The translations under genes and the position numbers were made by a program. Shown piece by piece: positions 1 through 64,000 of a stretch of DNA of 64,000 nt (position 1 is the first letter of the stretch; each line of letters opens with the position of its first letter). The stretch covers positions 53,273,554 to 53,337,553 of the forward strand of contig OX485803.1 in the NCBI GenBank assembly GCA_950295325.1, written 5' to 3'. This stretch comes from Polytrichum commune (lineage: Eukaryota > Streptophyta > Polytrichopsida > Polytrichales > Polytrichaceae). The notes under the pieces were generated by a model. That model was not told the origin of the DNA. It saw only the letters and a list, made by a program, of their open reading frames with translations, and made no database searches.

Positions 1-900
1 GTCGTGGGCCTGAGATTTTTAGAGCCATGGAGGCCGCCAAAAAAAAGGGCTTAGCCGCAAAAAAAAATAATGGGTCGGACTAGTGTGACGTCTAGAAGCG
101 TACTAGTGGGACGGACTCCCTAAATGGGCTTAGGTGTAGAACATATTTAAGTGCTTACTTTCTATGCTATTCCAAGTTACTCAAGACATTGATGGTATTT
201 CCATTATAATTGTATTTCAATCCCAATTAATTCATTCAACTTCCATTCATTCTTCGCACCTTCCCTTCCATTCATAACGAGTTGTGATTTCATACGCAAC
301 TATTTTCATGTATGCCTCACATTTTTGTTCACTTCCATGCCTTTATGTATAATAATAGTAGCATACCATTATACATATGGAATTTTTAGTCGTCATTACT
401 GGTCCAATTTTGAAAGGTGCATCCTTATATAGTCTCATAATCAACAAAAAGTCTCCAAATACCGAATATAGTGTTAATTTGTAGGTTGGGATTGGGTCTC
501 GGATGGTTACAGACTGTCATTTGAGGTGGAGGGTTTAGGGGTGGCTTAGATTTCATGTTCGGTATCGGCATGGCCACTTTGGACAAGGCCTAGGGGTTTT
601 ATGTTTGATTTGAGGTCAAGTATATGGCTTCAGGTTGAATGTGGGCATGCCATGTTTGGGTTTCATGCTTAGCTACATTCAACCTGACTCCATAAATTTG
701 ACCTCAAATCATTGGTTTCGGGTTTAGTGTCGTTGGTGTACACTTTAGTCAACTTGTAGACCATTGTGTAATATAGGTGTGCACCTCATATCATTGTTGA
801 ACATACTCATGCAGAGATATTAGTAAAGACACATGAATGCCAAGTTTCATGAGGTGACACTAATGGTTTAGGGTCATTTATTCAACCCAGCATTCGCCTA
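1..900. other. Gene-poor left flank
   Basis: I see no convincing coding exon, RNA gene or repeat array here. The one structured element is an imperfect inverted repeat at 607-710, listed separately. Similarity between the two large units begins only near 1,205 (matching 13,098), so this stretch is either host DNA flanking unit 1 or a unit 1 end not shared with unit 2. Confidence 0.5.
607..710. repeat. Imperfect inverted repeat, 36-bp arms
   Basis: Bases 607-642 read inward match the reverse complement of 675-710 at about 33 of 36 positions, with a loop of about 32 bases. It could fold as a hairpin or be the relic of a small foldback element. No target duplication is obvious. Confidence 0.6.
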
Positions 901-913
901 AGATCGCAAGCAA

Positions 914-1140
914 TCATTGAAAAAGTGTATGAAAACGATAATAGAAGCCAGAACCATTATCATCAAGATTGCCTTCTTCATCTGCATCACTATCACCAAG
1001 GATAGTAATTACGCCTGCCAGGTTCTCAACCTGTATGCCTTCCTCTACCCCCAAGGCTTCCTCCACACTGACAACATTATCAATGTCTTCCTCCTCCACG
1101 TCATCAACCTCAACCTCATCCCTGGAAACCCTTAAATTTA
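914..1140 (-). CDS. Possible acidic exon, unrecognised
   Basis: The minus strand has an open frame rich in Asp, Glu, Val and Asn (for example DDVEEEDIDNVVSVEEALG). This composition is unusual for random AT-rich plant DNA and resembles the acidic low-complexity exons of the fusion genes to the right. It lies downstream of the stop of copy 1 and has no counterpart at the same place in unit 2. It could be an extra 3' exon, a host exon, or chance. No domain is recognisable. Confidence 0.25.
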
Positions 1141-1434
1141 AAAGAGAAGGGTATGAACTAATTGGCCGATTATGGAATTCAGTGATGAACAATCGAATTA
1201 ATCGTAAACTCAAACATTAACAAGTAACAAAGTGGTGTTCGAAAATATTTTAAACAATATCAGAAAATACAAAGTCAAAAGTGAACTTAAATATGCAATT
1301 TCATATATGCAATCCCATAAACTCCGAAAGTAACACACATACAATGAATTCCATGCGGATGAGTGCACAAAATGAAAAACCAACGGAAGAAAAAACGGTA
1401 TATTTGATAGTACACAGACATTCACATGAAGATA

Positions 1435-2917
1435 TTACATCAGATCCGAATCACTGTGATCACCTGATGATGAAGACATTGTAGGATCACCAATATCGGC
1501 ATCAGAGGAGGCCTGACCATCAGATTCTAAAGCTTCTATATCCAAAAATTCTAAAACTCTTCCCGGACGATATTTAGATGTAAAAGTCTGATAAGAACCT
1601 CCAGCTAGTTGATTAGCAATATCATTTGCATATGTAGGAAGTTGCCAAGACTTTGGAGGGCTGGGATAGAATTTAGGGTCACAAAAAAAAGGCCGGTGAA
1701 TAGGATAGCTCAATTTATCGCATCTGCAAATGCCAATGGTACCATGTTCATAACTCAACTTTAGAAGAAATGACATCAAAAAACATAACACTGGTAAGAG
1801 TATTTGTGGACCTTATTCACTTAGTAAAGCGAGATCTCTTCACAATCCTCTCTACGGGGATATCTTCACCCTCAGGATCCTCTAAACTGGTGACACGGTC
1901 TTCAAGAGTGACTTCAGAGGCTGCTCTAGAGACAATCAATGGAGCAAGTAAGGCCTCAAAGATATCAACATCAGCCTCTAATGCCGCAATGTGACGGTGC
2001 ACATTGCGGCATGCATGAATGGAAGATCCTGCAAATAAAGAAGTTGGAAAAACTTAGTACAAAAACCATTATAAATTATGTAGACCAAAACAATATAAAC
2101 GATTAACAAACTGAAAGGGAAGATTACAAAGACATACCGGTCGCTGCCGTGCAATCTAGAATAATATCCCATGGGGAGCTACATGCTTCAATTAGCATTT
2201 GCATGAGAAGCACGGACTTTTCACGAGGCCTTCGCCATGGTGTGGATGCATAAGTTAGCTGGTCCTCACGAGAGACCAAGTTCTGGAGAATATCATCCCG
2301 TTCAACATCCACCCCATAAGGATCCAATTCAGGGACATGGCGAAATGAAAACTTCGATGGAGGTGACCCCGGCACGCTCCTGACCGCCAATGTAATACCG
2401 AACCTCATGGTCTACAATGTACCAGACATAAAGAACAATATTAATTTACAAAGTAATGAACACAACTGCGTAAGTATAATAGTTAGGTGGGTCTACACTT
2501 TGAACTACCGGAAGGATTAAATTGAAATTGAATGCGGTGATCAGAAAAATGATTGAAGCTGTATCTTACAGTTGATGCTGGATTTATTGGGGATGTAAGA
2601 TGAAGGCGGTTCATTCCCCACCACTCTTTCCGAATTGCAAAACCATACGATTTGCAATATCCAAGAATATTGGACTTTGTACTCATGCGAAAAGGGTGAA
2701 ACAAAATAATTGCCCCGTCGTCATGGAGATGTTCGTCGGCAAAGTCAGAGAGTGGTTGTAACCACTCTTTGGATTCTTGATTCCAAGCGGGAATGGAGGA
2801 CGGTGGGTTTGATATGCCAGGAACAGGAAGACCTTCCGGTATATCTGCAAGAATCAAGTCCAAACAGGGATGGTCCTCCGGAGAACCCTTGTAGTACCGG
2901 GTTTTGTCTTTTGAGTG
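1435..2917 (-). CDS. ParB-methylase fusion gene, copy 1: C-terminal methyltransferase-like exons
   Basis: Four exons can be traced: about 2917-2570, 2411-2138, 2028-1817 and 1733-1435, with AG/GT boundaries (for example a GTATGT donor at 2138 and a TTGCAG acceptor at 2029). The first carries LILADIPEG, placed where amino-methyltransferases have motif IV (DPPY), then the beta strand GAIILFHPF. The second has the KP-like lead-in REKSVLLMQML and DIILDCTAAT, which splices to GSSIHACRN and IAALEADVDIFEALL. Together these read as motif I (LDPFAGSGT-like) and the following acidic SAM-ribose region (GIE-D-type). The order IV then I is that of beta-class N6-adenine/N4-cytosine DNA methyltransferases. 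The DPPY motif is altered to DIPE, so catalysis is doubtful. The tail is acidic and ends in Ser/Asp. Confidence 0.72.
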
Positions 2918-2999
2918 CTGCACAATCAAAGGTCAACAAGGTTTGGTGTGAAAAAAATCCTCCTTGCTTTGCAAATTGCCTAGTACAGGAATGAAACAT

Positions 3000-3981
3000 T
3001 CAAACTAAACTAAACTGAGCTGAACTAAACTAAACTAAACAAAAACAAATTCAGACCCTTAAAAGAACCATACTGAACTAATCTAACCCAAACTAAAACT
3101 AAACAAAACTAACATACATTCAGCCCTTGAAGAGAAATTCAGACCACATCAGCTTAGAGGCAACTACTTACAATCAAAGTTGAATATTTGAACCCCCTAC
3201 CCTGTCACCTCCAAATTCACAAACCAGCCCCCCCCAGAAAGTGTTTCGGGCCCGAAACACTTAGTCAGTGCTAACTCTACCTACGACTACTTAGTGTTTG
3301 ACCAAAACTTCAATCTACCTAACCGAACTAATCTAAACCAAACTAAACAAAACAAAACTAACATACATTCAGCCCTTGAAGAGCAATTCAGTCCACATCA
3401 GCTCAGAGGCAATTACATACAATCAAAGTTGAATATCTGAACCCCCTACCTTGTCACTTCAAAGATCACAAACCAGCCCCCCCCCAGAAAGTGTTTCGGG
3501 CCCGAAACACTAATTCAGAACTAACTCTGCCTACTACTACTCCATGTTTCTCCCTAAACTAAACTGAAGTATCCTACCATATCAAATCCAGCATAAAATC
3601 TAGCCCCTCCCAATATGTGTTTCGGGCCCGAAAAACTAATTTAGAACTAACTCTACCTACTGATAGGTAGTGTTTGACATTAATTCTAGACCATTAATAC
3701 CAATTCAGAACCGAGCCACATATTCAAATCAAAATCTACCTAATACTTCTAAGTGTTTCCCCTTAATCACCAACCACAAGCATCCAAACAAAACTAAGTT
3801 GAGCTGAAGTAAATATACTTTAAAAGCAAATTCAGACACTTAATACCAACTCAGAAGCATCCTAGTTCAGCTCAGTTTAGTTTAGGAATGAACCCTTTTT
3901 GAATGAAGGAGTTTAGAAACACATTGATATGCATAAATTCCAATGCAAACATGTTATGACAAAAGTGAGTTAGACCATTAC
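3000..3981. repeat. Copy 1 intron with palindrome-bearing satellite
   Basis: AC-rich intron between the methylase exons and the coiled-coil exon. It contains three satellite units, each with a C-rich tract followed by the dyad GTGTTTCGGGCCCGAAACAC at 3241-3260 and 3491-3510, plus a one-mismatch version at 3617-3636. The units are related to, and in the same orientation as, the longer array at 6.7-9.66 kb. Confidence 0.85.
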
Positions 3982-5607
3982 CTTGAGCATGAATCTTTTC
4001 AACTCGTTGTAGGAAGGGGTGAATTCCTCAGTGTCACCGCCAAGAACGTCCTCTAATGAGGAGTTGAGAATGAGCTCTTCAATATGGATCTTGAGCTCCT
4101 CCCCCAATGTCAAAATAGGAATTTGACTCAATTGCTCGTAGGATGAATCGCGTTTTGTTCCTCTAGAAAATGTTGGAGCATGAGAACCAGATTCATATGT
4201 GGGACTTGGAGCAACGGGACTCTTACCTTCTGGCTCCGGGGGGGGGGGGGTCCATCTTCTTCTTGCCCTTCTTCGTGGATTTCTCCACTGAATTTTGTAG
4301 CTTCTCCCGCTCTCTTTGATCTGCTCTCTCCTCAGCCTCTTTAACTCTCAACGCTTTCTTTCGGTCCTCTTCGATGCGTCTTTTTATTGCCTTTGCCCTC
4401 TCATTCTCATCTTCAATGCCCTGTAAGTCCAACATTTCAATTCTAGACTCACCTACATCCTCCCTTGACTTTCGGATCTCAGTCTCAAACGAAGGAGTAA
4501 AACTTGGAGCGCAATCCAGATACCAGGCACCGCCGGTAAGGTGAGAAGATGTCCACGTGCGTTGTTGAAGAGCCGAGAACATGCAGGCTGAATTCGATCT
4601 ATCAAGCCATGTAGTCAAGAATACAGGAAGGTCTTCTTTGGAAATAGCTCCTTTGGCCATAAGCTCGTACTTAAAGTACCTATGTTCAGAAATATGTGTT
4701 AACATTACATTATAGAAATTTCGAACTAGGAAATCACAAAATATGAACTGATATAAATGAAGAGTACTTAAAGAATTAAGACGTACCTATAAAGTACTAT
4801 GCGGACAACAAGGTCAGCTCCATTGAATCCAACAAAGTCGTCACCTTTTTTGAAGGAATCGGGTCCTCTGAAATAGGTGTTGAAAGCATGGTCCCACAAC
4901 TTCATGCGACAATCTTCGATATACGCTGGCAACAACATCGGTTCACTGGCAACAGTCATGTTGATAGGAAGTCGGTCTTGATGCATGGTCTCATCAAAAA
5001 TAATACAGGCCTGCTCAGAAATCTGATAAGCAAGACAATAAGCATCAGCTGGACATCAAATGCATGATTGCGTCAATGAAATTATGAATGAGTGGACTTA
5101 CTCCTGCCCAGAAACTTGTTTTAGCCAGGAAATTTGCCAATCTCTCTTCGTTGATGGGCTTGGGAGGTAGCTTGCGGGCCTCGCGAGTAGAAGCAGATGA
5201 ATTAAAGTATTCTAGCCATTTTATTTTGAATGTCGGAGACGCCTTAGAAGTTGCAATGAGCTGCAGCTTCTCCAAGTTGAGTTCCGGTGAGAGTGAGTGT
5301 AGGGTGTAATGTCGTTCAATCTGTGTGACAGAGATTTTGTGAGTTCCGAAGTCCTCTTGTCAAGGATAAGCTGAAAAGATTGATATGGACAAAGGTTTCG
5401 TAAACGTACCTCATGAAGCCATCCGTCGGTAAGCTCAGGGTTAGATACAGCAACCAGTTTTCCCATTTTCATGCGAAGTGCCACAGCTCTCTTTTCAACT
5501 GCAGCTTTCATCGCAGCTACCTTGTTAGTAGGGGAGACTTCTCCTTCCGTTTGCTCCACAAGCAGACGTAAACCATCGTCAGCAGCGAGACCAAGTTCGT
5601 GCTGCAC
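3982..5607 (-). CDS. ParB-methylase fusion gene, copy 1: middle exons
   Basis: Exons lie about 5607-5420, 5300-5105, 5025-4785 and 4690-3982. They encode an unrecognised helical middle region: WLEYFNSSASTREARKLPPK, then DRLPINMTVASEPMLLPAYI, then GAISKEDLPVFLTTWLDR. A Lys/Glu-rich coiled coil follows (residues IEDENERAKAIKRRIEEDRK and beyond) and then an acidic linker (EELKIHIEELIL). It is colinear with copy 2 at 17.66-19.35 kb. Translation breaks at a run of 13 G (4238-4250, read as C on this strand). Copy 2 has a short in-frame Pro stretch there, so copy 1 is shifted by one base; coding resemblance resumes beyond the run. This is either a real inactivating slip or a homopolymer sequencing error. 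Confidence 0.65.
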
Positions 5608-5713
5608 AAAGAGAGAACAAGAATGCAGAAACCAAAAGGTCAGAAAAAAATGAAACCAATGGTTGGAGATTCACAAACTCTTCTCTTTGCGATTAAAAAA
5701 CTAGGATGTAGGA

Positions 5714-6660
5714 CTAGTATATTACCTGAAATATGAAATTTGTAAATACATGTAATGGTAACGAATACCACGTCTTTTTTGGTGACTTCTTGCATCTTTT
5801 GAGATCTGCCAGGCTCAAAATGTCTCTGAACTGGTCAATTGACATTAGACCATACTTCTGAACCCTGAACAGGGTATGGACAATGTTGGTCTTCACGTGA
5901 GAGTCCTCGGTGTGTCTGAAATCAAAACTCAAGTGAAAGATATTAGATTAATGAAATGAAAATAAGTTGAAACGTGCTCGAAATCAATATGAAAAATTGT
6001 AATTGAAAAGAGAATTGACTTACTTGTTTATGTTGTGCATGACTTGCATAACAAGTCCAGTTTTCCCATTTGTTTCAAGTAGAATTGAGTCCACCAAATA
6101 ATGCCAGGAATCCTCATTTCGGTGAAGTCTGTCAATGTGGTTTAACCATGCTTGACGCCTATGGTTTCCGTCGCACACAAAAAACATCATATTTGTTAAG
6201 TGGGCCAAATGTGGATCGGATAGGAGAAATGTGTTGAAGGCGTCGTTTTTGGAGTTCCAAATAGGACCCCAAGAAGTTCTATCAGCTTCTAGCACTTCCT
6301 GTGTCTTACCGTCTTCATTGGTGGTTGAGACATAAAAGACTGAAGCACCTTCCCTGTATCCGTGAACAAACTCTTGCTCGAGCTTAGCAAGATCGGATGT
6401 GAGAGTTGGCCTTACCATTGGCATTGCTAGCATTCTGCACAAAGGAATACTAAAACGCGAGGAGCTGATGGGTTGGAATCGCAAGCTTATGATCATGGAC
6501 ACTGAATTAACTTTCTGTCGTATCCGAATCTCATCCTCATCACCCACAAATTCAGCATCATTCCCAAGAATCTCCTCTTCCCCCTCAGGCACGTCCTCTA
6601 GGATTTCCATATCTGGCTGCACTCCCAGAGAGAATACAATTTCAAAGAAAGTAAAAATCA
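5714..6660 (-). CDS. ParB-methylase fusion gene, copy 1: ParB/Srx-like exons
   Basis: The main exon (about 6640-6023) encodes an acidic leader, then a segment like the N-terminal half of ParB/sulfiredoxin-fold domains: VRPTLTSDLAKLEQEFVHGY. After it comes MFFVCDGNHRRQAWLNHI, with the DGNHR signature typical of ParB/DGQHR proteins. The next exon (about 5917-5745) begins HTEDSHVKTNIVHTLFRVQK and may be the helical domain that follows the ParB fold, where bacterial ParB has a helix-turn-helix. In prokaryotes and phages ParB-like domains are commonly fused to DNA methylases in this order. DNA binding or nuclease activity is inferred only. Confidence 0.62.
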
Positions 6661-6699
6661 CAAATGCAATATAAAATCTACCTACTTGAACCAAGTGTT

Positions 6700-9660
6700 G
6701 AGCCTAAACCCAAAACCAGAAACATTCAAACTAAACTAATAAGAGTTGAACTAAAATGAACCAAACTAACAAATGTTTCGGGATACTAATACAGAACTAA
6801 AACAGAAATAAAGTAAGAGTGAATCTACTACCCTATCACATCAAACTCCACAAACCTGCCCCTCCCATTAACGTGTCGGTCCAGAAACACAAATTCAGAA
6901 CTAACTTGGTGTTTGACCCTACTAAATCAGAACTACCAGTACTTAGTATTTGACCCTACTTACTAACCAGGAATATTCAAATTAAACTCAAATAAACTAA
7001 TTAATCTAATTTAAATTCAGACCCTTAATACAAGCTCAACTCATCCTCTTAATACCCTATCCAATACAATTTCACAAACCAGACCCTCCCATTTTCTGTT
7101 TCGGGCCCGAAACACAAATTTAGAGGTAGCTATACCTACTTCCACTATGTTTCTGACCTTTAACACTAACCACAAACAACCAAACTAAAACAAACTAAAC
7201 TAACATATGTTCAGACCTTGAAGAGAAATTCAGTCCACACCAGCTCATGGGTTCCCAAATACAATTCGCAAACCAGCCCCTTCAATTAGTGTTTCGGGCC
7301 CGAAACACTAATTCAGAACTAACTCTCTACCTACTACTACTTAGTATTTGACCTAATCACTAAGTTCAAACAACCAAACTGAACTAATGTAAACCAAATT
7401 AAACTAAACAAAACTAACCGACATTCAGCCCTTCAAGAGCAATTCAGTCCACATCATATCTGAGGAAACTACATAGAATCAAAGTTGACTATCTGAATCC
7501 ACTAACCCGTCACCTCCAAATTCACAAACCAAACCCCCCCCCCAAATTTGTTTCTGGCCCGAAACACAAATTCAGAACTAACTCTTTACCTACTACTACT
7601 TAGTTTTTGACCTAAACACTAAGTTCAAACAACCAATCTAAACTAATGTAAACCAAACTAAACAAAACAAAACTAACATACAATCTGCCCTTGACCCTCA
7701 ATTCAGTCCACATCAGCTCATAAGCACCCATTTACAATGAAAGTTGACTGTCTGAATTCCTACCCTGTCACCTCCAAATTCACAAACCAGCCCCCCCCCA
7801 ATTAGTGTTTCGGGCCCGAAACACTAATTCAGAACTAACTCTTTACCTACTACTACTTAGTATTTGACCTAATCACTAAGTTCAAACAACCAAACTGAGC
7901 TAATGTAAACCAAACTAAACTAAACAAAACTAACATACAATCTGCCCTTGAAGAGCAATTCAGTCCACATCAGCTCATAAGCACGCATTTACAATGAAAG
8001 TTGATTGTCTGAATTCCTACCCTGTCACCTCCAAATTCACAAACCAGCCCCCCCCCAATTAGTGTTTCGGGCCCGAAACACTAATTCAGAACTAACTCTT
8101 TACCTACTACTACTTAGTTTTTGACCTAAACACTAAGTTCAAACCACCAATCTGAACTAATGTAAACCAAACTAAACTAAACAAAACTAACATACAATCT
8201 GCCCTTGACCCTCAATTCAGTCCACATCAGCTCATAAGCACCCATTTACAATGAAAGTTGACTGTCTGAATTCCTACCCTGTCGCCTCCAAATTCACAAA
8301 CCAGCCCCCCCCCCCCAAGTAGTGTTTCGGGCCCGAAACACTAATTCAGAACTAACTCTTTACCTACTACTACTTAGTATTTGACCTAATCACTAAGTTC
8401 AAACAACCAATCTGAACTAATGTAAACCAAACTAAACTAAACAAAACTAACATACAATCTGCCCTTGACCCTCAATTCAGTCCACATCAGCTCATAAGCA
8501 CCCATTTACAATGAAAGTTGACTGTCTGAATTCCTACCCTGTCACCTCCAAATTCACAAACCAACCCCCCCCCCCAAATTAGTCTTTCGGGCCCGAAACA
8601 CTAATTCAGAACTAACTCTTTACCTACTACTACTTAGTATTTGACCTAAACACTAAGTTCAAACAAGCAAACTGAACTAATCTAAACAAAACTAAACAAA
8701 ACAAAACTAACATACAATCAGCCCTTGACCCTCAATTCAGTCCACATCAGCTCATAAGCACCCATTTACAATGAAAGTTGACTGTCTGAATTCCTACCCT
8801 GTCACCTCCAAATTCACAAACCAGCCCCCCCCCCCAATTAGTGTTTCGGGCCCGAAACACTAATTCAGAACTAACTCTTTACCTACTACTACTTAGTATT
8901 TGACCTAATCACTAAGTTCAAACAACCAAACTGAGCTAATGTAAACCAAACTAAACTAAACAAAACTAACATACAATCTGCCCTTGAAGAGCAATTCAGT
9001 CCACATCAGCTCATAAGCACGCATTTACAATGAAAGTTGACTGTCTGAATTCCTACCCTGTTACCTCCAAATTCACAAACCAGCCCCCCCCCCAAATTAG
9101 TCTTTTGGGCCCGAAACACTAATTCAGAACTAACTCTTTACCTACTACTACTTAGTATTTGACCTAAACACTAAGTTCAAACCACCAAACTGAGCTAATG
9201 TAAACCAAACTAAACTAAACAAAACTAACATACAATCTGCCCTTGACCCTCAATTCAGTCCACATCAGCTCATAAGCACGCATTTACAATGAAAGTTGAC
9301 TGTCTGAATTCCTACCCTGTCGCCTCCAAATTCACAAACCAGCCCCCCCCCCCCAAGTAGTGTTTCGGGCCCGAAACACTAATTCAGAACTAACTCTTTA
9401 CCTACTACTACTTAGTATTTGACCTAATCACTAAGTTCAAACAACCAAACTAAACTAATGTAAACCAAACTAAACCAAACCAAACTAACATACAATCTGC
9501 CCTTGAAGAGCAATTCAGTCCACATTAGCTCATAAGCACGCATTTACAATGAAAGTTGACTGTCTGAATCCCTACCCTGTCACCTCCAAATTCACAAACC
9601 AGCCCCCCCCCCAAATGTGTTTCGGGCCCGAAACACTATTTCAAAACGAAACTATCTACT
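6700..9660. repeat. Copy 1 satellite array with GTGTTTCGGGCCCGAAACAC dyads
   Basis: Tandem array inside the large intron between the N-terminal exons and the ParB exon. From 7.8 kb on the period is about 259 bp. Dyads start at 7096, 7289, 7805, 8062, 8322, 8582, 8841, 9100, 9360 and 9617, with degenerate ones near 6873 and 7549. Each unit has conserved AC-rich sequence, then a C tract of roughly 7-14 bases, a short gap, then the 20-bp palindrome. Most copies are perfect; 8582 and 9100 carry changes in the left arm. Confidence 0.92.
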
Positions 9661-10260
9661 ACTACTGCAAATTTGACCCTAATCACTAACATATATTCAG
9701 ACCAAGAAGAGAAATTCATTGTAAATCAGCTCGTATTCAACCAAATACAATCAAGTTTGACTATCGGAATGCTCTTCCCTATCATATCCATCTTCAGAAA
9801 CCAGCCCCTCCCAGTGTCCGACCCACAAATCCATAACCAAATCTACCTACTTCAGCTCAGTGTTGACCCAAATCACTAACCAGACCCTACCTTAAAGTCG
9901 AAATGGATTCCTCAGGACCAGCAGCAAACCAGCATCAACCCAACTGACTACCAGAAAACCCAATACCCTATCCCCTCAATGTGTCCTTCAAATCATCCAA
10001 CCTCACGAACCTCGCCCTCGCCCTCGCCCTCTAGATACCAGAAATCTAGATACCTGCCAACTAGATTCCAATACCAACAAATCCAGCAAATTTCCAATCA
10101 TCCCTCAAGCCTCGCCAACCCTCGCCCTCACACTCTATACCAGAAATCTCTATACAAGACATCTAGATTCCGATACCACAAATCCAGACCTTTGAGCTTC
10201 GAACCCTCCAGCACATACCAGATTCACACATTCGAGTTCTGTGGTCGAATGCCTACCTCT
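9661..10260. other. Intronic DNA without recognised content
   Basis: AC-rich DNA that continues the intron of copy 1. A long plus-strand open frame covers 9979-10485, but its Ser/Thr/Pro composition follows from base skew, and the opposite strand of its right part looks like a real exon. Nothing else is supported. Confidence 0.5.
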
Positions 10261-10267
10261 TCCCCGA

Positions 10268-11146
10268 ACTGCCTCTCCTCATTATCCATACTGCCTTCCA
10301 ACAGATCTACAACATCAACGTCGCGATTCTCCTTTCCTCCCCTTAACTCAACATCCTCAACATCCTGCTCGAAATCTCCAATCCTCAGAGGTTTAGTGGA
10401 TATGTCCTTTGGTCACTTTCTCCGAGGTTGGCCTAGAAAACTGTTGGCTTTGGAAAGACATATTACCCTAAACCCAACACCCTAAAAGTCACCAATTGAG
10501 AACATTCTTAACAAACTTGCTGCTCAATATTGTCTGATCTTGAGGCACTCGAAGCTGCCCCCGTTTGAAGCTCAGTCTGAGTCATTACCTGTTCCAGATG
10601 CCGAGGCCACTTCGATGTTACATTCGAACACCAAATAAAAAAAAACCATAATTGAGCCGAGATCATTGCCCACTCTACAACGTAAGTTAATGGGTCGTTA
10701 ACATTAAAATTGCTCATAAAATTATATCATTATGGATGAAGATAATCATCACCTCACTGCCCCCTTTGTCAGCAAAGTTGTCTTCTTCTGATACTAGAAA
10801 TATAACGATTGGAGCTAGAAGAATTACACCCTAAATTCAAACTGAATGTAATGTAACAAGAGCATACCTGAATTCCTTCATTTTCCACAGAGGTGTCTTC
10901 CTCTCCTAATGAGAATAACCTAATGGGAGCAACCTCCTCCTTTTCAAATGACTCAACATTTCGCTTTGAACGACTGTGCGTAGCCTTTGTTGAATTATCC
11001 CCTTTTCTTCCCATAGTTGACCTCAATTTGTACGGGGTCACTACGTTATCTCTAGTTACAAACCGCTCCTTTCTCTCAATGCGCTTCTGTTTCTCAATAG
11101 TCCTCCTCACTTCTCGTTCTGCTCTCACTTTCGACCGAGTGTTCAT
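10268..11146 (-). CDS. ParB-methylase fusion gene, copy 1: N-terminal exons
   Basis: Exon 1 (11146-10868) starts with MNTRSKVRAEREVRRTIEKQ. It is a basic, probably disordered or coiled leader (VTPYKLRSTMGRKGDNSTKA) and ends at a CAG/GTATGC donor. A Ser/Gln/Thr-rich segment follows (about 10610-10515, TELQTGAASSASRSDNIEQQ). Next is an acidic exon at about 10405-10270 (IGDFEQDVEDVELRGGKENR) ending at a GAG/GTAGGC donor. The first exon is nearly identical to 38932-38654 of copy 2. The start codon is chosen because homology between the copies begins there and is preceded by a shared AT-rich promoter-like region. Linkage of these exons to the ParB exon 3.6 kb downstream is inferred from order and strand in both copies. 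Confidence 0.6.
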
Positions 11147-11518
11147 CTCTAACCATACTGAAGCATCTAGGCGCCATGATTATGTTCCTATTATCTTGGA
11201 TTTAGATAATTAACCTGCAGTTTCTTTAATTATTCCTCGGTTTATACACACTGCATTAAAACGCTACAAACGGCGCCGCTATTGTCTAATCTACCTAATC
11301 GGTGTCAGCTATATGGTGGTGATAAAGTAATTACTATTATTGTAGTACATTCTAATCCTACATGAAACATGTTGTCCACAAGTTACATGAATAAATATTG
11401 ACTATTAGTTCATCTACTAGGTTGTCAAATATTCGGATATTAGTGTCTACCCTTCTTGTATATAACACCCGATTACTTGTACCCATTCCTTCCTGTCATC
11501 TCATCATATTCTTCTCCA
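11147..11518. promoter_or_regulatory. Shared divergent promoter region, unit 1
   Basis: The first exon of the fusion gene (minus) and the small CxxC gene (plus) start 372 bp apart with no gene between. A TATATAA box at 11459-11465 lies about 60 bp before the plus-strand ATG. The same arrangement is conserved in unit 2 at 38933-39303, which supports a bidirectional promoter. Confidence 0.5.
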
Positions 11519-11944
11519 ATGGATACTAGTGGTCTCCCAATCCTTGCTCCTTTAGATGCTCTTAGTTCATCGCAAATCCACACCACATTGTCCATGGATG
11601 CTTCTGCAGTCGTCAACAACATGAAGACTGTCAACCCCGCTTACTGCTCACTTACTCCGGCGGTCGCAGATCACACTCCACATCCACGGACACCATCTTT
11701 GCAAGCGGATGATGCAAATATGATAGAACACAAGTCTACTTTCCAGAATCATGCCTATTCCAGAGTAGCGGTTATTAAACCGGGAACTTACTCTAGATCT
11801 CTATCAAAGAGTGCTTCACGTTCCAAAGATCAAGGACTCAGTTGCGCAGGATGCAGTGCAGTTCATAGTTTAGGGATTGACCATTGTCATAAACATGACG
11901 GTGACAAATATGGCAAAGGTCCCAATAAGCGTCTTCGTCGTTAA
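11519..11944 (+). CDS. Small CxxC/HCxxH protein with basic tail (unit 1)
   Basis: Encodes about 141 residues from ATG at 11519. The N-terminal two thirds are Ser/Thr/Pro-rich and poor in predicted structure. The C-terminal part has CAGCSAVHSLGIDHCHKHDG, a compact Cys/His set (CxxC then HCxKH) that could bind one zinc ion, and ends in a basic KRLRR tail suggesting nuclear targeting. A paralogue at 39304-39729 has the same length and nearly the same tail. It lies between the fusion gene and the transposase in both units, so it is probably an element protein that binds DNA or partners the transposase. The family is not recognised. Confidence 0.6.
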   Translation: MDTSGLPILAPLDALSSSQIHTTLSMDASAVVNNMKTVNPAYCSLTPAVADHTPHPRTPSLQADDANMIEHKSTFQNHAYSRVAVIKPGTYSRSLSKSASRSKDQGLSCAGCSAVHSLGIDHCHKHDGDKYGKGPNKRLRR

Positions 11945-12410
11945 TCACAATGTGGCATTCTATTTGTTTGAATTTATTACTGCATAGCTACTATCATGCT
12001 CTCCACATTATTCGTGGCGGCCGTCATTCTCATGGCCTTATTTGCCAATATCAATTTTAATGTCCCTTACATCCACTAAATGGTTCACGTGGTCTCTGGT
12101 GTATTTATAATTACAGCACTCGGCATTCAGCCTCATGTTTGTTCTTAATATATATACATTGGATTGGCATATGATCATGTCTAACTTAAGTAATTGTTGC
12201 ATTGTATTTTCAGTTCTTAATCATGTTGCTATCATGAGTGGGCTTATTATTCCACTACTAATCCAAGTCTCCGCCGTCTTTCACAGATTCTCTCTTGCCA
12301 TCGCCTGCTAATCACATCACTACATACACAGCCCCACTGTCTGCTCAGCTTAAGTCCATTGCCCATTTGGCCACTCCCTTTTGTGAACTCGCATTTACAT
12401 TCCTCCTACA
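11945..12410. other. Spacer between small gene and transposase start, unit 1
   Basis: AT-rich spacer closely matching 39730-40195 of unit 2. It probably holds the 3' end of the small gene and the promoter of the transposase. No further gene is seen. Confidence 0.5.
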
Positions 12411-12487
12411 ATGGCCACCATCCGAGCACTGCACCATTCCATCCCCCTTATGATCCCTCTAGGAGATGATGGTCTAGCCAAAGCCGC
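12411..12487 (+). pseudogene. Truncated start of MULE-type transposase (unit 1)
   Basis: The ATG at 12411 and the next 75 or so bases match the beginning of the unit 2 transposase at 40196. Similarity stops abruptly at about 12487, just before the inverted end of unit 2. Only some 25 codons remain, so unit 1 cannot supply its own transposase. The rest of this gene is not found beyond the right end of unit 2. Confidence 0.8.
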
Positions 12488-12492
12488 ATGAA

Positions 12493-12536
12493 TGCTACGA
12501 TGTGAGCGGTGAGCGGTGAGCGGTGAGCGGTGAGCA
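12493..12536. repeat. Left terminal inverted repeat of unit 2
   Basis: GCTAC followed after 3 bases by GTGAGCGGTGAGCGG repeats and TGAGCAGA. The reverse complement of 44401-44446 gives the same series: GCTAC, then GTGAGCGGTG, ending GCGGTGAGCGGTGAGCAGA. The unit is internally repetitive (GAGCGGT). I could not identify a target-site duplication. Confidence 0.7.
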
Positions 12537-12734
12537 GATCTCGTGAGCAGAAAATCAAAATTTAAAACTCCATTTAACTAAAGTTAGGACCCCTATGACC
12601 GTGGATTTAGGACATATTTCAAGTTTAATTTTGGAATTATGATGCCGATATTTATGGAGTGCCTAATTTTTAGGACCAAAAGTTTCTTAAAATTACCAAC
12701 GAGTCCCTATGGCCGTGGGAAAATTCAGTGTAGT

Positions 12735-13000
12735 TGAGAAGATGGTGGACCTATGGGAAGAGGCCTCGGATCCGAGGCCTCTTAGTTGTGGGTAGCTTAT
12801 GCTTGAAAATCAAAATGTTATGTATATTTGAGTTGGCTACTTGTTTTTGCATTTGGCCATTTCTTGTATGTTCTAGCATGAGGAGGAGGTTTGGAAAGAG
12901 GCCTCGGATCCGAGGCCTCTTTCTTGTGGGTAGGATATGCTTGAGAAATCAAAATGTTAGGTGTATTTGGTTTGGCTACTTGTCTTTAGATTGTCTATTA
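12735..13000. repeat. Two-copy direct repeat carrying long perfect palindromes
   Basis: A segment of about 137 bp is present twice with divergence. Each copy holds a perfect palindrome with arm GAGGCCTCGG and centre AT: 26 bp at 12758-12783 and 28 bp at 12895-12922. It lies inside the left end of unit 2, downstream of the stop of fusion copy 2. Confidence 0.9.
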
Positions 13001-13332
13001 GTTGACGACCACAAAAGTGTAGTGTTATTTGAGAACAACGACAAGATGCATTCAACAAGACAATTGGAATATTAAAAACCACACCACACTTTATAAATCC
13101 AAACACTCAAACATTAACAAGTAACCAAGTGGTGTTAGAAAATATTTTGAACAATATAAAAAAAAACGAAGTCAAAAGTTAACTTAAATATGCAATTTCA
13201 TATATGCAATCCCAAAAACTCCGAAAGTGATACACATACAATGAATTCCATGCGGAATGAGTGCACAAACTGAAAAACCAACGGAAGAAAAAACGGTATA
13301 TTAGATAGTACACAGACATTCACATGAAGATA

Positions 13333-14816
13333 TTACATCAGATCCGAATCACTGTGATCACCTGATGATGAAGACATTCTAGAATCAGTAATATCTGCAT
13401 CAGAGGAGGCCTGACCATCAGATTCTAAAGCTTCTATATCCAAAAACTCTAAAACTCTTCCCGGACGATATTTAGATGTAAAAGTCTGATAAGAACCTCC
13501 AGCTAGTTGATTAGCAATATCATTTGCATATGTAGGAAGTTGCCAAGACTTTGGAGGGCTGGGATAGAATTTAGGGTCACAAAAAAAAGGCCGGTGAATA
13601 GGATAGCTCAATTTATCGCATCTGCAAATGCCAATGGTACCATGTTCATAACTCAACTTTATAAGAAATGATAGCAAAAAATATAACACAGGTAAGAGAA
13701 TTTGTGGACCTTACTCACTTAGTAAACCGAGATCTTTTCACAATCCTCTCTACGGGGATATCTTCACCCTCAGGATCCTCTAAACTGGTGACACGGTCTT
13801 CAAGAGTGACTTCAGAGGCTGCTCTAGAGATAATCAATGGAGCAAGTAAGGCCTCAAAAATATCAACATCAGCCTCTAATGCCGCAATGTGACGGTGCAA
13901 ATTGCGGCATGCATGAATGGAAGATCCTGCAAATAAAGAAGTTGGGAAAAACTTAGTACAAAAATAACTATGAATTTTGTAGACCAAAACAATATTAACG
14001 ATTAACCAACTGAAATGGAAGATTACAAAGACATACCGGTCGCTGCCGTGCAGTCTAGAATAATATCCCATGGGGAGCTACATGCTTCAATTAGCATTTG
14101 CATGAGAAGCACGGACTTTTCACGAGGCCCTCGCCATGGTGTGGATCCATTAGTTAGCTGGTCCTCACGAGAGACCAAGTTCTGGAGAATATCATCCCGT
14201 GCAACATCCACCCCATAAGGATCCAATTCAGGGACATGGCGAAATGAAAACTTCGATGCAGGTGACCCCGGCACACTCCTGACCGCCAATGAAATACCGA
14301 ACCTCATGGTCTACAATGTACCAGACATAAAGAACAACATTAGTTTACAAAGTAAACAACACAACTGCATGAGTATAATACTTAGGTGGGTCTATACTCA
14401 GAACTACCTCAAGGATTAAATTGAAACTGAATGCGGTGATCAGCAAGAACACATAAGGTTTATCTTACAGTTGATGCTGGATTTAATGGGGATGTGAGAT
14501 GAAGGCGGTTCATTCCCCACCACTCTTTCCGAATTGCAAAACCATACGATTTGCAATATCCAAGAATATTGGACTTCGTACTCATGCGAAAAGGGTGAAA
14601 CAAAATAATTGCCCCGTTGTCGTGCAGATGTTCGTCGGCAAAGCCAAAGAGTGGTTGTAACCACTCTTTCGATTCTTGATTCCAAGCGGGAATGGACGAC
14701 GGTGGGTCTGATATGCCAGGAACAGGAAGACCTTCCGGTATATCTGCAAGAATCAAGTCCAAACAGGGATGGTCCTCTGGAGAACCCTTGTAGTGCCGGA
14801 TTTTGTCTTTTGAGTG
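13333..14816 (-). CDS. ParB-methylase fusion gene, copy 2: C-terminal methyltransferase-like exons
   Basis: Exon for exon the counterpart of 1435-2917. It shares LILADIPEG, GAIILFHPFRMSTKSNILGY, the REKSVLLMQML lead-in, LDCTAAT, the HACRN exon with IAALEADVDIFEALL, and an acidic Ser/Asp tail. The high identity, including intron positions and a conserved 3' flank, shows recent duplication. The same altered DIPE motif is present, so the change predates the duplication. The intron next to the motif I exon is also conserved. The upstream acceptor at 14817 is preceded by the satellite-filled intron. Confidence 0.72.
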
Positions 14817-14849
14817 CTGCACCCAGCTCAACCCCCAGCCACCCTTAGA

Positions 14850-17600
14850 CTCAAATCAAATTCAGTCACATATCAACTCCTAACCCCTAACCATATTCCC
14901 TCAACCCACAGTCAAGCTCAAATTCATATCAAAATCACTAACATATTAGACCCTAAACAGAGTGTGTCGGGGCCGAGAGACCTCTTATGAGTCCTACATT
15001 TCAATTTCAGAGTCTTAGAAAAATCAAAACTTTATACATCTACCCCCTACCAGAATCCCCTCTTCCCTCACCCACCCTTAGACTCAAATCATAATCAGTC
15101 AAATATCAACTCCTAACCCCCAAACCAGATTCCCTCAACCCACAGTCAAGCTCAGATTCATATCAACACTTTGAAGCCTCGGCTCTAAGTTCAGATTTCA
15201 AGTGCTCACTTTATATATGTCTGCGTGGCCTCATTTCAGGTTAGAATCTAACAATATGAAGCCTCGGCTCTAAATTCATATTTCAAGTGCTCACTTTATA
15301 TATGTCTACATGGCCTCATTTCAGGTTAGAATCTAACAATTAGAGGCCTCGGCTCTAAGTTCAGATTTCAGGTGCTCACTTTATGTTATTTTAGCTGGCC
15401 TCATTTCAGGTTAGAATCTAACTCTTTGAAAGTGGCTTTCGGTTTAGATTTCAAGTTCTCACATTATGTGGTTGTCCAATATATGGGTTTCGGGACCGAA
15501 TCCTTCATTTTCAGGTCAAGAGGGTCACACCCTGAAGCCTCGGCTTCAAGGTTCAAATTAAAGGTGCTCACTTTATATATATCTAGTTGACCTCATTTCA
15601 GGTTAGAATCTAACACTTTGAAGCCTCGGCTCTAGGTTCAGCTTTCAAGTGCTCATTTTATATATGTTTAGTTGGCCTCATTTCAGGTTAGAATCTAACA
15701 ATTTGAGCCTTGGCTCTAGGTTCAGATTTCAGGTGCTCACTTTATATAAGTCTAGCTGGCCTCATTTCAGGTTAGAATCTAACACTTTGAAGCCTCGCCT
15801 CTACTTTGAGATTTCGGGTGCTCACTTTATATAAGTCTAGTTGGCCTCATTTCAGGTTAGAATATAACACTTTGAAGCCTCGGATCTACTTTGAGATTTC
15901 AGGTGCTCGCTTTATATATATCTAGTTGGCCTCATTTCAGGTTAGAATCTACCAAATAGAGGCCTCGGCTCTAGGTTCAGATTAAAGGTGCTCACTTTAT
16001 GTTGTTTTAGTTGGCCTCATTTCAAGTTAGAATATAAGTCTTTGAAAGTGGCCTATAGGCTTAGATATCAGGTTCTCACTTTATGTGGGTGTCCAATATA
16101 TGGGTTTCGGGACCGAAACCTTCCTTTTGAGGTCTAGAGGGCCACACACTGAAGCCTCGGCTTCAAGGTTCAAATTACAGGTGCTCACTTTATATATATC
16201 TAGTTGGCCTCATTTCAGGTTAAAATCTAAAGCTTTGAAGCCGAGGCTCTAGGTTCAGATTTCAAGTGCTCTCACTTTATGTTGTTCTAGTTGGCCTCAT
16301 TTCAGGTTAGAATCGAGCACTTTGAAGCCTTGGCTCTAGGTTGAGATTTCGGGTGCTAACTTTATATATGTCTAGTTGGCCTCATTTCAGGTTAGAATCT
16401 AACACTTTGAAGCCTCGGATCTACTTTGAGATTTCAGGTGCTCGCTTTATGTATATCTAGTTGGCCTCATTTCAGGTTAGAATCTAACAATTAGAGGCCT
16501 CGGCTCTAGGTTCAGATTAAAGGTGCTCACTTTATGTTGTTTTAGTTGGCCTCATTTCAGGTTAGAATATAAGTCTTTGAAAGTGGCCTATAGGCTTAGA
16601 TATCAGGTTCTCACTTTATGTGGGTGTCCAATATATGGGTTTCGGGACCGAAACCTTCCTTTTGAGGTCTAGAGGGTCACACCCTGAAGCCTCGGCTTCA
16701 AGGTTCAAATTACAGGTGCTTACTTTATATATATCTAGTTGGCCTCATTTCAGGTTATAATCTAAAGCTTTGAAGCCGAGGCTCTAGGTTCAGATTTCAA
16801 GTGCTCTCACTTTATGTTGTTCTAGTTGGCCTCATTTCAGGTTAGAATATAACACTTTGAAGCCTCGGCTCTACTTTGAGATTTCAGGTGCTCGCTTTAT
16901 ACATGTATAGTTGGCCTCATTTCAGGTTAGAATCTAACAATTAGAGGCCTCGGCTCTAGGTTCAGATTTAAGGTGCTCACTTTACGTTGTTTTAGTTGGC
17001 CTTATTTCAGGTTAGAATCTAGAATTTGAAGGTTGGCTATAGGCTAAGATTTCAAGTTCTCACTCTATGTTGTTTTAGTTGGCCTCATTTCAGGTTAGAA
17101 TCTAAGTCTTTGAAAGTGGCCTATAGGCTTAGATATGAGGTTCTCACATTATGTGGCTGTCCAATATATGGGTTTCGGGACCGAAACCTTCATTTTGAGG
17201 TCAAGAGGGTCACATTTTGAAGCCTCGGCTTCAAGTTTCAAATTACAGGAGCTCACTTTATATATATGTAGTTCGCCTCATTTCAGGTTATAATCTAACA
17301 ATTTGAAGCCTCGGTTCTATGTTGAGGTTTCGGGTGCTCACTTTATATAAATCTAGTTGGCCTCATTTCAGGTTAGAATCTAACACTTTGAAGCCTCGGC
17401 TTCAAGGTTCAAATTACAGGTGCTCGCTTTATATATCTAGTTTGCCTCATTTCAGGTTATAATCTAACAATTTGAAGCCTCTGCTCTAAGTTCATATATC
17501 GGGTGCTCACTTTATATAAGTCTAGTCGGCCTCATTTCAGGTTAGAATCAAACATTTTGAAGTCTCGGTTCTAGGTTGAGCAAATACTCAAATTTTCTAA
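14850..17600. repeat. Copy 2 intron satellite, plus orientation
   Basis: After about 300 bp of AC-rich sequence, the intron is filled by a GC/AT-mixed satellite. Recognisable pieces are CCTCATTTCAGGTTAGAATC, GAAGCCTCGGCTCTAGG and GTGCTCACTTTATATA, arranged in sub-units of roughly 80-90 bp and longer blocks of about 530 bp. Dyads of the type GGTTTCGG-GA-CCGAAACC lie at 15486-15503 (one arm changed), 16103-16120, 16638-16655 and 17171-17188. Short open frames here come only from the repeat. Confidence 0.9.
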
Positions 17601-17660
17601 CTCTACTGGTCACACCATTGGATTGACAAGATTGAAATGCATAAATTTAAAGGAAGAGCA

Positions 17661-19349
17661 GTACCTTGAGCATGAATGTTTTCAAGTCGTTGTAGGAAGG
17701 GGTGAATTCATCCGTGTCACCGCCAAGAACGTCGTCCAATGAGGAGTTGAGAATGAGCTCTTCAATATGGATCTCGAGCTCCTCCCCAGATGTCATAATA
17801 GGTATTTGACTTAACTGCTCGTAGGACGAGTCGCGTTTTGTGCCTCTAGAAAATGTTGGAGCATGAGAACCAGATTCATATGTGGGACTTGGAGCAACCG
17901 GACTCTTACCTTGTGGCTCCGGAGGGGGGTTCATCTTATTTTTCCCCTTTCTAGTGGACTTATCCAACGAATTCTGCACCTTCTCCCGCTCTTTTTGGTC
18001 AGCTCTCTCCTCAGCTTCCTTGACCCTTAGCGCTTTCTTTCGGTCCTCTTCAATGCGTCGTTTCATTGCCTTTGCCCTCTCATTTTCATCTTCTATGGCC
18101 TGTAAGTCAACCATTTCAATTCCAGACTCACCTACAGCCTCCCTTGATTTCCTGAGCTCAGTCTCAAAAGAAGGAGTGAAACTTAAAGCGCAATCAAGAT
18201 ACCAGGCACCGCCGGTAAGGTGAGAACTTGTCCACGTGCGTTCTTGAAGAGCCGAGAACATGCACGCTGAGTTTGATCTATCAAGCCATGTGTTCAAGAA
18301 TACAGGAAGGTCATCTTTGGAAATAGCTCCTTTCACCAAAAGCTCGTACTTAAAGTACCTGTGTTACGAAATAGCACATAACATTAACATCAACAACTTC
18401 CGAACTAGCAAAACACAGAATATGGACTGAATCAATTACTGAAATTAATGAAAAGTCCTTAAAGATTAGAGACGCACCGAAAAAGAACTCGGCGGACAAC
18501 TAGATCAGCTCCGTTAAATCCAACAAACTCGTCACCTTTTTTGAAGGAATCTTGTCCTCTGAAGTAGGTGCTGAAGGCATGGTCCCATAACTTCATGCGA
18601 CAGTCTTCGATATACGCTGGCAATAACATGGGCTCACTGGCAATACTCATGTTGATAGGAACTCGGTCTTGACGCATGGTCTCGTCAAAAATGAGACTGG
18701 CCTGTTCTGAGATCTGTTAAGCAAGAAAATAAGCATCAGCTGGACCAATTTCTAAATCTAGTCGATGAAATAAAGAATGATAGTTGTGTAAATTACATGC
18801 CAAAGATGAATTCAATGAACTGAAAATTGAATAGAAGCAGTGGACTTACTCCTGCCCAGAAACAAGCCTTTGCCAAGAAATTTGCCAATTTATCTTCGTT
18901 AATAGGCTTGGGAGGTAGCTTTCGGGCCTCACGAGTGGAAGCAGATGAATTAAAGTACTCTAGCCATTTTATTTTCATTGCCGGAGACGCCCTTGAAGTT
19001 GCAATGAGCTGCAACTTCTCTAAGTTGAGGTCCGGGGAAAGTGAGTTTAACGTGTAATGTCGCTCAATCTGAAAGACAGAGCTCTTGTGAGTTCCTCAGT
19101 CAAACGGATAAGCTTAAAAGATTGATATGGACAAAGGATCAGGGTGCGTACCTCACGTAGCCAACCGTCGGTAAGCTCCGGGTTCGCCACAGCAACCAAT
19201 TTTCCCATTTTCATGCGAAGTGCCAGAGATCTCTTCTCAACTGCGGCTTTCATCGCAGCTGCCTTGTCAGCAGGGGAGACTTCTCCTTCTGATTGCTCCA
19301 CAAGCTGACGTGCACCCTCGTCGGCAGCGAGACCCAGCTCATGCTGCAC
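17661..19349 (-). CDS. ParB-methylase fusion gene, copy 2: middle exons
   Basis: Homologous to 3982-5607. Exons lie about 19349-19152, 19030-18850, 18715-18480 and 18355-17661. They encode HELGLAADEGARQLVEQSEG, WLEYFNSSASTREARKLPPK, DRVPINMSIASEPMLLPAYI, GAISKDDLPVFLNTWLDR, the coiled coil IEDENERAKAMKRRIEEDRK and the acidic linker. The poly-Pro stretch after the coiled coil is in frame here, unlike copy 1. The function of this middle region is not recognised; it is conserved between copies despite complete turnover of the flanking introns. Confidence 0.68.
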
Positions 19350-19439
19350 AAAGAGAGAACAAGAACGAGGAAACCAAATTTTGAAATGAAAATGAAATTA
19401 ATAAGTTGGACAAGATGTTTTGGACCAAAGAACTGAACT

Positions 19440-21365
19440 AGAGCTAGACAAATGAGAGCACCCGAAATCTGAACCTAGAGCCGAGGCTTCACATTGTTAG
19501 AATCTAACCTGAAATGAGGCCATCAAATCCAAAACATTAAGTGAGACCTGAAATCTGAACCTATATCCAGGGCTTCAATGTGTTTGATTTTAACCTGAAA
19601 TGTGGCCAACTAGACTTATATAAAGTGAGCACCCGAAATCTCAAACTAGAGCCGAGGCTTCAAAGTGTTAGATTCTAACCTGAAATGAGGCCAACTACAA
19701 ATATATAAAGTGAGCACCTGTAATTCGAACCTTGAAGCCGAGGCTTCAAAATGTGACCCTCTTGACCTCAAAATGAAGGTTTCGGTCCCGAAACCCATAT
19801 ATTGGACAGCCACATAATGTGAGAACCTCATATCTAAGCTTATAGGTTTCTTTCAAAGACTTAGATTCTAACCTGAAATGAAGCTAACTAAACCAACATA
19901 AAGTGAGCATGTGAAAAATCAAACTAGAGCCGAGGCTTCAAAGTGTTAGATTCTAACTTGAAATGAGGCCATCCAAACCAACATAAAGTGAGCACCCGAA
20001 TTCTCATACTAGAGCCTAGGCTTCAAAATGTTAGATTCTAAATTGAAATGTGGCAACTAGACTTATATAAAGTGAGCACCTGAAATCTCATATATTGGAC
20101 ACCCACATAAAATGAGACCCTGAAATCTAAGCCTATAGGCCACTTTCAAAGATTTACATTCTAGCCTGAAATGAAGCTAACTAAACCAACATAAACTGAG
20201 CATGTGAAAAATCAAACTAGAGCCGAAGGTTCAAAGTGTTAGATTCTAACCTGAAAAGAGGCCAAACACACATATATAAAGTGAGCACCCAAAATATCAA
20301 ACTAGAGCCGAGGCTTCAAAGTGTTAGATTATAACTTGAAATGAGGCCAACTAGATATATATAAAGTGAGCACCTTTAATTGAACCTTGAAGCCGGGGCT
20401 TCAAGGTGTGACCCTCTAGACCTCAAAAGGAAGGTTTCGGTCCCGAAACCCATATATTGGACAGCCAAATAATGTGAGAACATGATATCTAAGCTTATAG
20501 GCCACTTTCAAAGACTTAGATTCTAACCTAAAATGAGGCCAACTAAAACAACTTAAAGTGCGCACCCGAATTCTCATATTAGAGCCTAGGCTTCAAAGTG
20601 TTAGATTCTAACCTGAAATGAGGCCAACTAGACTTATATAAAGTGAGCACCTGAAATCTCAAACAAGAGCCGAGGCTTCAAAGTGTTAGATTCTAACCTG
20701 AAATGAGGCCATCCAAACCAACATAAAGTGAGCACCCGAATTCTCATACTAGAGCCTAGGCTTCAAAATGTTAGATTCTAACTTGAAATGTGGCAACTAG
20801 ACTTACATAAAGTGAGCACCTGAAATCTCAAACTAGAGCGGAGGCTTCAAAGTGCCAGTTTCTAAGTTCAAATGAGGCCACTTAGAGTTAGAGTCTAACC
20901 TGAAATGAGGCCAACTAAAACAACATAAACTGTTTACCTTAAATCTGAACCTAGAGCCGAGGCCTCTTATTGTTAGATTCTAATCTGAAATGAGGCCAAC
21001 TAGATAAATATAAAGTGAGCACCTGTAATGTGAAACTTGAAGCCGAGGCTTCAAAATGTGACCTTCTAGACCTCCAAAGGAAGGTTTCGGTCCCGAAACC
21101 CATATATTGGACACCCACATAAAATGAGACCCTGAAATCTAAGCCTATAGGCCACTTTCAAATATTTACATTCTAACATGAAATGAAGCTAACTAAACCA
21201 ACATAAAGTGAGCATGTGAAAAATCAAACTAGAGCCGAGGCTTCAAAGTGTTAGATTCTAACCTGAAATGAGGCTACTTAGGGACCTTCTAATTGGGGTT
21301 CGGTCCCAAACGCCATATATTGGACATCCACAAAATGTGAGAACCTGAAATCTTAACCTATAGCC
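19440..21365. repeat. Copy 2 intron satellite, minus orientation
   Basis: The same satellite family as at 15-17.6 kb but inverted (TGAAATGAGGCCAACTAGAC, AGCCGAGGCTTCAAAGTG, TATAAAGTGAGCACCCGAAA). It fills an intron that is only about 100 bp in copy 1. Dyads GGTTTCGG-TC-CCGAAACC lie at 19779-19796, 20433-20450 and 21083-21100, with a degenerate one near 21297. Confidence 0.9.
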
Positions 21366-21386
21366 CACCATCAAAGTTCACATATT

Positions 21387-22310
21387 TTACAAAATCATTA
21401 GGACTATTCCGTGATGCGCCTGAAGTATGAAATTTGTAAACACATGTAATGGTAACGAATACCAAGTCTTCTGAGACTTCTTACCCTTTTTGAGGTCGGT
21501 TGGACTCAAAATGTCATTGAATTGTTCAATTGACATAAGACCATACTTCTGAACCCTGAAGAGGGTATGGACAATGTTGGTCTTCACATGAGAGTCCTCT
21601 GTATGTCTAAATACAAAAATCAAATGGAAGATATTAGATTATCGTAGTAAGAAAGAAAGTGAAATCATATTGAATTTTCAATAAAAGATTATATATCAAA
21701 AGAGAATGAACATACTTGTTTATGTTGTGCATGACTTGCATAACAAGTCCATTTTTCCCCTTTGTGTCAAGGAGAATTGAATCCACCAAATAATGCCAAT
21801 CCTCATCAGTTCGGTGAAGTCTGTCAATGTGATTTAACCAAGCTTGACGCCTATGGTTGCTGTTGCACACAAAAAACATCAAATTTGTGAATGGAGCCAA
21901 CGCTGGATCCGAGAGGAGAAATGAGTTGAAAATGACGTTTTTGGCGTCCCAAATAGGACCCCAAGAAGCTTTATCAGCTTCCGTCACTTCATGGGTATTT
22001 CCGTCTTCATTGGTGGTTGTAACATAAAAGACCGAAACGCCTTCCCTGTATCCATGCACAAATTTTTGCTCGAGCTTAGCAAGATCGGATGCCAGAGTTG
22101 GCCGTACCATTGGCATTGCCATCAATCTGCACAACGGAATATTAAATCGCGAGGAACTGTTTGGTTGAAATCTCAAGCTTGTGATCGTGGCCACAGAGTT
22201 AACTTTCTGCCTAGTCCGAATCTCATCCTTACTACCTAGAAAGTGAGCATCATCTCCAAGAGACTCTTCTTCTACCTCATGCTCGTCCTCTAGTATATCC
22301 ATATCTGAAA
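21387..22310 (-). CDS. ParB-methylase fusion gene, copy 2: ParB/Srx-like exons
   Basis: The main exon (about 22310-21720) and the HTEDSHVKTNIVHTLFRVQK exon (about 21607-21430) match copy 1 closely. The lead-in VRPTLASDLAKLEQKFVHGY is kept, but the signature reads CNSNHRRQAW where copy 1 has CDGNHRRQAW. The Asp-Gly of the DGNHR motif is therefore lost here. In ParB/Srx proteins this motif lies at the nucleotide-binding or catalytic pocket, so copy 2 may bind without catalysing, or may be decaying. The acidic leader (EDEHEVEEESLGDD) is preserved. Confidence 0.62.
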
Positions 22311-22429
22311 GCTTTCCCTCCGATACTTGTGTCGAAGGTGGCAGGATATAGCATGCACCTACCAAAGAGTCAACACATTGTAGATCAAAGTAAGTATCAT
22401 TTGACCCAAATTGATAATGTTGCTTTGTA

Positions 22430-24336
22430 ATTAACTTCTAACCATTAGAGCCATATAATATGAGAACCTGAAATCTTAGCCTATAGCCCATCTTCAAGTA
22501 CTAGATTCTAACCTGAAATGAGGCCAACTACACACATATAAAGTGAGCATTTGAAATCTCAAAGTAGAGCCGAAGCTTGAAAGTGTTACTTTCTAAGTTG
22601 AAATGAGCCCACCTAGGGACCTCCCATTGGACAGCCACATAATCTGAGAACGTGAAATCTAAGCCTAGAGCCCAGCTTCAAAAACTATATTCTAACTTGA
22701 AATGAGGCCAACTAGACATATATAAAGTGAGCACCCGAATTCTCAAAGTAGAGCCGAGGCTTCAAGGTGTGAGATTCTAACCTGAAATGAGGCCATGTAG
22801 ACTTATATAAAGTGAGCACCCGAAATCTCAACCTAGAACCGAGGCTTCATTCGTTAGCTTCTAACCTGAAATGAGGCCACTTAGGCACCTCCAAATGAAG
22901 GGTTCGGTCCCGAACCCCATATATTGGACAGCCACATAATTATGAGAACTTGAAATCTGAGCCTATAGCCCTCCTTCAAGATGTGAGATTCTAACCTGAA
23001 ATGAGGCCAACTAGACATATATAAAGTGAGCACCCGAATTCTCAAAGTAGAGCCGAGGCTTCAAGATGTGAGATTCTAACCTGAAATGAGGCCATGTAGA
23101 CTTATATAAAGTGAGCACCCGAAATCTCAACCTAGAACCGAGGCTTCATTCGTTAGCTTCTAACCTGAAATGAGGCCACTTAGGCACCTCCAAATGAAGG
23201 GTTCGGTCCCGAACCCCATATATTGGACAGCCACATAATGTGAGAACTTGAATTTCTGAGCCTATAGCCTTCTTTCAAGGTGTGAGATTCTAACTTGAAA
23301 TGAGGCCAACTAGACATATATAAAGTGAGCACCCGAAATCTCAACCTAGAACCGAGGCTTCATTCGTTAGTTTCTAACCTGAAATGAGGCCACTTAGGCA
23401 CCTCCAAATGAAGGGTTCGGTCCCGAACCCCATATATTGGACAGCCTCATGATGTGAGAACCTGAAATATGAGCCTATAGCCCTCCTTCAAGGTGTTAGA
23501 TTCTAACCTGAATTGAGGCCAACTACACAAATATAAAGTGAGCACCCGAAATCTCAATGTAGAGCCGAGGCTTCAAAGTGTTAGATTCTAACCTGAAATG
23601 AGGCCAACTAGACATATATAAAGTGAGCACCCGAAATCTCAATGTAGAGCCGAGGCTTCAAAGTGTTAGATTCTAACCTGAAATGAGGCCAACTAGACTT
23701 ATATAGACTTAGCACCCGAAATCTCAAAGTAGAGCCGAGGCTTCAAAGTGTTAGATTCTAACCTGAAATGAGGCCACTTAGGCACCTCCAAATGAAGGGT
23801 TCGGTCCCGAACCCCATATATTGGACAGCCACATAATTATGAGAACTTGAAATCTGAGCCTAATATAGCCCTCCTTCAAGGTGTGAGATTCTAACCTGAA
23901 ATGAGGCCATGTAGACTTATATAAAGTGAGCACCCGAAATCTCAACCTAGAACCGAGGCTTCATTCGTTAGCTTCTAACCTGAAATGAGGCCACTTAGGC
24001 ACCTCCAAATGAAAGGTTCGGTCCCGAACCCCATATATTGGACAGCCACATAATGTGAGAACTTGAAATCTGAGCGTATAGCCCTCCTTCAAGGTGTGAG
24101 ATTCTAACATGAAATGAGGCCATGTAGACTTATATAAAGTGAGCACCCGAAATTTCAACCTAGAACCGAGGCTTCATTCGTTAGCTTCTAACCTGAAATG
24201 AGGCCACTTAGGCACCTCCAAATGAAGGGTTCGGTCCCGAACCCCTTATATTGGACAACCACATAATGTGAGAACTTGAAATCTGAGCCTATAGCCCTCC
24301 TTCAAGGTGTGAGATTCTAACCTGAAATGAGGCCAA
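22430..24336. repeat. Copy 2 large-intron satellite, left part
   Basis: Minus-oriented satellite as above, in blocks of roughly 200-300 bp. The dyads are the second version, GGGTTCGG-TC-CCGAACCC, at 22900, 23199, 23413, 23797, 24014 and 24227 (start positions). The array is cut at 24336 by a large insertion and resumes at 36433 with the 5-bp duplication CTAGA on both sides. Confidence 0.9.
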
Positions 24337-24345
24337 CTAGATGTG

Positions 24346-25342
24346 TGTCGCGCACCTCTCCATGAGGAGTGGCCGAAACACCATGGGCACAAGGGGGACC
24401 CCGGAGTGACACCCGGGACTTGTGGCGCCGTTGGTGAGAGGGCCCAAGTGATCCTAGTGTGGGTGAGGGCCCCGGGCGTTGGGAACGCCTCCCACCCACG
24501 AAGACTAGGAGGCACAAGGGTAAGGCCATGAGTTATGCGTAGCTCATGGCGTGGTGATTCTAGAAAGCTAAAGAACACCTCAATCGGAGGTGTGAGCTAG
24601 GAGTTATGGCCATTTGAGTGGGGCGCTGTCCCGGGACAGCGCCCTGGTACAGCAGTGCCTGGGAGTGATTCCCGGGACTGCCAAGGTTCAAATAGGCATA
24701 ACTTCCTCAAGACTTGCTCAAATGGAGCAATTGAGGAGTCCATCGGCATCTACGTGAAGCGTAGATGAACATGGAGTGGTTGGTTGTTATGATCAGACAT
24801 CATACAAGGAAGTTATGATGGTCTGAAGCTGCTGGGGGGGTTCTAGGCCCAGCAGCTAAAGGAAAATGTCCACTTGGCCCCAACTCTTGGTAGAGAGACA
24901 AGAGGTTGGTTGACGGTGGGGTAGGGGCCCCGCGTGAAGTCCTAGAGGCTTATATGGGTGAGGTGGTGTGGCCTCACCCACCCGAGGCCGAACGGCACGG
25001 CCTCCATTGGCATTGGCCTAATGTGAGGCCATAGTTGCCTAGTATGGTTCGGGTTGTTGTAGTGTTGCTCCGGCAACGCGATGATCAACATAAGATGGGA
25101 CTTCCATGGATGGAAGTCCACATCTAAGGATTGGTTACCGATTAAAGGGGTTGGTTAGCGATTGAAGGGGTGAGTCCCGAAAGCAAAGTAGGAGGGTTGG
25201 TTCCCCTCCTATGAACTATAAGGTCCGGGGTGAGAGGAGCTAACCATTAGCATGGCGGTATGCGAATGGTTAGCGCTCGTAACCTTTGCTAGGAAATGAA
25301 AATTGGCAAGATGGTCAAGGAGGGCTAGCAAGGGTTGCGACA
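24346..25342 (-). mobile_element. Solo LTR, family with TGTCGC...GCGACA ends
   Basis: About 997 bp, beginning TGTCGCGCACC and ending GGGTTGCGACA. It is an inverted relative of the LTRs at 26964-27936 and 32960-33932. The flanks are identical 5-mers, ATGTG (24341-24345 and 25343-25347), proving a single insertion followed by LTR-LTR recombination. It sits 4 bp inside the left end of the enclosing element. It is given as minus because the full-length relative runs leftward with the opposite LTR orientation on the page; the assignment is relative only. Confidence 0.88.
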
Positions 25343-25344
25343 AT

Positions 25345-25998
25345 GTGGGAGTCCAAATTCGACGGAAAGACGGAAATACGGAAATACGGATTCAATTTCC
25401 GTATGTTACCTTGCTTATCTGAGGATAATAGGGTCTATTAGGACAAAATTAATGGTACTAGGAAATAGAGTGTTCTAACCCCGCCTTGTGCGGTAAAACG
25501 ACTCTAAATAAGTACTATGACCGGTCCGTCAAATAGGATGGGCGGACCATGTAATCATGGTCCAAACCATTGGTCCGGACCAAGTAACGGACGCGCCAAG
25601 ATTACCCAACGGCCCGGAAGTGGCGGTTATAACGGGCCTTATGACGGTTGGGGGAAAAGAGAGCCGTTGGTAAAAATGTTAGTAAAACCGTTGGTGAGAA
25701 CCGCCGGAAAACGGTTGGTAACCGTTTTCCGTTAAACCAAACGGTAACAGGGGAAGGAAGGGGGAGGAAGGATATTTAAGGGTCCCTTCCTTCTCCCTCC
25801 CACTTTTTTCTGAAAAAGGCAACCTGTTGAAAGAACGAGTGGTGAGGTGTTAATTCTTTCGAGCCGCCAGCAGTGGGATTGCTGGGACTCTGCACTTTTC
25901 AGTCACCGGCAGTGGGCTTGCCGGGACTCTGTGGCAATTAGACGGAAGGGAAGGAATCCGAAAGAGAGGATTGAGCCGGGAATTGAGAGAAGAGGAAA
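25345..25998 (+). promoter_or_regulatory. 5' untranslated region of the gag-like ORF
   Basis: No gene. A GA-rich block is followed by GGATATTTAAGG near 25770, a plausible TATA-type box, then a CT-rich tract typical of plant initiators. The ORF begins about 220 bp further on. Confidence 0.4.
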
Positions 25999-26963
25999 AT
26001 GCCGGAAGCCCGGGAAGAGGATCAGAGGGAACCTATCCCGGTTCCGCTCAAAGCCCTCGTCCCTGCAATTCCGAGGGAGGATAGGGAGCTACAGGAGCTC
26101 GCGGAGGACCTCCGGGTTATGGGCTGCGCAGGGTTGCTAGCCAAACCCTGGAACCTCCGAGCCGAAGATACTCTCCGAGAGTTTAAGTTTGAGAGAGGAA
26201 ATCAGTGGTTAGGGACAAAGAGGAGAGATCCGGAACACTGGACTCCGGATATTTGGAACAGGGTCTACGGGTTTCCCCGGGGGATTACAGAAGGATGGGC
26301 TAGCCGCCGCGACGGCTTGTTCGCCGGAAAATTTAGAGGGGACGCGGATCCGAAGGACGGCTTCCACCCCGGGAACTGCCGGAACCTAAGGGAAAGGAGG
26401 GTGTTGGAATTCCTCCTGCCTATCCTTAACCCGGACAAGCCGAAGCAGATCAACCTTACCATGGCTAACACGCTGTTCGGTGCCATGTCCGGAGTCCGGC
26501 CAGTGAACTGGGGGCTGATTATCCAGGAGATAGTGGGGCGGGCCCTCCCCCACATTGGCCGGAAACCCTCCTTCCTCTCCCCCTTCATTTTGCACCTCTA
26601 CCAGCATTTCGACTGCATCACGGCAGAGGAGGAGGACCTGCTCACAATAGCGGCGGATGAGGTCACCTACAAGCTGCTTCCGGAAGCCGGAGACGTCGAG
26701 ACGGAGACCTCCAGCGACCCTATTCTTCCGGAAGCACCTCCCTCGTCACCCGGAAGCCCGCCACCAACTGTCTCGAGGCCACTCTCTCCCCCTCCCCCTC
26801 ACCAACATCCGGAAGCCGGACCCAGCCGGGAGACCCCATGGCGAAATGTGGACCTATCCGCTTGGGACTTTCCGGAGAATCCATTCAAGCGGTTCCAGGA
26901 GGGGATGGAGGACCTCAAGACCCAGTATTACCGACTGGAGCACATCGTCAAGGGGGCGAACCA
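25999..26963 (+). CDS. Gag-like ORF, 5' part (interrupted)
   Basis: Runs open from ATG 25999 through about 321 codons until the gypsy LTR at 26964. The region containing SGVRPVNWGLIIQEIVGRAL and SFLSPFILHLYQHFDCITAE resembles capsid-like helical segments of plant retrotransposon gag proteins by general character. A Pro/Ser-rich linker follows. The reading frame resumes after the gypsy insertion at 33938. Together they give about 690 residues. No nucleocapsid zinc knuckle is visible. Assignment to gag is tentative; it could be a gag-only (TR-GAG type) or other element protein. Confidence 0.5.
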
Positions 26964-27936
26964 TGTCGCAACCCTTGCTAAGCCCCTTTGACGATCTTGC
27001 CAATTTTCAATTTTAGCAAAGGTTACGAGCGCTAACCATTCGCATTCCGCCATGCTAATGGTTAGCTCCTCCAACCCGGACCTTATAGTTCATAGGAGGG
27101 AACCAACCCTCCTACTTTGCTTTTGGGACTCACCCCTTAATCGGTAACCCATTCCTAGATGTGGACTTCCATCCATGGAAGTCCAATCCCATGTTGATCA
27201 TCGCGTTGCTGGAGCAACACTACAACAACCCGAACCATACTAGGCCACTGTGGCCTCACATTGGGCCAATGCCCATGGAGGCCGTGCCGTTCGGCCTCGG
27301 GTGGGTGAGGCCACACCACCTCACCCATATAAGCCTCTAGGACTCTACACGGAGCCCCTACCCCACCGCCAACCAACCTCTTGTCTCTCTACCAAGAGTT
27401 GGGGCCAAGTGGACATTTTCCCTTAGCTGCTGGGCCTAGAACCCCCCCAGCAGCTTCAGACCATCATAACTTCCTTGTATGATGTCTGATCATAACAACC
27501 AACCACTCCATCCTCATCTACGCTTCACGTAGATGCCGATGGACTCCTCACTTGCCCCATTCGGGCAAGGCTTGAGGAAGTTATGCCTGTTTGAACCTTG
27601 GCAGTCCCGGGAATCACTCCCAGGCACTGCTGTACCAGGGCGCTGTCCCGGGACAGCACCCCACTCAAATGGCCATAACTCCTAGCTCACACCTCCGATT
27701 GAGGTGATCTTGAGCATTCTAGAATCACCACGCCATGAGCTACGCATAGCTTATGGCCTTACCCTTGTGCATCCTAGTCTCCGTGGGTGGGAGGCGTTCC
27801 CAACGCCCGGGGCCCTCACCCACACTAGGATCACTTGGGCCCTCTCACCAACGGCGCCACAAGTCCCGGGTGTCACTCCGGGGTCCCCCTTGTGCCCATG
27901 GTGTTTCGGGCACTCCTCATGGAGAGGTACGCGACA
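26964..27936 (-). repeat. 3' LTR of the gypsy element
   Basis: 973 bp, from TGTCGCAACCC to GTACGCGACA on the plus strand. It appears virtually identical to the other LTR by eye, suggesting recent insertion. Open frames reported inside it recur in each LTR copy and are not genes. Confidence 0.92.
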
Positions 27937-29469
27937 CTCACCCCCACCAAACGGAGTCGATGCCCTCATCGACTATACTCGTAGTCGGCACACCAATTCT
28001 CAAGTTGCCATCCTCTATGGTGCCGCATTGTGTTTACCTTAGGGCGCGACCCCCACAATGCATCTTCAAATTTGGCATAGTCCCAAAGGTGTCGTTCCTA
28101 GGTGGTCCGTTAGCGACCTTGGATCTCTCATCCAAGGACCTAACCTATACTAGACTCACCTACTTTGGGACTCACTTGGGTTGCCCCTCCTTTGGGGCCT
28201 CGCCCGTTAGGCTTCACTAGCCTAACATGACACATCTAGGCGAGACCTCAACGCTTCCACTAAGTTGTCTCGGTTGCAACTCCGAGATGGCTTTCCATTG
28301 TTAAGCCACGCCTCGATCGCACGAGGGTGATGCCAAGTCCCGCCCGACTCGGTTCCCACTTTGCTCTTTCGAGACATGGGTTCATGACTCCCATGCGCCA
28401 ACTCTCGTTAACTCGCGGGTAGCACTTTTATGAGCACGCGCCATCACCTTGTCCCCGCCCGGACAAGCCCACGGCTAAGAGGTTTCTTAGTTTTATACAA
28501 GGCCCCTCTAAGCCATGGCCCCCAATTACTCGGCTTACCCAACCTAGTTTGGCATGTCTATTCCCCCTCTTCCATTAACCAAGCACAAGTACAAGACTAG
28601 GACCTCATCTCATACTTTTCTCTTTGCACCACTAAAGTTTGGACTTTATTGCCTCAAGCCAAAGAACAAGTTCATGTTGTGGAGCAATTAGCCTCGAAGC
28701 TAAGTGTGCTACTAGCATCTCTCCCCCACTAAAGGAGATTGATGTCCTCATCAATGCCTACGCTTCATTTTATTGGAATGTCTAGCCTTAGTTTCTTCAA
28801 AGTGCTTTACCAATTCCTTGGCGTTCATCATGTCTCTTGCCGCTACCCAAACGGCTTCTTTCTTATGGTATCCTCACCATTTCACCAAGTACTCCTTTGT
28901 ACATTATTTTTTTTTTTACTTGGGCTTCCTACACTTGAGGATGCCCTCTTACCTCATGTTCCAAATGACCTCCACAAGGTTGGGAGGTGGCCCTATCACT
29001 TGCTTGTGATCGGGCCACAAGGTGTCGTCCTAAAATGACTTTCGTAATGAGACATGAAATGTCGGATGCACTTTGATCTCCGGCGGTAATTCCAACTTAT
29101 ATATGTCCTTGAACACTTGTTTCACAATGGGAAACGAAGCTCCAATTTTGGACATGAACTTTGGAGTGAGGCCTTTCGGCTAAGTGAAGTTGTTCACATT
29201 CAACAACACCTTTTGGCCCACCTCATTCTCCACTTCGCATCTTCCGGCATTGACTTGCACTCCGTAGCACCTTCGGGCTTTCTCCACCAACAACTTGGTC
29301 ATCTCCAAGACTTGTATACCATCCTTGCCCAAGTCCTCATCATCTTGGTTGAACTCTACTGTTGAATGTGCCCCCTCGAGAGCTAGGTTAATAGGTTGGA
29401 GCGCATCCACTCCATAAAGCCACCACGAAAGACCACCCCTTGGTAGCCAAGTGCGTGGCTACATTGCAA

Positions 29470-29926
29470 TTACACTCCGCTCGACCCACATAGTCCGGCC
29501 CAATCTCCTTGGTCCGCCCCCACCAAGTTCCTCAAGTATTGCTTCAAGACTCCATTCACACGCTCCGCTTTCCCATCCATTTGGGAATGCAATGTCGTGC
29601 TAAACCTTAGTTTCATTCCGACCTCCTTAGAGAAATGCACTTGTGAACTTTGGATCTTGATCCCACACAATCACTCTTGGCAACCCGTGGTGCCTCAACC
29701 ATCCTTTGAGAAAAGGCTATGCGGTCTCCAACGCGGTCGCGATTCCCACAATCGGCACCATGTGTGCCAACTTGGCCAACCGCTCTACCATCAACAAGAT
29801 GGTATCATTCCCATGTGACTCCGGCAAACTTGTGATCAAGTCCATGCACATACTATGCCATGGCCCTGACGGGATAGGCAACGGTTGCAAGAAACCGCCT
29901 TGCTTTTGGTAAGAGGCTCGGTTCAC
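29470..29926 (-). pseudogene. Gypsy integrase remnant
   Basis: Broken minus-strand frames contain GGFLQPLPIPSGPWHSMCMD followed by LITSLPESHGNDTILLMVER, the usual start of the integrase core. A later frame carries STTLHSQMDGKAERVNGVLK, the core motif around the DGQTER-type sequence. Frames are interrupted repeatedly, so no active protein is expected. Confidence 0.8.
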
Positions 29927-30421
29927 TTGGCACTTTAATTCAAGCCTTCACAAAGTGGGCTATATCTTCCTTTTATGCACCGCCAATGGCACCTCCATGA
30001 CACCATTCTATGGCGGTTTTTTTCATTCTCCTCTATGGCCGGCAATAGGACTATCACATTCTTCCTTCCAAATGGATAGCCTCAACTTGCCTTGTGGCAC
30101 ACACACCCGACTTTGCTTGCACTTGAACAATCCGTCCACCAACTTAACCTCTTTGAGCACCTTGCTCTTGCGAAGCTCACCTAAAAGCTTTTGTGCTTTG
30201 AGGTAGTTAATTTATCCCTCCCGTATCTTGCATCACAAGCTTCCTTCGCCGGCACACATTAGCCACAAGGTTTGGATGGTTCTCATTGCTTGGAACTCAT
30301 CCGGTCTACTTAGCGCATCCGCCCCACATTTCCGCGGTCTGGTTTGTGGATCAAATCCACCTACATAAGCGCCAAACTATCATGCCACCGCAATGACTTG
30401 GCGCTCACTTGCGCTTGTATG

Positions 30422-31440
30422 TCAAAATTCTTTTAGGACACATTGTCCATGTAGACCTTTGGTTTGTGCGACCCCAAATAGTGTCGCCACATCTTCAAGC
30501 AATGCACTACGGCAAAGAAGTTGTTTGGCATGAGTTGGTTGTCTTCTTTGACAACCATCGAGCTTCATGCTCCCATATGCAAGGGCCATCCATCTTATAC
30601 ATAATCCACCATTGGCAAAATCATTCACCCCCGTATGCACCTCAAAAGGTTTGTCAAGCTCCGCGAACTTAAGCACGGGCGGCGAAGAAAACTTGGTCTT
30701 AAGCTCCCCAAAGACTCGTGACAAACATCATCCCACTCTTGGGATAGCTATTTCTTCCACAAGTCGGACAAGGTGGGACAACCATCAAGCTTCATGCTCT
30801 TATATGCAATGGCCATCCATCTTGCATCAACATCCGCCAATGGTAAAGTCACTCGCCCCCATATGCACCTCAGAAGGTTTGTCAACTCCGCGAACTTAAG
30901 CACGGGCGGCAAAGAGAACTTGCTCTTAAGCTCCCCAAAGACTTGGTGGCAAGGCTCATCCCACTCTTGGGATAGCCATTTCTTGCACAAGTTGGACAAG
31001 GTCGGACAACCATCGAGCTTCATGCTCTTATATGCAATGGCCATCCATTTTGCCTCAACATCTGCCAATGGTAAAGTCACTCGCCCCCATATGCACCTCA
31101 AAGATTTGTCAAACTCCACGAATTTGAACACGGGCGGCGAAGAGAACTTGGTCTTAAACTTCCCAAAGGCTTTGTGGCAAGGCTCATCCCACTCTTGGGA
31201 TAGCCATTTCTTCCACAAGCCGGACAAGGTTCCACAACCATGGAGCTTAATGCTCCCATAAGCAATGGTCATCCATCTTGGATCAACATCCGCCAATGGT
31301 AAAGTCCTTCGCCCCCATGTGCACCTCAAAATGCTTATGAAAACCCAGAAACTTAACCACATCTTTGTAAAGAGAACTTGCTCTTGAGCTTCCCAAAGGC
31401 TTGGTGACAAGGCTCATCCCACTCTTGGGATAGCCATTTT
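30422..31440 (-). pseudogene. Gypsy RT/RNase H remnant with tandem amplification
   Basis: Minus-strand frames contain FGELKTKFSSPPVLKFAELD and KPFEV, the junction of reverse transcriptase and RNase H. The segment is repeated about four times with a spacing near 229 bp, as shown by CATCCCACTCTTGGGATAG on the plus strand near 30730, 30958, 31187 and 31417. The repetition is internal to the element. Confidence 0.75.
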
Positions 31441-31811
31441 CATCCATAAGTTGACAAAGGTCCTAACAACCTTCAAAAACTCTCGAATGAAGTGGTGATA
31501 GTAGTTGGCTAGGCCAACAAATGACCTAAGCCATTTTTGAATTAAGGGCCAATTCTCCTTTTGGATTGCCTTGACATTTTTTATGTTCATCCACCAACTT
31601 CCTTTGTCACCACATACCTCAAGAACTCAATCTCTCGTTGAGCAAAGTTATTTTCCACTCCTTGGCGGTAACTTTTTGGGCAACACATTGGTGAATATAT
31701 CCTTGTATCTCACCAACATCCCACGAATGTGGTTTGGGGGAGGCCCATCTTTCCTAGCCTCCCCATACGTTCCTTGGAGTTGCTCCAATTGAACCACGAC
31801 CATTATGTTTT

Positions 31812-32850
31812 CTATTTTTTATTTGGTCCATTAAGACCAAATTCAAACTTGGATCCTCCTACCATAGGAGTCCTTGTCAATTTGAACTTCAATTCTTTGC
31901 CATTATGACACATCATAATGTACTGCAAGCACACCGGCTTGCACGTCACATCTATCATGTGAGTTTCAAAGAAGGTGGCCTTCACAATGACATGCATTTT
32001 ATCTATTTCACATGGTGTGAAATTTTGACAAAAATCCAATGTCCCACATTGAAATGTTACATGCATCGCAGCCTCCTTTGTCTCATGCGGTTCGCCCTTT
32101 CCGAACCGCACCTTGGTGGGCTTGCCCGCTCTATCAATCGGCAAGCCCCAACTCCCTTGTGAGTTTTGGGCTCAAGAAGGAATGGCTTGCCTCTTTGTCA
32201 TTCCATGAGACATTTCTCCCATTCATTTGAACCTCAAGGTACAAAAGACTTGGCCTCGGCTAAAGGCTACTAGCCTTGGCCACCATGCCATCGTCTTACA
32301 TTCGGTCCGTGGCACAAGTATTATTTGGCGTGGTACGTATCTCCCCTCAACGTCCATTGTTGTAAGGCACCGCCAAATTTCTAATTGGGGTCATCGGCCT
32401 TAACGCTCGTGGCAATTTTGATGATCCCCGCCACAACCTCAATAAACTTTTGGAAATTTGAACTTGGTATTCACCACCCGCTTTTGAAACCCCACCTAAA
32501 ATGATGAATTTCTTACAAAGCTCGTCCATTTTAGGTGTATCCTTCATATGTGCGTTTGAATCGCGCACATACGCCTTAAGAGGCCCCGGGTGCCTCATTC
32601 GCACCAAGTTCATTCCAAGATCATCACATTCTAAGCATTTTGGATTGGAATTTCAATCCAAAATTAATGCCCTCCAAGGTTTTGGATGCATTCGGTATTC
32701 TAAGCCCCAAATGTTTTTTGAGGTGTGCAGGAGCCCTTTCAAAGGACTCCACCATTTTCCTTACCGAATCCACCATCATGCCAACCATTGTCATTAGAAC
32801 CAATGGTATGGTCAAATTCCATTTACACATGATCTTTGTTCCAATTTGAG
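31812..32850 (-). pseudogene. Gypsy gag/protease remnant
   Basis: Degenerate minus-strand frames close to the primer site. One includes MRHPGPLKAYVRDSNAHMKD, like a gag capsid segment. Frames are short and shifted relative to each other. Confidence 0.45.
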
Positions 32851-32945
32851 CCTCACAACCTTTTGGAAACCCCGGGCCACCATCATAACCCGCTTATTTG
32901 ATAGCCATGCTTCCCTCAAAGTGCTAGCTCAAAAATTGGAACCCT

Positions 32946-32957
32946 GCTCTGATACCA
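32946..32957 (-). other. Primer binding site (initiator Met-tRNA type)
   Basis: Minus strand TGGTATCAGAGC, two bases inside the 5' LTR of the gypsy element. This is the standard plant LTR-retrotransposon primer site and fixes the orientation as leftward. Confidence 0.9.
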
Positions 32958-32959
32958 AG

Positions 32960-33932
32960 TGTCGCAACCCTTGCTAAGCCCCTTTGACGATCTTGCCAAT
33001 TTTCAATTTTAGCAAAGGTTACGAGCGCTAACCATTCGCATTCCGCCATGCTAATGGTTAGCTCCTCCAACCCGGACCTTATAGTTCATAGGAGGGAACC
33101 AACCCTCCTACTTTGCTTTTGGGACTCACCCCTTAATCGGTAACCCATTCCTAGATGTGGACTTCCATCCATGGAAGTCCAATCCCATGTTGATCATCGC
33201 GTTGCTGGAGCAACACTACAACAACCCGAACCATACTAGGCCACTGTGGCCTCACATTGGGCCAATGCCCATGGAGGCCGTGCCGTTCGGCCTCGGGTGG
33301 GTGAGGCCACACCACCTCACCCATATAAGCCTCTAGGACTCTACACGGAGCCCCTACCCCACCGCCAACCAACCTCTTGTCTCTCTACCAAGAGTTGGGG
33401 CCAAGTGGACATTTTCCCTTAGCTGCTGGGCCTAGAACCCCCCCAGCAGCTTCAGACCATCATAACTTCCTTGTATGATGTCTGATCATAACAACCAACC
33501 ACTCCATCCTCATCTACGCTTCACGTAGATGCCGATGGACTCCTCACTTGCCCCATTCGGGCAAGGCTTGAGGAAGTTATGCCTGTTTGAACCTTGGCAG
33601 TCCCGGGAATCACTCCCAGGCACTGCTGTACCAGGGCGCTGTCCCGGGACAGCACCCCACTCAAATGGCCATAACTCCTAGCTCACACCTCCGATTGAGG
33701 TGATCTTGAGCATTCTAGAATCACCACGCCATGAGCTACGCATAGCTTATGGCCTTACCCTTGTGCATCCTAGTCTCCGTGGGTGGGAGGCGTTCCCAAC
33801 GCCCGGGGCCCTCACCCACACTAGGATCACTTGGGCCCTCTCACCAACGGCGCCACAAGTCCCGGGTGTCACTCCGGGGTCCCCCTTGTGCCCATGGTGT
33901 TTCGGGCACTCCTCATGGAGAGGTACGCGACA
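32960..33932 (-). repeat. 5' LTR of the gypsy element
   Basis: 973 bp copy matching 26964-27936, adjacent to the primer site. Followed by the right target duplication AACCA. Confidence 0.92.
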
Positions 33933-33937
33933 AACCA

Positions 33938-35045
33938 TGCTCTGGACGACTGCGGACCTGGAAACATTCTCCGGGAATTGGCAAAGAGGGCGGATCGGAA
34001 GGAGCTGGAGCAGGCCAAGACGGAGAACGCCCACCTCACCGCCCAGGTAGCGGCCATGACTCAGGAGCTGAGTCAGAAGAGCGAGGAGATCCGGAAGTAC
34101 CATGCGGAGCAGGCAGTGCTCTTCAGCCGGATCCGGGAACTGGTGGGTCATCCGGCGGAGATCGTTAACAAGGCACATCTCTACGACCGGATGATGGAGT
34201 CCGGAGATCCCGCTTCCGCCAGGCAGACCCTCCCCATCCTCGTGAAGTATTCACGAACGATGAAGGATCTCCTGGCGGAAATCCAGAGGGTGGTCCCGCC
34301 AAGCGGAACACCGCGGAGGGTGCTCTATCCGGGTCCGCCAGGGTCACCAACCGGAACCCTCTACGAGGTGGTTGGTGAAGTAGCCCTGGTTCAGAATCCG
34401 CCGGCCTCTGCAGGACCCAGCCAGCAAGGAGGCGGCTCTCGGCCTGGTAGTTCCGGAGGGGCTCCGGAAAGGGTCCGTTCTCCCCAGGTGAGGCGGAAGA
34501 GCACCGGGTCGGTCCGATCCGGAAGGGGCCAGTCCCCTGTTCCGCGGAACTCGGATAGGTCCCGGACTCCGGATAGGGCTAGGACGCCGATCCGGCACCA
34601 GACTTCCGATCGGGAGGCCACTCCGAGTAGGGGCAAGGCCCCTATGACCCACGCCTCGCCATCGTCTCCACGGGACTGCCAAGTGGTGAGTCCATTTCCT
34701 CCGCCACACTCGAGGGCGGCCTCCAACAGGGATCCGCGGAGGGCTTCAGTCTCGGGCGGACGGAATCCGGAGCAGGGCACCGGAAGCGATCCTTCTCCAG
34801 TCCGAAGCATCCAGATGGGGACAGCTTCCGGAACCCCAGGGTTAGTCTCCGGGACACCAGGGACCGCTACCCCACGGACCGAGAGTTCAGCGGATTCGGA
34901 GGACGAGGTTGCTCCGTCTCCGAACATGAGGAGGATGCTCACGCGGCTGCAGAAGGCGTCGCCGGCAGGGGGCTCATCCGCCGTCAGCGGGTTAGGGAGT
35001 CACTCAAAGGAGGGATCGGCTCCGAAGAAGCACCGGTCTTCTTAG
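33938..35045 (+). CDS. Gag-like ORF, 3' part
   Basis: Continues the frame broken at 26963: removing the gypsy element and one AACCA restores it exactly. It encodes a coiled coil (ELEQAKTENAHLTAQVAAMT), a short helical region and a long Ser/Arg/Pro-rich basic tail ending KKHRSS. The Arg/Ser-rich tail could serve nucleic-acid binding in place of a zinc knuckle. No protease, reverse transcriptase or transposase follows before the element end. Confidence 0.5.
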
Positions 35046-36432
35046 TTAGGGGAGTAGCTAGATTAGTTAGGCAGAATGGAGGTAGGCAGGTAGGACTTAG
35101 GAGTTTTTGAAGACGATTAATAAAATTTTCCTTTGGTAGTGTCAGCGGAAAACCCGGATCTGGATCCGGGAAATCCGGGAGACCGGGGGTAGTTAGGGTT
35201 TTCTTAAGGGGCGGCTGTTTGGGCCGCCGCCCTCAGTTTAGGGATTTTCGAGCCTCTACTTAAGGCTGAATAAGGAGCTTGAGAAGGGTTCCTTCTCCAT
35301 TGTTGTATTGTGATTACTCCTACTCCGAATAAATGTCTTTGCTTCTCACTCCTTGACTTCTCTTGATTGATGTTTGTGTGAATGATCCGGAGATCGTTAT
35401 TGGAAGAGAAAGAGAGAGCATGAGGGATAGGAGTTCCGGATAGGACATGAGAGAGGAGACCCGGATCAAATCCGGTTATTGCCTTGTAGATCCTCTCTGA
35501 GTGTAGTGGGAGGGAAACCTCACTAATCCGGTAGGTTGGGTAACGTCTAGGTGGGATAGCCGCTGGGAAAATTGGGTGAGATCCGGAAGGGATCCGGACT
35601 TACGCCAATCTGATATTCTGAAGAGGTCCCACCGTCCTTAGACGGACCTGTCCGGATTAGTGGTACGGATCGCCCAGTTAGCTCAGATTGAGTAGAATCC
35701 AAGGTAGAGGTAGCCGGACAGATCCGTCGGACGGAGAAGGAGAGGTCCGGATCAGTAAGGATTCCGGATAGGAGGCCACCTCCGGGGTGCAGTAGGAAGA
35801 GATCCTCATTGTTCCGAATGCCTGGGTAACGTCCATGTGAGATAGCCGTCGTTAGGACTGGGCAAGATCCGGAAGGTGCCGGACTTACGCCATCCGACCT
35901 TCTGAAGAGGTTTCACAGTCTTTGGACGGGGTAATCCGGAAAGTGGTACGGGTCACCTACTCATCCCGTCGAGTTAGATCTCCGGTCGGAATCCAGACTC
36001 CTCTGGCCACTATGGTCCCAAGAAACAATCCAGATCTCTCTGCGTGACCTGCCAGGACGGACCTGATCAATCCGGATTGGTTGTGAGGGAGTTTCCGGAT
36101 TCTAACCTTATCAAGGACGTCTTCACCGGAAGAAACCAATTATTCTAGAGGGTAGACGTAAAGGGGTGGTTAAGTATTATAAAGAGGACCTAGAAATAAC
36201 ATCCGGAGAGGTACACTCCGGAAAAAGGCTAAGAATGTCCCCAAAGACCAAATATCCGGAAATTAGGATTTCCGGAAATTTGGCTAAGGAAGAAGAAATA
36301 AGCAGGTACGGAGAGTTTTAGACCTCCTACACTTCACAGAATCCCTGGATGATACTGGGGTCATCCGGACAACCCGGATTAGGCACTTAAAACTGCCAAT
36401 CCGGATATTTTGGGTGTTCGCGTGTTCCCACA
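35046..36432 (+). other. 3' non-coding part of the enclosing element
   Basis: No gene. Rich in TCCGGA/ATCCGG words. Two copies of a roughly 110-bp segment containing GGGTAACGTC, GATCCGGAAGG and TTCTGAAGAGGT lie near 35.53-35.65 and 35.82-35.93 kb. The element ends at TCCCACA. Confidence 0.55.
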
Positions 36433-38200
36433 CTAGACATATATAAAGTGAGGACCCGAATTCTCAAAGTAGAGCCGAGGCTTCAAGGTGTGAGATTCTA
36501 ACCTGAAATGAGGCCATGTAGACTTATATAAAGTGAGCACCTGAAATCTCAACCTAGAACCGAGGCTTCATTCATTAGCTTCTAACCTGAAATGAGGCCA
36601 CTTAGGCACCTCCAAATGAAAGGTTCGGTCCCGAATCCCATATATTGGACAGCCACATAATTATGAGAACTTGAAATCTGAGCCTATGGCCCTCCTTCAA
36701 GGTGTGAGATTCTAACCTGAAATGAGGCCATGTAGACTTATATAAAGTGAGCACCCGAAATCTCAACCTAGAACCGAGGCTTCATTCGTTAGCTTCTAAC
36801 CTGAAATGAGGCCACTTAGGCACCTCCAAATGAAGGGTTCGGTCCCGAACCCCATATATTGGACAGCCACATAATGTGAGAACTTGAAATCTGAGCCTAT
36901 AGCCCTCCTTCAAGGTGTGAGATTCTAACCTGAAATGAGGCCAACTAGACATATATAAAGTGAGCACCCGAATTCTCAAAGTAGAGCCGAGGCTTCAAGG
37001 TGTGAGATTCTAACCTGAAATGAGGCCATGTAGACTTATATAAAGTGAGCACCCGAAATCTCAACCTAGAACCGAGGCTTCATTCGTTAGCTTCCAACCT
37101 GAAATGAGGCCACTTATGCACCTCCAAATGAAGGGTTCGGTCCCGAACCCCATATATTGGACAGCCTCATAATGCGAGAACCTGAAATATGAGCCTATAG
37201 CCTTCCTTCAAGGTGTTAGATTCTAACCTGAATTGAGGCCAACTACACATGTATAAAGTGAGCACCCGAAATCTCAATGTAGAGCCGAGGCTTCAAAGTG
37301 TTAGATTCTAACCTGAAGTGAGGCCAACTAGACATATATAAAGTGAGCACCCGAATTCTCAATGTAGAGCCGAGGCTTCAAAGTGTAAGATTCCAACCTG
37401 AAATGAGGCCAACTAGACATATATAAAGTGAGCACCCGAATTCTGAAAGTGGAGCCGAGGCTTCAAAGTGTTAGATTCTATCTTGAAATGAGGCCATTTA
37501 GGGACCTCAAAAGGAAGGTTTCGGTCCCGAAACCCATATATTGGACACCCACATAAAGTGACTACCAGAGATCTAAGCCTATAGGCCACTTTCAAAGAGT
37601 TAGATTCTAACCTTAAATGAGGCGAACTAAATCAACATAGAGTGAGAACCTGAAATCTTAGCCTAAAGCCCACCTTCAAATTCAAGATTCTAACCTGAAA
37701 TGAGGCCAACAAGACATACATAAAGTGAGGACCCGAAATCTCAAAGTGGAGCCGAGGCTTCAAAGTGTTCGTTTCTAAGTTGAAATGAGGCCACCCAGGG
37801 ACCTCCAAAGGAAGGTTTCGGTCCCGAAACCCATATATTGGACATCCACATAAAGTGATAACCTGATGTCTAAGCCTATATGCCACTTTCAAAAACTTAG
37901 ATTCTAACCCGAAATGAGGCCAACTAAGACAACATAGATTGATCACCTAAAATCTGAACCTAGAGACGAGGCCTCTAATTGTAAGATTCCAACCTGAAAT
38001 GAGGCCAACTAGACATATATAAAGTGAGCACCCGAATTCTCAAAGTAGAGCCGAGGCTTCAAAGTGTTAGATTCTAACCTGAAATGAGGCCACTTAGGGA
38101 CCTCCAAATGAAGGGTTCGGTCCCGAACCCCATATATTCAACAACCACATAATGGGAGAACCTGAAATCTAAGCCTATAGCCCACCTTCAAAGATTTAGA
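36433..38200. repeat. Copy 2 large-intron satellite, right part
   Basis: Resumption of the minus-oriented satellite after the insertion. Dyads start at 36620, 36835, 37133 and 38113 (GGGTTCGG or GGTTCGG type) and at 37517 and 37814 (GGTTTCGG type). The two versions coexist within 1 kb. Confidence 0.9.
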
Positions 38201-38285
38201 TTTAGGAAAACAATCAGGGTTCGGGGAATGAAACCCTACCCTTCATCATTTACATTCCAAACAACAAGACAAATTGAAATAATTT

Positions 38286-38932
38286 TCATTGGTTTAACTG
38301 GTTGACCTCTTCTGTAGAGTACTCGCCATCGGTCTCCATGTTGGCTTCTTCTCGACCCAATCTTTCCTCTTCGCACTCAACATCCTCACTGTTCCGAATG
38401 ATCTGTTGCCTAGTGTTTTCCGAAGTAGATTCACTCGATGTTGCGCTTCCTGGTTGCTGTTGCCTCTGCCCGGAACCAGGTTTAGGTTTGGTTCCAAACT
38501 TGCAATGATGCGACAAAGTATCTTCAACAATTGATGTTGATTGTATAGGGGAGCTGCCTCTGAAGACATAATGATTCCCTTTCAAGCCAACTATGCCGGG
38601 GACTCATAAACTTTGAATAAATTCAACATGAATGTAATGTAACCAGAGCATACCTGAATTTCTTCGTTTTCCACAGAGTTGTCTTCCTCTCCTAAAGAGA
38701 ATAACCTAATGGGAGCAACCTCCTCCTTTTCAAATGACTCAACATATCGCTTTGAACGACTGTGAGTAGCTTTTGTTGAATTATCTCCTTTTTTTCCCAT
38801 GGTTGACAGCAATTTGTACGGGGTCACTACGTTATCTCTAGTAGCGAACCTCTCATTTCTCTCAATCCGCCTCTGTTTCTCAATACTCCTCCTCACTTCT
38901 TGTTCTGCTCTCGCTCTCGACCGAGTGTTCAT
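38286..38932 (-). CDS. ParB-methylase fusion gene, copy 2: N-terminal exons
   Basis: Exon 1 (38932-38654) begins MNTRSRARAEQEVRRSIEKQ, almost the same as copy 1, and ends at the same CAG/GTATGC donor. A second exon (within 38585-38290) encodes a Gln/Ser-rich then acidic stretch (QQQPGSATSSESTSENTRQQ, EDVECEEERLGREE) comparable to the acidic exons at 10.27-10.6 kb. The intron that should join it to the ParB exon at 22.3 kb is about 16 kb long, of which 12.1 kb is the nested insertion. Whether transcripts still cross it is unknown. Confidence 0.58.
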
Positions 38933-39303
38933 CTCTTACCATACTCAAGCATCTAGGCGCCATGATTATGTTCCTATTATCTTGGATTTAGATAATTAAC
39001 CTGCAATTTCTTTATTTATTCCTCGGTTTATCCACACTGCATTAAAACACTACAAAAGGCGCCGCTAGTGTCTAATCTACCTAATCGGTGTCAGCTATAT
39101 TGTTTTGATAAAGTAATGACTATTATGGTAGTACATCTAATCCTAAATGAAACATGTTGTCCACTATTTACATGAATATATATTGTCTATTAATTGATCT
39201 ACCAGGTTGTCAAATATTCTGGTATTGGTGTCTACCCTTGGTGTATATAATACCCCATTACTTGTACCCATTCCTTCATGTCATATCATCATATCCTTCT
39301 CCA
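38933..39303. promoter_or_regulatory. Shared divergent promoter region, unit 2
   Basis: 371 bp between the divergent starts, closely matching 11147-11518. TATATAA at 39244-39250 lies about 55 bp before the plus-strand ATG, as in unit 1. Confidence 0.5.
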
Positions 39304-39729
39304 ATGGGTACTGATGGTCTCCCAAGTCTTGCTCCTTTAGGTGCTCCTATTTCATCTCAAATTCACACCACGTTGTCCATCGATGGTTCTGCAGTCGACA
39401 ACAACATGAAGATTGCCAACCCCCCTGACTGCTCCGTTACTCCGGCGGTTGCAGATCACACTCCACATCCACGGTCTCCATCTTTGCAGGCGGATGATGC
39501 AAAGATGATAGAGGACAAGTCTACTTTCCAGAATCATGCCTATTCTAAAGTAGGGGTTATTAAACCGGGAACTTACTCTAGATCTCTATCAAGGGGTGCC
39601 CCACGTCCCAAACATCAAGGACTCGGTTGCGCAGGATGCATTGCAGTTCATAGTTTAGGGATTGACCATTGTCATAAACATGACGGTGACAAAAATGGCA
39701 AAGGTCCCCATAAGCGTCTTCGTCGTTAA
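39304..39729 (+). CDS. Small CxxC/HCxxH protein with basic tail (unit 2)
   Basis: Paralogue of 11519-11944, same length and same start context (CCAATGG). It keeps CAGC, IDHCHKHDGD and the basic terminus KRLRR. The Ser/Pro-rich N-terminal part has diverged more than the tail, as expected if the Cys/His cluster is the functional part. It lies about 470 bp upstream of the transposase on the same strand. Function unknown. Confidence 0.62.
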   Translation: MGTDGLPSLAPLGAPISSQIHTTLSIDGSAVDNNMKIANPPDCSVTPAVADHTPHPRSPSLQADDAKMIEDKSTFQNHAYSKVGVIKPGTYSRSLSRGAPRPKHQGLGCAGCIAVHSLGIDHCHKHDGDKNGKGPHKRLRR

Positions 39730-40195
39730 TCACATTGTTGCATTCTATTTGTTAGAATTTATTATTGCATAGCTACTATCATGCTCTCCACATTATTCGT
39801 GGCAGCCGTCATTCTCATGACCTTATTTGCCAATATCTATTTTAATGTCGCCTACATCCACTAAATGGTTCACGTGGTCTCTGGTGTATTTATAATTACG
39901 GCTCTTGGCATTCAGCCTCATGTTTGTTCTTAATATATCTACATTGGATTGGCATATGTTCATGACTAACTTAAGTAATTGCTGCATTGCATTTTCAGTT
40001 CTTAATCATGTTGCTATCATGAGTCCGCTTATTATTCCACTACTAATCCAAGTCTCCGCCGTCTTTCATAGATTCCATCTTGCCATGCCCTTCTAACCAC
40101 ATCACTATATACACCGCCCCACTTTCTGCTCAGCTTAATTCCATTGCCCATTTGGCCACTCCCTTCTGTGTGCTCGCATTTACATTCCTTCTACA

Positions 40196-43100
40196 ATGGC
40201 CACCATCCGAGCACTGCACCATTCCATCCCCCTTATGATCCCTCTAGGAGATGATGGTCTAGCCAAAGTCGCGGAGTCGTTCCTTAGTCTGAGGTTTAGA
40301 TTCCACCCAGACTCAATTCATGTCGAGGAAGAGGTCTTTGATGACAACGGTGACTTGAGTCACACTGTCCTTCAGATGTCCTTTCGCATTGACGATGGTA
40401 GGGTTTGGTTCTTGCTCCCTGCAAAGTACAAGGCCATAGGCGTCACCGAGTCGGAGATGGCCACCACAACTATGTTGCTTACACCAGGCGTGTCCCTCAC
40501 CTCCACCACGCAGGCTCCTCTTCTGGCGACGGTCAAGAAGGAGCCCAGCATCCAAGAGGTTACCTTGCTCAGCGATGACTCTGATGATGATGTGCCACCT
40601 GCCTCAGACATTACCCCACCTCCATCGCAGGATCAGCCCTTCATCAATCCTCTCAGGATTCCACACTCGCTTACTGTGAGTCAACCACCTACTTCCAGAC
40701 CCAAGTTCACCCAGGTGTCTCCATAGATCGTCCCAGTGTTGTCCACCACTTGAAGTTGCTTGCAACCCGACCAGGGTTCAAGAACGTCCTCAAGAGTATT
40801 GATTATGAATCTGTTAGGCATGAGAAGGTTGAGTTCCTCCCATCAGTTTTTGACGGCGACGTCATCTTTGAGTTCCCTCCTCTGGGACCTGATGCTCCCC
40901 ATTCCCATGCTAGACTCATGTTCGGTATGGACAAGCGTTTCGACGGTCATGCTTGGTGTAGGACAAAGACTTCTAACATTACCAATGATCTCGGCTTGAT
41001 CTTCCGGTTTTCCAATTGTGTTGGCCATCTCTGTTGTCATAACGAGGCATGTGATTACCTCAACCGCCCCAATCGAGCCACTGACTTCAACGAGACCGAA
41101 TGGGAAGGCTGTACCGCCTCACCCTTCACTGCAGATGTTGATCCCCCAGCTGGGTCAACTCTCGTTTGTAAGGTCTGTAAGACACCACCCTACTGTCTTG
41201 ATACTTGCCAAGCTAAGATGTACTATGTTTTTGGCAAAGGTGACATGACCCGTGCATGCATCCATATGGGTCTTCACCATCACCCCGTTTCGCATGGTGT
41301 CTGTAGAGAATCTAAGGTCGAGATTCATGATCTCATTGGTAGAGAGGTTGAGAGGACTCCCACCGCCACCAACTCTGCCATTGCATTGGCTGCAAGTAAA
41401 GAGTTCCTGGCCAAGTATCTTCTACGCACGGGATCTGATCCCAATAAAGTTATGGACCTCGAGTCCATGAAGTTTGTCATGGACAGGTACCAACACCTCA
41501 GCACCCCGAGTATTCGTAACACAGTCACTTCCTTCAAGCGCATTGGCCGAGGGGGGATCATTGACAGCATCACCGGACTGAGAGGTCAGAGTAGTTGGCC
41601 CTATGTGCAAGAAAACAAATTCCCAGGCCAAGGAAAGCTGTTGGAGAAAGTCTACGTGTTCAAGATGTCCGAGGTGGGCCCTGGGTCTGGAGTGGACCTT
41701 GTCAGGAGAATGCAACCACACGGTGATTTGCAGGATGCTTGGGTCATGTTTGACCATGTCAAGCGTGTCAAGGGGTGGACGACCATGGCTTGCCATGTCT
41801 ATGACTCGGCCTACTGCCGGGTTATGACTATTGTAGTTTGTGATATGCAGTCTGAGGATGTCGCGGCGCAGAGCCTTCTATGGCATGGGCTCAATGAAGT
41901 TATGCTCAGACATGGCATTGCTAAAGTTAACTTCAAAGGGTTCATGGCGGACAGTGCACAGGCCAATTGGAATGCAGTTAGGATTATCTATGGCAACGGT
42001 GATCCCAAGGTTCCTATGGAGTCTCGCGAGAGGACATGTCTATTGCATTGGACAGTGTCTATGGAGCGCCACACCGCCACCCACATCAAGCCCGACCTCC
42101 AACAACAACACAAGTTGTTATGCAAGCAGTACAAGGATGCCAAGACTCCCGAGCAATCCGAGTCCCGTTATCTTGCCATCCGGGCTTGGTGGCTTTCCTC
42201 TGGAGCTGCATCCGAGGAAGGAATCAAAGACCTTGATACATGGCTTGCATTCTGGCACTTTCGTTACCGTCAATGGGGTGGTTTCATGCAATTAGTGAGT
42301 ACCCACCCACAGTGTGTGTTTCAGTGTTTTTGGTCTGAACTTTTTTTTTGGATTTTTTTTGGTTTTTTTGGTTTGGTTTTTTGGTGTCAGTTTAGGCTTT
42401 CACCCTGTTTTTGTACAAAGCGTTCTCACTACATTTTTTTGATTTCTCTCAGAATTTCACAGATTCTGAGTTGGCAGAGATGCCATCTTGCAACCTCTCC
42501 GAGACAGTCCATAACAAATGGCTTCAGCAGTTTGGAAACCATGGCTCTGATCTATATGTTGCGACCGTGGATGATTTCGTGAGGGCGTTCATGCAATGTA
42601 CGAACTACTACGCCTACTTGAAGGGTGATCGCTCTGGTACTGGCCCAGGAAAAGAAGAACTCCGCCTTCGTGCTGCACAACGATCCGGTGACGCCAAGAG
42701 AATTGTTGCAGCACTGGAGCACGTGCCTGGAGCAGAGCATTGGTGCACCCGCAAACCCCAACTCGAAGGAGAAGAGGTCTTTGGCACCACCAAGCGCAAA
42801 CTTGATATGCCCCCTGGTTCTGAGCAGGATTCACATAGACCCGACAAGGTCAGCTTCTCTCATCCACGAGTGAGCACTAGGTCTACCAAGGCACGTACTG
42901 ATTCCTCCACACCATCAGACCTGCCCCTAACACAATCCCCCGAGAAATCGATTCCACAACGGGTCACCCACGTCAATAACATTCAGGAGACCCACTGCGA
43001 TGTCTCCAAGTGGCACATTTCTAGACTTCCCAAGACTTCTGCCAAGGCCTGCTTCACCATGCAAGCTCGCACAAAGACCAAGTGCACACAGAAGATCGTT

Positions 43101-43845
43101 CGGCACGGTAAAAGCACTCCAGCTCCTACATACACTGGCTACATGCGCGACTACAAGAAGAACAAGGAATTCTTGACACAGTTCTTCTTCTGCAACTACG
43201 ACATCGAGAGATGTGTCAAAGGCACCAGGAGGAAGTGGGTGCAGCACCGTCCGGATGTCCCGGACGTTTGGCCTGTTCTCACTGGGACAAACCTCACTCT
43301 GCAGGAGGTTCTGGCCCTTGAAGAAGGGGGATTCCAACTTCAGCAGCGTCAAGATGTGTCACCCAGAAGACTCTTCGGCGACTCCTCCAATGTTGCCTCA
43401 TCCATGGCTGAACTCCCTACCCCGGCCCAAGCTGATCAATACCCTACGCTCAGGTTTGGAAAGAAGATCGGACGTAGTAACAACGGACCATGCGTGCAAC
43501 AACGCAACAAGTGGGAGTCAGCTCTCAACATCGACGGACAAATCACCTCCGTCACAATGATACCTCACCCAGGGATCGGCTGCATCATTCTCTGCCAGTC
43601 CCGAAAGAAGGCTAAGGTGGAAGACTACCGTATCACTATCAACACCTTCCCGTCGTGCACCTGCCCGGATTTCGTGGAGATGTCAGCAAGAGCACTTGGG
43701 TGAACTGCAAGCACTTGTACTTCATCTTCCGTGTGACCTGCAACTTGGATCAATACCAAGACACTTTCATCCATGCTCCGAGCCTTAGTTTCAATGAAGT
43801 GAAGCACCTCCTCGAAAGTGGCATCATGAAGCATGTGGGACCTTA
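40196..43845 (+). CDS. MULE-type transposase with zinc-binding N-terminus and SWIM finger (unit 2)
   Basis: Starts at ATG 40196. An acidic/Pro-rich leader is followed by a Cys/His region: CHNEACDY, VCKVCKTPPYC, then RACIHMGLHHHPVSHG with the HHHP end seen in WRKY-GCM1/FLYWCH-type fingers. The RNase H-like core includes VYDSAYCRVMTIVVCD and GFMADSAQANWNAVRIIYG, with RTCLLHW after it, in the spacing of Mutator-like transposases. An intron with a GTGAGT donor near 42292 and a CTCAG acceptor near 42452 splits the core. A C-terminal SWIM finger has CTCPDF and then CKHLYFIF. Two frame breaks are visible: near 40.70-40.75 kb and near 43.68 kb, between the two halves of the SWIM finger. These are small deletions, an unseen intron or errors, so activity is uncertain. 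Confidence 0.75.
42292..42452 (+). other. Transposase intron
   Basis: T-rich interval with GTGAGTACCC at the left and TTTCTCTCAG at the right. Splicing joins the frame ending GGFMQL to NFTDSELAEM. About 160 bp. Confidence 0.75.
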
Positions 43846-44400
43846 GTGTGGATACCTATAGGAGCTAGGCTGCCCCCCCTTATTTATAAGTTGTCGCTAA
43901 GTATTATTGCGTTGAGTATACTATAGTATGAGTGCACGTTTTCCGAAAATATCGCCGATATATCAGACCTATCATTATCTACATGATGTGAATTGTATTC
44001 GTTTTTAAATATCTATAAAGGTTTCTAAATATTTATGGGTCTCTCCTTCCAACAGTAGTTTTAGATGTTATTGAATGGTACGAGTTTTGCTACTTTGCTT
44101 GAATGCTTGAATGCTTGAATTTTTTGACTTAGAATTTTCTCTTACGTTGTGACCATAGCCTATGATTATCCGGCTCCCACCATAATATGGACAGTCAAAA
44201 GTTCCCTGGTTTAAGTAAATCATGTGAACTAGTCTCTCTGAAAGGTACCCTAAAACCAAGTCTCTGTCCTGAAAGCCCTCAAAATTTGCACGGAAATAGG
44301 TCCATCATTTTTACTAAAAAAAGAGGTCCCACGATTTTTACTATTTATATTTTCTAAATTTGGAAGTTTTATTACTATAATTGGAAAGCGTTGACTTTTT
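43846..44400. other. 3' end region of unit 2
   Basis: No gene. AT-rich, with a three-fold TGCTTGAA repeat near 44097-44120. Leads into the right terminal repeat. Confidence 0.5.
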
Positions 44401-44446
44401 TCTGCTCACCGCTCACCGCTCGCGTCCCACCGCTCACACGGTAGCG
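44401..44446. repeat. Right terminal inverted repeat of unit 2
   Basis: TCTGCTCACCGCTCACCGCT at 44401-44420, then CCACCGCTCAC and GTAGC. It is the reverse complement series of 12493-12536. The outermost bases (GTAGC side) also match the left end. No target duplication could be matched outside it. Confidence 0.7.
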
Positions 44447-45068
44447 TCGTTGGGATGGGCGCTCGTAAAGAGAACGGCACGCAAACGGAAGACAAGCAAA
44501 GCAAAAGCGCGAAAGGGGTTTAGGGTTGAGGAGGGCACCTTGGCTTTGGGGACGTCCATGCGGGGAACGGTGGGAACGAGGGGGGCGTCGACGGGAGCAT
44601 CCGGAGCCGATGGAACTATTGTATTGGTGAGTGGCGGGGGGGAGTCGAGGCGTGGAGGGCCCACGATCGCGGAGGACGTTGCGGGGGGAGGAACGGAGTC
44701 GGCGGGGGAGGTGTGGCAACGGGGGCCTTCCATGCGGAGACGCCGGCTCGGCCCGCGACGAGCGACGGCGTCGTCCCTCGAGGGCGAGAAGTGTCCCAAA
44801 CGAACGAGCGTCCGTTTCTCCTTGGAGAGGGGGGAGGGCGACGGGGCGTAGGCGCGGGCGACAAGTGCGGGGGGCGGGCTGTTGACGACGCCGTCGTCGA
44901 TGCCGACGTCGCGGGAGTAATCCACTGCCGAGGCCGCGTCCACCGCCGAGAACTGGTAGAGGGATGGCATTTGGAAGTCCGTGACGTCGCGGGAAGGGGA
45001 GCCAGGGGGCGAGATGGGACGGGAAGGGCCGTCGAGTACCGGGGCGTCACATATGGGGGCAGACTAAG
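44443..45068 (-). CDS. Exon-like GC-rich ORF abutting the unit 2 end
   Basis: An open frame follows a CTCCTTAG acceptor near 45069 and reads PICDAPVLDGPSRPISPPGS, then SLYQFSAVDAASAVDYSRD, a Pro/Ser-rich part and FRAFALLVFRLRAVLF. It ends at a stop created within the terminal repeat of unit 2. Base composition is like the GC-rich coding exons of copy 3, not like the neighbouring AT-rich DNA. It may be a host or element exon truncated by the insertion of unit 2. No family recognised. Confidence 0.4.
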
Positions 45069-45174
45069 GAGGCCAACAACAACAACAACAACAACAACAA
45101 AAACAGACATCCAAAAACAGAGCAAACATTAGATATGTGAACCACATGATAAGAAGCAAAGACATGGAGGCATT

Positions 45175-45942
45175 TCAAATCAATTTATTGAGTTTGGTGA
45201 GCATCATGATGCTCTTATATACATTATCGCGGGGGCTTAGTGCCGCATTGCCGAAGGGGTTGGACCTAACAAAAAATGGGATGCTACCGGCGTGGAGCAC
45301 GAGCCTTCTAAGGTAGGGGGCTAGCCTATCGACCAAAAATGTGTCTTGCCTATCGCCGGTCCATGTGTCCGGGAAGATGACGTTTCCCGGGGGGTTCAAG
45401 ACGCTCTTGGTGGGGCTGTCGTCGATGAGGAGGGTGTTCTCAGGAGTCGGCCACCACCCGTGCGGCGTCCCTTGCAGACGGGGGACGCCTCGCCAGAGTC
45501 TCGAGCGGAGGACCTTGAGGAACTGTTGTCCTCCGCCCCGACCGCCAAACTTGGGCACCGGTTGACCTTTCTCGTCGAGTAGCTCGTCGCAGTCCTCTTG
45601 GCCGAGGACGAGGCACGGGCTCGGGAGATCGCGGAACAAGAAGTGGACGATGGGCTCCGTGTTTTCCATGACCGTGGAGCTCCACACAATGACGTGAGTG
45701 AACTCGACCACCTCGCGAAGGAAGTCCCGCAGGCCGGGACGGGCGCGGACGGCCTTGCGGTTTATGAGGGTGTCGAGCTCGCCGTCATAGTTCCTTTCGT
45801 CGGGGTGACGGAAGGGACGCGTGGGAACCCTAGGGATGTGTTGGGTGTGACACAAGACCCCGTTGAGGTCAAAAACTACGAAAGGCTTGTTCCAAGTGTG
45901 AGGTCCACTGGTCGAGGGGTTGCGACCTATCTCCGGGGGGTC
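45175..45942 (-). CDS. Copy 3: FCP1/NIF-type HAD phosphatase exon
   Basis: Begins at a CACAG acceptor (exon start 45942). It contains KPFVVFDLNGVLCHTQ (HAD motif I, DLNG form as in many plant FCP1-like proteins), RPGLRDFL, VIVWSSTVMEN (motif II region) and LLIDDSPTKSVLNPPGN (motif III/IV), then a typical FCP1/NIF C-terminal layout. The first Asp and the DD pair are present; the second Asp of DxDx is Asn in DLNG. The exon phase (0) matches the donor GAG/GTAAAT at 46517 of the preceding exon. The simplest model is that the HAD domain is the C-terminus of copy 3. A separate gene with an unseen first exon is the alternative. Confidence 0.7.
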   Translation of the reverse strand, partial: DPPEIGRNPSTSGPHTWNKPFVVFDLNGVLCHTQHIPRVPTRPFRHPDERNYDGELDTLINRKAVRARPGLRDFLREVVEFTHVIVWSSTVMENTEPIVHFLFRDLPSPCLVLGQEDCDELLDEKGQPVPKFGGRGGGQQFLKVLRSRLWRGVPRLQGTPHGWWPTPENTLLIDDSPTKSVLNPPGNVIFPDTWTGDRQDTFLVDRLAPYLRRLVLHAGSIPFFVRSNPFGNAALSPRDNVYKSIMMLTKLNKLI

Positions 45943-46079
45943 CTGTGATGAACAACGCGACTAGTTTAATGCTATGATCCAATAATGAAATTTTTGCGTA
46001 GAAAATGAAGACGATGCATTATGGAAAAAGACGAGGAAGTGAAGAGAGTGCAAGGAAAATGTGCACAAGGGCACACTTG

Positions 46080-46490
46080 CGAACGACCGTTCGTGAATGA
46101 AGGCTGCGGGGGGCGGTGCATTTACGAGCGGTCGTTCGTGAAGGAGGTGGACACGGGGCCGCACCCTTTCACGAACGAGCGTTCGTGAATGAGGTGGATA
46201 TACAAGAATGAACATAATCGCATCAACATCCACAATATACAAGAAGGGGTGGAGGGCACAGAATTTGAAGCAATGCAATGCAGATAACATGGGCCCATAT
46301 ATTAATCCATTGAATATTTACATTTCTCACGTGATAGTCTATCACATTTTCCTAAGGCAAAATGATGTCATGTCCTACAAAACTGGTCGTCCATAAGGGG
46401 GGTCGCTGAAGAGGGCACGCTTGGGCTAGGGGGTGTCGATGAAGAGAAAAACACCGCGATGTTAGTGAGGTTACGAACCGCGTTCGCAAA
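46080..46490. repeat. Copy 3 last-intron palindromes
   Basis: Dyads at 46080 (AC centre, first base changed), 46124 (one arm base changed), 46171 (AG centre, perfect ACGAACG arms) and a weak one at 46471. They lie in the intron between the disordered exon and the HAD exon. Confidence 0.85.
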
Positions 46491-46516
46491 AAATGGTATT
46501 CTCAGAGGAGATTTAC

Positions 46517-47968
46517 CTCGTCATCCGGGGGAGGGGCAGCGACGCTGGACCGAGCAGCAGGTCCCTCCTCAACAATTAACGAACGCGCGTTCGTAACCTC
46601 CACAGCCGCAGCCGCCTCCGTTTCCATGGCGTCGGCCTCACGCTCCGACTGAGAGGCCTGTGTCTGCTGGATGCGCAGCACGTTGTCATCCTCGGCGCCC
46701 AGGTCGAGCGCGTCCATCCGGACATCCTCCATCCACGCGGCAGGGGTCTCTTCCACGTCCATCCCCTGCTCTCCTGCTGCGTCATTGGGGCTCCCCTGCG
46801 TGTCCTCCACAATGACCATGTCAGTGTGTCGCGCAGAGTCATCGCCCTGTCTGTCTACTACCTTGGGGACGACGGTGAAAGATGTTGTGTCGGTGTCTGA
46901 GTGCAGTCCTACCCTTGAAGGGGGAGGGGTGAGGGCTGCAGGACCTGAAGATTCACGAACGCGCGTTCGTAAATCTTCGTCCTCCTGGATGGCCGCCGCG
47001 ACAGCAACGTGGGAGGTGGTCGAGGGAACTTCTGGGGGCGGAGGAGTCCCAACAGGCGTAGGGTGGGGCGCGGAGTGGTGTGATGGTCCTCCTGGGAAAT
47101 GGCCCTGCGGGGGGTACTGGCCTGGCTGGGGGTATTGCGATGGGTATCCTCCAGGGAAGGGGTAAGCCGGCTGGGGGGGCGCCGAGAAGCTCTGCATCTT
47201 GTTGAGCATGGCGAGGATGGCGTCCGTCTTCTCGTTGGATTGCCTTAGCTCCTCCTGAATTGCTTTCATCTTCTTCGCATTCTCCTCAGCAGCCTTCGCC
47301 ATGTCCTCCTTCATCTTCTGCTCGAGCTTGGCGTTAAGCTCGGCGACGGAGAGGGCCTCCTCCTTGACCCGCTTGTTCTTGTCGAAGTCGACCCCCAGCT
47401 CGACCATTATCTCCATATCTCCCTCGTCCTCGTCGGAGACCTCGATGATTGCCCCCGGAGGCAGCTCCACGTAGGGGGTCTTCTTCATCTTCCGCCTAGT
47501 GTTGCGGAAGTGGTCCAACGACGGGCGGGAGCGTTGGTCCAGAAGGTCGAGGTTCTCCATCTTGGGAACCACGACTGGCCTGGGCGACACCGATGTCGAG
47601 CATCCCCCGGGAGTGCCGAATGCCTCCGCCCCAGACGTTCGCGCGGGGAGGACATCTTGGGTTGTCCCCGCGGACGACCCCGTGTATCCACCCGGAGTCC
47701 CCTGCACGTCGGATGGGTTTCCCGACAGCCCCAAAATTCGCAGAGGCGTGACGTCCAAGGACCGGAGGATCGCCTCGACGTTGTAGGAGGGCGCGGGCTC
47801 GTCGTCGTCCGTCTCCATCGCGGGCATGCCCTCGTCGACGGGCATGTTGATGTCCGTCCTCGGGAGGGACATATCCTCCAGGTCCATCGTGGAGGCCTTC
47901 GCCCTGTGCACCTGGAAGTCCTCCTCATCGATGGCGTCAATGAAGCTGTTGACGACCAGCCCCAGCAT
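46517..47968 (-). CDS. Copy 3: exon with end of methylase-like domain and long disordered region
   Basis: Starts at a CTCAG acceptor with MLGLVVNSFIDAIDEEDF, which aligns with IAALEADVDIFEALL of copies 1 and 2 (the acidic loop after motif I). The rest is low-complexity: Asp/Ser/Pro-rich, a Lys/Glu coiled coil (ELNAKLEQKMKEDMAKAAEE), a Pro/Gly/Gln tract and an acidic tail. It can end at a GAG/GTAAAT donor (46517), or read a few codons further to a stop at 46502. Two ACGAACG..CGTTCGT palindromes fall inside this coding exon (46579 and 46955). Confidence 0.62.
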
Positions 47969-47998
47969 CTGAGATCCAAACAAATACGTTAGAATATA

Positions 47999-48087
47999 CG
48001 AACGTGCGTTCGTAAACATCAACGACGAGAAACAATGTCATCAAAACCCAAGACAAGTTGAGGTGAACTTTACGAACGAGCGTTCGT
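47999..48087. repeat. Copy 3 intron palindromes (pair)
   Basis: Perfect ACGAACG-NN-CGTTCGT at 47999-48014 (TG) and 48072-48087 (AG), filling much of a 141-bp intron. Confidence 0.9.
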
Positions 48088-48109
48088 AAATATTAGTTGG
48101 AGAGCTTAC

Positions 48110-49435
48110 CATCGCAGTGTACATGAACTTGCTGCCTCCACAAACGTTGTACACGGTCTCTCCGCTTATTGCCACGCTCTGCAAAACGGAGACGTAGAAC
48201 TCCAACCTGAGTTCCATCGCCGGGAAGATAGTGTACAAGGTCTCTTGCAGCAGATCCTTGGGAGGGGGATGGGGGATGCTGTAGATCTTCTTGAACGTAG
48301 TATTCGCCTTGACAGGGGCTCGCCCATTCCGAAGCGCGTTGTACGTCAAGAAGACGAGGCTGACCGCCCCCACCTGTTTGTTTCCCCTGGCCTCGTTGAT
48401 GGCCACGATCCCTTCCGTCTTGGCGGGCACGTAAGTGTTGTGGAAGATGCTGTACTCGAATTTGATCGTCTTCTCGTACAGGTCGGTGACGACAGACATC
48501 TTCTCCTGCTCCACTATCCACAGCCAAACGTGAGGCTCCCTCATGTCCGGCGACTTATGCTCCTTGAACTTGGCCATGAAGGGGTTGTAGAAAGGCATGT
48601 CCTTCCCCCCCTGCCTCGACGCACCGGGGATCCCCCTGAAATCGATCAGGGCAAATGGGCACCCCCGTCGATCCTCCCTCACCTCGGCCCTGTTCATGGT
48701 CCGGTCCCACTTGGAAAATGTGACCCTCTCCACTCCGGTTGTCACCAAACAAAATCTGGCCACTCCTTCGAATATGGCCAACCTCTTCCGCGCCAAAAAG
48801 CTTCTGTATTGCTCCACCTCCTGGGGATCCGTCTCGGTTTTCTTTGTCCTCTTGTTCCCCTTTTGCTTCAAAATGGAGGCGTGCTCCTTGACAAGACAAC
48901 GCATTGAGGCTCCGAAGATGTTGTAGTCGACCTTGAACATCTTCCAGCTGGCCCAATTAATGTCCCCGTCGGCTAGGATGAGTGCGTACTCTGGTATTAG
49001 GGCGCTCAACTCCCTCATTGCAGCAGTTTTCAGCTTGCGGTGTTCGCACCATTCCTTGATGGAATACGTGCCGGGCTTGTGTCTTGGCCTCTTCAAAAAT
49101 ATCTTCGGGTATGGGATGGTTCTTCCCACTGTGTTCCCAAGAAGATGCACCGCGCACCTCTGCAACTCGGACTCTGTTAACCCTTGAAGGGACCTGAAGA
49201 ACTCCCTCAGTGTTGGAGGGGCCTCCCCGGTTTTCTCCGCGCTGTATTTCTCCTTGGTGTCGGGGTTGACCAGATCGCCCGAGCTGTGCGCATCAAAAAA
49301 TTGTGTCCACAACTCCCAAGTGTCCCTGTTGCAACAGATGAGGCGGAGCTCACCCTTGAGCTCCAAGACAGACTTGGTTGTTGTAGACTTCATGTCGATG
49401 GAGGAGAACTTGTCCACCATCGCGTCGCAGAATGC
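48110..49435 (-). CDS. Copy 3: middle and degenerate methylase-like exon
   Basis: One long exon between a CTGCAG acceptor (49435) and a GTAAGC donor (48110). CPFALIDFRGIPG occupies the place of LILADIPEG in copy 1, and PHVWLWIVEQEK that of GAIILFHPF. Later, ELRLEFYVSVLQSVAISGET is followed by VYNVCGGSKFMYTAM, matching LMQMLIEACSSPWDIILDCTAATG by position and hydrophobic pattern. The motif I residues needed for SAM binding (D-x-G-x-G) are not kept, so this is a methyltransferase fold without likely activity. Homology to copies 1 and 2 is inferred from order and spacing, not strong identity. Confidence 0.55.
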
Positions 49436-49469
49436 CTGCAGCAAGAAAAACATCAGTAACGCACAAAAT

Positions 49470-49548
49470 ACGAACGCACGTTCGTAAGTTTGAATGTCAA
49501 AGAACTTGAAATGTTGAATGTCAAAGATGTTTACGAACGTTCGTTCGT
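49470..49548. repeat. Copy 3 intron palindromes (pair)
   Basis: Perfect dyads at 49470-49485 (CA) and 49533-49548 (TT) within a 121-bp intron. As in the 47999 intron, two sites per short intron. Confidence 0.9.
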
Positions 49549-49556
49549 AAACTCAC

Positions 49557-50849
49557 CTTCCATTGTGGAGACGGCGTCTTCGCGTTCTCCCTTTCTTTAG
49601 GGGGGCACCCGTGGGCGACCCAGACGTCCCTTGCAGCCACTATGTTGGCTGCCCACGACGCCTCGAAGGCCTTGATCTTGTTGCCGGAGTTGAGGAAGGT
49701 GGAAATCTTCCGTAGCTTGTCCCAATCGTCCGACCACACCAAGAACGCCTTCCAGTAGCGCAAGTCTGCCTTTAACTCATGCTGGAAGTTGTTGTCCTTG
49801 AGGATTATCTGGGACGCCTCCAAGCTATGTTGTCCGTCTATGATCCAGAACTCTCCATTCTGGATCCGTGGCCAGTCCTTCTCCGTCGGACGGGATGTCA
49901 GCCCCTTCGGCATGACGCAGACGGTCTGCCTATCCCACTTGACGTTGTTCATTAGATTATTTATCTGCCATTTCACACCACCGCTCTCGCGAGACCGAAC
50001 CACCCATTTGTTGGGGGACATCTCGCACTTGAAGCAGTCCACGTTGAATGTGAAGTGGCGTCCCATGGGCCAGCAATCCTTCGAGTAGTTGTTGAAGTCT
50101 CGAAGGATCCTCGTGGCCTTCACAGCGTCAGGGTTCTCGCCCTTTTTCAAGGGTGTAGGCATTACGACAGGCGAGGTCACCTCCGCGGTCTCTGTTACTC
50201 CCGATTTCTCCATCTCGTCCCTTGTCCTCTTCGATGGCGTGGAGTGTCTGCTGGGGCCCTCCGTCGCCCTGCTTGCGGAAGGCACAGGCCTGGGTGCACT
50301 TCTAGAGCCTCCTGCCCCTGATGTGGATGGTTTCCTGGGGCTCTTCTTCTTGTTGGCCTCAGTGACCACACTGTTGTATTTGGAGATGTTCAATGCCAGG
50401 GCGGTCAGTTTCCTTGCCGTCCAGTATGGGCTCAACGCATATTTGGAGAAGAGGCCCTCCATGTCGAAGTGCTTGGCATCTTCGATTACGTTCATTTGGG
50501 CGTATTGGTAGGAGAATGTATGTTTTTGGTAATGCAACAAGAGGTTGATATGATCCTTCTTGTTCTTCATGTCCAGAATTACATAATCCCCCTGGGCCTC
50601 TATGGACTCTATCTCCCACGTCTTCATTTGAACCCACTATTCGGGCTGGTCCGGTCTTGTCTCCAGCTCGTAGGTGAATCGCATGCAGAAGAGGCCGTCT
50701 GCGGACTTCTCTGGCAGAGCCGTCCACTCCCCCATGAAGTCGTCCTTGGGAACAAAGTTGTCGTTGCCGTTATCGTCGGACACCGACTCTGGGAGGCGAT
50801 CGACCTGCACTGCGAAAATCTCAATCGCGCTTCTGCTTGATCTTGCCAT
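49557..50849 (-). CDS. Copy 3: N-terminal exon with DGQHS ParB-like domain
   Basis: ATG at 50849 (MARSSRSAIEIFAVQVDRLP) opens a frame that runs to the GTGAGT donor at 49557, except for an in-frame TAG at 50639-50637 between RPDQPE and WVQMKTWEIES. Coding character continues across it. A Ser/Pro/Lys-rich linker is followed by FTFNVDCFKCEMSP, VCVMPKGLTSRP and FWIIDGQHSLEASQIIL, a DGQHR-type ParB/Srx signature with Ser for Arg. ISTFLNSGNKIKAFE resembles the helix after the DGQHR strand. The TAG makes it a pseudogene, a read-through case, or a sequence error. An alternative start at MKTWEIES lies 12 bp downstream. Confidence 0.62.
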
Positions 50850-50883
50850 CTGCAACAGAATATAAACATTTAGTGTTGAGTTT

Positions 50884-51532
50884 ACGAACGAGCGTTCGAT
50901 AACGACATGCAAATCCAAGATACTACACATTATGAATGTATTTGTTGCAATACATTTTGATTATCTTTACGAACGATCGTTCGTAAAGGAGGTGGTTTTC
51001 TGGGTTGATTTTTCACATTTCAGACCATCGTCACAATAAAATAAATGTTTACAATAGTAAACACGAACGTTCGTTCGTGAGTGATACCCACCAGGCCCGA
51101 CACTACTATCTGCATTTTGGGTTTGTTGCATAAAATAAGGCATTCATCTATTTGATTCACAATCTTTTCATCTTATTTTACGAACGATCGATCATAAATA
51201 AATGTGTTTTGGTCCGCCAAAACAAGATTGCAGTCTTTTACGAACGCGCGTTCGTAAGTAGGTATTCATATTTAAATATTTCTAAGTAATTGTGTATTTG
51301 GTTTAAATATATTACAGAGGGTTTGAATTTTGAATTGTTTAATTGTTGGTTTTCGCAGCTTACTTTACGAACGCGCGTTCGTAATGTTCTGGATTTGTGC
51401 ATTGGGTTTAGGGTATTTACGAACGATCGTTCGTAAGTTGCTTGGCTAGTGCTTTAGGGTGCGGGTATTTACGAACGAGCGTTCGTAAAATTGGCTCAGA
51501 CTATGTATTCGCATTTACGAACGATCGTTCGT
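50884..51532. repeat. Dense palindrome cluster upstream of copy 3
   Basis: Nine sites in 650 bp: 50884 (one change), 50969, 51063, 51180 (degenerate), 51240, 51367, 51419, 51471 and 51517. Seven have perfect ACGAACG/CGTTCGT arms, usually extended to TTACGAACG/CGTTCGTAA. The DNA between them is AT-rich and not repeated, so this is not a satellite. It lies just 5' of the copy 3 start, where a promoter is expected. Confidence 0.92.
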
Positions 51533-53276
51533 AAATGTGGCTAATTTGGATATTTTCTTGCATATTGTCCGTATATGTACGAATACGTATACGATGGACT
51601 ATACTCCTTCCGCCCGCAAGAATGCTTGCAAGTGCTTGGCCAGAATGATTGAATTGAAGAAAAAAGAAAAAATAATCAGAACACAATTGAACTTCAGAAT
51701 GAATATCAAAGCTTAGAATGCATGCAAAACCTGCCAAAGCTCATAATACAAACAAAACAAATGGAAATCAACAATGAACCAATTCAGGATGTGGGTTGTG
51801 AGTTTAGAAGGATTGATCTACTCACATTGAAGTGTTCTAAACCCAAACTGTTCCTGGCTTGCTGAAAAAACACGAAACTACACACAAATCTACAATGTTG
51901 GTTGTTGAGATGCGCCCTTGCACCACTCACTCCTTTATCACAGTTTCAAGCCCTCACTCTTTATGTGCAAACCCTATCACCTATTCTGGTGCAGCTACAA
52001 GCTTCAAGCTTCAAGCTTTCAAACCCCAATATTGCAACTCTTCAGCTCTACTAACATTCTTACATCCCTCAAGCTCTCTACTCACAAACAGTCAATTCTA
52101 AAGCAAAATATGCAACTCTCAAACACAACTTGATGCAAAAACGAAGAAGGCTCTAAAATCTGCAAGAGCTTCGCTCCGAATACGCTAAGCTCTCCACTCC
52201 TCCTCTCTCGGTTCCAAATGACAATGAGGAGGAGAGAGAAGGGGCGCGGGGTGGTAGCCGCCCCCGCCGCTAGGGTTTCCCCATGGCTGCCACGTGGCGA
52301 CGGTCCATTGGCGTCGTTCCACGTGGCATGTGGAGGGGTGCGGGTATGGGTGGAGATGGGTGATGGGGGAAATGGGAGGAGATAGGATGGGGACATCGGG
52401 GGATGGGGGGAAATACGATGGGAGATGGATGTAGAAGTAATCATGAAGGCAATACAAAGCATATGTATATGTATAATATGGGATGGAAGCATTAATCACA
52501 ATAACTTCAAGAGCTTAATATGAAGACATGAATTTTGTGTGCCGTGTCCCCTTAGTACCTTTACATTTGTATTCCTTGTAAACATATTTTAAAAAACAAC
52601 TTTAAGTTAATGAGTATTGCACAATGTATGTCATTTAGTGGGTTTTCGATGAAGAATCCACTCCCAAGGATGTGGATATGGTGTTCTGAAGTATAGAGTT
52701 TTCATGAACGAGATAACTTTCAAGTTGAACCATGGTTCTTCAAATATATATTACATAGTACATAAAGGACCCAATTTGACATTGTTGAGAGGGGCTATTC
52801 GTTTTCTTGCAAGAGGTGGAGGACGTCAATTAATTTAATTTCCAATAGGACGACAATTAATTTAATTAGGTGTCAAATTGAACTAACAATCGTATAGTGC
52901 ATTGAACTTTAATTTTTAACAATGATGTAATTGCATTTAACCAATGAGCCATATTGGTCATTATTTCGCTAGCATCAAATGTATGATATCATAGGTTTTC
53001 AATGAAGAATCCACCCCTAAGGATGTGTATATGAGGTTTTCAATTATACAGTTTTCGGGAACGAGATTTCTTTCAATTTGAACCATGGTTTCTCAAATAA
53101 ATATTACATTCATAAAGCACCAATTTGAGATTGTGGATAACGGCTACCATCAACTGTCAGTTTCATAAGTTTAGTTAGTGCGATACAAGGTTTTTAGGAG
53201 TCAATATTGTTTGTGTGTGTAATGTAACGTATTAACGACCACACCACAAACCCTAAAACCACATACACAACTATCA

Positions 53277-53347
53277 CAAACCCTAAACCCTATAACCACA
53301 TACACAACCATCACAAACCCTAAACCCTAACCCTAAACCCTAAACCT
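53277..53347. repeat. Interstitial plant-type telomeric repeats
   Basis: Several AAACCCT/AACCCTA units in imperfect tandem, matching the plant telomere repeat TTTAGGG on the other strand. Short, so probably a repair patch or relic. Confidence 0.75.
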
Positions 53348-54047
53348 TGCATTCCTACATTTTTTCTTCTTCTTACCAACCTTTCTTAATATATGTGTCC
53401 ATGTTGTGGTCTATGGGCATGTCAAAGTGGTCTATCGATGTTGGTTGGATTGGAAATTGCTTTATTCGGTTCCCAATAACTATAATAATTGAGAATCATG
53501 CCAATAATTGTCATTTTGAGATTCAAAATTAATAGAGTTCGGATAAAGCTTTGGTTCGGGTGAAAAGTGAGTGTTGAAATGCTCCATGTCTCCCCTTAAT
53601 AGTATTGAGTGCTATTTGATCACACAATCCAAACTTAATCTCATGATTATAACATGCATGTCTTAAGACTTTAGTTTAAATCAATACTTTCAGCTATGAG
53701 CATGCACATACTTCTCGTAGGATGTAAAACACATAATTGTAAGTGTGACTTGTCGTAAGTATGGTTTCATTTCTTATGATTACTCTATCAAATTCACCAT
53801 TCCAAATTAATTAAACATTTCCACACATGCCATTTTAATGCATTATTTTGACACGTATGGCTACATTTGAATTAAGCCCTAACTTACATCTAGATATGAT
53901 TAGTTCATTGTGGATTAACCAAACTTTTTAATGGTTTTCACGCGCTTGGTGAGCATATTACGGGCATGTTTCGATGTGAATCATATGATCATCCCTATAA
54001 TTTTAGGGGCCTCCACAACATGTTTTTACTCGAGTTTAGCTTATTGT

Positions 54048-54050
54048 GTA

Positions 54051-54084
<34 letters not shown>

Positions 54085-54104
54085 CACACACACACAATCA
54101 CATA
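54048..54104. repeat. (TG)n(TA)n(CA)n microsatellite
   Basis: TG repeats, then TA repeats, then CA repeats make one self-complementary tract of about 55 bp. Confidence 0.9.
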
Positions 54105-54608
54105 CATTCATAGCATATATTAGGTCTCCATTGTTAATTAACTTGGACTTCACACCTTGGTCGCAAATCAGTTAATATTATGTATTAACCAGCATCATAT
54201 TTTGACATTATGTATCTATTATGTACATATTTATATTCATGACACCTTGGGAACACCTAAGGTATGCGACCGATTTACATATTTTCAATATCATGTTGCG
54301 TGCATGCAATACATGTTCCTTACATAATGCTATTTATATAATCGCGCATGCATGAAATGTCATATTGGTAGGTCAAAGTAGGCGGCGGGAATCCGCTTTT
54401 TAAAGAGCATCCAAGGGATTTTGAACCCCCGTAGAGAAGTACTTAAAGCTCTTCCCCCACAGCAAAGCTCTTTTCAGCGGCAGACGCCGTGTGCGCTCCA
54501 GACCCGACGGAGCGCGCGGAAGCCATTGTCCTGTCCGCCTACCCCACACCTCCCAGGTACAGGACAAACTGTAGACTCCGTATATACCGCCGTAAATACC
54601 GGAGGTTT

Positions 54609-55392
54609 ACGAACGCGCGTTCGTAAAGCATACGTTATGGCAAATAAATGGGTCAGAGAAATGGTGGGTAGTTTACGAACGTGCGTTCGTAAGTACCATA
54701 TATGAGCACACTCTGCGTTCAGAGACAGAGAGACAGATATAGATATAGATATATATATATATGTGTGTGTGTTTGTGTACAGATATGGGTCGTCATATGA
54801 ACTGTGCATATAACTAGTTATATGCAATGAGAACATGTCGGTGATATACGAACGTGCGTTTGTAAATTTGACATCCAGGATCATAGAGGTGTGGGTTTGT
54901 AATTATCCCGCGTTCCCGTTTTCTCCAAATGCATATAGGATTGACCACAACTTACGAACGTGCGTTCGTAAAGACGACCTGTGATTTATGTCCACGCATG
55001 CAGCAACATCATTCATCGACGTCTAAACATACGTCTCGTATTTCCCACACGTTCAGATGAGCCGTATGAAATTAGATTCTTCCAATTCACGAACGTTCGT
55101 TCGTAAATACCACCTGGGAGTATGTCCATCGCATCCAACACTAGACTTACAGACACCTTCCTGTATATAACCAAAGTATGACAGAGAGATACGAACGGTC
55201 GTTCGTAAATATGCCGTCCCATTATTTACTAGGGTACGACGTGATGTGGTACACCCTATCATTTTCCCGACAGAGGGTGGCATGTCTTCAGAAAACGTAT
55301 TGCCTGAGTTATCACAATGTCGACTTGTCAAAGTGTTTTTTGCATCTACTGTTTTTCCAAAAACTTACGAACGGTCGTTCGTATACATAACC
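54609..55392. repeat. Second palindrome cluster
   Basis: Seven sites: 54609 (CG), 54675 (TG), 54848 (TG, one change), 54954 (TG), 55089 (TT), 55191 (GT) and 55377 (GT). Six have perfect 7-bp arms. Spacing is 66-190 bp and irregular. No gene is recognised in this interval. Confidence 0.9.
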
Positions 55393-55609
55393 GCCTCAAA
55401 CATTTTGCCATGGGTGGACAACAACTCATATCGATACCCTTTACGAATGATATATAACTAGATCACAAGGGAGGTAGTAGACTTTCCCAGAAGGGAATAG
55501 AAATAACATTTCCCTTTTCTTTCCCACCTTCTTTGTATTGATGTGGGAATATGAGCATGTGGTAAAAATTGGACCATTACCACCTTGCTGAATAGGAAAG
55601 TAAAGGTAG

Positions 55610-55930
55610 AACACCATGTGAGAAACCTCAACTAAAAACCATGTGAAAAAACCTCAACTAAAAACCATGTGCAAAAACCTCAACTAAAAACCATGTGGAG
55701 AAATTGCAATTGATTACCATGAGGGAAAACAACAATTGAAAACCTACTGGAGAAGCCTCAATTGAATTGCATGTGGAGAAACATCAATTGAATTGCATGT
55801 GGAGAAACATCAGTTGAATTGCATGTGGAAAAACATGAATTGAAAACCATGTGAAAAAACATGAATTGAACACAATGTGGAAAAAACTCAATTGAAAACC
55901 ATGTGGAGAAAAATCAATTTAGCAAAAATG
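55610..55930. repeat. Minisatellite, about 25-bp unit
   Basis: Repeated AACCATGTG(G/A)A(G/A)AAA followed by CTCAACT or CATCAATTGA, about a dozen units decaying to the right. No coding potential. Confidence 0.85.
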
Positions 55931-56138
55931 TGAATGTGAAGCTGAAACCAAATGGTAAAGCACACGTATGAAGTCGTCATCCTACTCTCAGTCTCTGCTA
56001 GAACCACCCTACAGATTAGAAACAGCAAACTAAGATCTGCACTACAAAAACCATTCTGATCACAAAGAAGGCACCTACAGTGTCCTAACCAAACTAAGAC
56101 CTCCCTAAAGCCTGAATGTTTCACTCAAGATTCATCAC

Positions 56139-56558
56139 TTGGAAGTAGCCCGGCTTCTTGATACGGAACAAGCCCTGCATCTTCAAACACCAATTGCAGT
56201 GCACATGGAATGTGCTTTACGATTGATTCAAATGATAGATGAAGTCGATGCCCTGCGTCAAACGCAGAGAGAAATTCATCAGTATAGGGAAGTCGAACAC
56301 AGGGAAATTCAACACTGCCAAATACATCATCATGTATTATATATGCGGACTCTGAAGAACAGAGACTTAGTAATACATGAGCACTTCAGAGTACGATACG
56401 GGACAAGAAAGTTCGCGATTGACGATCTGCGATTAGCACGGTTGAGACAAGAAAACTGCTGTTTGAAAACTCAGCAATTGCAATCGTATTTAGCAACTAG
56501 ATTTATCCAGAGTATACATGTGTGCCACATATCACAAGCGAACACATGGTATCACTAA
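56139..56558 (+). CDS. Possible 139-residue ORF, unrecognised
   Basis: Open from ATG 56139; Gln/His/Arg-rich and predicted helical (DEVDALRQTQREIHQYREVE). No known domain and no visible promoter. It lies downstream of the broken minus-strand gene. It may be chance. Confidence 0.22.
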   Translation: MEVARLLDTEQALHLQTPIAVHMECALRLIQMIDEVDALRQTQREIHQYREVEHREIQHCQIHHHVLYMRTLKNRDLVIHEHFRVRYGTRKFAIDDLRLARLRQENCCLKTQQLQSYLATRFIQSIHVCHISQANTWYH

Positions 56559-56641
56559 GAACACAAATTCCAGCATTCACAGGACAGAAAATGGTAGTTC
56601 AACATCTATACAATTATTTTAAGTGATGTTAGAGATCACCT

Positions 56642-57557
56642 TCAAGTTCGTCCCTGCATTAAAAACTTTCCAACACTCCTGATGGCCTCTTCCTCAGTCA
56701 TGTTTTTGATGTTTTCAAAAATCTTCTTCTTGGCCTGTTTGTTCTCCTCCAACATAAATGTCCTGATCTTGGAGTACATATCATCAACATCAGTGAATCC
56801 TACTGTCTCCATTACAATTTTCTCTACACAGGCCAATGGCAATACACATCGAGTAGGTAGTGGTGGTCTGTTATCGCAAGCCCTGTCTCTCTTTGCATTC
56901 CGACGTCTCACTGCAAGAAAGAGACCCACGTTATTAAAAGAAAACATATCTCAACAATAAAATATTCAACGGTGAATATCTCAACAGTGAATAACTCACG
57001 TCGAGTTTCAGCTTTTTTTTGTAGCATGGCTGCAGGTGCAGCCGTATTGTTTGTGAGGCCACTGTCCATAACCTGTACGATTTGCACACATGTGTTCAAA
57101 GGCTCAAGATTCATTCACTACTTCAACAATCTGGCAATGTGAAAGTCTGCAGACGTTTTCAACCACCTACTTAGAAGAAAAGTTTTCACAGTTGGCTTGT
57201 AACTCATCTCATGTAACTGATGGAGAATTGCATACCTCAATGGCTGGGCCAGAAACAAAATCACACGCTCCATTCGGACTGAGGCCTACTTTGTCAATGC
57301 GAAACCCTGGCACAATAATGAAAAAGCGTCAGTCAAGCAGGACTGCAATACAGATGCAGTAGCACTAATGAGTCCAAAAACTCAAACCACAAAAATAAAA
57401 ACAACTCTAGAATCATGGATGTCTCTTTGACATAGACGCCTGTAGACAAACCTTTGCAAGCAGCAGGTGGAGCCATATTGTTTGTGAGGCCACTGTCATC
57501 AAGGTCAGGTACTGGCTCCAGTACAGTTTCCTGGGTTTCACCATCATCTTGGTCAAC
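56642..57557 (-). pseudogene. Host gene, 3' exons
   Basis: Minus-strand pieces with exon character: DDGETQETVLEPVPDLDDSG with SGLTNNMAPPAAC (about 57557-57452), GFRIDKVGLSPNGACDFVSG ending at a GAG/GTATGC donor (about 57309-57235), DSGLTNNTAAPAAM (about 57075-57000, partly a repeat of the first) and RRRNAKRDRACDNRPPLPTR followed by VCKIV-like helices and MTEEEAIRSVGKFL (about 56915-56660). The duplicated SGLTNN-PAA exon suggests internal duplication. Function unknown. The first exon is split by the hAT element. Confidence 0.5.
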
Positions 57558-58941
57558 CAGGGTTGTCTATTGTGTCGTGACGGAGGGTAATCCCGGCATA
57601 ATGTCGTGCCGTCACGACACGTATCCGTCACGACATTATGCCGGATGCTGTCTTTATCCTGACGGATTTGAATTTTACCGATTTTTTTGTGTAATTACAT
57701 TAACCCAATTCGGACACGTAGGATTTACAATGTCCACGTGTGATGACATGTCAGCAAAGTAAAGGTAAAGTGGGGAAAAATTTACTAGAGCCCGTCTGCC
57801 CCCCCGTCCGCCCCTGTTCCCGACCCCGTCCGCTCCGTTCCCAACCCCGTACGCCCCGTTCCCCCCCGTCCGCTCCCCCGTCCGCCCCAGTTTTTTTTTT
57901 TTTTCCCTTCCCCGTCCGCTCCGTTCCCAACCCCGTACGCCCCGTTCCCCCCCGTCCGCCCCTCCGTCCGCTCCCCCGTCCGCCCCAGTTTTTTTTTTTT
58001 TTTTTTTTTTTTTTTTCTTCCCCCCCTTTCCCCGTCCGCCCCATTTTTAAAAAAAACAAAATTTCCCCCCCCCTCCGTCCGCCCCCGTTCCCGACCCCGT
58101 CCGCTCCGTTCCCAACCCCGTACGCCCCGTTCCCCCCCCCCCGTCCGCCCCAGTTTTTTTTTTTTTTTTTTCCCCCCCCCCCTTCCCCGTCCGCCCCATT
58201 TAAAAAAAAAAATTCCCCCCCCCCGTCCGCCCCCGTTCCCGACCCCGTCCGCCCCCGTTCCCAACCCCGTCCGCTCCGTTCCCAACCCCGTACGCCCCGT
58301 TCCCCTCCGTCCGCTCCCCCGTCCGCCCCAGTTTTTTTTTTTTTTCCCCCCCCCCCCTTCCCCGTCCGCCCCATTTTTTTTTTAAAAAAAATTTCCCCCC
58401 CCTCCGTCCGCTCCCGTTCCCCCCCGTCCGCCCCCGTTCCCGACCCCGTCCGCTCCGTTCCCCCCCCGTCCGCTCCGTTCCCCCCCCCGTCCGCTCCCGT
58501 TCCCCCCGTCCGCTCCGTTCCCCCACCCGTCCGCTCCCGTTCCCCCCGTCCGCCCCCGTTCCCGACCCCGTCCGCTCCCGTTCCCCCCCGTCCGCTCCCG
58601 TTCCCAACCCCGTCCGCTCCGTTCCCGCCCCCGTTCCCGACCCCGTCCGCTCCGTTCCCCCCCCCCACCCCCGTCCGCCCCACACCCTCCTTAGTCGTTT
58701 TTTACTACTTTGATTTTAACAAAATGGTAAACAAAATGGCAAAATGATTTACCTGGCGCTAGGCATATCCACGACCACGTCGGCGTTTTCTGCCACATAG
58801 GACGCCACCTTGGCAAGAAGGTAAGTATTTTACCCACCCTAGTCCGTTCCCCCTATGTTGACCCTACGTGGACCCTATTGTGTCGTGACGGAGGGGTCCG
58901 TCACGACACGACACGTCATGACGTCGCGATAGACAACCCTG
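57558..58941. mobile_element. Non-autonomous hAT element
   Basis: 1,384 bp with ends CAGGGTTGTCTAT and (inverted) CAGGGTTGTCTAT, flanked by the 8-bp duplication TGGTCAAC (57550-57557 and 58942-58949). The TIR start CAGGG and the 8-bp duplication are diagnostic of hAT. It carries a subterminal hairpin (CCGGCATAATGTCGTG at 57593-57608 against 57629-57644) and GTCGTGACGG words at both ends. No transposase. It interrupts an exon of the minus-strand host gene. Confidence 0.9.
57785..58685. repeat. CCCCGTCCGC-rich low-complexity block inside the hAT element
   Basis: Irregular repeats of CCCCGTCCGCTCCGTTCC-like units separated by T and C homopolymers. Both strands are open over long distances only because of the composition (Pro/Arg or Gly/Arg). 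Not coding. Confidence 0.9.
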
Positions 58942-58949
58942 TGGTCAAC

Positions 58950-59675
58950 CAAGTCAACTGCAATTTCAACCTGCATTCACAAGTCTCCAATTGAATTAAA
59001 TTAGATAGTAGTGTTGCAACAATAAAATGATAATGAATGAGTAGTATAAGATACATGAGTCTTTGATAAATTGAATATAAATATTTAAAAAAGAGCTCAT
59101 ACCTCTTGAACACCACCATCTGCATTGTTTGCATCTTGAACAACATCATTTGCACTTGAGTTCATCTTTCTTCTAGCATAGTGCAACATTTCTTTAATTG
59201 TCTCATACATCTCTTTTGGTTGCCACTTATAAGTAGTGGATCCAAAATTCAAAGCAGCTAGCTCTGATTGCCTTTCTTCAATGAATTTTTTTAATTCAAT
59301 GTTGGCTCCTGCATCTTTGAGGTTGGGAGGATTGTCAAACAATCCTCTATCCACCAACCATCCTTTCATAATGCGTCGATTGGTCATCAAGGTCAGGTAC
59401 TGGCTGTAGAAATACTTTATGAGGACTTCCTTTCCATACAACTTGCCAGGCTCTTTGTAGCGTTGTGGTGGAGGACAAAATATTTGGTTGTAAGTAGGAA
59501 TTTCAACCAAATCAGGCTTACTTGATGCACTTGAGGGCAGTTTCACGACGAAACTTGAAGCCAGCTTAGGTGTTGTACTTGCCGGCAGTTTGGCAACTGC
59601 TGCAGCTTGGGGGAGCGTAGATGCTGAACCTAACTTGCATGGGAGTTTGGCAACTACAGAACCTGCGGGGGTTTT
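58950..59675 (-). pseudogene. Host gene, central exons
   Basis: The exon 59675 to about 59104 encodes KLPCKLGSASTLPQAAAVAK and KLPSSASSKPDLVEIPTYNQ, then YGKEVLIKYFYSQYLTLMTN, RRIMKGWLVDRGLFDNPPNL and KKFIEERQSELAAL, ending at a GAG/GTATGAG donor. The next exon, about 58975-58950, continues into 57557 once the hAT element is removed (VEIAVDLVDQDDGE). The Ala/Lys/Leu-Pro repeats look like a linker. No family recognised. It is broken by two transposons, so it is a pseudogene unless both are removed. Confidence 0.5.
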
Positions 59676-60649
59676 TGTCGCAACCCTTGCTAGCCCCCCT
59701 TGACAATCTTGCCAATTTTCAATTCTAGCAAAGGTTACGAGTGGCTAACCCTTCGCATACCGCCATGCTAATGGTTAGCTCCTCTAACCCCGGACCAATA
59801 GTTCATAGGAGGGAACCAACCCTCCTACTTTGCTTTCGGGACTCACCCCTTAATCGGTAACCCATTTCCCCAATGTGGACTTCCATCCCTGGAAGTCCAA
59901 TCCTATGTTGATCATCGCGTTGCCGGAGCAACACTACAACAACCCGAACCATACTAGGCAACTATGGCCTCACAATAGGCCAAAGCCCATGGAGGCCTTG
60001 CCGTTCGGCCTCGGGTGGGTGAGGCCACACCACCTCACCCATATAAGCCTCTAGGACTTCACGCGGGGCCCCTACCCCACCGTCAACCAACCTCTTGTCT
60101 CTCTACCAAGAGTTGGGGCCAAGTGGACATTTTCCTTTAGCTGCTGGGCCTAGAACCCCCCAGCAGCTTCAGACCATCATAACTTCCTTGTATGATGTTT
60201 GATCATAACAACCAACCACTCCATCTTCATTTACGTTTCACGTAGATGCCGATGGACTCCTCACTTGCCCCATTTGGGCAAGTTATGAGGACGTTATGCC
60301 TCTTTGAACCTTGGCAGTCCCGGGAGTCACTCCCAGGCACTGCTGCACCAGGGCGCTGTCCCGGGACAGCGTCCCACTCAAATGGCCATAACTCCTAGCT
60401 CACACCTCCGATTGAGGTGTTCTTGAGCATTCTAGAATCACCACGCTATGAGCTACGCATAGCTTATGGCCTTACCCTCATGCTTCCTAGTCTCAGTGGG
60501 TGGGAGGCGTTCCCAACGCCCGGGGCCCTCACCCACACTAGGATCACTTGGGCCCTCTCACCAGTGGCGCCACAAGTCCCGGGTGTCACTCCGGGGTCCC
60601 CCTTGTGCCCATGGTGTTTCGGGCACTCCTTATGGAGAGGTGCGCGACA
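59676..60649 (-). mobile_element. Solo LTR, same family, inside a host exon
   Basis: 974 bp, TGTCGCAACCC to GTGCGCGACA, similar to the gypsy LTRs at 27-34 kb. Target duplication GTTTT at 59671-59675 and 60650-60654. The reading frames on both sides (FESKT on the right, KTPAGSVVAK on the left) are continuous after removal of the LTR and one duplication. Confidence 0.9.
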
Positions 60650-60870
60650 GTTTTGCTCTCAAATGACGGCAATCCTAAACTCTTCAAGACTATAGCGTTT
60701 CTCCTCATTATGGAATCTCGGAGCTTCTCATATTCGTTTTTTCCAGTAGAGGCATCACACTCTATTGGCTTCATTTTCCTGCAGGGCGAAAGCTTTAGGC
60801 GGCCACTGCAAATGTTTGAGAAACAAGCCTTAAAGTTTATCATCAGAGACGTTATCCCCATATCAAGTTT
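60650..60870 (-). pseudogene. Host gene, 5' exon
   Basis: Encodes KMKPIECDASTGKNEYEKLR, then DSIMRRNAIVLKSLGLPSFE. The YEKLR..I.RN...L.SLGLP pattern occurs in several uncharacterised plant proteins that start this way. It is separated from its continuation by the solo LTR. Start not determined. Confidence 0.5.
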
Positions 60871-61826
60871 GTTGAGCTTGACGAAATTTTCTTGTCATCA
60901 CCGCCAACATAACACACCTCATTCTCGATAGTAGTGACAGATAGAGCTCAGACTTGACCAGTTCTCATTCACGGTTTTCAGAAGCAGAACTGGCATTTTA
61001 CTGGTGTGTGGATCATCATAGCTCACCACCAAAGACAGAACGAACACAACCCGGAATAAAACGAATTTAAGCGAAAGGGAAGGGGTAATTTGGGGCATTA
61101 TGATTCTGAAACCACTTGGATTTCAAGCTTTGGACAATTCAGCCTCAATCATCTCCTAATCCAATTGATCGCATCAACCTTCACTTCCCAATCGCAAACT
61201 TCCAATCTAACACCTAGCACAAGCAAACCCTAATAACCCAGTCCAAACAAACAGAGCAAACATGGAAGTTAAATACGAACATCAAAAAGACATGATACTG
61301 AAAAAGGATCTTCACTTGGCAATGAATACGACTAATTTATACAAGCTCCGAAAACACATGAGGGAAGTGACCACCAGCAGGACTTGGATTTGCTAATCCT
61401 CTTGCACTGATTTCGTGTTTCACATCCTACGAGAAGTGGATGCAGAGAGCATAGTTACAATGTGCTTACCTTCAGCGCCCTGGTGCCAGTATAATCTCCT
61501 CGAAGCCAAGCAGTTCAAAAGCACACACCTTCACAAGTTACCACCCACCCGGCTACTGTCCTTCAAAGTTTAGAGAATTGATTCATAAAGATTGCAGGTG
61601 CTGCTGAAACTACGTTAGGAAGAAATTCCTCACGACATGACCAAGATAATACCACTCACCAAACTGCAACAAATTCCCCAACCTCTAGCACAATATGTGG
61701 TGGATCGACATCTATGTTGGAATTCAAAGAGTGCGTGCGTGGTAACTCAAACTGAGAGCTCTCAGATGACCTTATTAAGCATTCTAAGTTAGATGAGTGG
61801 ATGAACACTAGTGCAATATTTCGTAC

Positions 61827-61935
61827 CTCAGCGGTGGCTCGAGGATAGTGGATGCCTGCGGAAATGAGCATTCGGCGCTGGCCATCAATTACAAGTGCTC
61901 GCTGATCATTCAAGATTAAGATTCAAGATGGTAAT
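61827..61935 (-). pseudogene. Beta-galactosidase-like (GH35) exon fragment
   Basis: The minus strand reads DQRALVIDGQRRMLISAGIH then YPRATAE and a GAG/GTACGA donor. This matches the start of plant beta-galactosidases (DHRALVIDGKRR-L-SG-IHYPRS-PEMWP) and the intron position before the MWP segment. I could not find the following exon in the 1.1 kb to the left, nor a signal peptide exon to the right. It is probably a captured or orphan exon. Confidence 0.55.
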
Positions 61936-64000
61936 GGATTAACCGATCGGCACGCAACTGAAAACAAAACCTCTAGTTCAGCAAATTGCTAGGGAGCCAA
62001 TGCAAAACTTAGAATCAAGATGGTAATCCATGCAAAACTTAGAAAGATGGTCATGAATGATCGGAGAAGCATTGACATGCAAAGGTTATGGCTAAGCAGA
62101 ATGCAACAAGTAAGCGATCATTCAGATATGATAACATATCATTCATACTTCAGCAAATGCATCACACACTCGTTAGCAACGCAACAAAAAACACCAACTC
62201 AAACGCGCCTGACTTCCTTACCCGTTGCCATTGCAGATCCAGCCAAAGATCTCTTTCCAATCCCTTGATCTCACTTCAATGCATACTTTGACTCGGAGGA
62301 AGCAGAAGGTCACCAAAATCGGAAGAACAAAATTGCGGCACGGGCCATCCGTCAAGAAAGAAGATCAAGAAAGAAAGAAAACAAAAATGGCGCCGCTGTC
62401 TCTTCCTCCTCTCGAAATCCCTCCATCCCTCCATCCCTCCATCCATCCATTCATACATCCATACTTTACATCCATCCATACATCCATCCTTTACATCCAT
62501 ACATTCCATTCCATGGGTAATAAGTAAACGAAATGGGGAAAAGCGGAAATGGCGGCGATTGAAAAAGAAACAGCTACGTGGCAGGATCCTGGTGAATAAT
62601 CATGTGATACTATATATGTGTAGGTGGCAAAGAAGATGAGGAGGAGGCTCATGCCACCATTGTTATAACTTGTTCATGTCTCACTGGACTCTTGGAGGTT
62701 AAAATTATCTCTATCAGTACTAGAATGAGTAAGGTTTGGATCACTCGATGATTCAGCGGATGCAGTTTATGTGCAATTTCTAGTTTCTGGGGATTGTTGC
62801 TTGGTCTAGAAATCATGTGCGGGGGTATTTATCATATCATCATTGCCTTCAGTATGGACCACATCAATAACATCATTAAGTGTCTCCATCAACCTTCAGT
62901 ATGGCCTAGTTCGGCGGGCGAGCTGTCTCCATCTGTGAATGTATACCCATCCCGTAGGCTTGTGCTTGAAAGTAAGAACTATTTTCCTACTTTTGCAGCA
63001 GGTTTGCAACTTAATTCATAATTTTCCGGAGTACCTTGATGTGTCAAGGCTTTTACCCCCACTCCTGATGATGGGTGCCATGTAAGGAAGTTAAGTAAGT
63101 AGCTGCAGCATCAATCCTCATCAACCGTGTCGACTTCTTACTTTAACTTATTAGCTTGCATTACCACTCGGATTTGATGTGAGTACAAGTAAGTTGTTAT
63201 TCCATCCGCCTGCTTGTCGGGGAGCCACCGACGTAAACTTCACGGAGAATAGTCGCAAGGAAGTTTGGGTGGATTTCATTTTTATCCTCTCTCTCATCAT
63301 CCTGATGCTCTTTTCATATTGCTGCTTCATCAGGGTGTGAGGAAGTTCAACTGGGGCCCATAGGCAAAATTTTGTTCGATGTCTGTTCATGTGTGGGCAC
63401 AGCGAGGGCGGAATGGGAGAAGTAAGGTAGAGGAACTTGACCGTGGCATCTGTTGAAGCTTTTTTTTTTTATGTTTTCATTTCATAAGGAAACATGGGGA
63501 ACTAATTGGCGATAGATGTTATCCTATCTCCACATTATATAGACTGGAGAGACAAATTTGTTCTAAAGTGAGGACGTAGGTGTCAGATTGGATTATTCCT
63601 CAAAGCTCTTCATTATTGTTCAGAGGTGCACTTGAAATGCTTAAGGTGACGTTGGCTGTGCATAATCATGCAAAATATGTTTCTTGCTTATGTGATGGTG
63701 CATTCTTGCGTTGTGTCCAATACAACACAAGATTATAGCACTTGATAGTGGCTCAATACTTTCTGCAGTTCTTGAGCTGTTAGGACACTGTAGGTGAGTA
63801 GGATATTTGTGACATAATCTGGATGACGATGGTCATGATGTGCTTTACCATTTGGGTTGTTTGTTGTTATCAGGATGCACCTGAAGAACCTGTGGTTAGC
63901 ATATGCGCACATGTGTTCTTAGTGACAATTTCTTAGTGCTTACTTAGCGAACCGGGTGGGTGGGGGCAAGTGCACAACCGAAATTAGGAAAAGCAATGTC
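61936..64000. other. Right flank without supported genes
   Basis: Only short frames on either strand, none with a recognisable motif. An (ATCC)n-type microsatellite lies at about 62420-62500 and a poly-T tract near 63462-63471. Confidence 0.5.
62418..62505. repeat. (CATC)n-rich microsatellite
   Basis: Imperfect CATCC/CATCCATA repeats. Confidence 0.85.

Follow-up and report, generated by a model that had tools for sequence, protein, structure and literature searches.

Candidate self-recognition palindromes in a family of moss transposons that encode a predicted ParB/methyltransferase-like protein

Copies of a transposon in the genome of Polytrichum commune carry many sites of the palindromic pattern ACGAACGNNCGTTCGT. 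The sites are concentrated in the elements, their arms are conserved, and both arms change from family to family together with a protein that the elements encode. We infer from this that the protein is the binder, that it would bind as a symmetric dimer, and that binding would keep the element expressed and mobile through anti-silencing, a reading to which we give a probability of roughly 60%.

The stretch of DNA analysed here (the window, 64 kb) contains 26 matches to the pattern at up to two mismatches, namely 20 exact sites, five with one mismatch and one with two, where shuffled sequences lead one to expect 0.07 and none of 100 shuffles reached 26 (Table 1). The number of sites and their near-invariant arms are as the sequence-only reading had described them around a gene it called copy 3, as are the two sites in each short intron and the free centre, for which the window holds exactly the eight values listed (AC, GT, AG, CG, TG, CA, TT and AT). 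Its interval, 46080..55392, encloses 25 of the sites, but the 26th (44800) lies just outside; all 26 together span 44,800-55,382, and elsewhere in the window, outside 44,000-56,000, no site was found even at up to three mismatches. Nine sites had been counted in the 5′ flank, and nine indeed lie in 50884-51532, but the flank has seven more in a distal array at 54,609-55,382. Alignment of the window copy (W, that is, copy 3) with two further copies, A and C, revealed an extra site with a one-base deletion near 46,480. The proposed length of 16 bp had to be revised, the true palindrome being longer: 87 distinct sites from copies A, B, C and W give a consensus of approximately ATTTACGAACGNNCGTTCGTAAAT, beyond which no base occurs at half frequency or more, and across these four copies the central dinucleotide takes 13 values. 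Since the site at 44800..44815 is without the AT extension and identical in A, W and C, it was possibly kept for another reason.

Table 1. Features of the window copy and its palindromic sites (window coordinates)
Feature	Position	Strand	Basis
Transposon copy (copy 3) without DUF7869 gene or recognisable termini	44450..55392	-	blastn of copies A, B, C against window
Exon 1, ParB-like domain (ATG start assumed)	49557..50849	-	splice site; fold matches for ORF 49521-50627
Intron 1 (GTGAG...CTGCAG), two sites	49436..49556	-	splice sites
Exon 2, helical region and beta-class methyltransferase-like fold	48110..49435	-	splice sites, fold match
Intron 2 (GTAAGC...CTCAG), two sites	47969..48109	-	splice sites
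Exon 3, C-terminal region, two sites inside coding sequence	46502..47968	-	splice site, A/W/C alignment
NLI-interacting-factor-like phosphatase ORF (PF03031)	45175..45855	-	Pfam E 4.5e-13 (window copy)
Site, distal 5′ array, centre CG	54609..54624		pattern scan
Site, distal 5′ array, centre TG	54675..54690		pattern scan
Site, distal 5′ array, 1 mismatch, centre TG	54848..54863		pattern scan
Site, distal 5′ array, centre TG	54954..54969		pattern scan
Site, distal 5′ array, centre TT	55089..55104		pattern scan
Site, distal 5′ array, centre GT	55191..55206		pattern scan
Site, distal 5′ array, centre GT	55367..55382		pattern scan
Site, proximal 5′ array, 1 mismatch, centre AG	50884..50899		pattern scan + A/W/C alignment
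Site, proximal 5′ array, centre AT	50969..50984		pattern scan + A/W/C alignment
Site, proximal 5′ array, centre TT	51063..51078		pattern scan + A/W/C alignment
Site, proximal 5′ array, 2 mismatches, centre AT	51180..51195		pattern scan + A/W/C alignment
Site, proximal 5′ array, centre CG	51240..51255		pattern scan + A/W/C alignment
Site, proximal 5′ array, centre CG	51367..51382		pattern scan + A/W/C alignment
Site, proximal 5′ array, centre AT	51419..51434		pattern scan + A/W/C alignment
Site, proximal 5′ array, centre AG	51471..51486		pattern scan + A/W/C alignment
Site, proximal 5′ array, centre AT	51517..51532		pattern scan + A/W/C alignment
Site, intron 1, centre TT	49533..49548		pattern scan + A/W/C alignment
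Site, intron 1, centre CA	49470..49485		pattern scan + A/W/C alignment
Site, intron 2, centre AG	48072..48087		pattern scan + A/W/C alignment
Site, intron 2, centre TG	47998..48013		pattern scan + A/W/C alignment
Site within exon 3; exact in A, W, C	46955..46970		A/W/C alignment
Site within exon 3; exact in A, W, C	46579..46594		A/W/C alignment
Site 3′ of gene, centre AG	46171..46186		pattern scan + A/W/C alignment
Site 3′ of gene, 1 mismatch	46124..46139		pattern scan + A/W/C alignment
Site 3′ of gene, 1 mismatch	46079..46094		pattern scan + A/W/C alignment
Degenerate site, 1 mismatch, past phosphatase ORF	44800..44815		pattern scan + A/W/C alignment

Exact matches to the pattern number 5,602 across the genome (64 contigs, 408 Mb), as against four for a reversed control pattern. 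Neighbourhoods were tallied for the first 100 of the 5,602 sites, all on contig C1: 94 of the 99 gaps between them are shorter than 5 kb, where uniform placement would predict ~7%, and 60 of these sites have a scored gene copy no more than 8 kb away, 33 form one cluster and seven were unplaced. The cluster, at C1:640-646 kb, matches pieces of the element, their order kept, at 68-85% similarity; the ParB-like exon was not found in the stretches of it that were examined. On the genome-wide counts and the 100 sites tallied, equal density of the 16-mer away from the fusion genes was not seen. The carrier proved to be a transposon family rather than single genes.

Copies A (16.06 kb) and B (12.43 kb) of this element are 98.8% identical across 9.4 kb, B being without the stretch that bears the left array of sites. 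The element ends are imperfect inverted repeats starting AACACTATATTCG. Among 12 copies looked at, 11 have both ends in view, nine of them with an exact 4-bp target duplication and two with none; in copy C the left end is altered and a right end of the AACACTATATTCG kind absent. A CACTA (EnSpm) reading of the ends (CACTATATTCG) was dropped, the duplications being 4 bp: those of CACTA elements are 3 bp, and Sola transposons make 4-bp duplications. One arm of the element bears a DUF7869 gene (PF25273, E 1.9e-40 by Pfam in copy B), and the other, divergent arm a three-exon gene together with a phosphatase-like ORF; in copies B and C, the DUF7869-type ORFs and the ParB-like exons lie on opposite strands (Pfam on B only). 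The window copy is truncated, homology to copy A ending at 44450. In the 64-kb window, tblastn found no counterpart of copy B's DUF7869 ORFs, and exon 1 of the window copy contains an in-frame TAG at 50637-50639. Positions 1-479 of the window are the right end of another copy of the element.

Two folds are predicted for the product of the three-exon gene, a ParB fold, for which the exon 1 region (ORF 49521-50627) matched CTP- and CDP-bound ParB, and a methyltransferase-like fold; a ParB-like and a DNA methyltransferase domain would thus occur in the same accessory protein. The ParB-like domain has a DGQH motif. To judge from its sequence, the other domain would lack the DPPY-type motif of an active beta-class DNA methyltransferase, as [DNS]PP[YFW] was found in 0 of 31 homologues anywhere in exon 2, while all 31 have DFRx[IFL]P there. 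Pfam at E≤0.1 with the three exon ORFs (less ~70 N-terminal codons of exon 1) detected no DUF1985 and gave only sub-cut-off matches for exons 1-3 (N-SET, E 0.013, exon 2; HAUS-augmin3, E 2.5e-4, exon 3). NCBIfam matched exon 3 weakly and exons 1-2 not at all, PHROGs had no match for exons 1-2, and a PDB sequence search returned none for exon 1 and a best E of 0.22 for the exon-2 profile; in the viral contigs searched, no relative was found. Within the moss genome, the exon 1 protein has 111 scored matches among 1,044 candidates, and since many of these score identically on different chromosomes, the family is both large and young.

Comparison between copies showed that the arms are kept while their surroundings diverge. 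For the 15 noncoding sites of the A-C pair (17 sites less two coding ones, only ungapped counterparts being counted), 201 of 210 arm bases are kept, compared with 287 of 430 flanking and 18 of 30 central bases, the arm figure being biased upward by sites that partly anchor the alignment and by a selection rule permitting up to five mismatches. The A-C noncoding background has an identity of 0.78, with 83 of 111 CpGs kept. Counted in the same way and subject to the same bias, arms, flanks and centres amount to 187/196, 249/395 and 15/28 for W-C and to 218/224, 420/558 and 21/32 for A-W. The intron sites, which are pinned by exon borders, follow the same arm-versus-flank pattern, and none of the three copies has a mismatch in either exon-3 site, even at synonymous positions. 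Several upstream sites are missing from one or two of A, W and C, and gain and loss therefore go on. The proposal of independently kept or seeded dimeric sites that have a 2-bp spacer gains support from arms kept while flanks and centre diverge. For copy 3, where most flanks are unrelated, a satellite or simple repeat was rejected; the earlier statement that this is not a satellite does not extend to other copies, where some sites sit in tandem repeats. The observed/expected ratio of CpG is 0.96 in the element, 0.70 in its flanks and 0.53 in window 1-24,000; in the 5′ region of copy 3 it falls from 1.0 to 0.75 once the sites are removed, and the CpG excess there is partly owed to the sites themselves.

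We could also follow the palindrome beyond this family, using public sequences related to exons 1 and 2: where their reading frames continue into the introns, intron sites become visible as peptides. With tails lacking an exon-end match or motif counted as misses and ambiguous RT.VR tails left unassigned, relatives of at least 66% identity have the A-type palindrome in 12 of 26 cases for exon 2 and 9 of 23 for exon 1, and never the G-type, that is, the A-type with one base changed in each arm. Conversely, relatives of 43-61% identity have the G-type (4 of 21 for exon 2, 6 of 15 for exon 1) and never the A-type. This split by identity has a Fisher value of 2e-8 over the decisive tails, relatedness being ignored. 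At 39% identity or less, 8 of 18 exon 2 relatives have TTTGGGTCG/CGACCCAAA or the symmetric variant TTTCGGTCG/CGACCGAAA. Shuffled tails gave almost no matches.

Families of these two more distant kinds exist in the moss genome too (91 scored matches for P0024, 90 for P0051), and one locus per family was inspected. L080 has eight exact ACGGACG-NN-CGTCCGT sites (five upstream, one in intron 1, two in intron 2), in addition to one A-type site upstream and one shortened site in the exon-3 ORF. L081 has 20 exact TGGGTCG-NN-CGACCCA sites, of which 11 are upstream, three in intron 1, three in intron 2, two in exon-3 ORFs (where the reading frame is unsettled) and one downstream; genome-wide, this pattern occurs 10,055 times and its control once. 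Gene order is kept at both loci, with the PF03031 phosphatase ORF downstream, where tblastn detected it in L080 and, in part, where L081 ends. A free 2-bp centre is retained in all three gene families with both arms changed, which further supports a dimeric site. For families 2 and 3, tblastn found no DUF7869 within 10 kb and 9 kb, stretches that may end short of such a gene. A site that changes from family to family along with the ParB/methyltransferase-like protein suggests a self-recognition system.

Copies 1 and 2 of the window have palindromes as well, TTTCGG-NN-CCGAAA and others, mostly in tandem repeats. Against families 1-3, the ParB-like and methyltransferase-like ORFs of copy 1 reached hhalign probabilities of 0.8 and 0.1 (on a scale of 0-100), the ParB-like alignment covering only 20 residues around DGQH/DGNH; the ParB-like ORF of copy 2 is 73% identical to that of copy 1. 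As the palindromes are mostly tandem and the profile comparison of copy 1 is not significant, we did not take these copies as evidence for further members.

The likeliest reader of the sites is the protein that the transposon itself encodes, given symmetric arms, a free centre, a predicted ParB fold and arms that change in step with the protein. TnpA binds subterminal repeats of En/Spm CACTA elements, and a DUF7869 protein or its partner might similarly bind the palindromes as a transposase for excision. The array does adjoin DUF7869-type ORFs in copies A and C, and the elements have short imperfect terminal repeats, but we consider this unlikely: in copy A, ~3.9 kb separate the left end from the first exact site and ~1.1 kb the right end from the last site (one mismatch), the left array is lost in copy B, and the sites within the ParB-like gene, in its introns and exon 3, serve no evident transposase purpose. 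Thus, while repeated short in-element sites for an own protein would be common to both systems, here the sites are not subterminal, the duplications are 4 bp and the protein is another one.

Clusters upstream of both divergent genes would be expected had the sites been captured as promoter or enhancer elements bound by a host transcription factor. This seems quite improbable, as a single factor explains neither why three related families in the same genome have three palindromes at corresponding positions nor the sites in introns and coding sequence. It is hard to credit that the palindromes act as RNA hairpins, in splicing or as small-RNA signals, rather than as DNA sites for a protein; each short intron has two of them, one beginning a few bases past the intron-1 donor, but of the window's 26 sites 16 precede the start codon, by as much as 4.5 kb, and an RNA hairpin with a fixed 2-base loop is unfavourable on general grounds of RNA folding. 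We likewise give very little weight to spread as a small repeat, by tandem duplication or mini-insertion, without selection. Tandem repetition in part of the left array of A, at C1:640-646 kb and in the upstream array of L081 would fit such a process; the unrelated flanks of most copy 3 sites, arms kept beside diverging centres and flanks, and the two exon-3 sites exact in A, W and C would not, and matched changes on both arms between families would be unexpected.

For recognition by the transposon's own protein there is a plant parallel. VANDAL elements are MULEs, and VANC proteins carry DUF1985. In Arabidopsis, VANC binding removes methylation from the VANDAL element. VANC motifs are dense in the noncoding parts of the family that encodes the protein, among them introns and the sequence preceding the transposase gene, and differ between related families; copies of the VANC21 motif, YAGTATTAY, share one orientation in their arrays (PMC5735166). 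The moss elements likewise pair a transposon-encoded protein family with a short motif that is dense in the family's own noncoding parts and different between families. They differ in having palindromes with a free 2-bp centre and a predicted ParB/methyltransferase-like protein, no DUF1985 at E≤0.1, and DUF7869 as the transposon gene in place of a MULE transposase. Because the placement of the sites resembles that of VANC targets, where binding removes methylation, we favour self-specific anti-silencing or marking. A dimer of the ParB/methyltransferase-like protein would read both arms, accept any central dinucleotide and concentrate on its own family, at promoters, introns and the 3′ region; once bound, it would most likely counter or replace host epigenetic silencing, as VANC does on VANDAL, and keep the element expressed and mobile.

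Giant DNA transposons of the Sola1-1_Ec32 kind, of more than 10 kb, encode a ParB-like plus DNA-methyltransferase accessory protein opposite to the transposase, for which own-element binding and epigenetic modification have been proposed (PMC12477816). Since this source describes ParB-methyltransferase accessory proteins, the protein class is not new. The predicted domain pair, the accessory gene on the opposite strand and a length above 10 kb (copies A and B) are shared with the moss elements; no target site was found in the available part of that account, and the moss elements have candidate sites that co-diverge with the protein, with the DPPY-type motif in 0 of 31 homologues. Among the papers listed for ParB with plant, moss or transposon, this one alone was relevant. 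Target sites of this protein class or family-specific palindromes were not found in a literature from which many papers were beyond reach, and a search on DUF7869 found none.

The ParB-parS, Noc-NBS and KorB-OB sites of bacteria are palindromic, and bacterial ParB has a GERR motif. The moss system would share with these the ParB N-domain fold, as predicted, and a palindromic site; it differs in belonging to a eukaryotic transposon with tens of sites per element, in arms that vary by family and in having DGQH for GERR, and a segregation role is not suggested here. A parS site is 16 bp (PMC8494293); ParB proteins load on it and spread with CTP. A bolder and rather doubtful reading is that the transposon took up this principle: a dimer would load at parS-like palindromes and close into a nucleotide-dependent clamp that slides or spreads over the 10-16 kb element, and a methyltransferase-like domain, presumed catalytically dead, would block or read DNA modification. 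If so, protection of a whole element would need no more than a few dozen short sites, and families would avoid cross-talk by joint change of both arms and protein.

In our judgement, VANC is the best worked plant example of how the regulator of a selfish element picks out its own element from thousands of relatives. If the anti-silencing reading is true, the moss transposons would have arrived at such recognition independently, through a different protein and a symmetric site of which one genome holds natural variants, and the protein-DNA recognition code and its evolution would thus be directly testable. The palindromes would also offer candidate target sites for the ParB-methyltransferase accessory proteins of algal transposons, and they hint at ParB-like proteins acting on DNA in the eukaryotic nucleus.

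Near one end of the window lies a transposon terminus, and the nearest upstream gene copy among those listed (C1:53252701, + strand, C1 being a contig of the host genome) is about 14 kb beyond the distance expected from it. Because of this excess, the terminus belongs to a different or interrupted copy. Directly past the distal site array of copy 3, which bears the three-exon ParB/methyltransferase-like gene, a 26-bp tandem repeat of ∼14 units was observed (55594-55971).

Features in the window and the host genome
Feature	Position	Remark
Right terminus, another near-identical copy of copy 3's transposon	window 1-479	
Copies 1 and 2, ParB-like ORFs	window 3244-9634 and 15240-24240	more distant
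Long ORFs	window 40196-43703	
NLI-interacting-factor-like phosphatase ORF	window 45175-45855	adjoins ParB-like gene
17 family-3 palindromes	G000 C1:616091-617340	spacing 78 bp; upstream of family-3 gene copy

Among the long ORFs, the one searched against Pfam (40750-42582) gave nothing above cut-off. By eye, these ORFs resemble one adjoining copy C, a family-1 copy elsewhere in the genome, and for that reason they probably constitute a separate repeated element. At the loci read, which represent three families, the phosphatase ORF sits next to the ParB-like gene as a second accessory gene.

Copies 1 and 2 have other palindromes with 2-bp centres (TTTCGG-NN-CCGAAA, GTTAGANTCTAAC, TGAAGCCNNGGCTTCA), most of them within tandem repeats; the TGTTTC...GAAACA of copy 1 resembles parS. 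The gene copy downstream of the family-3 array has its exon 2 at C1:623047.

Arm variants were visible as peptides in the tails of public relatives, where frames run into introns. LRPRGRK peptides are present in P0023, P0030, and P0075 (second family), and ACGCCCG or ACGTCCG arms would fit them as one more variant. The family-3 tails of P0052, P0047, and P0054 hold additional variants TTTCGGTCG/CGACCGAAA, with TTTGGGCC/GGCCCAAA possibly another; such arms suggest additional motif switches.
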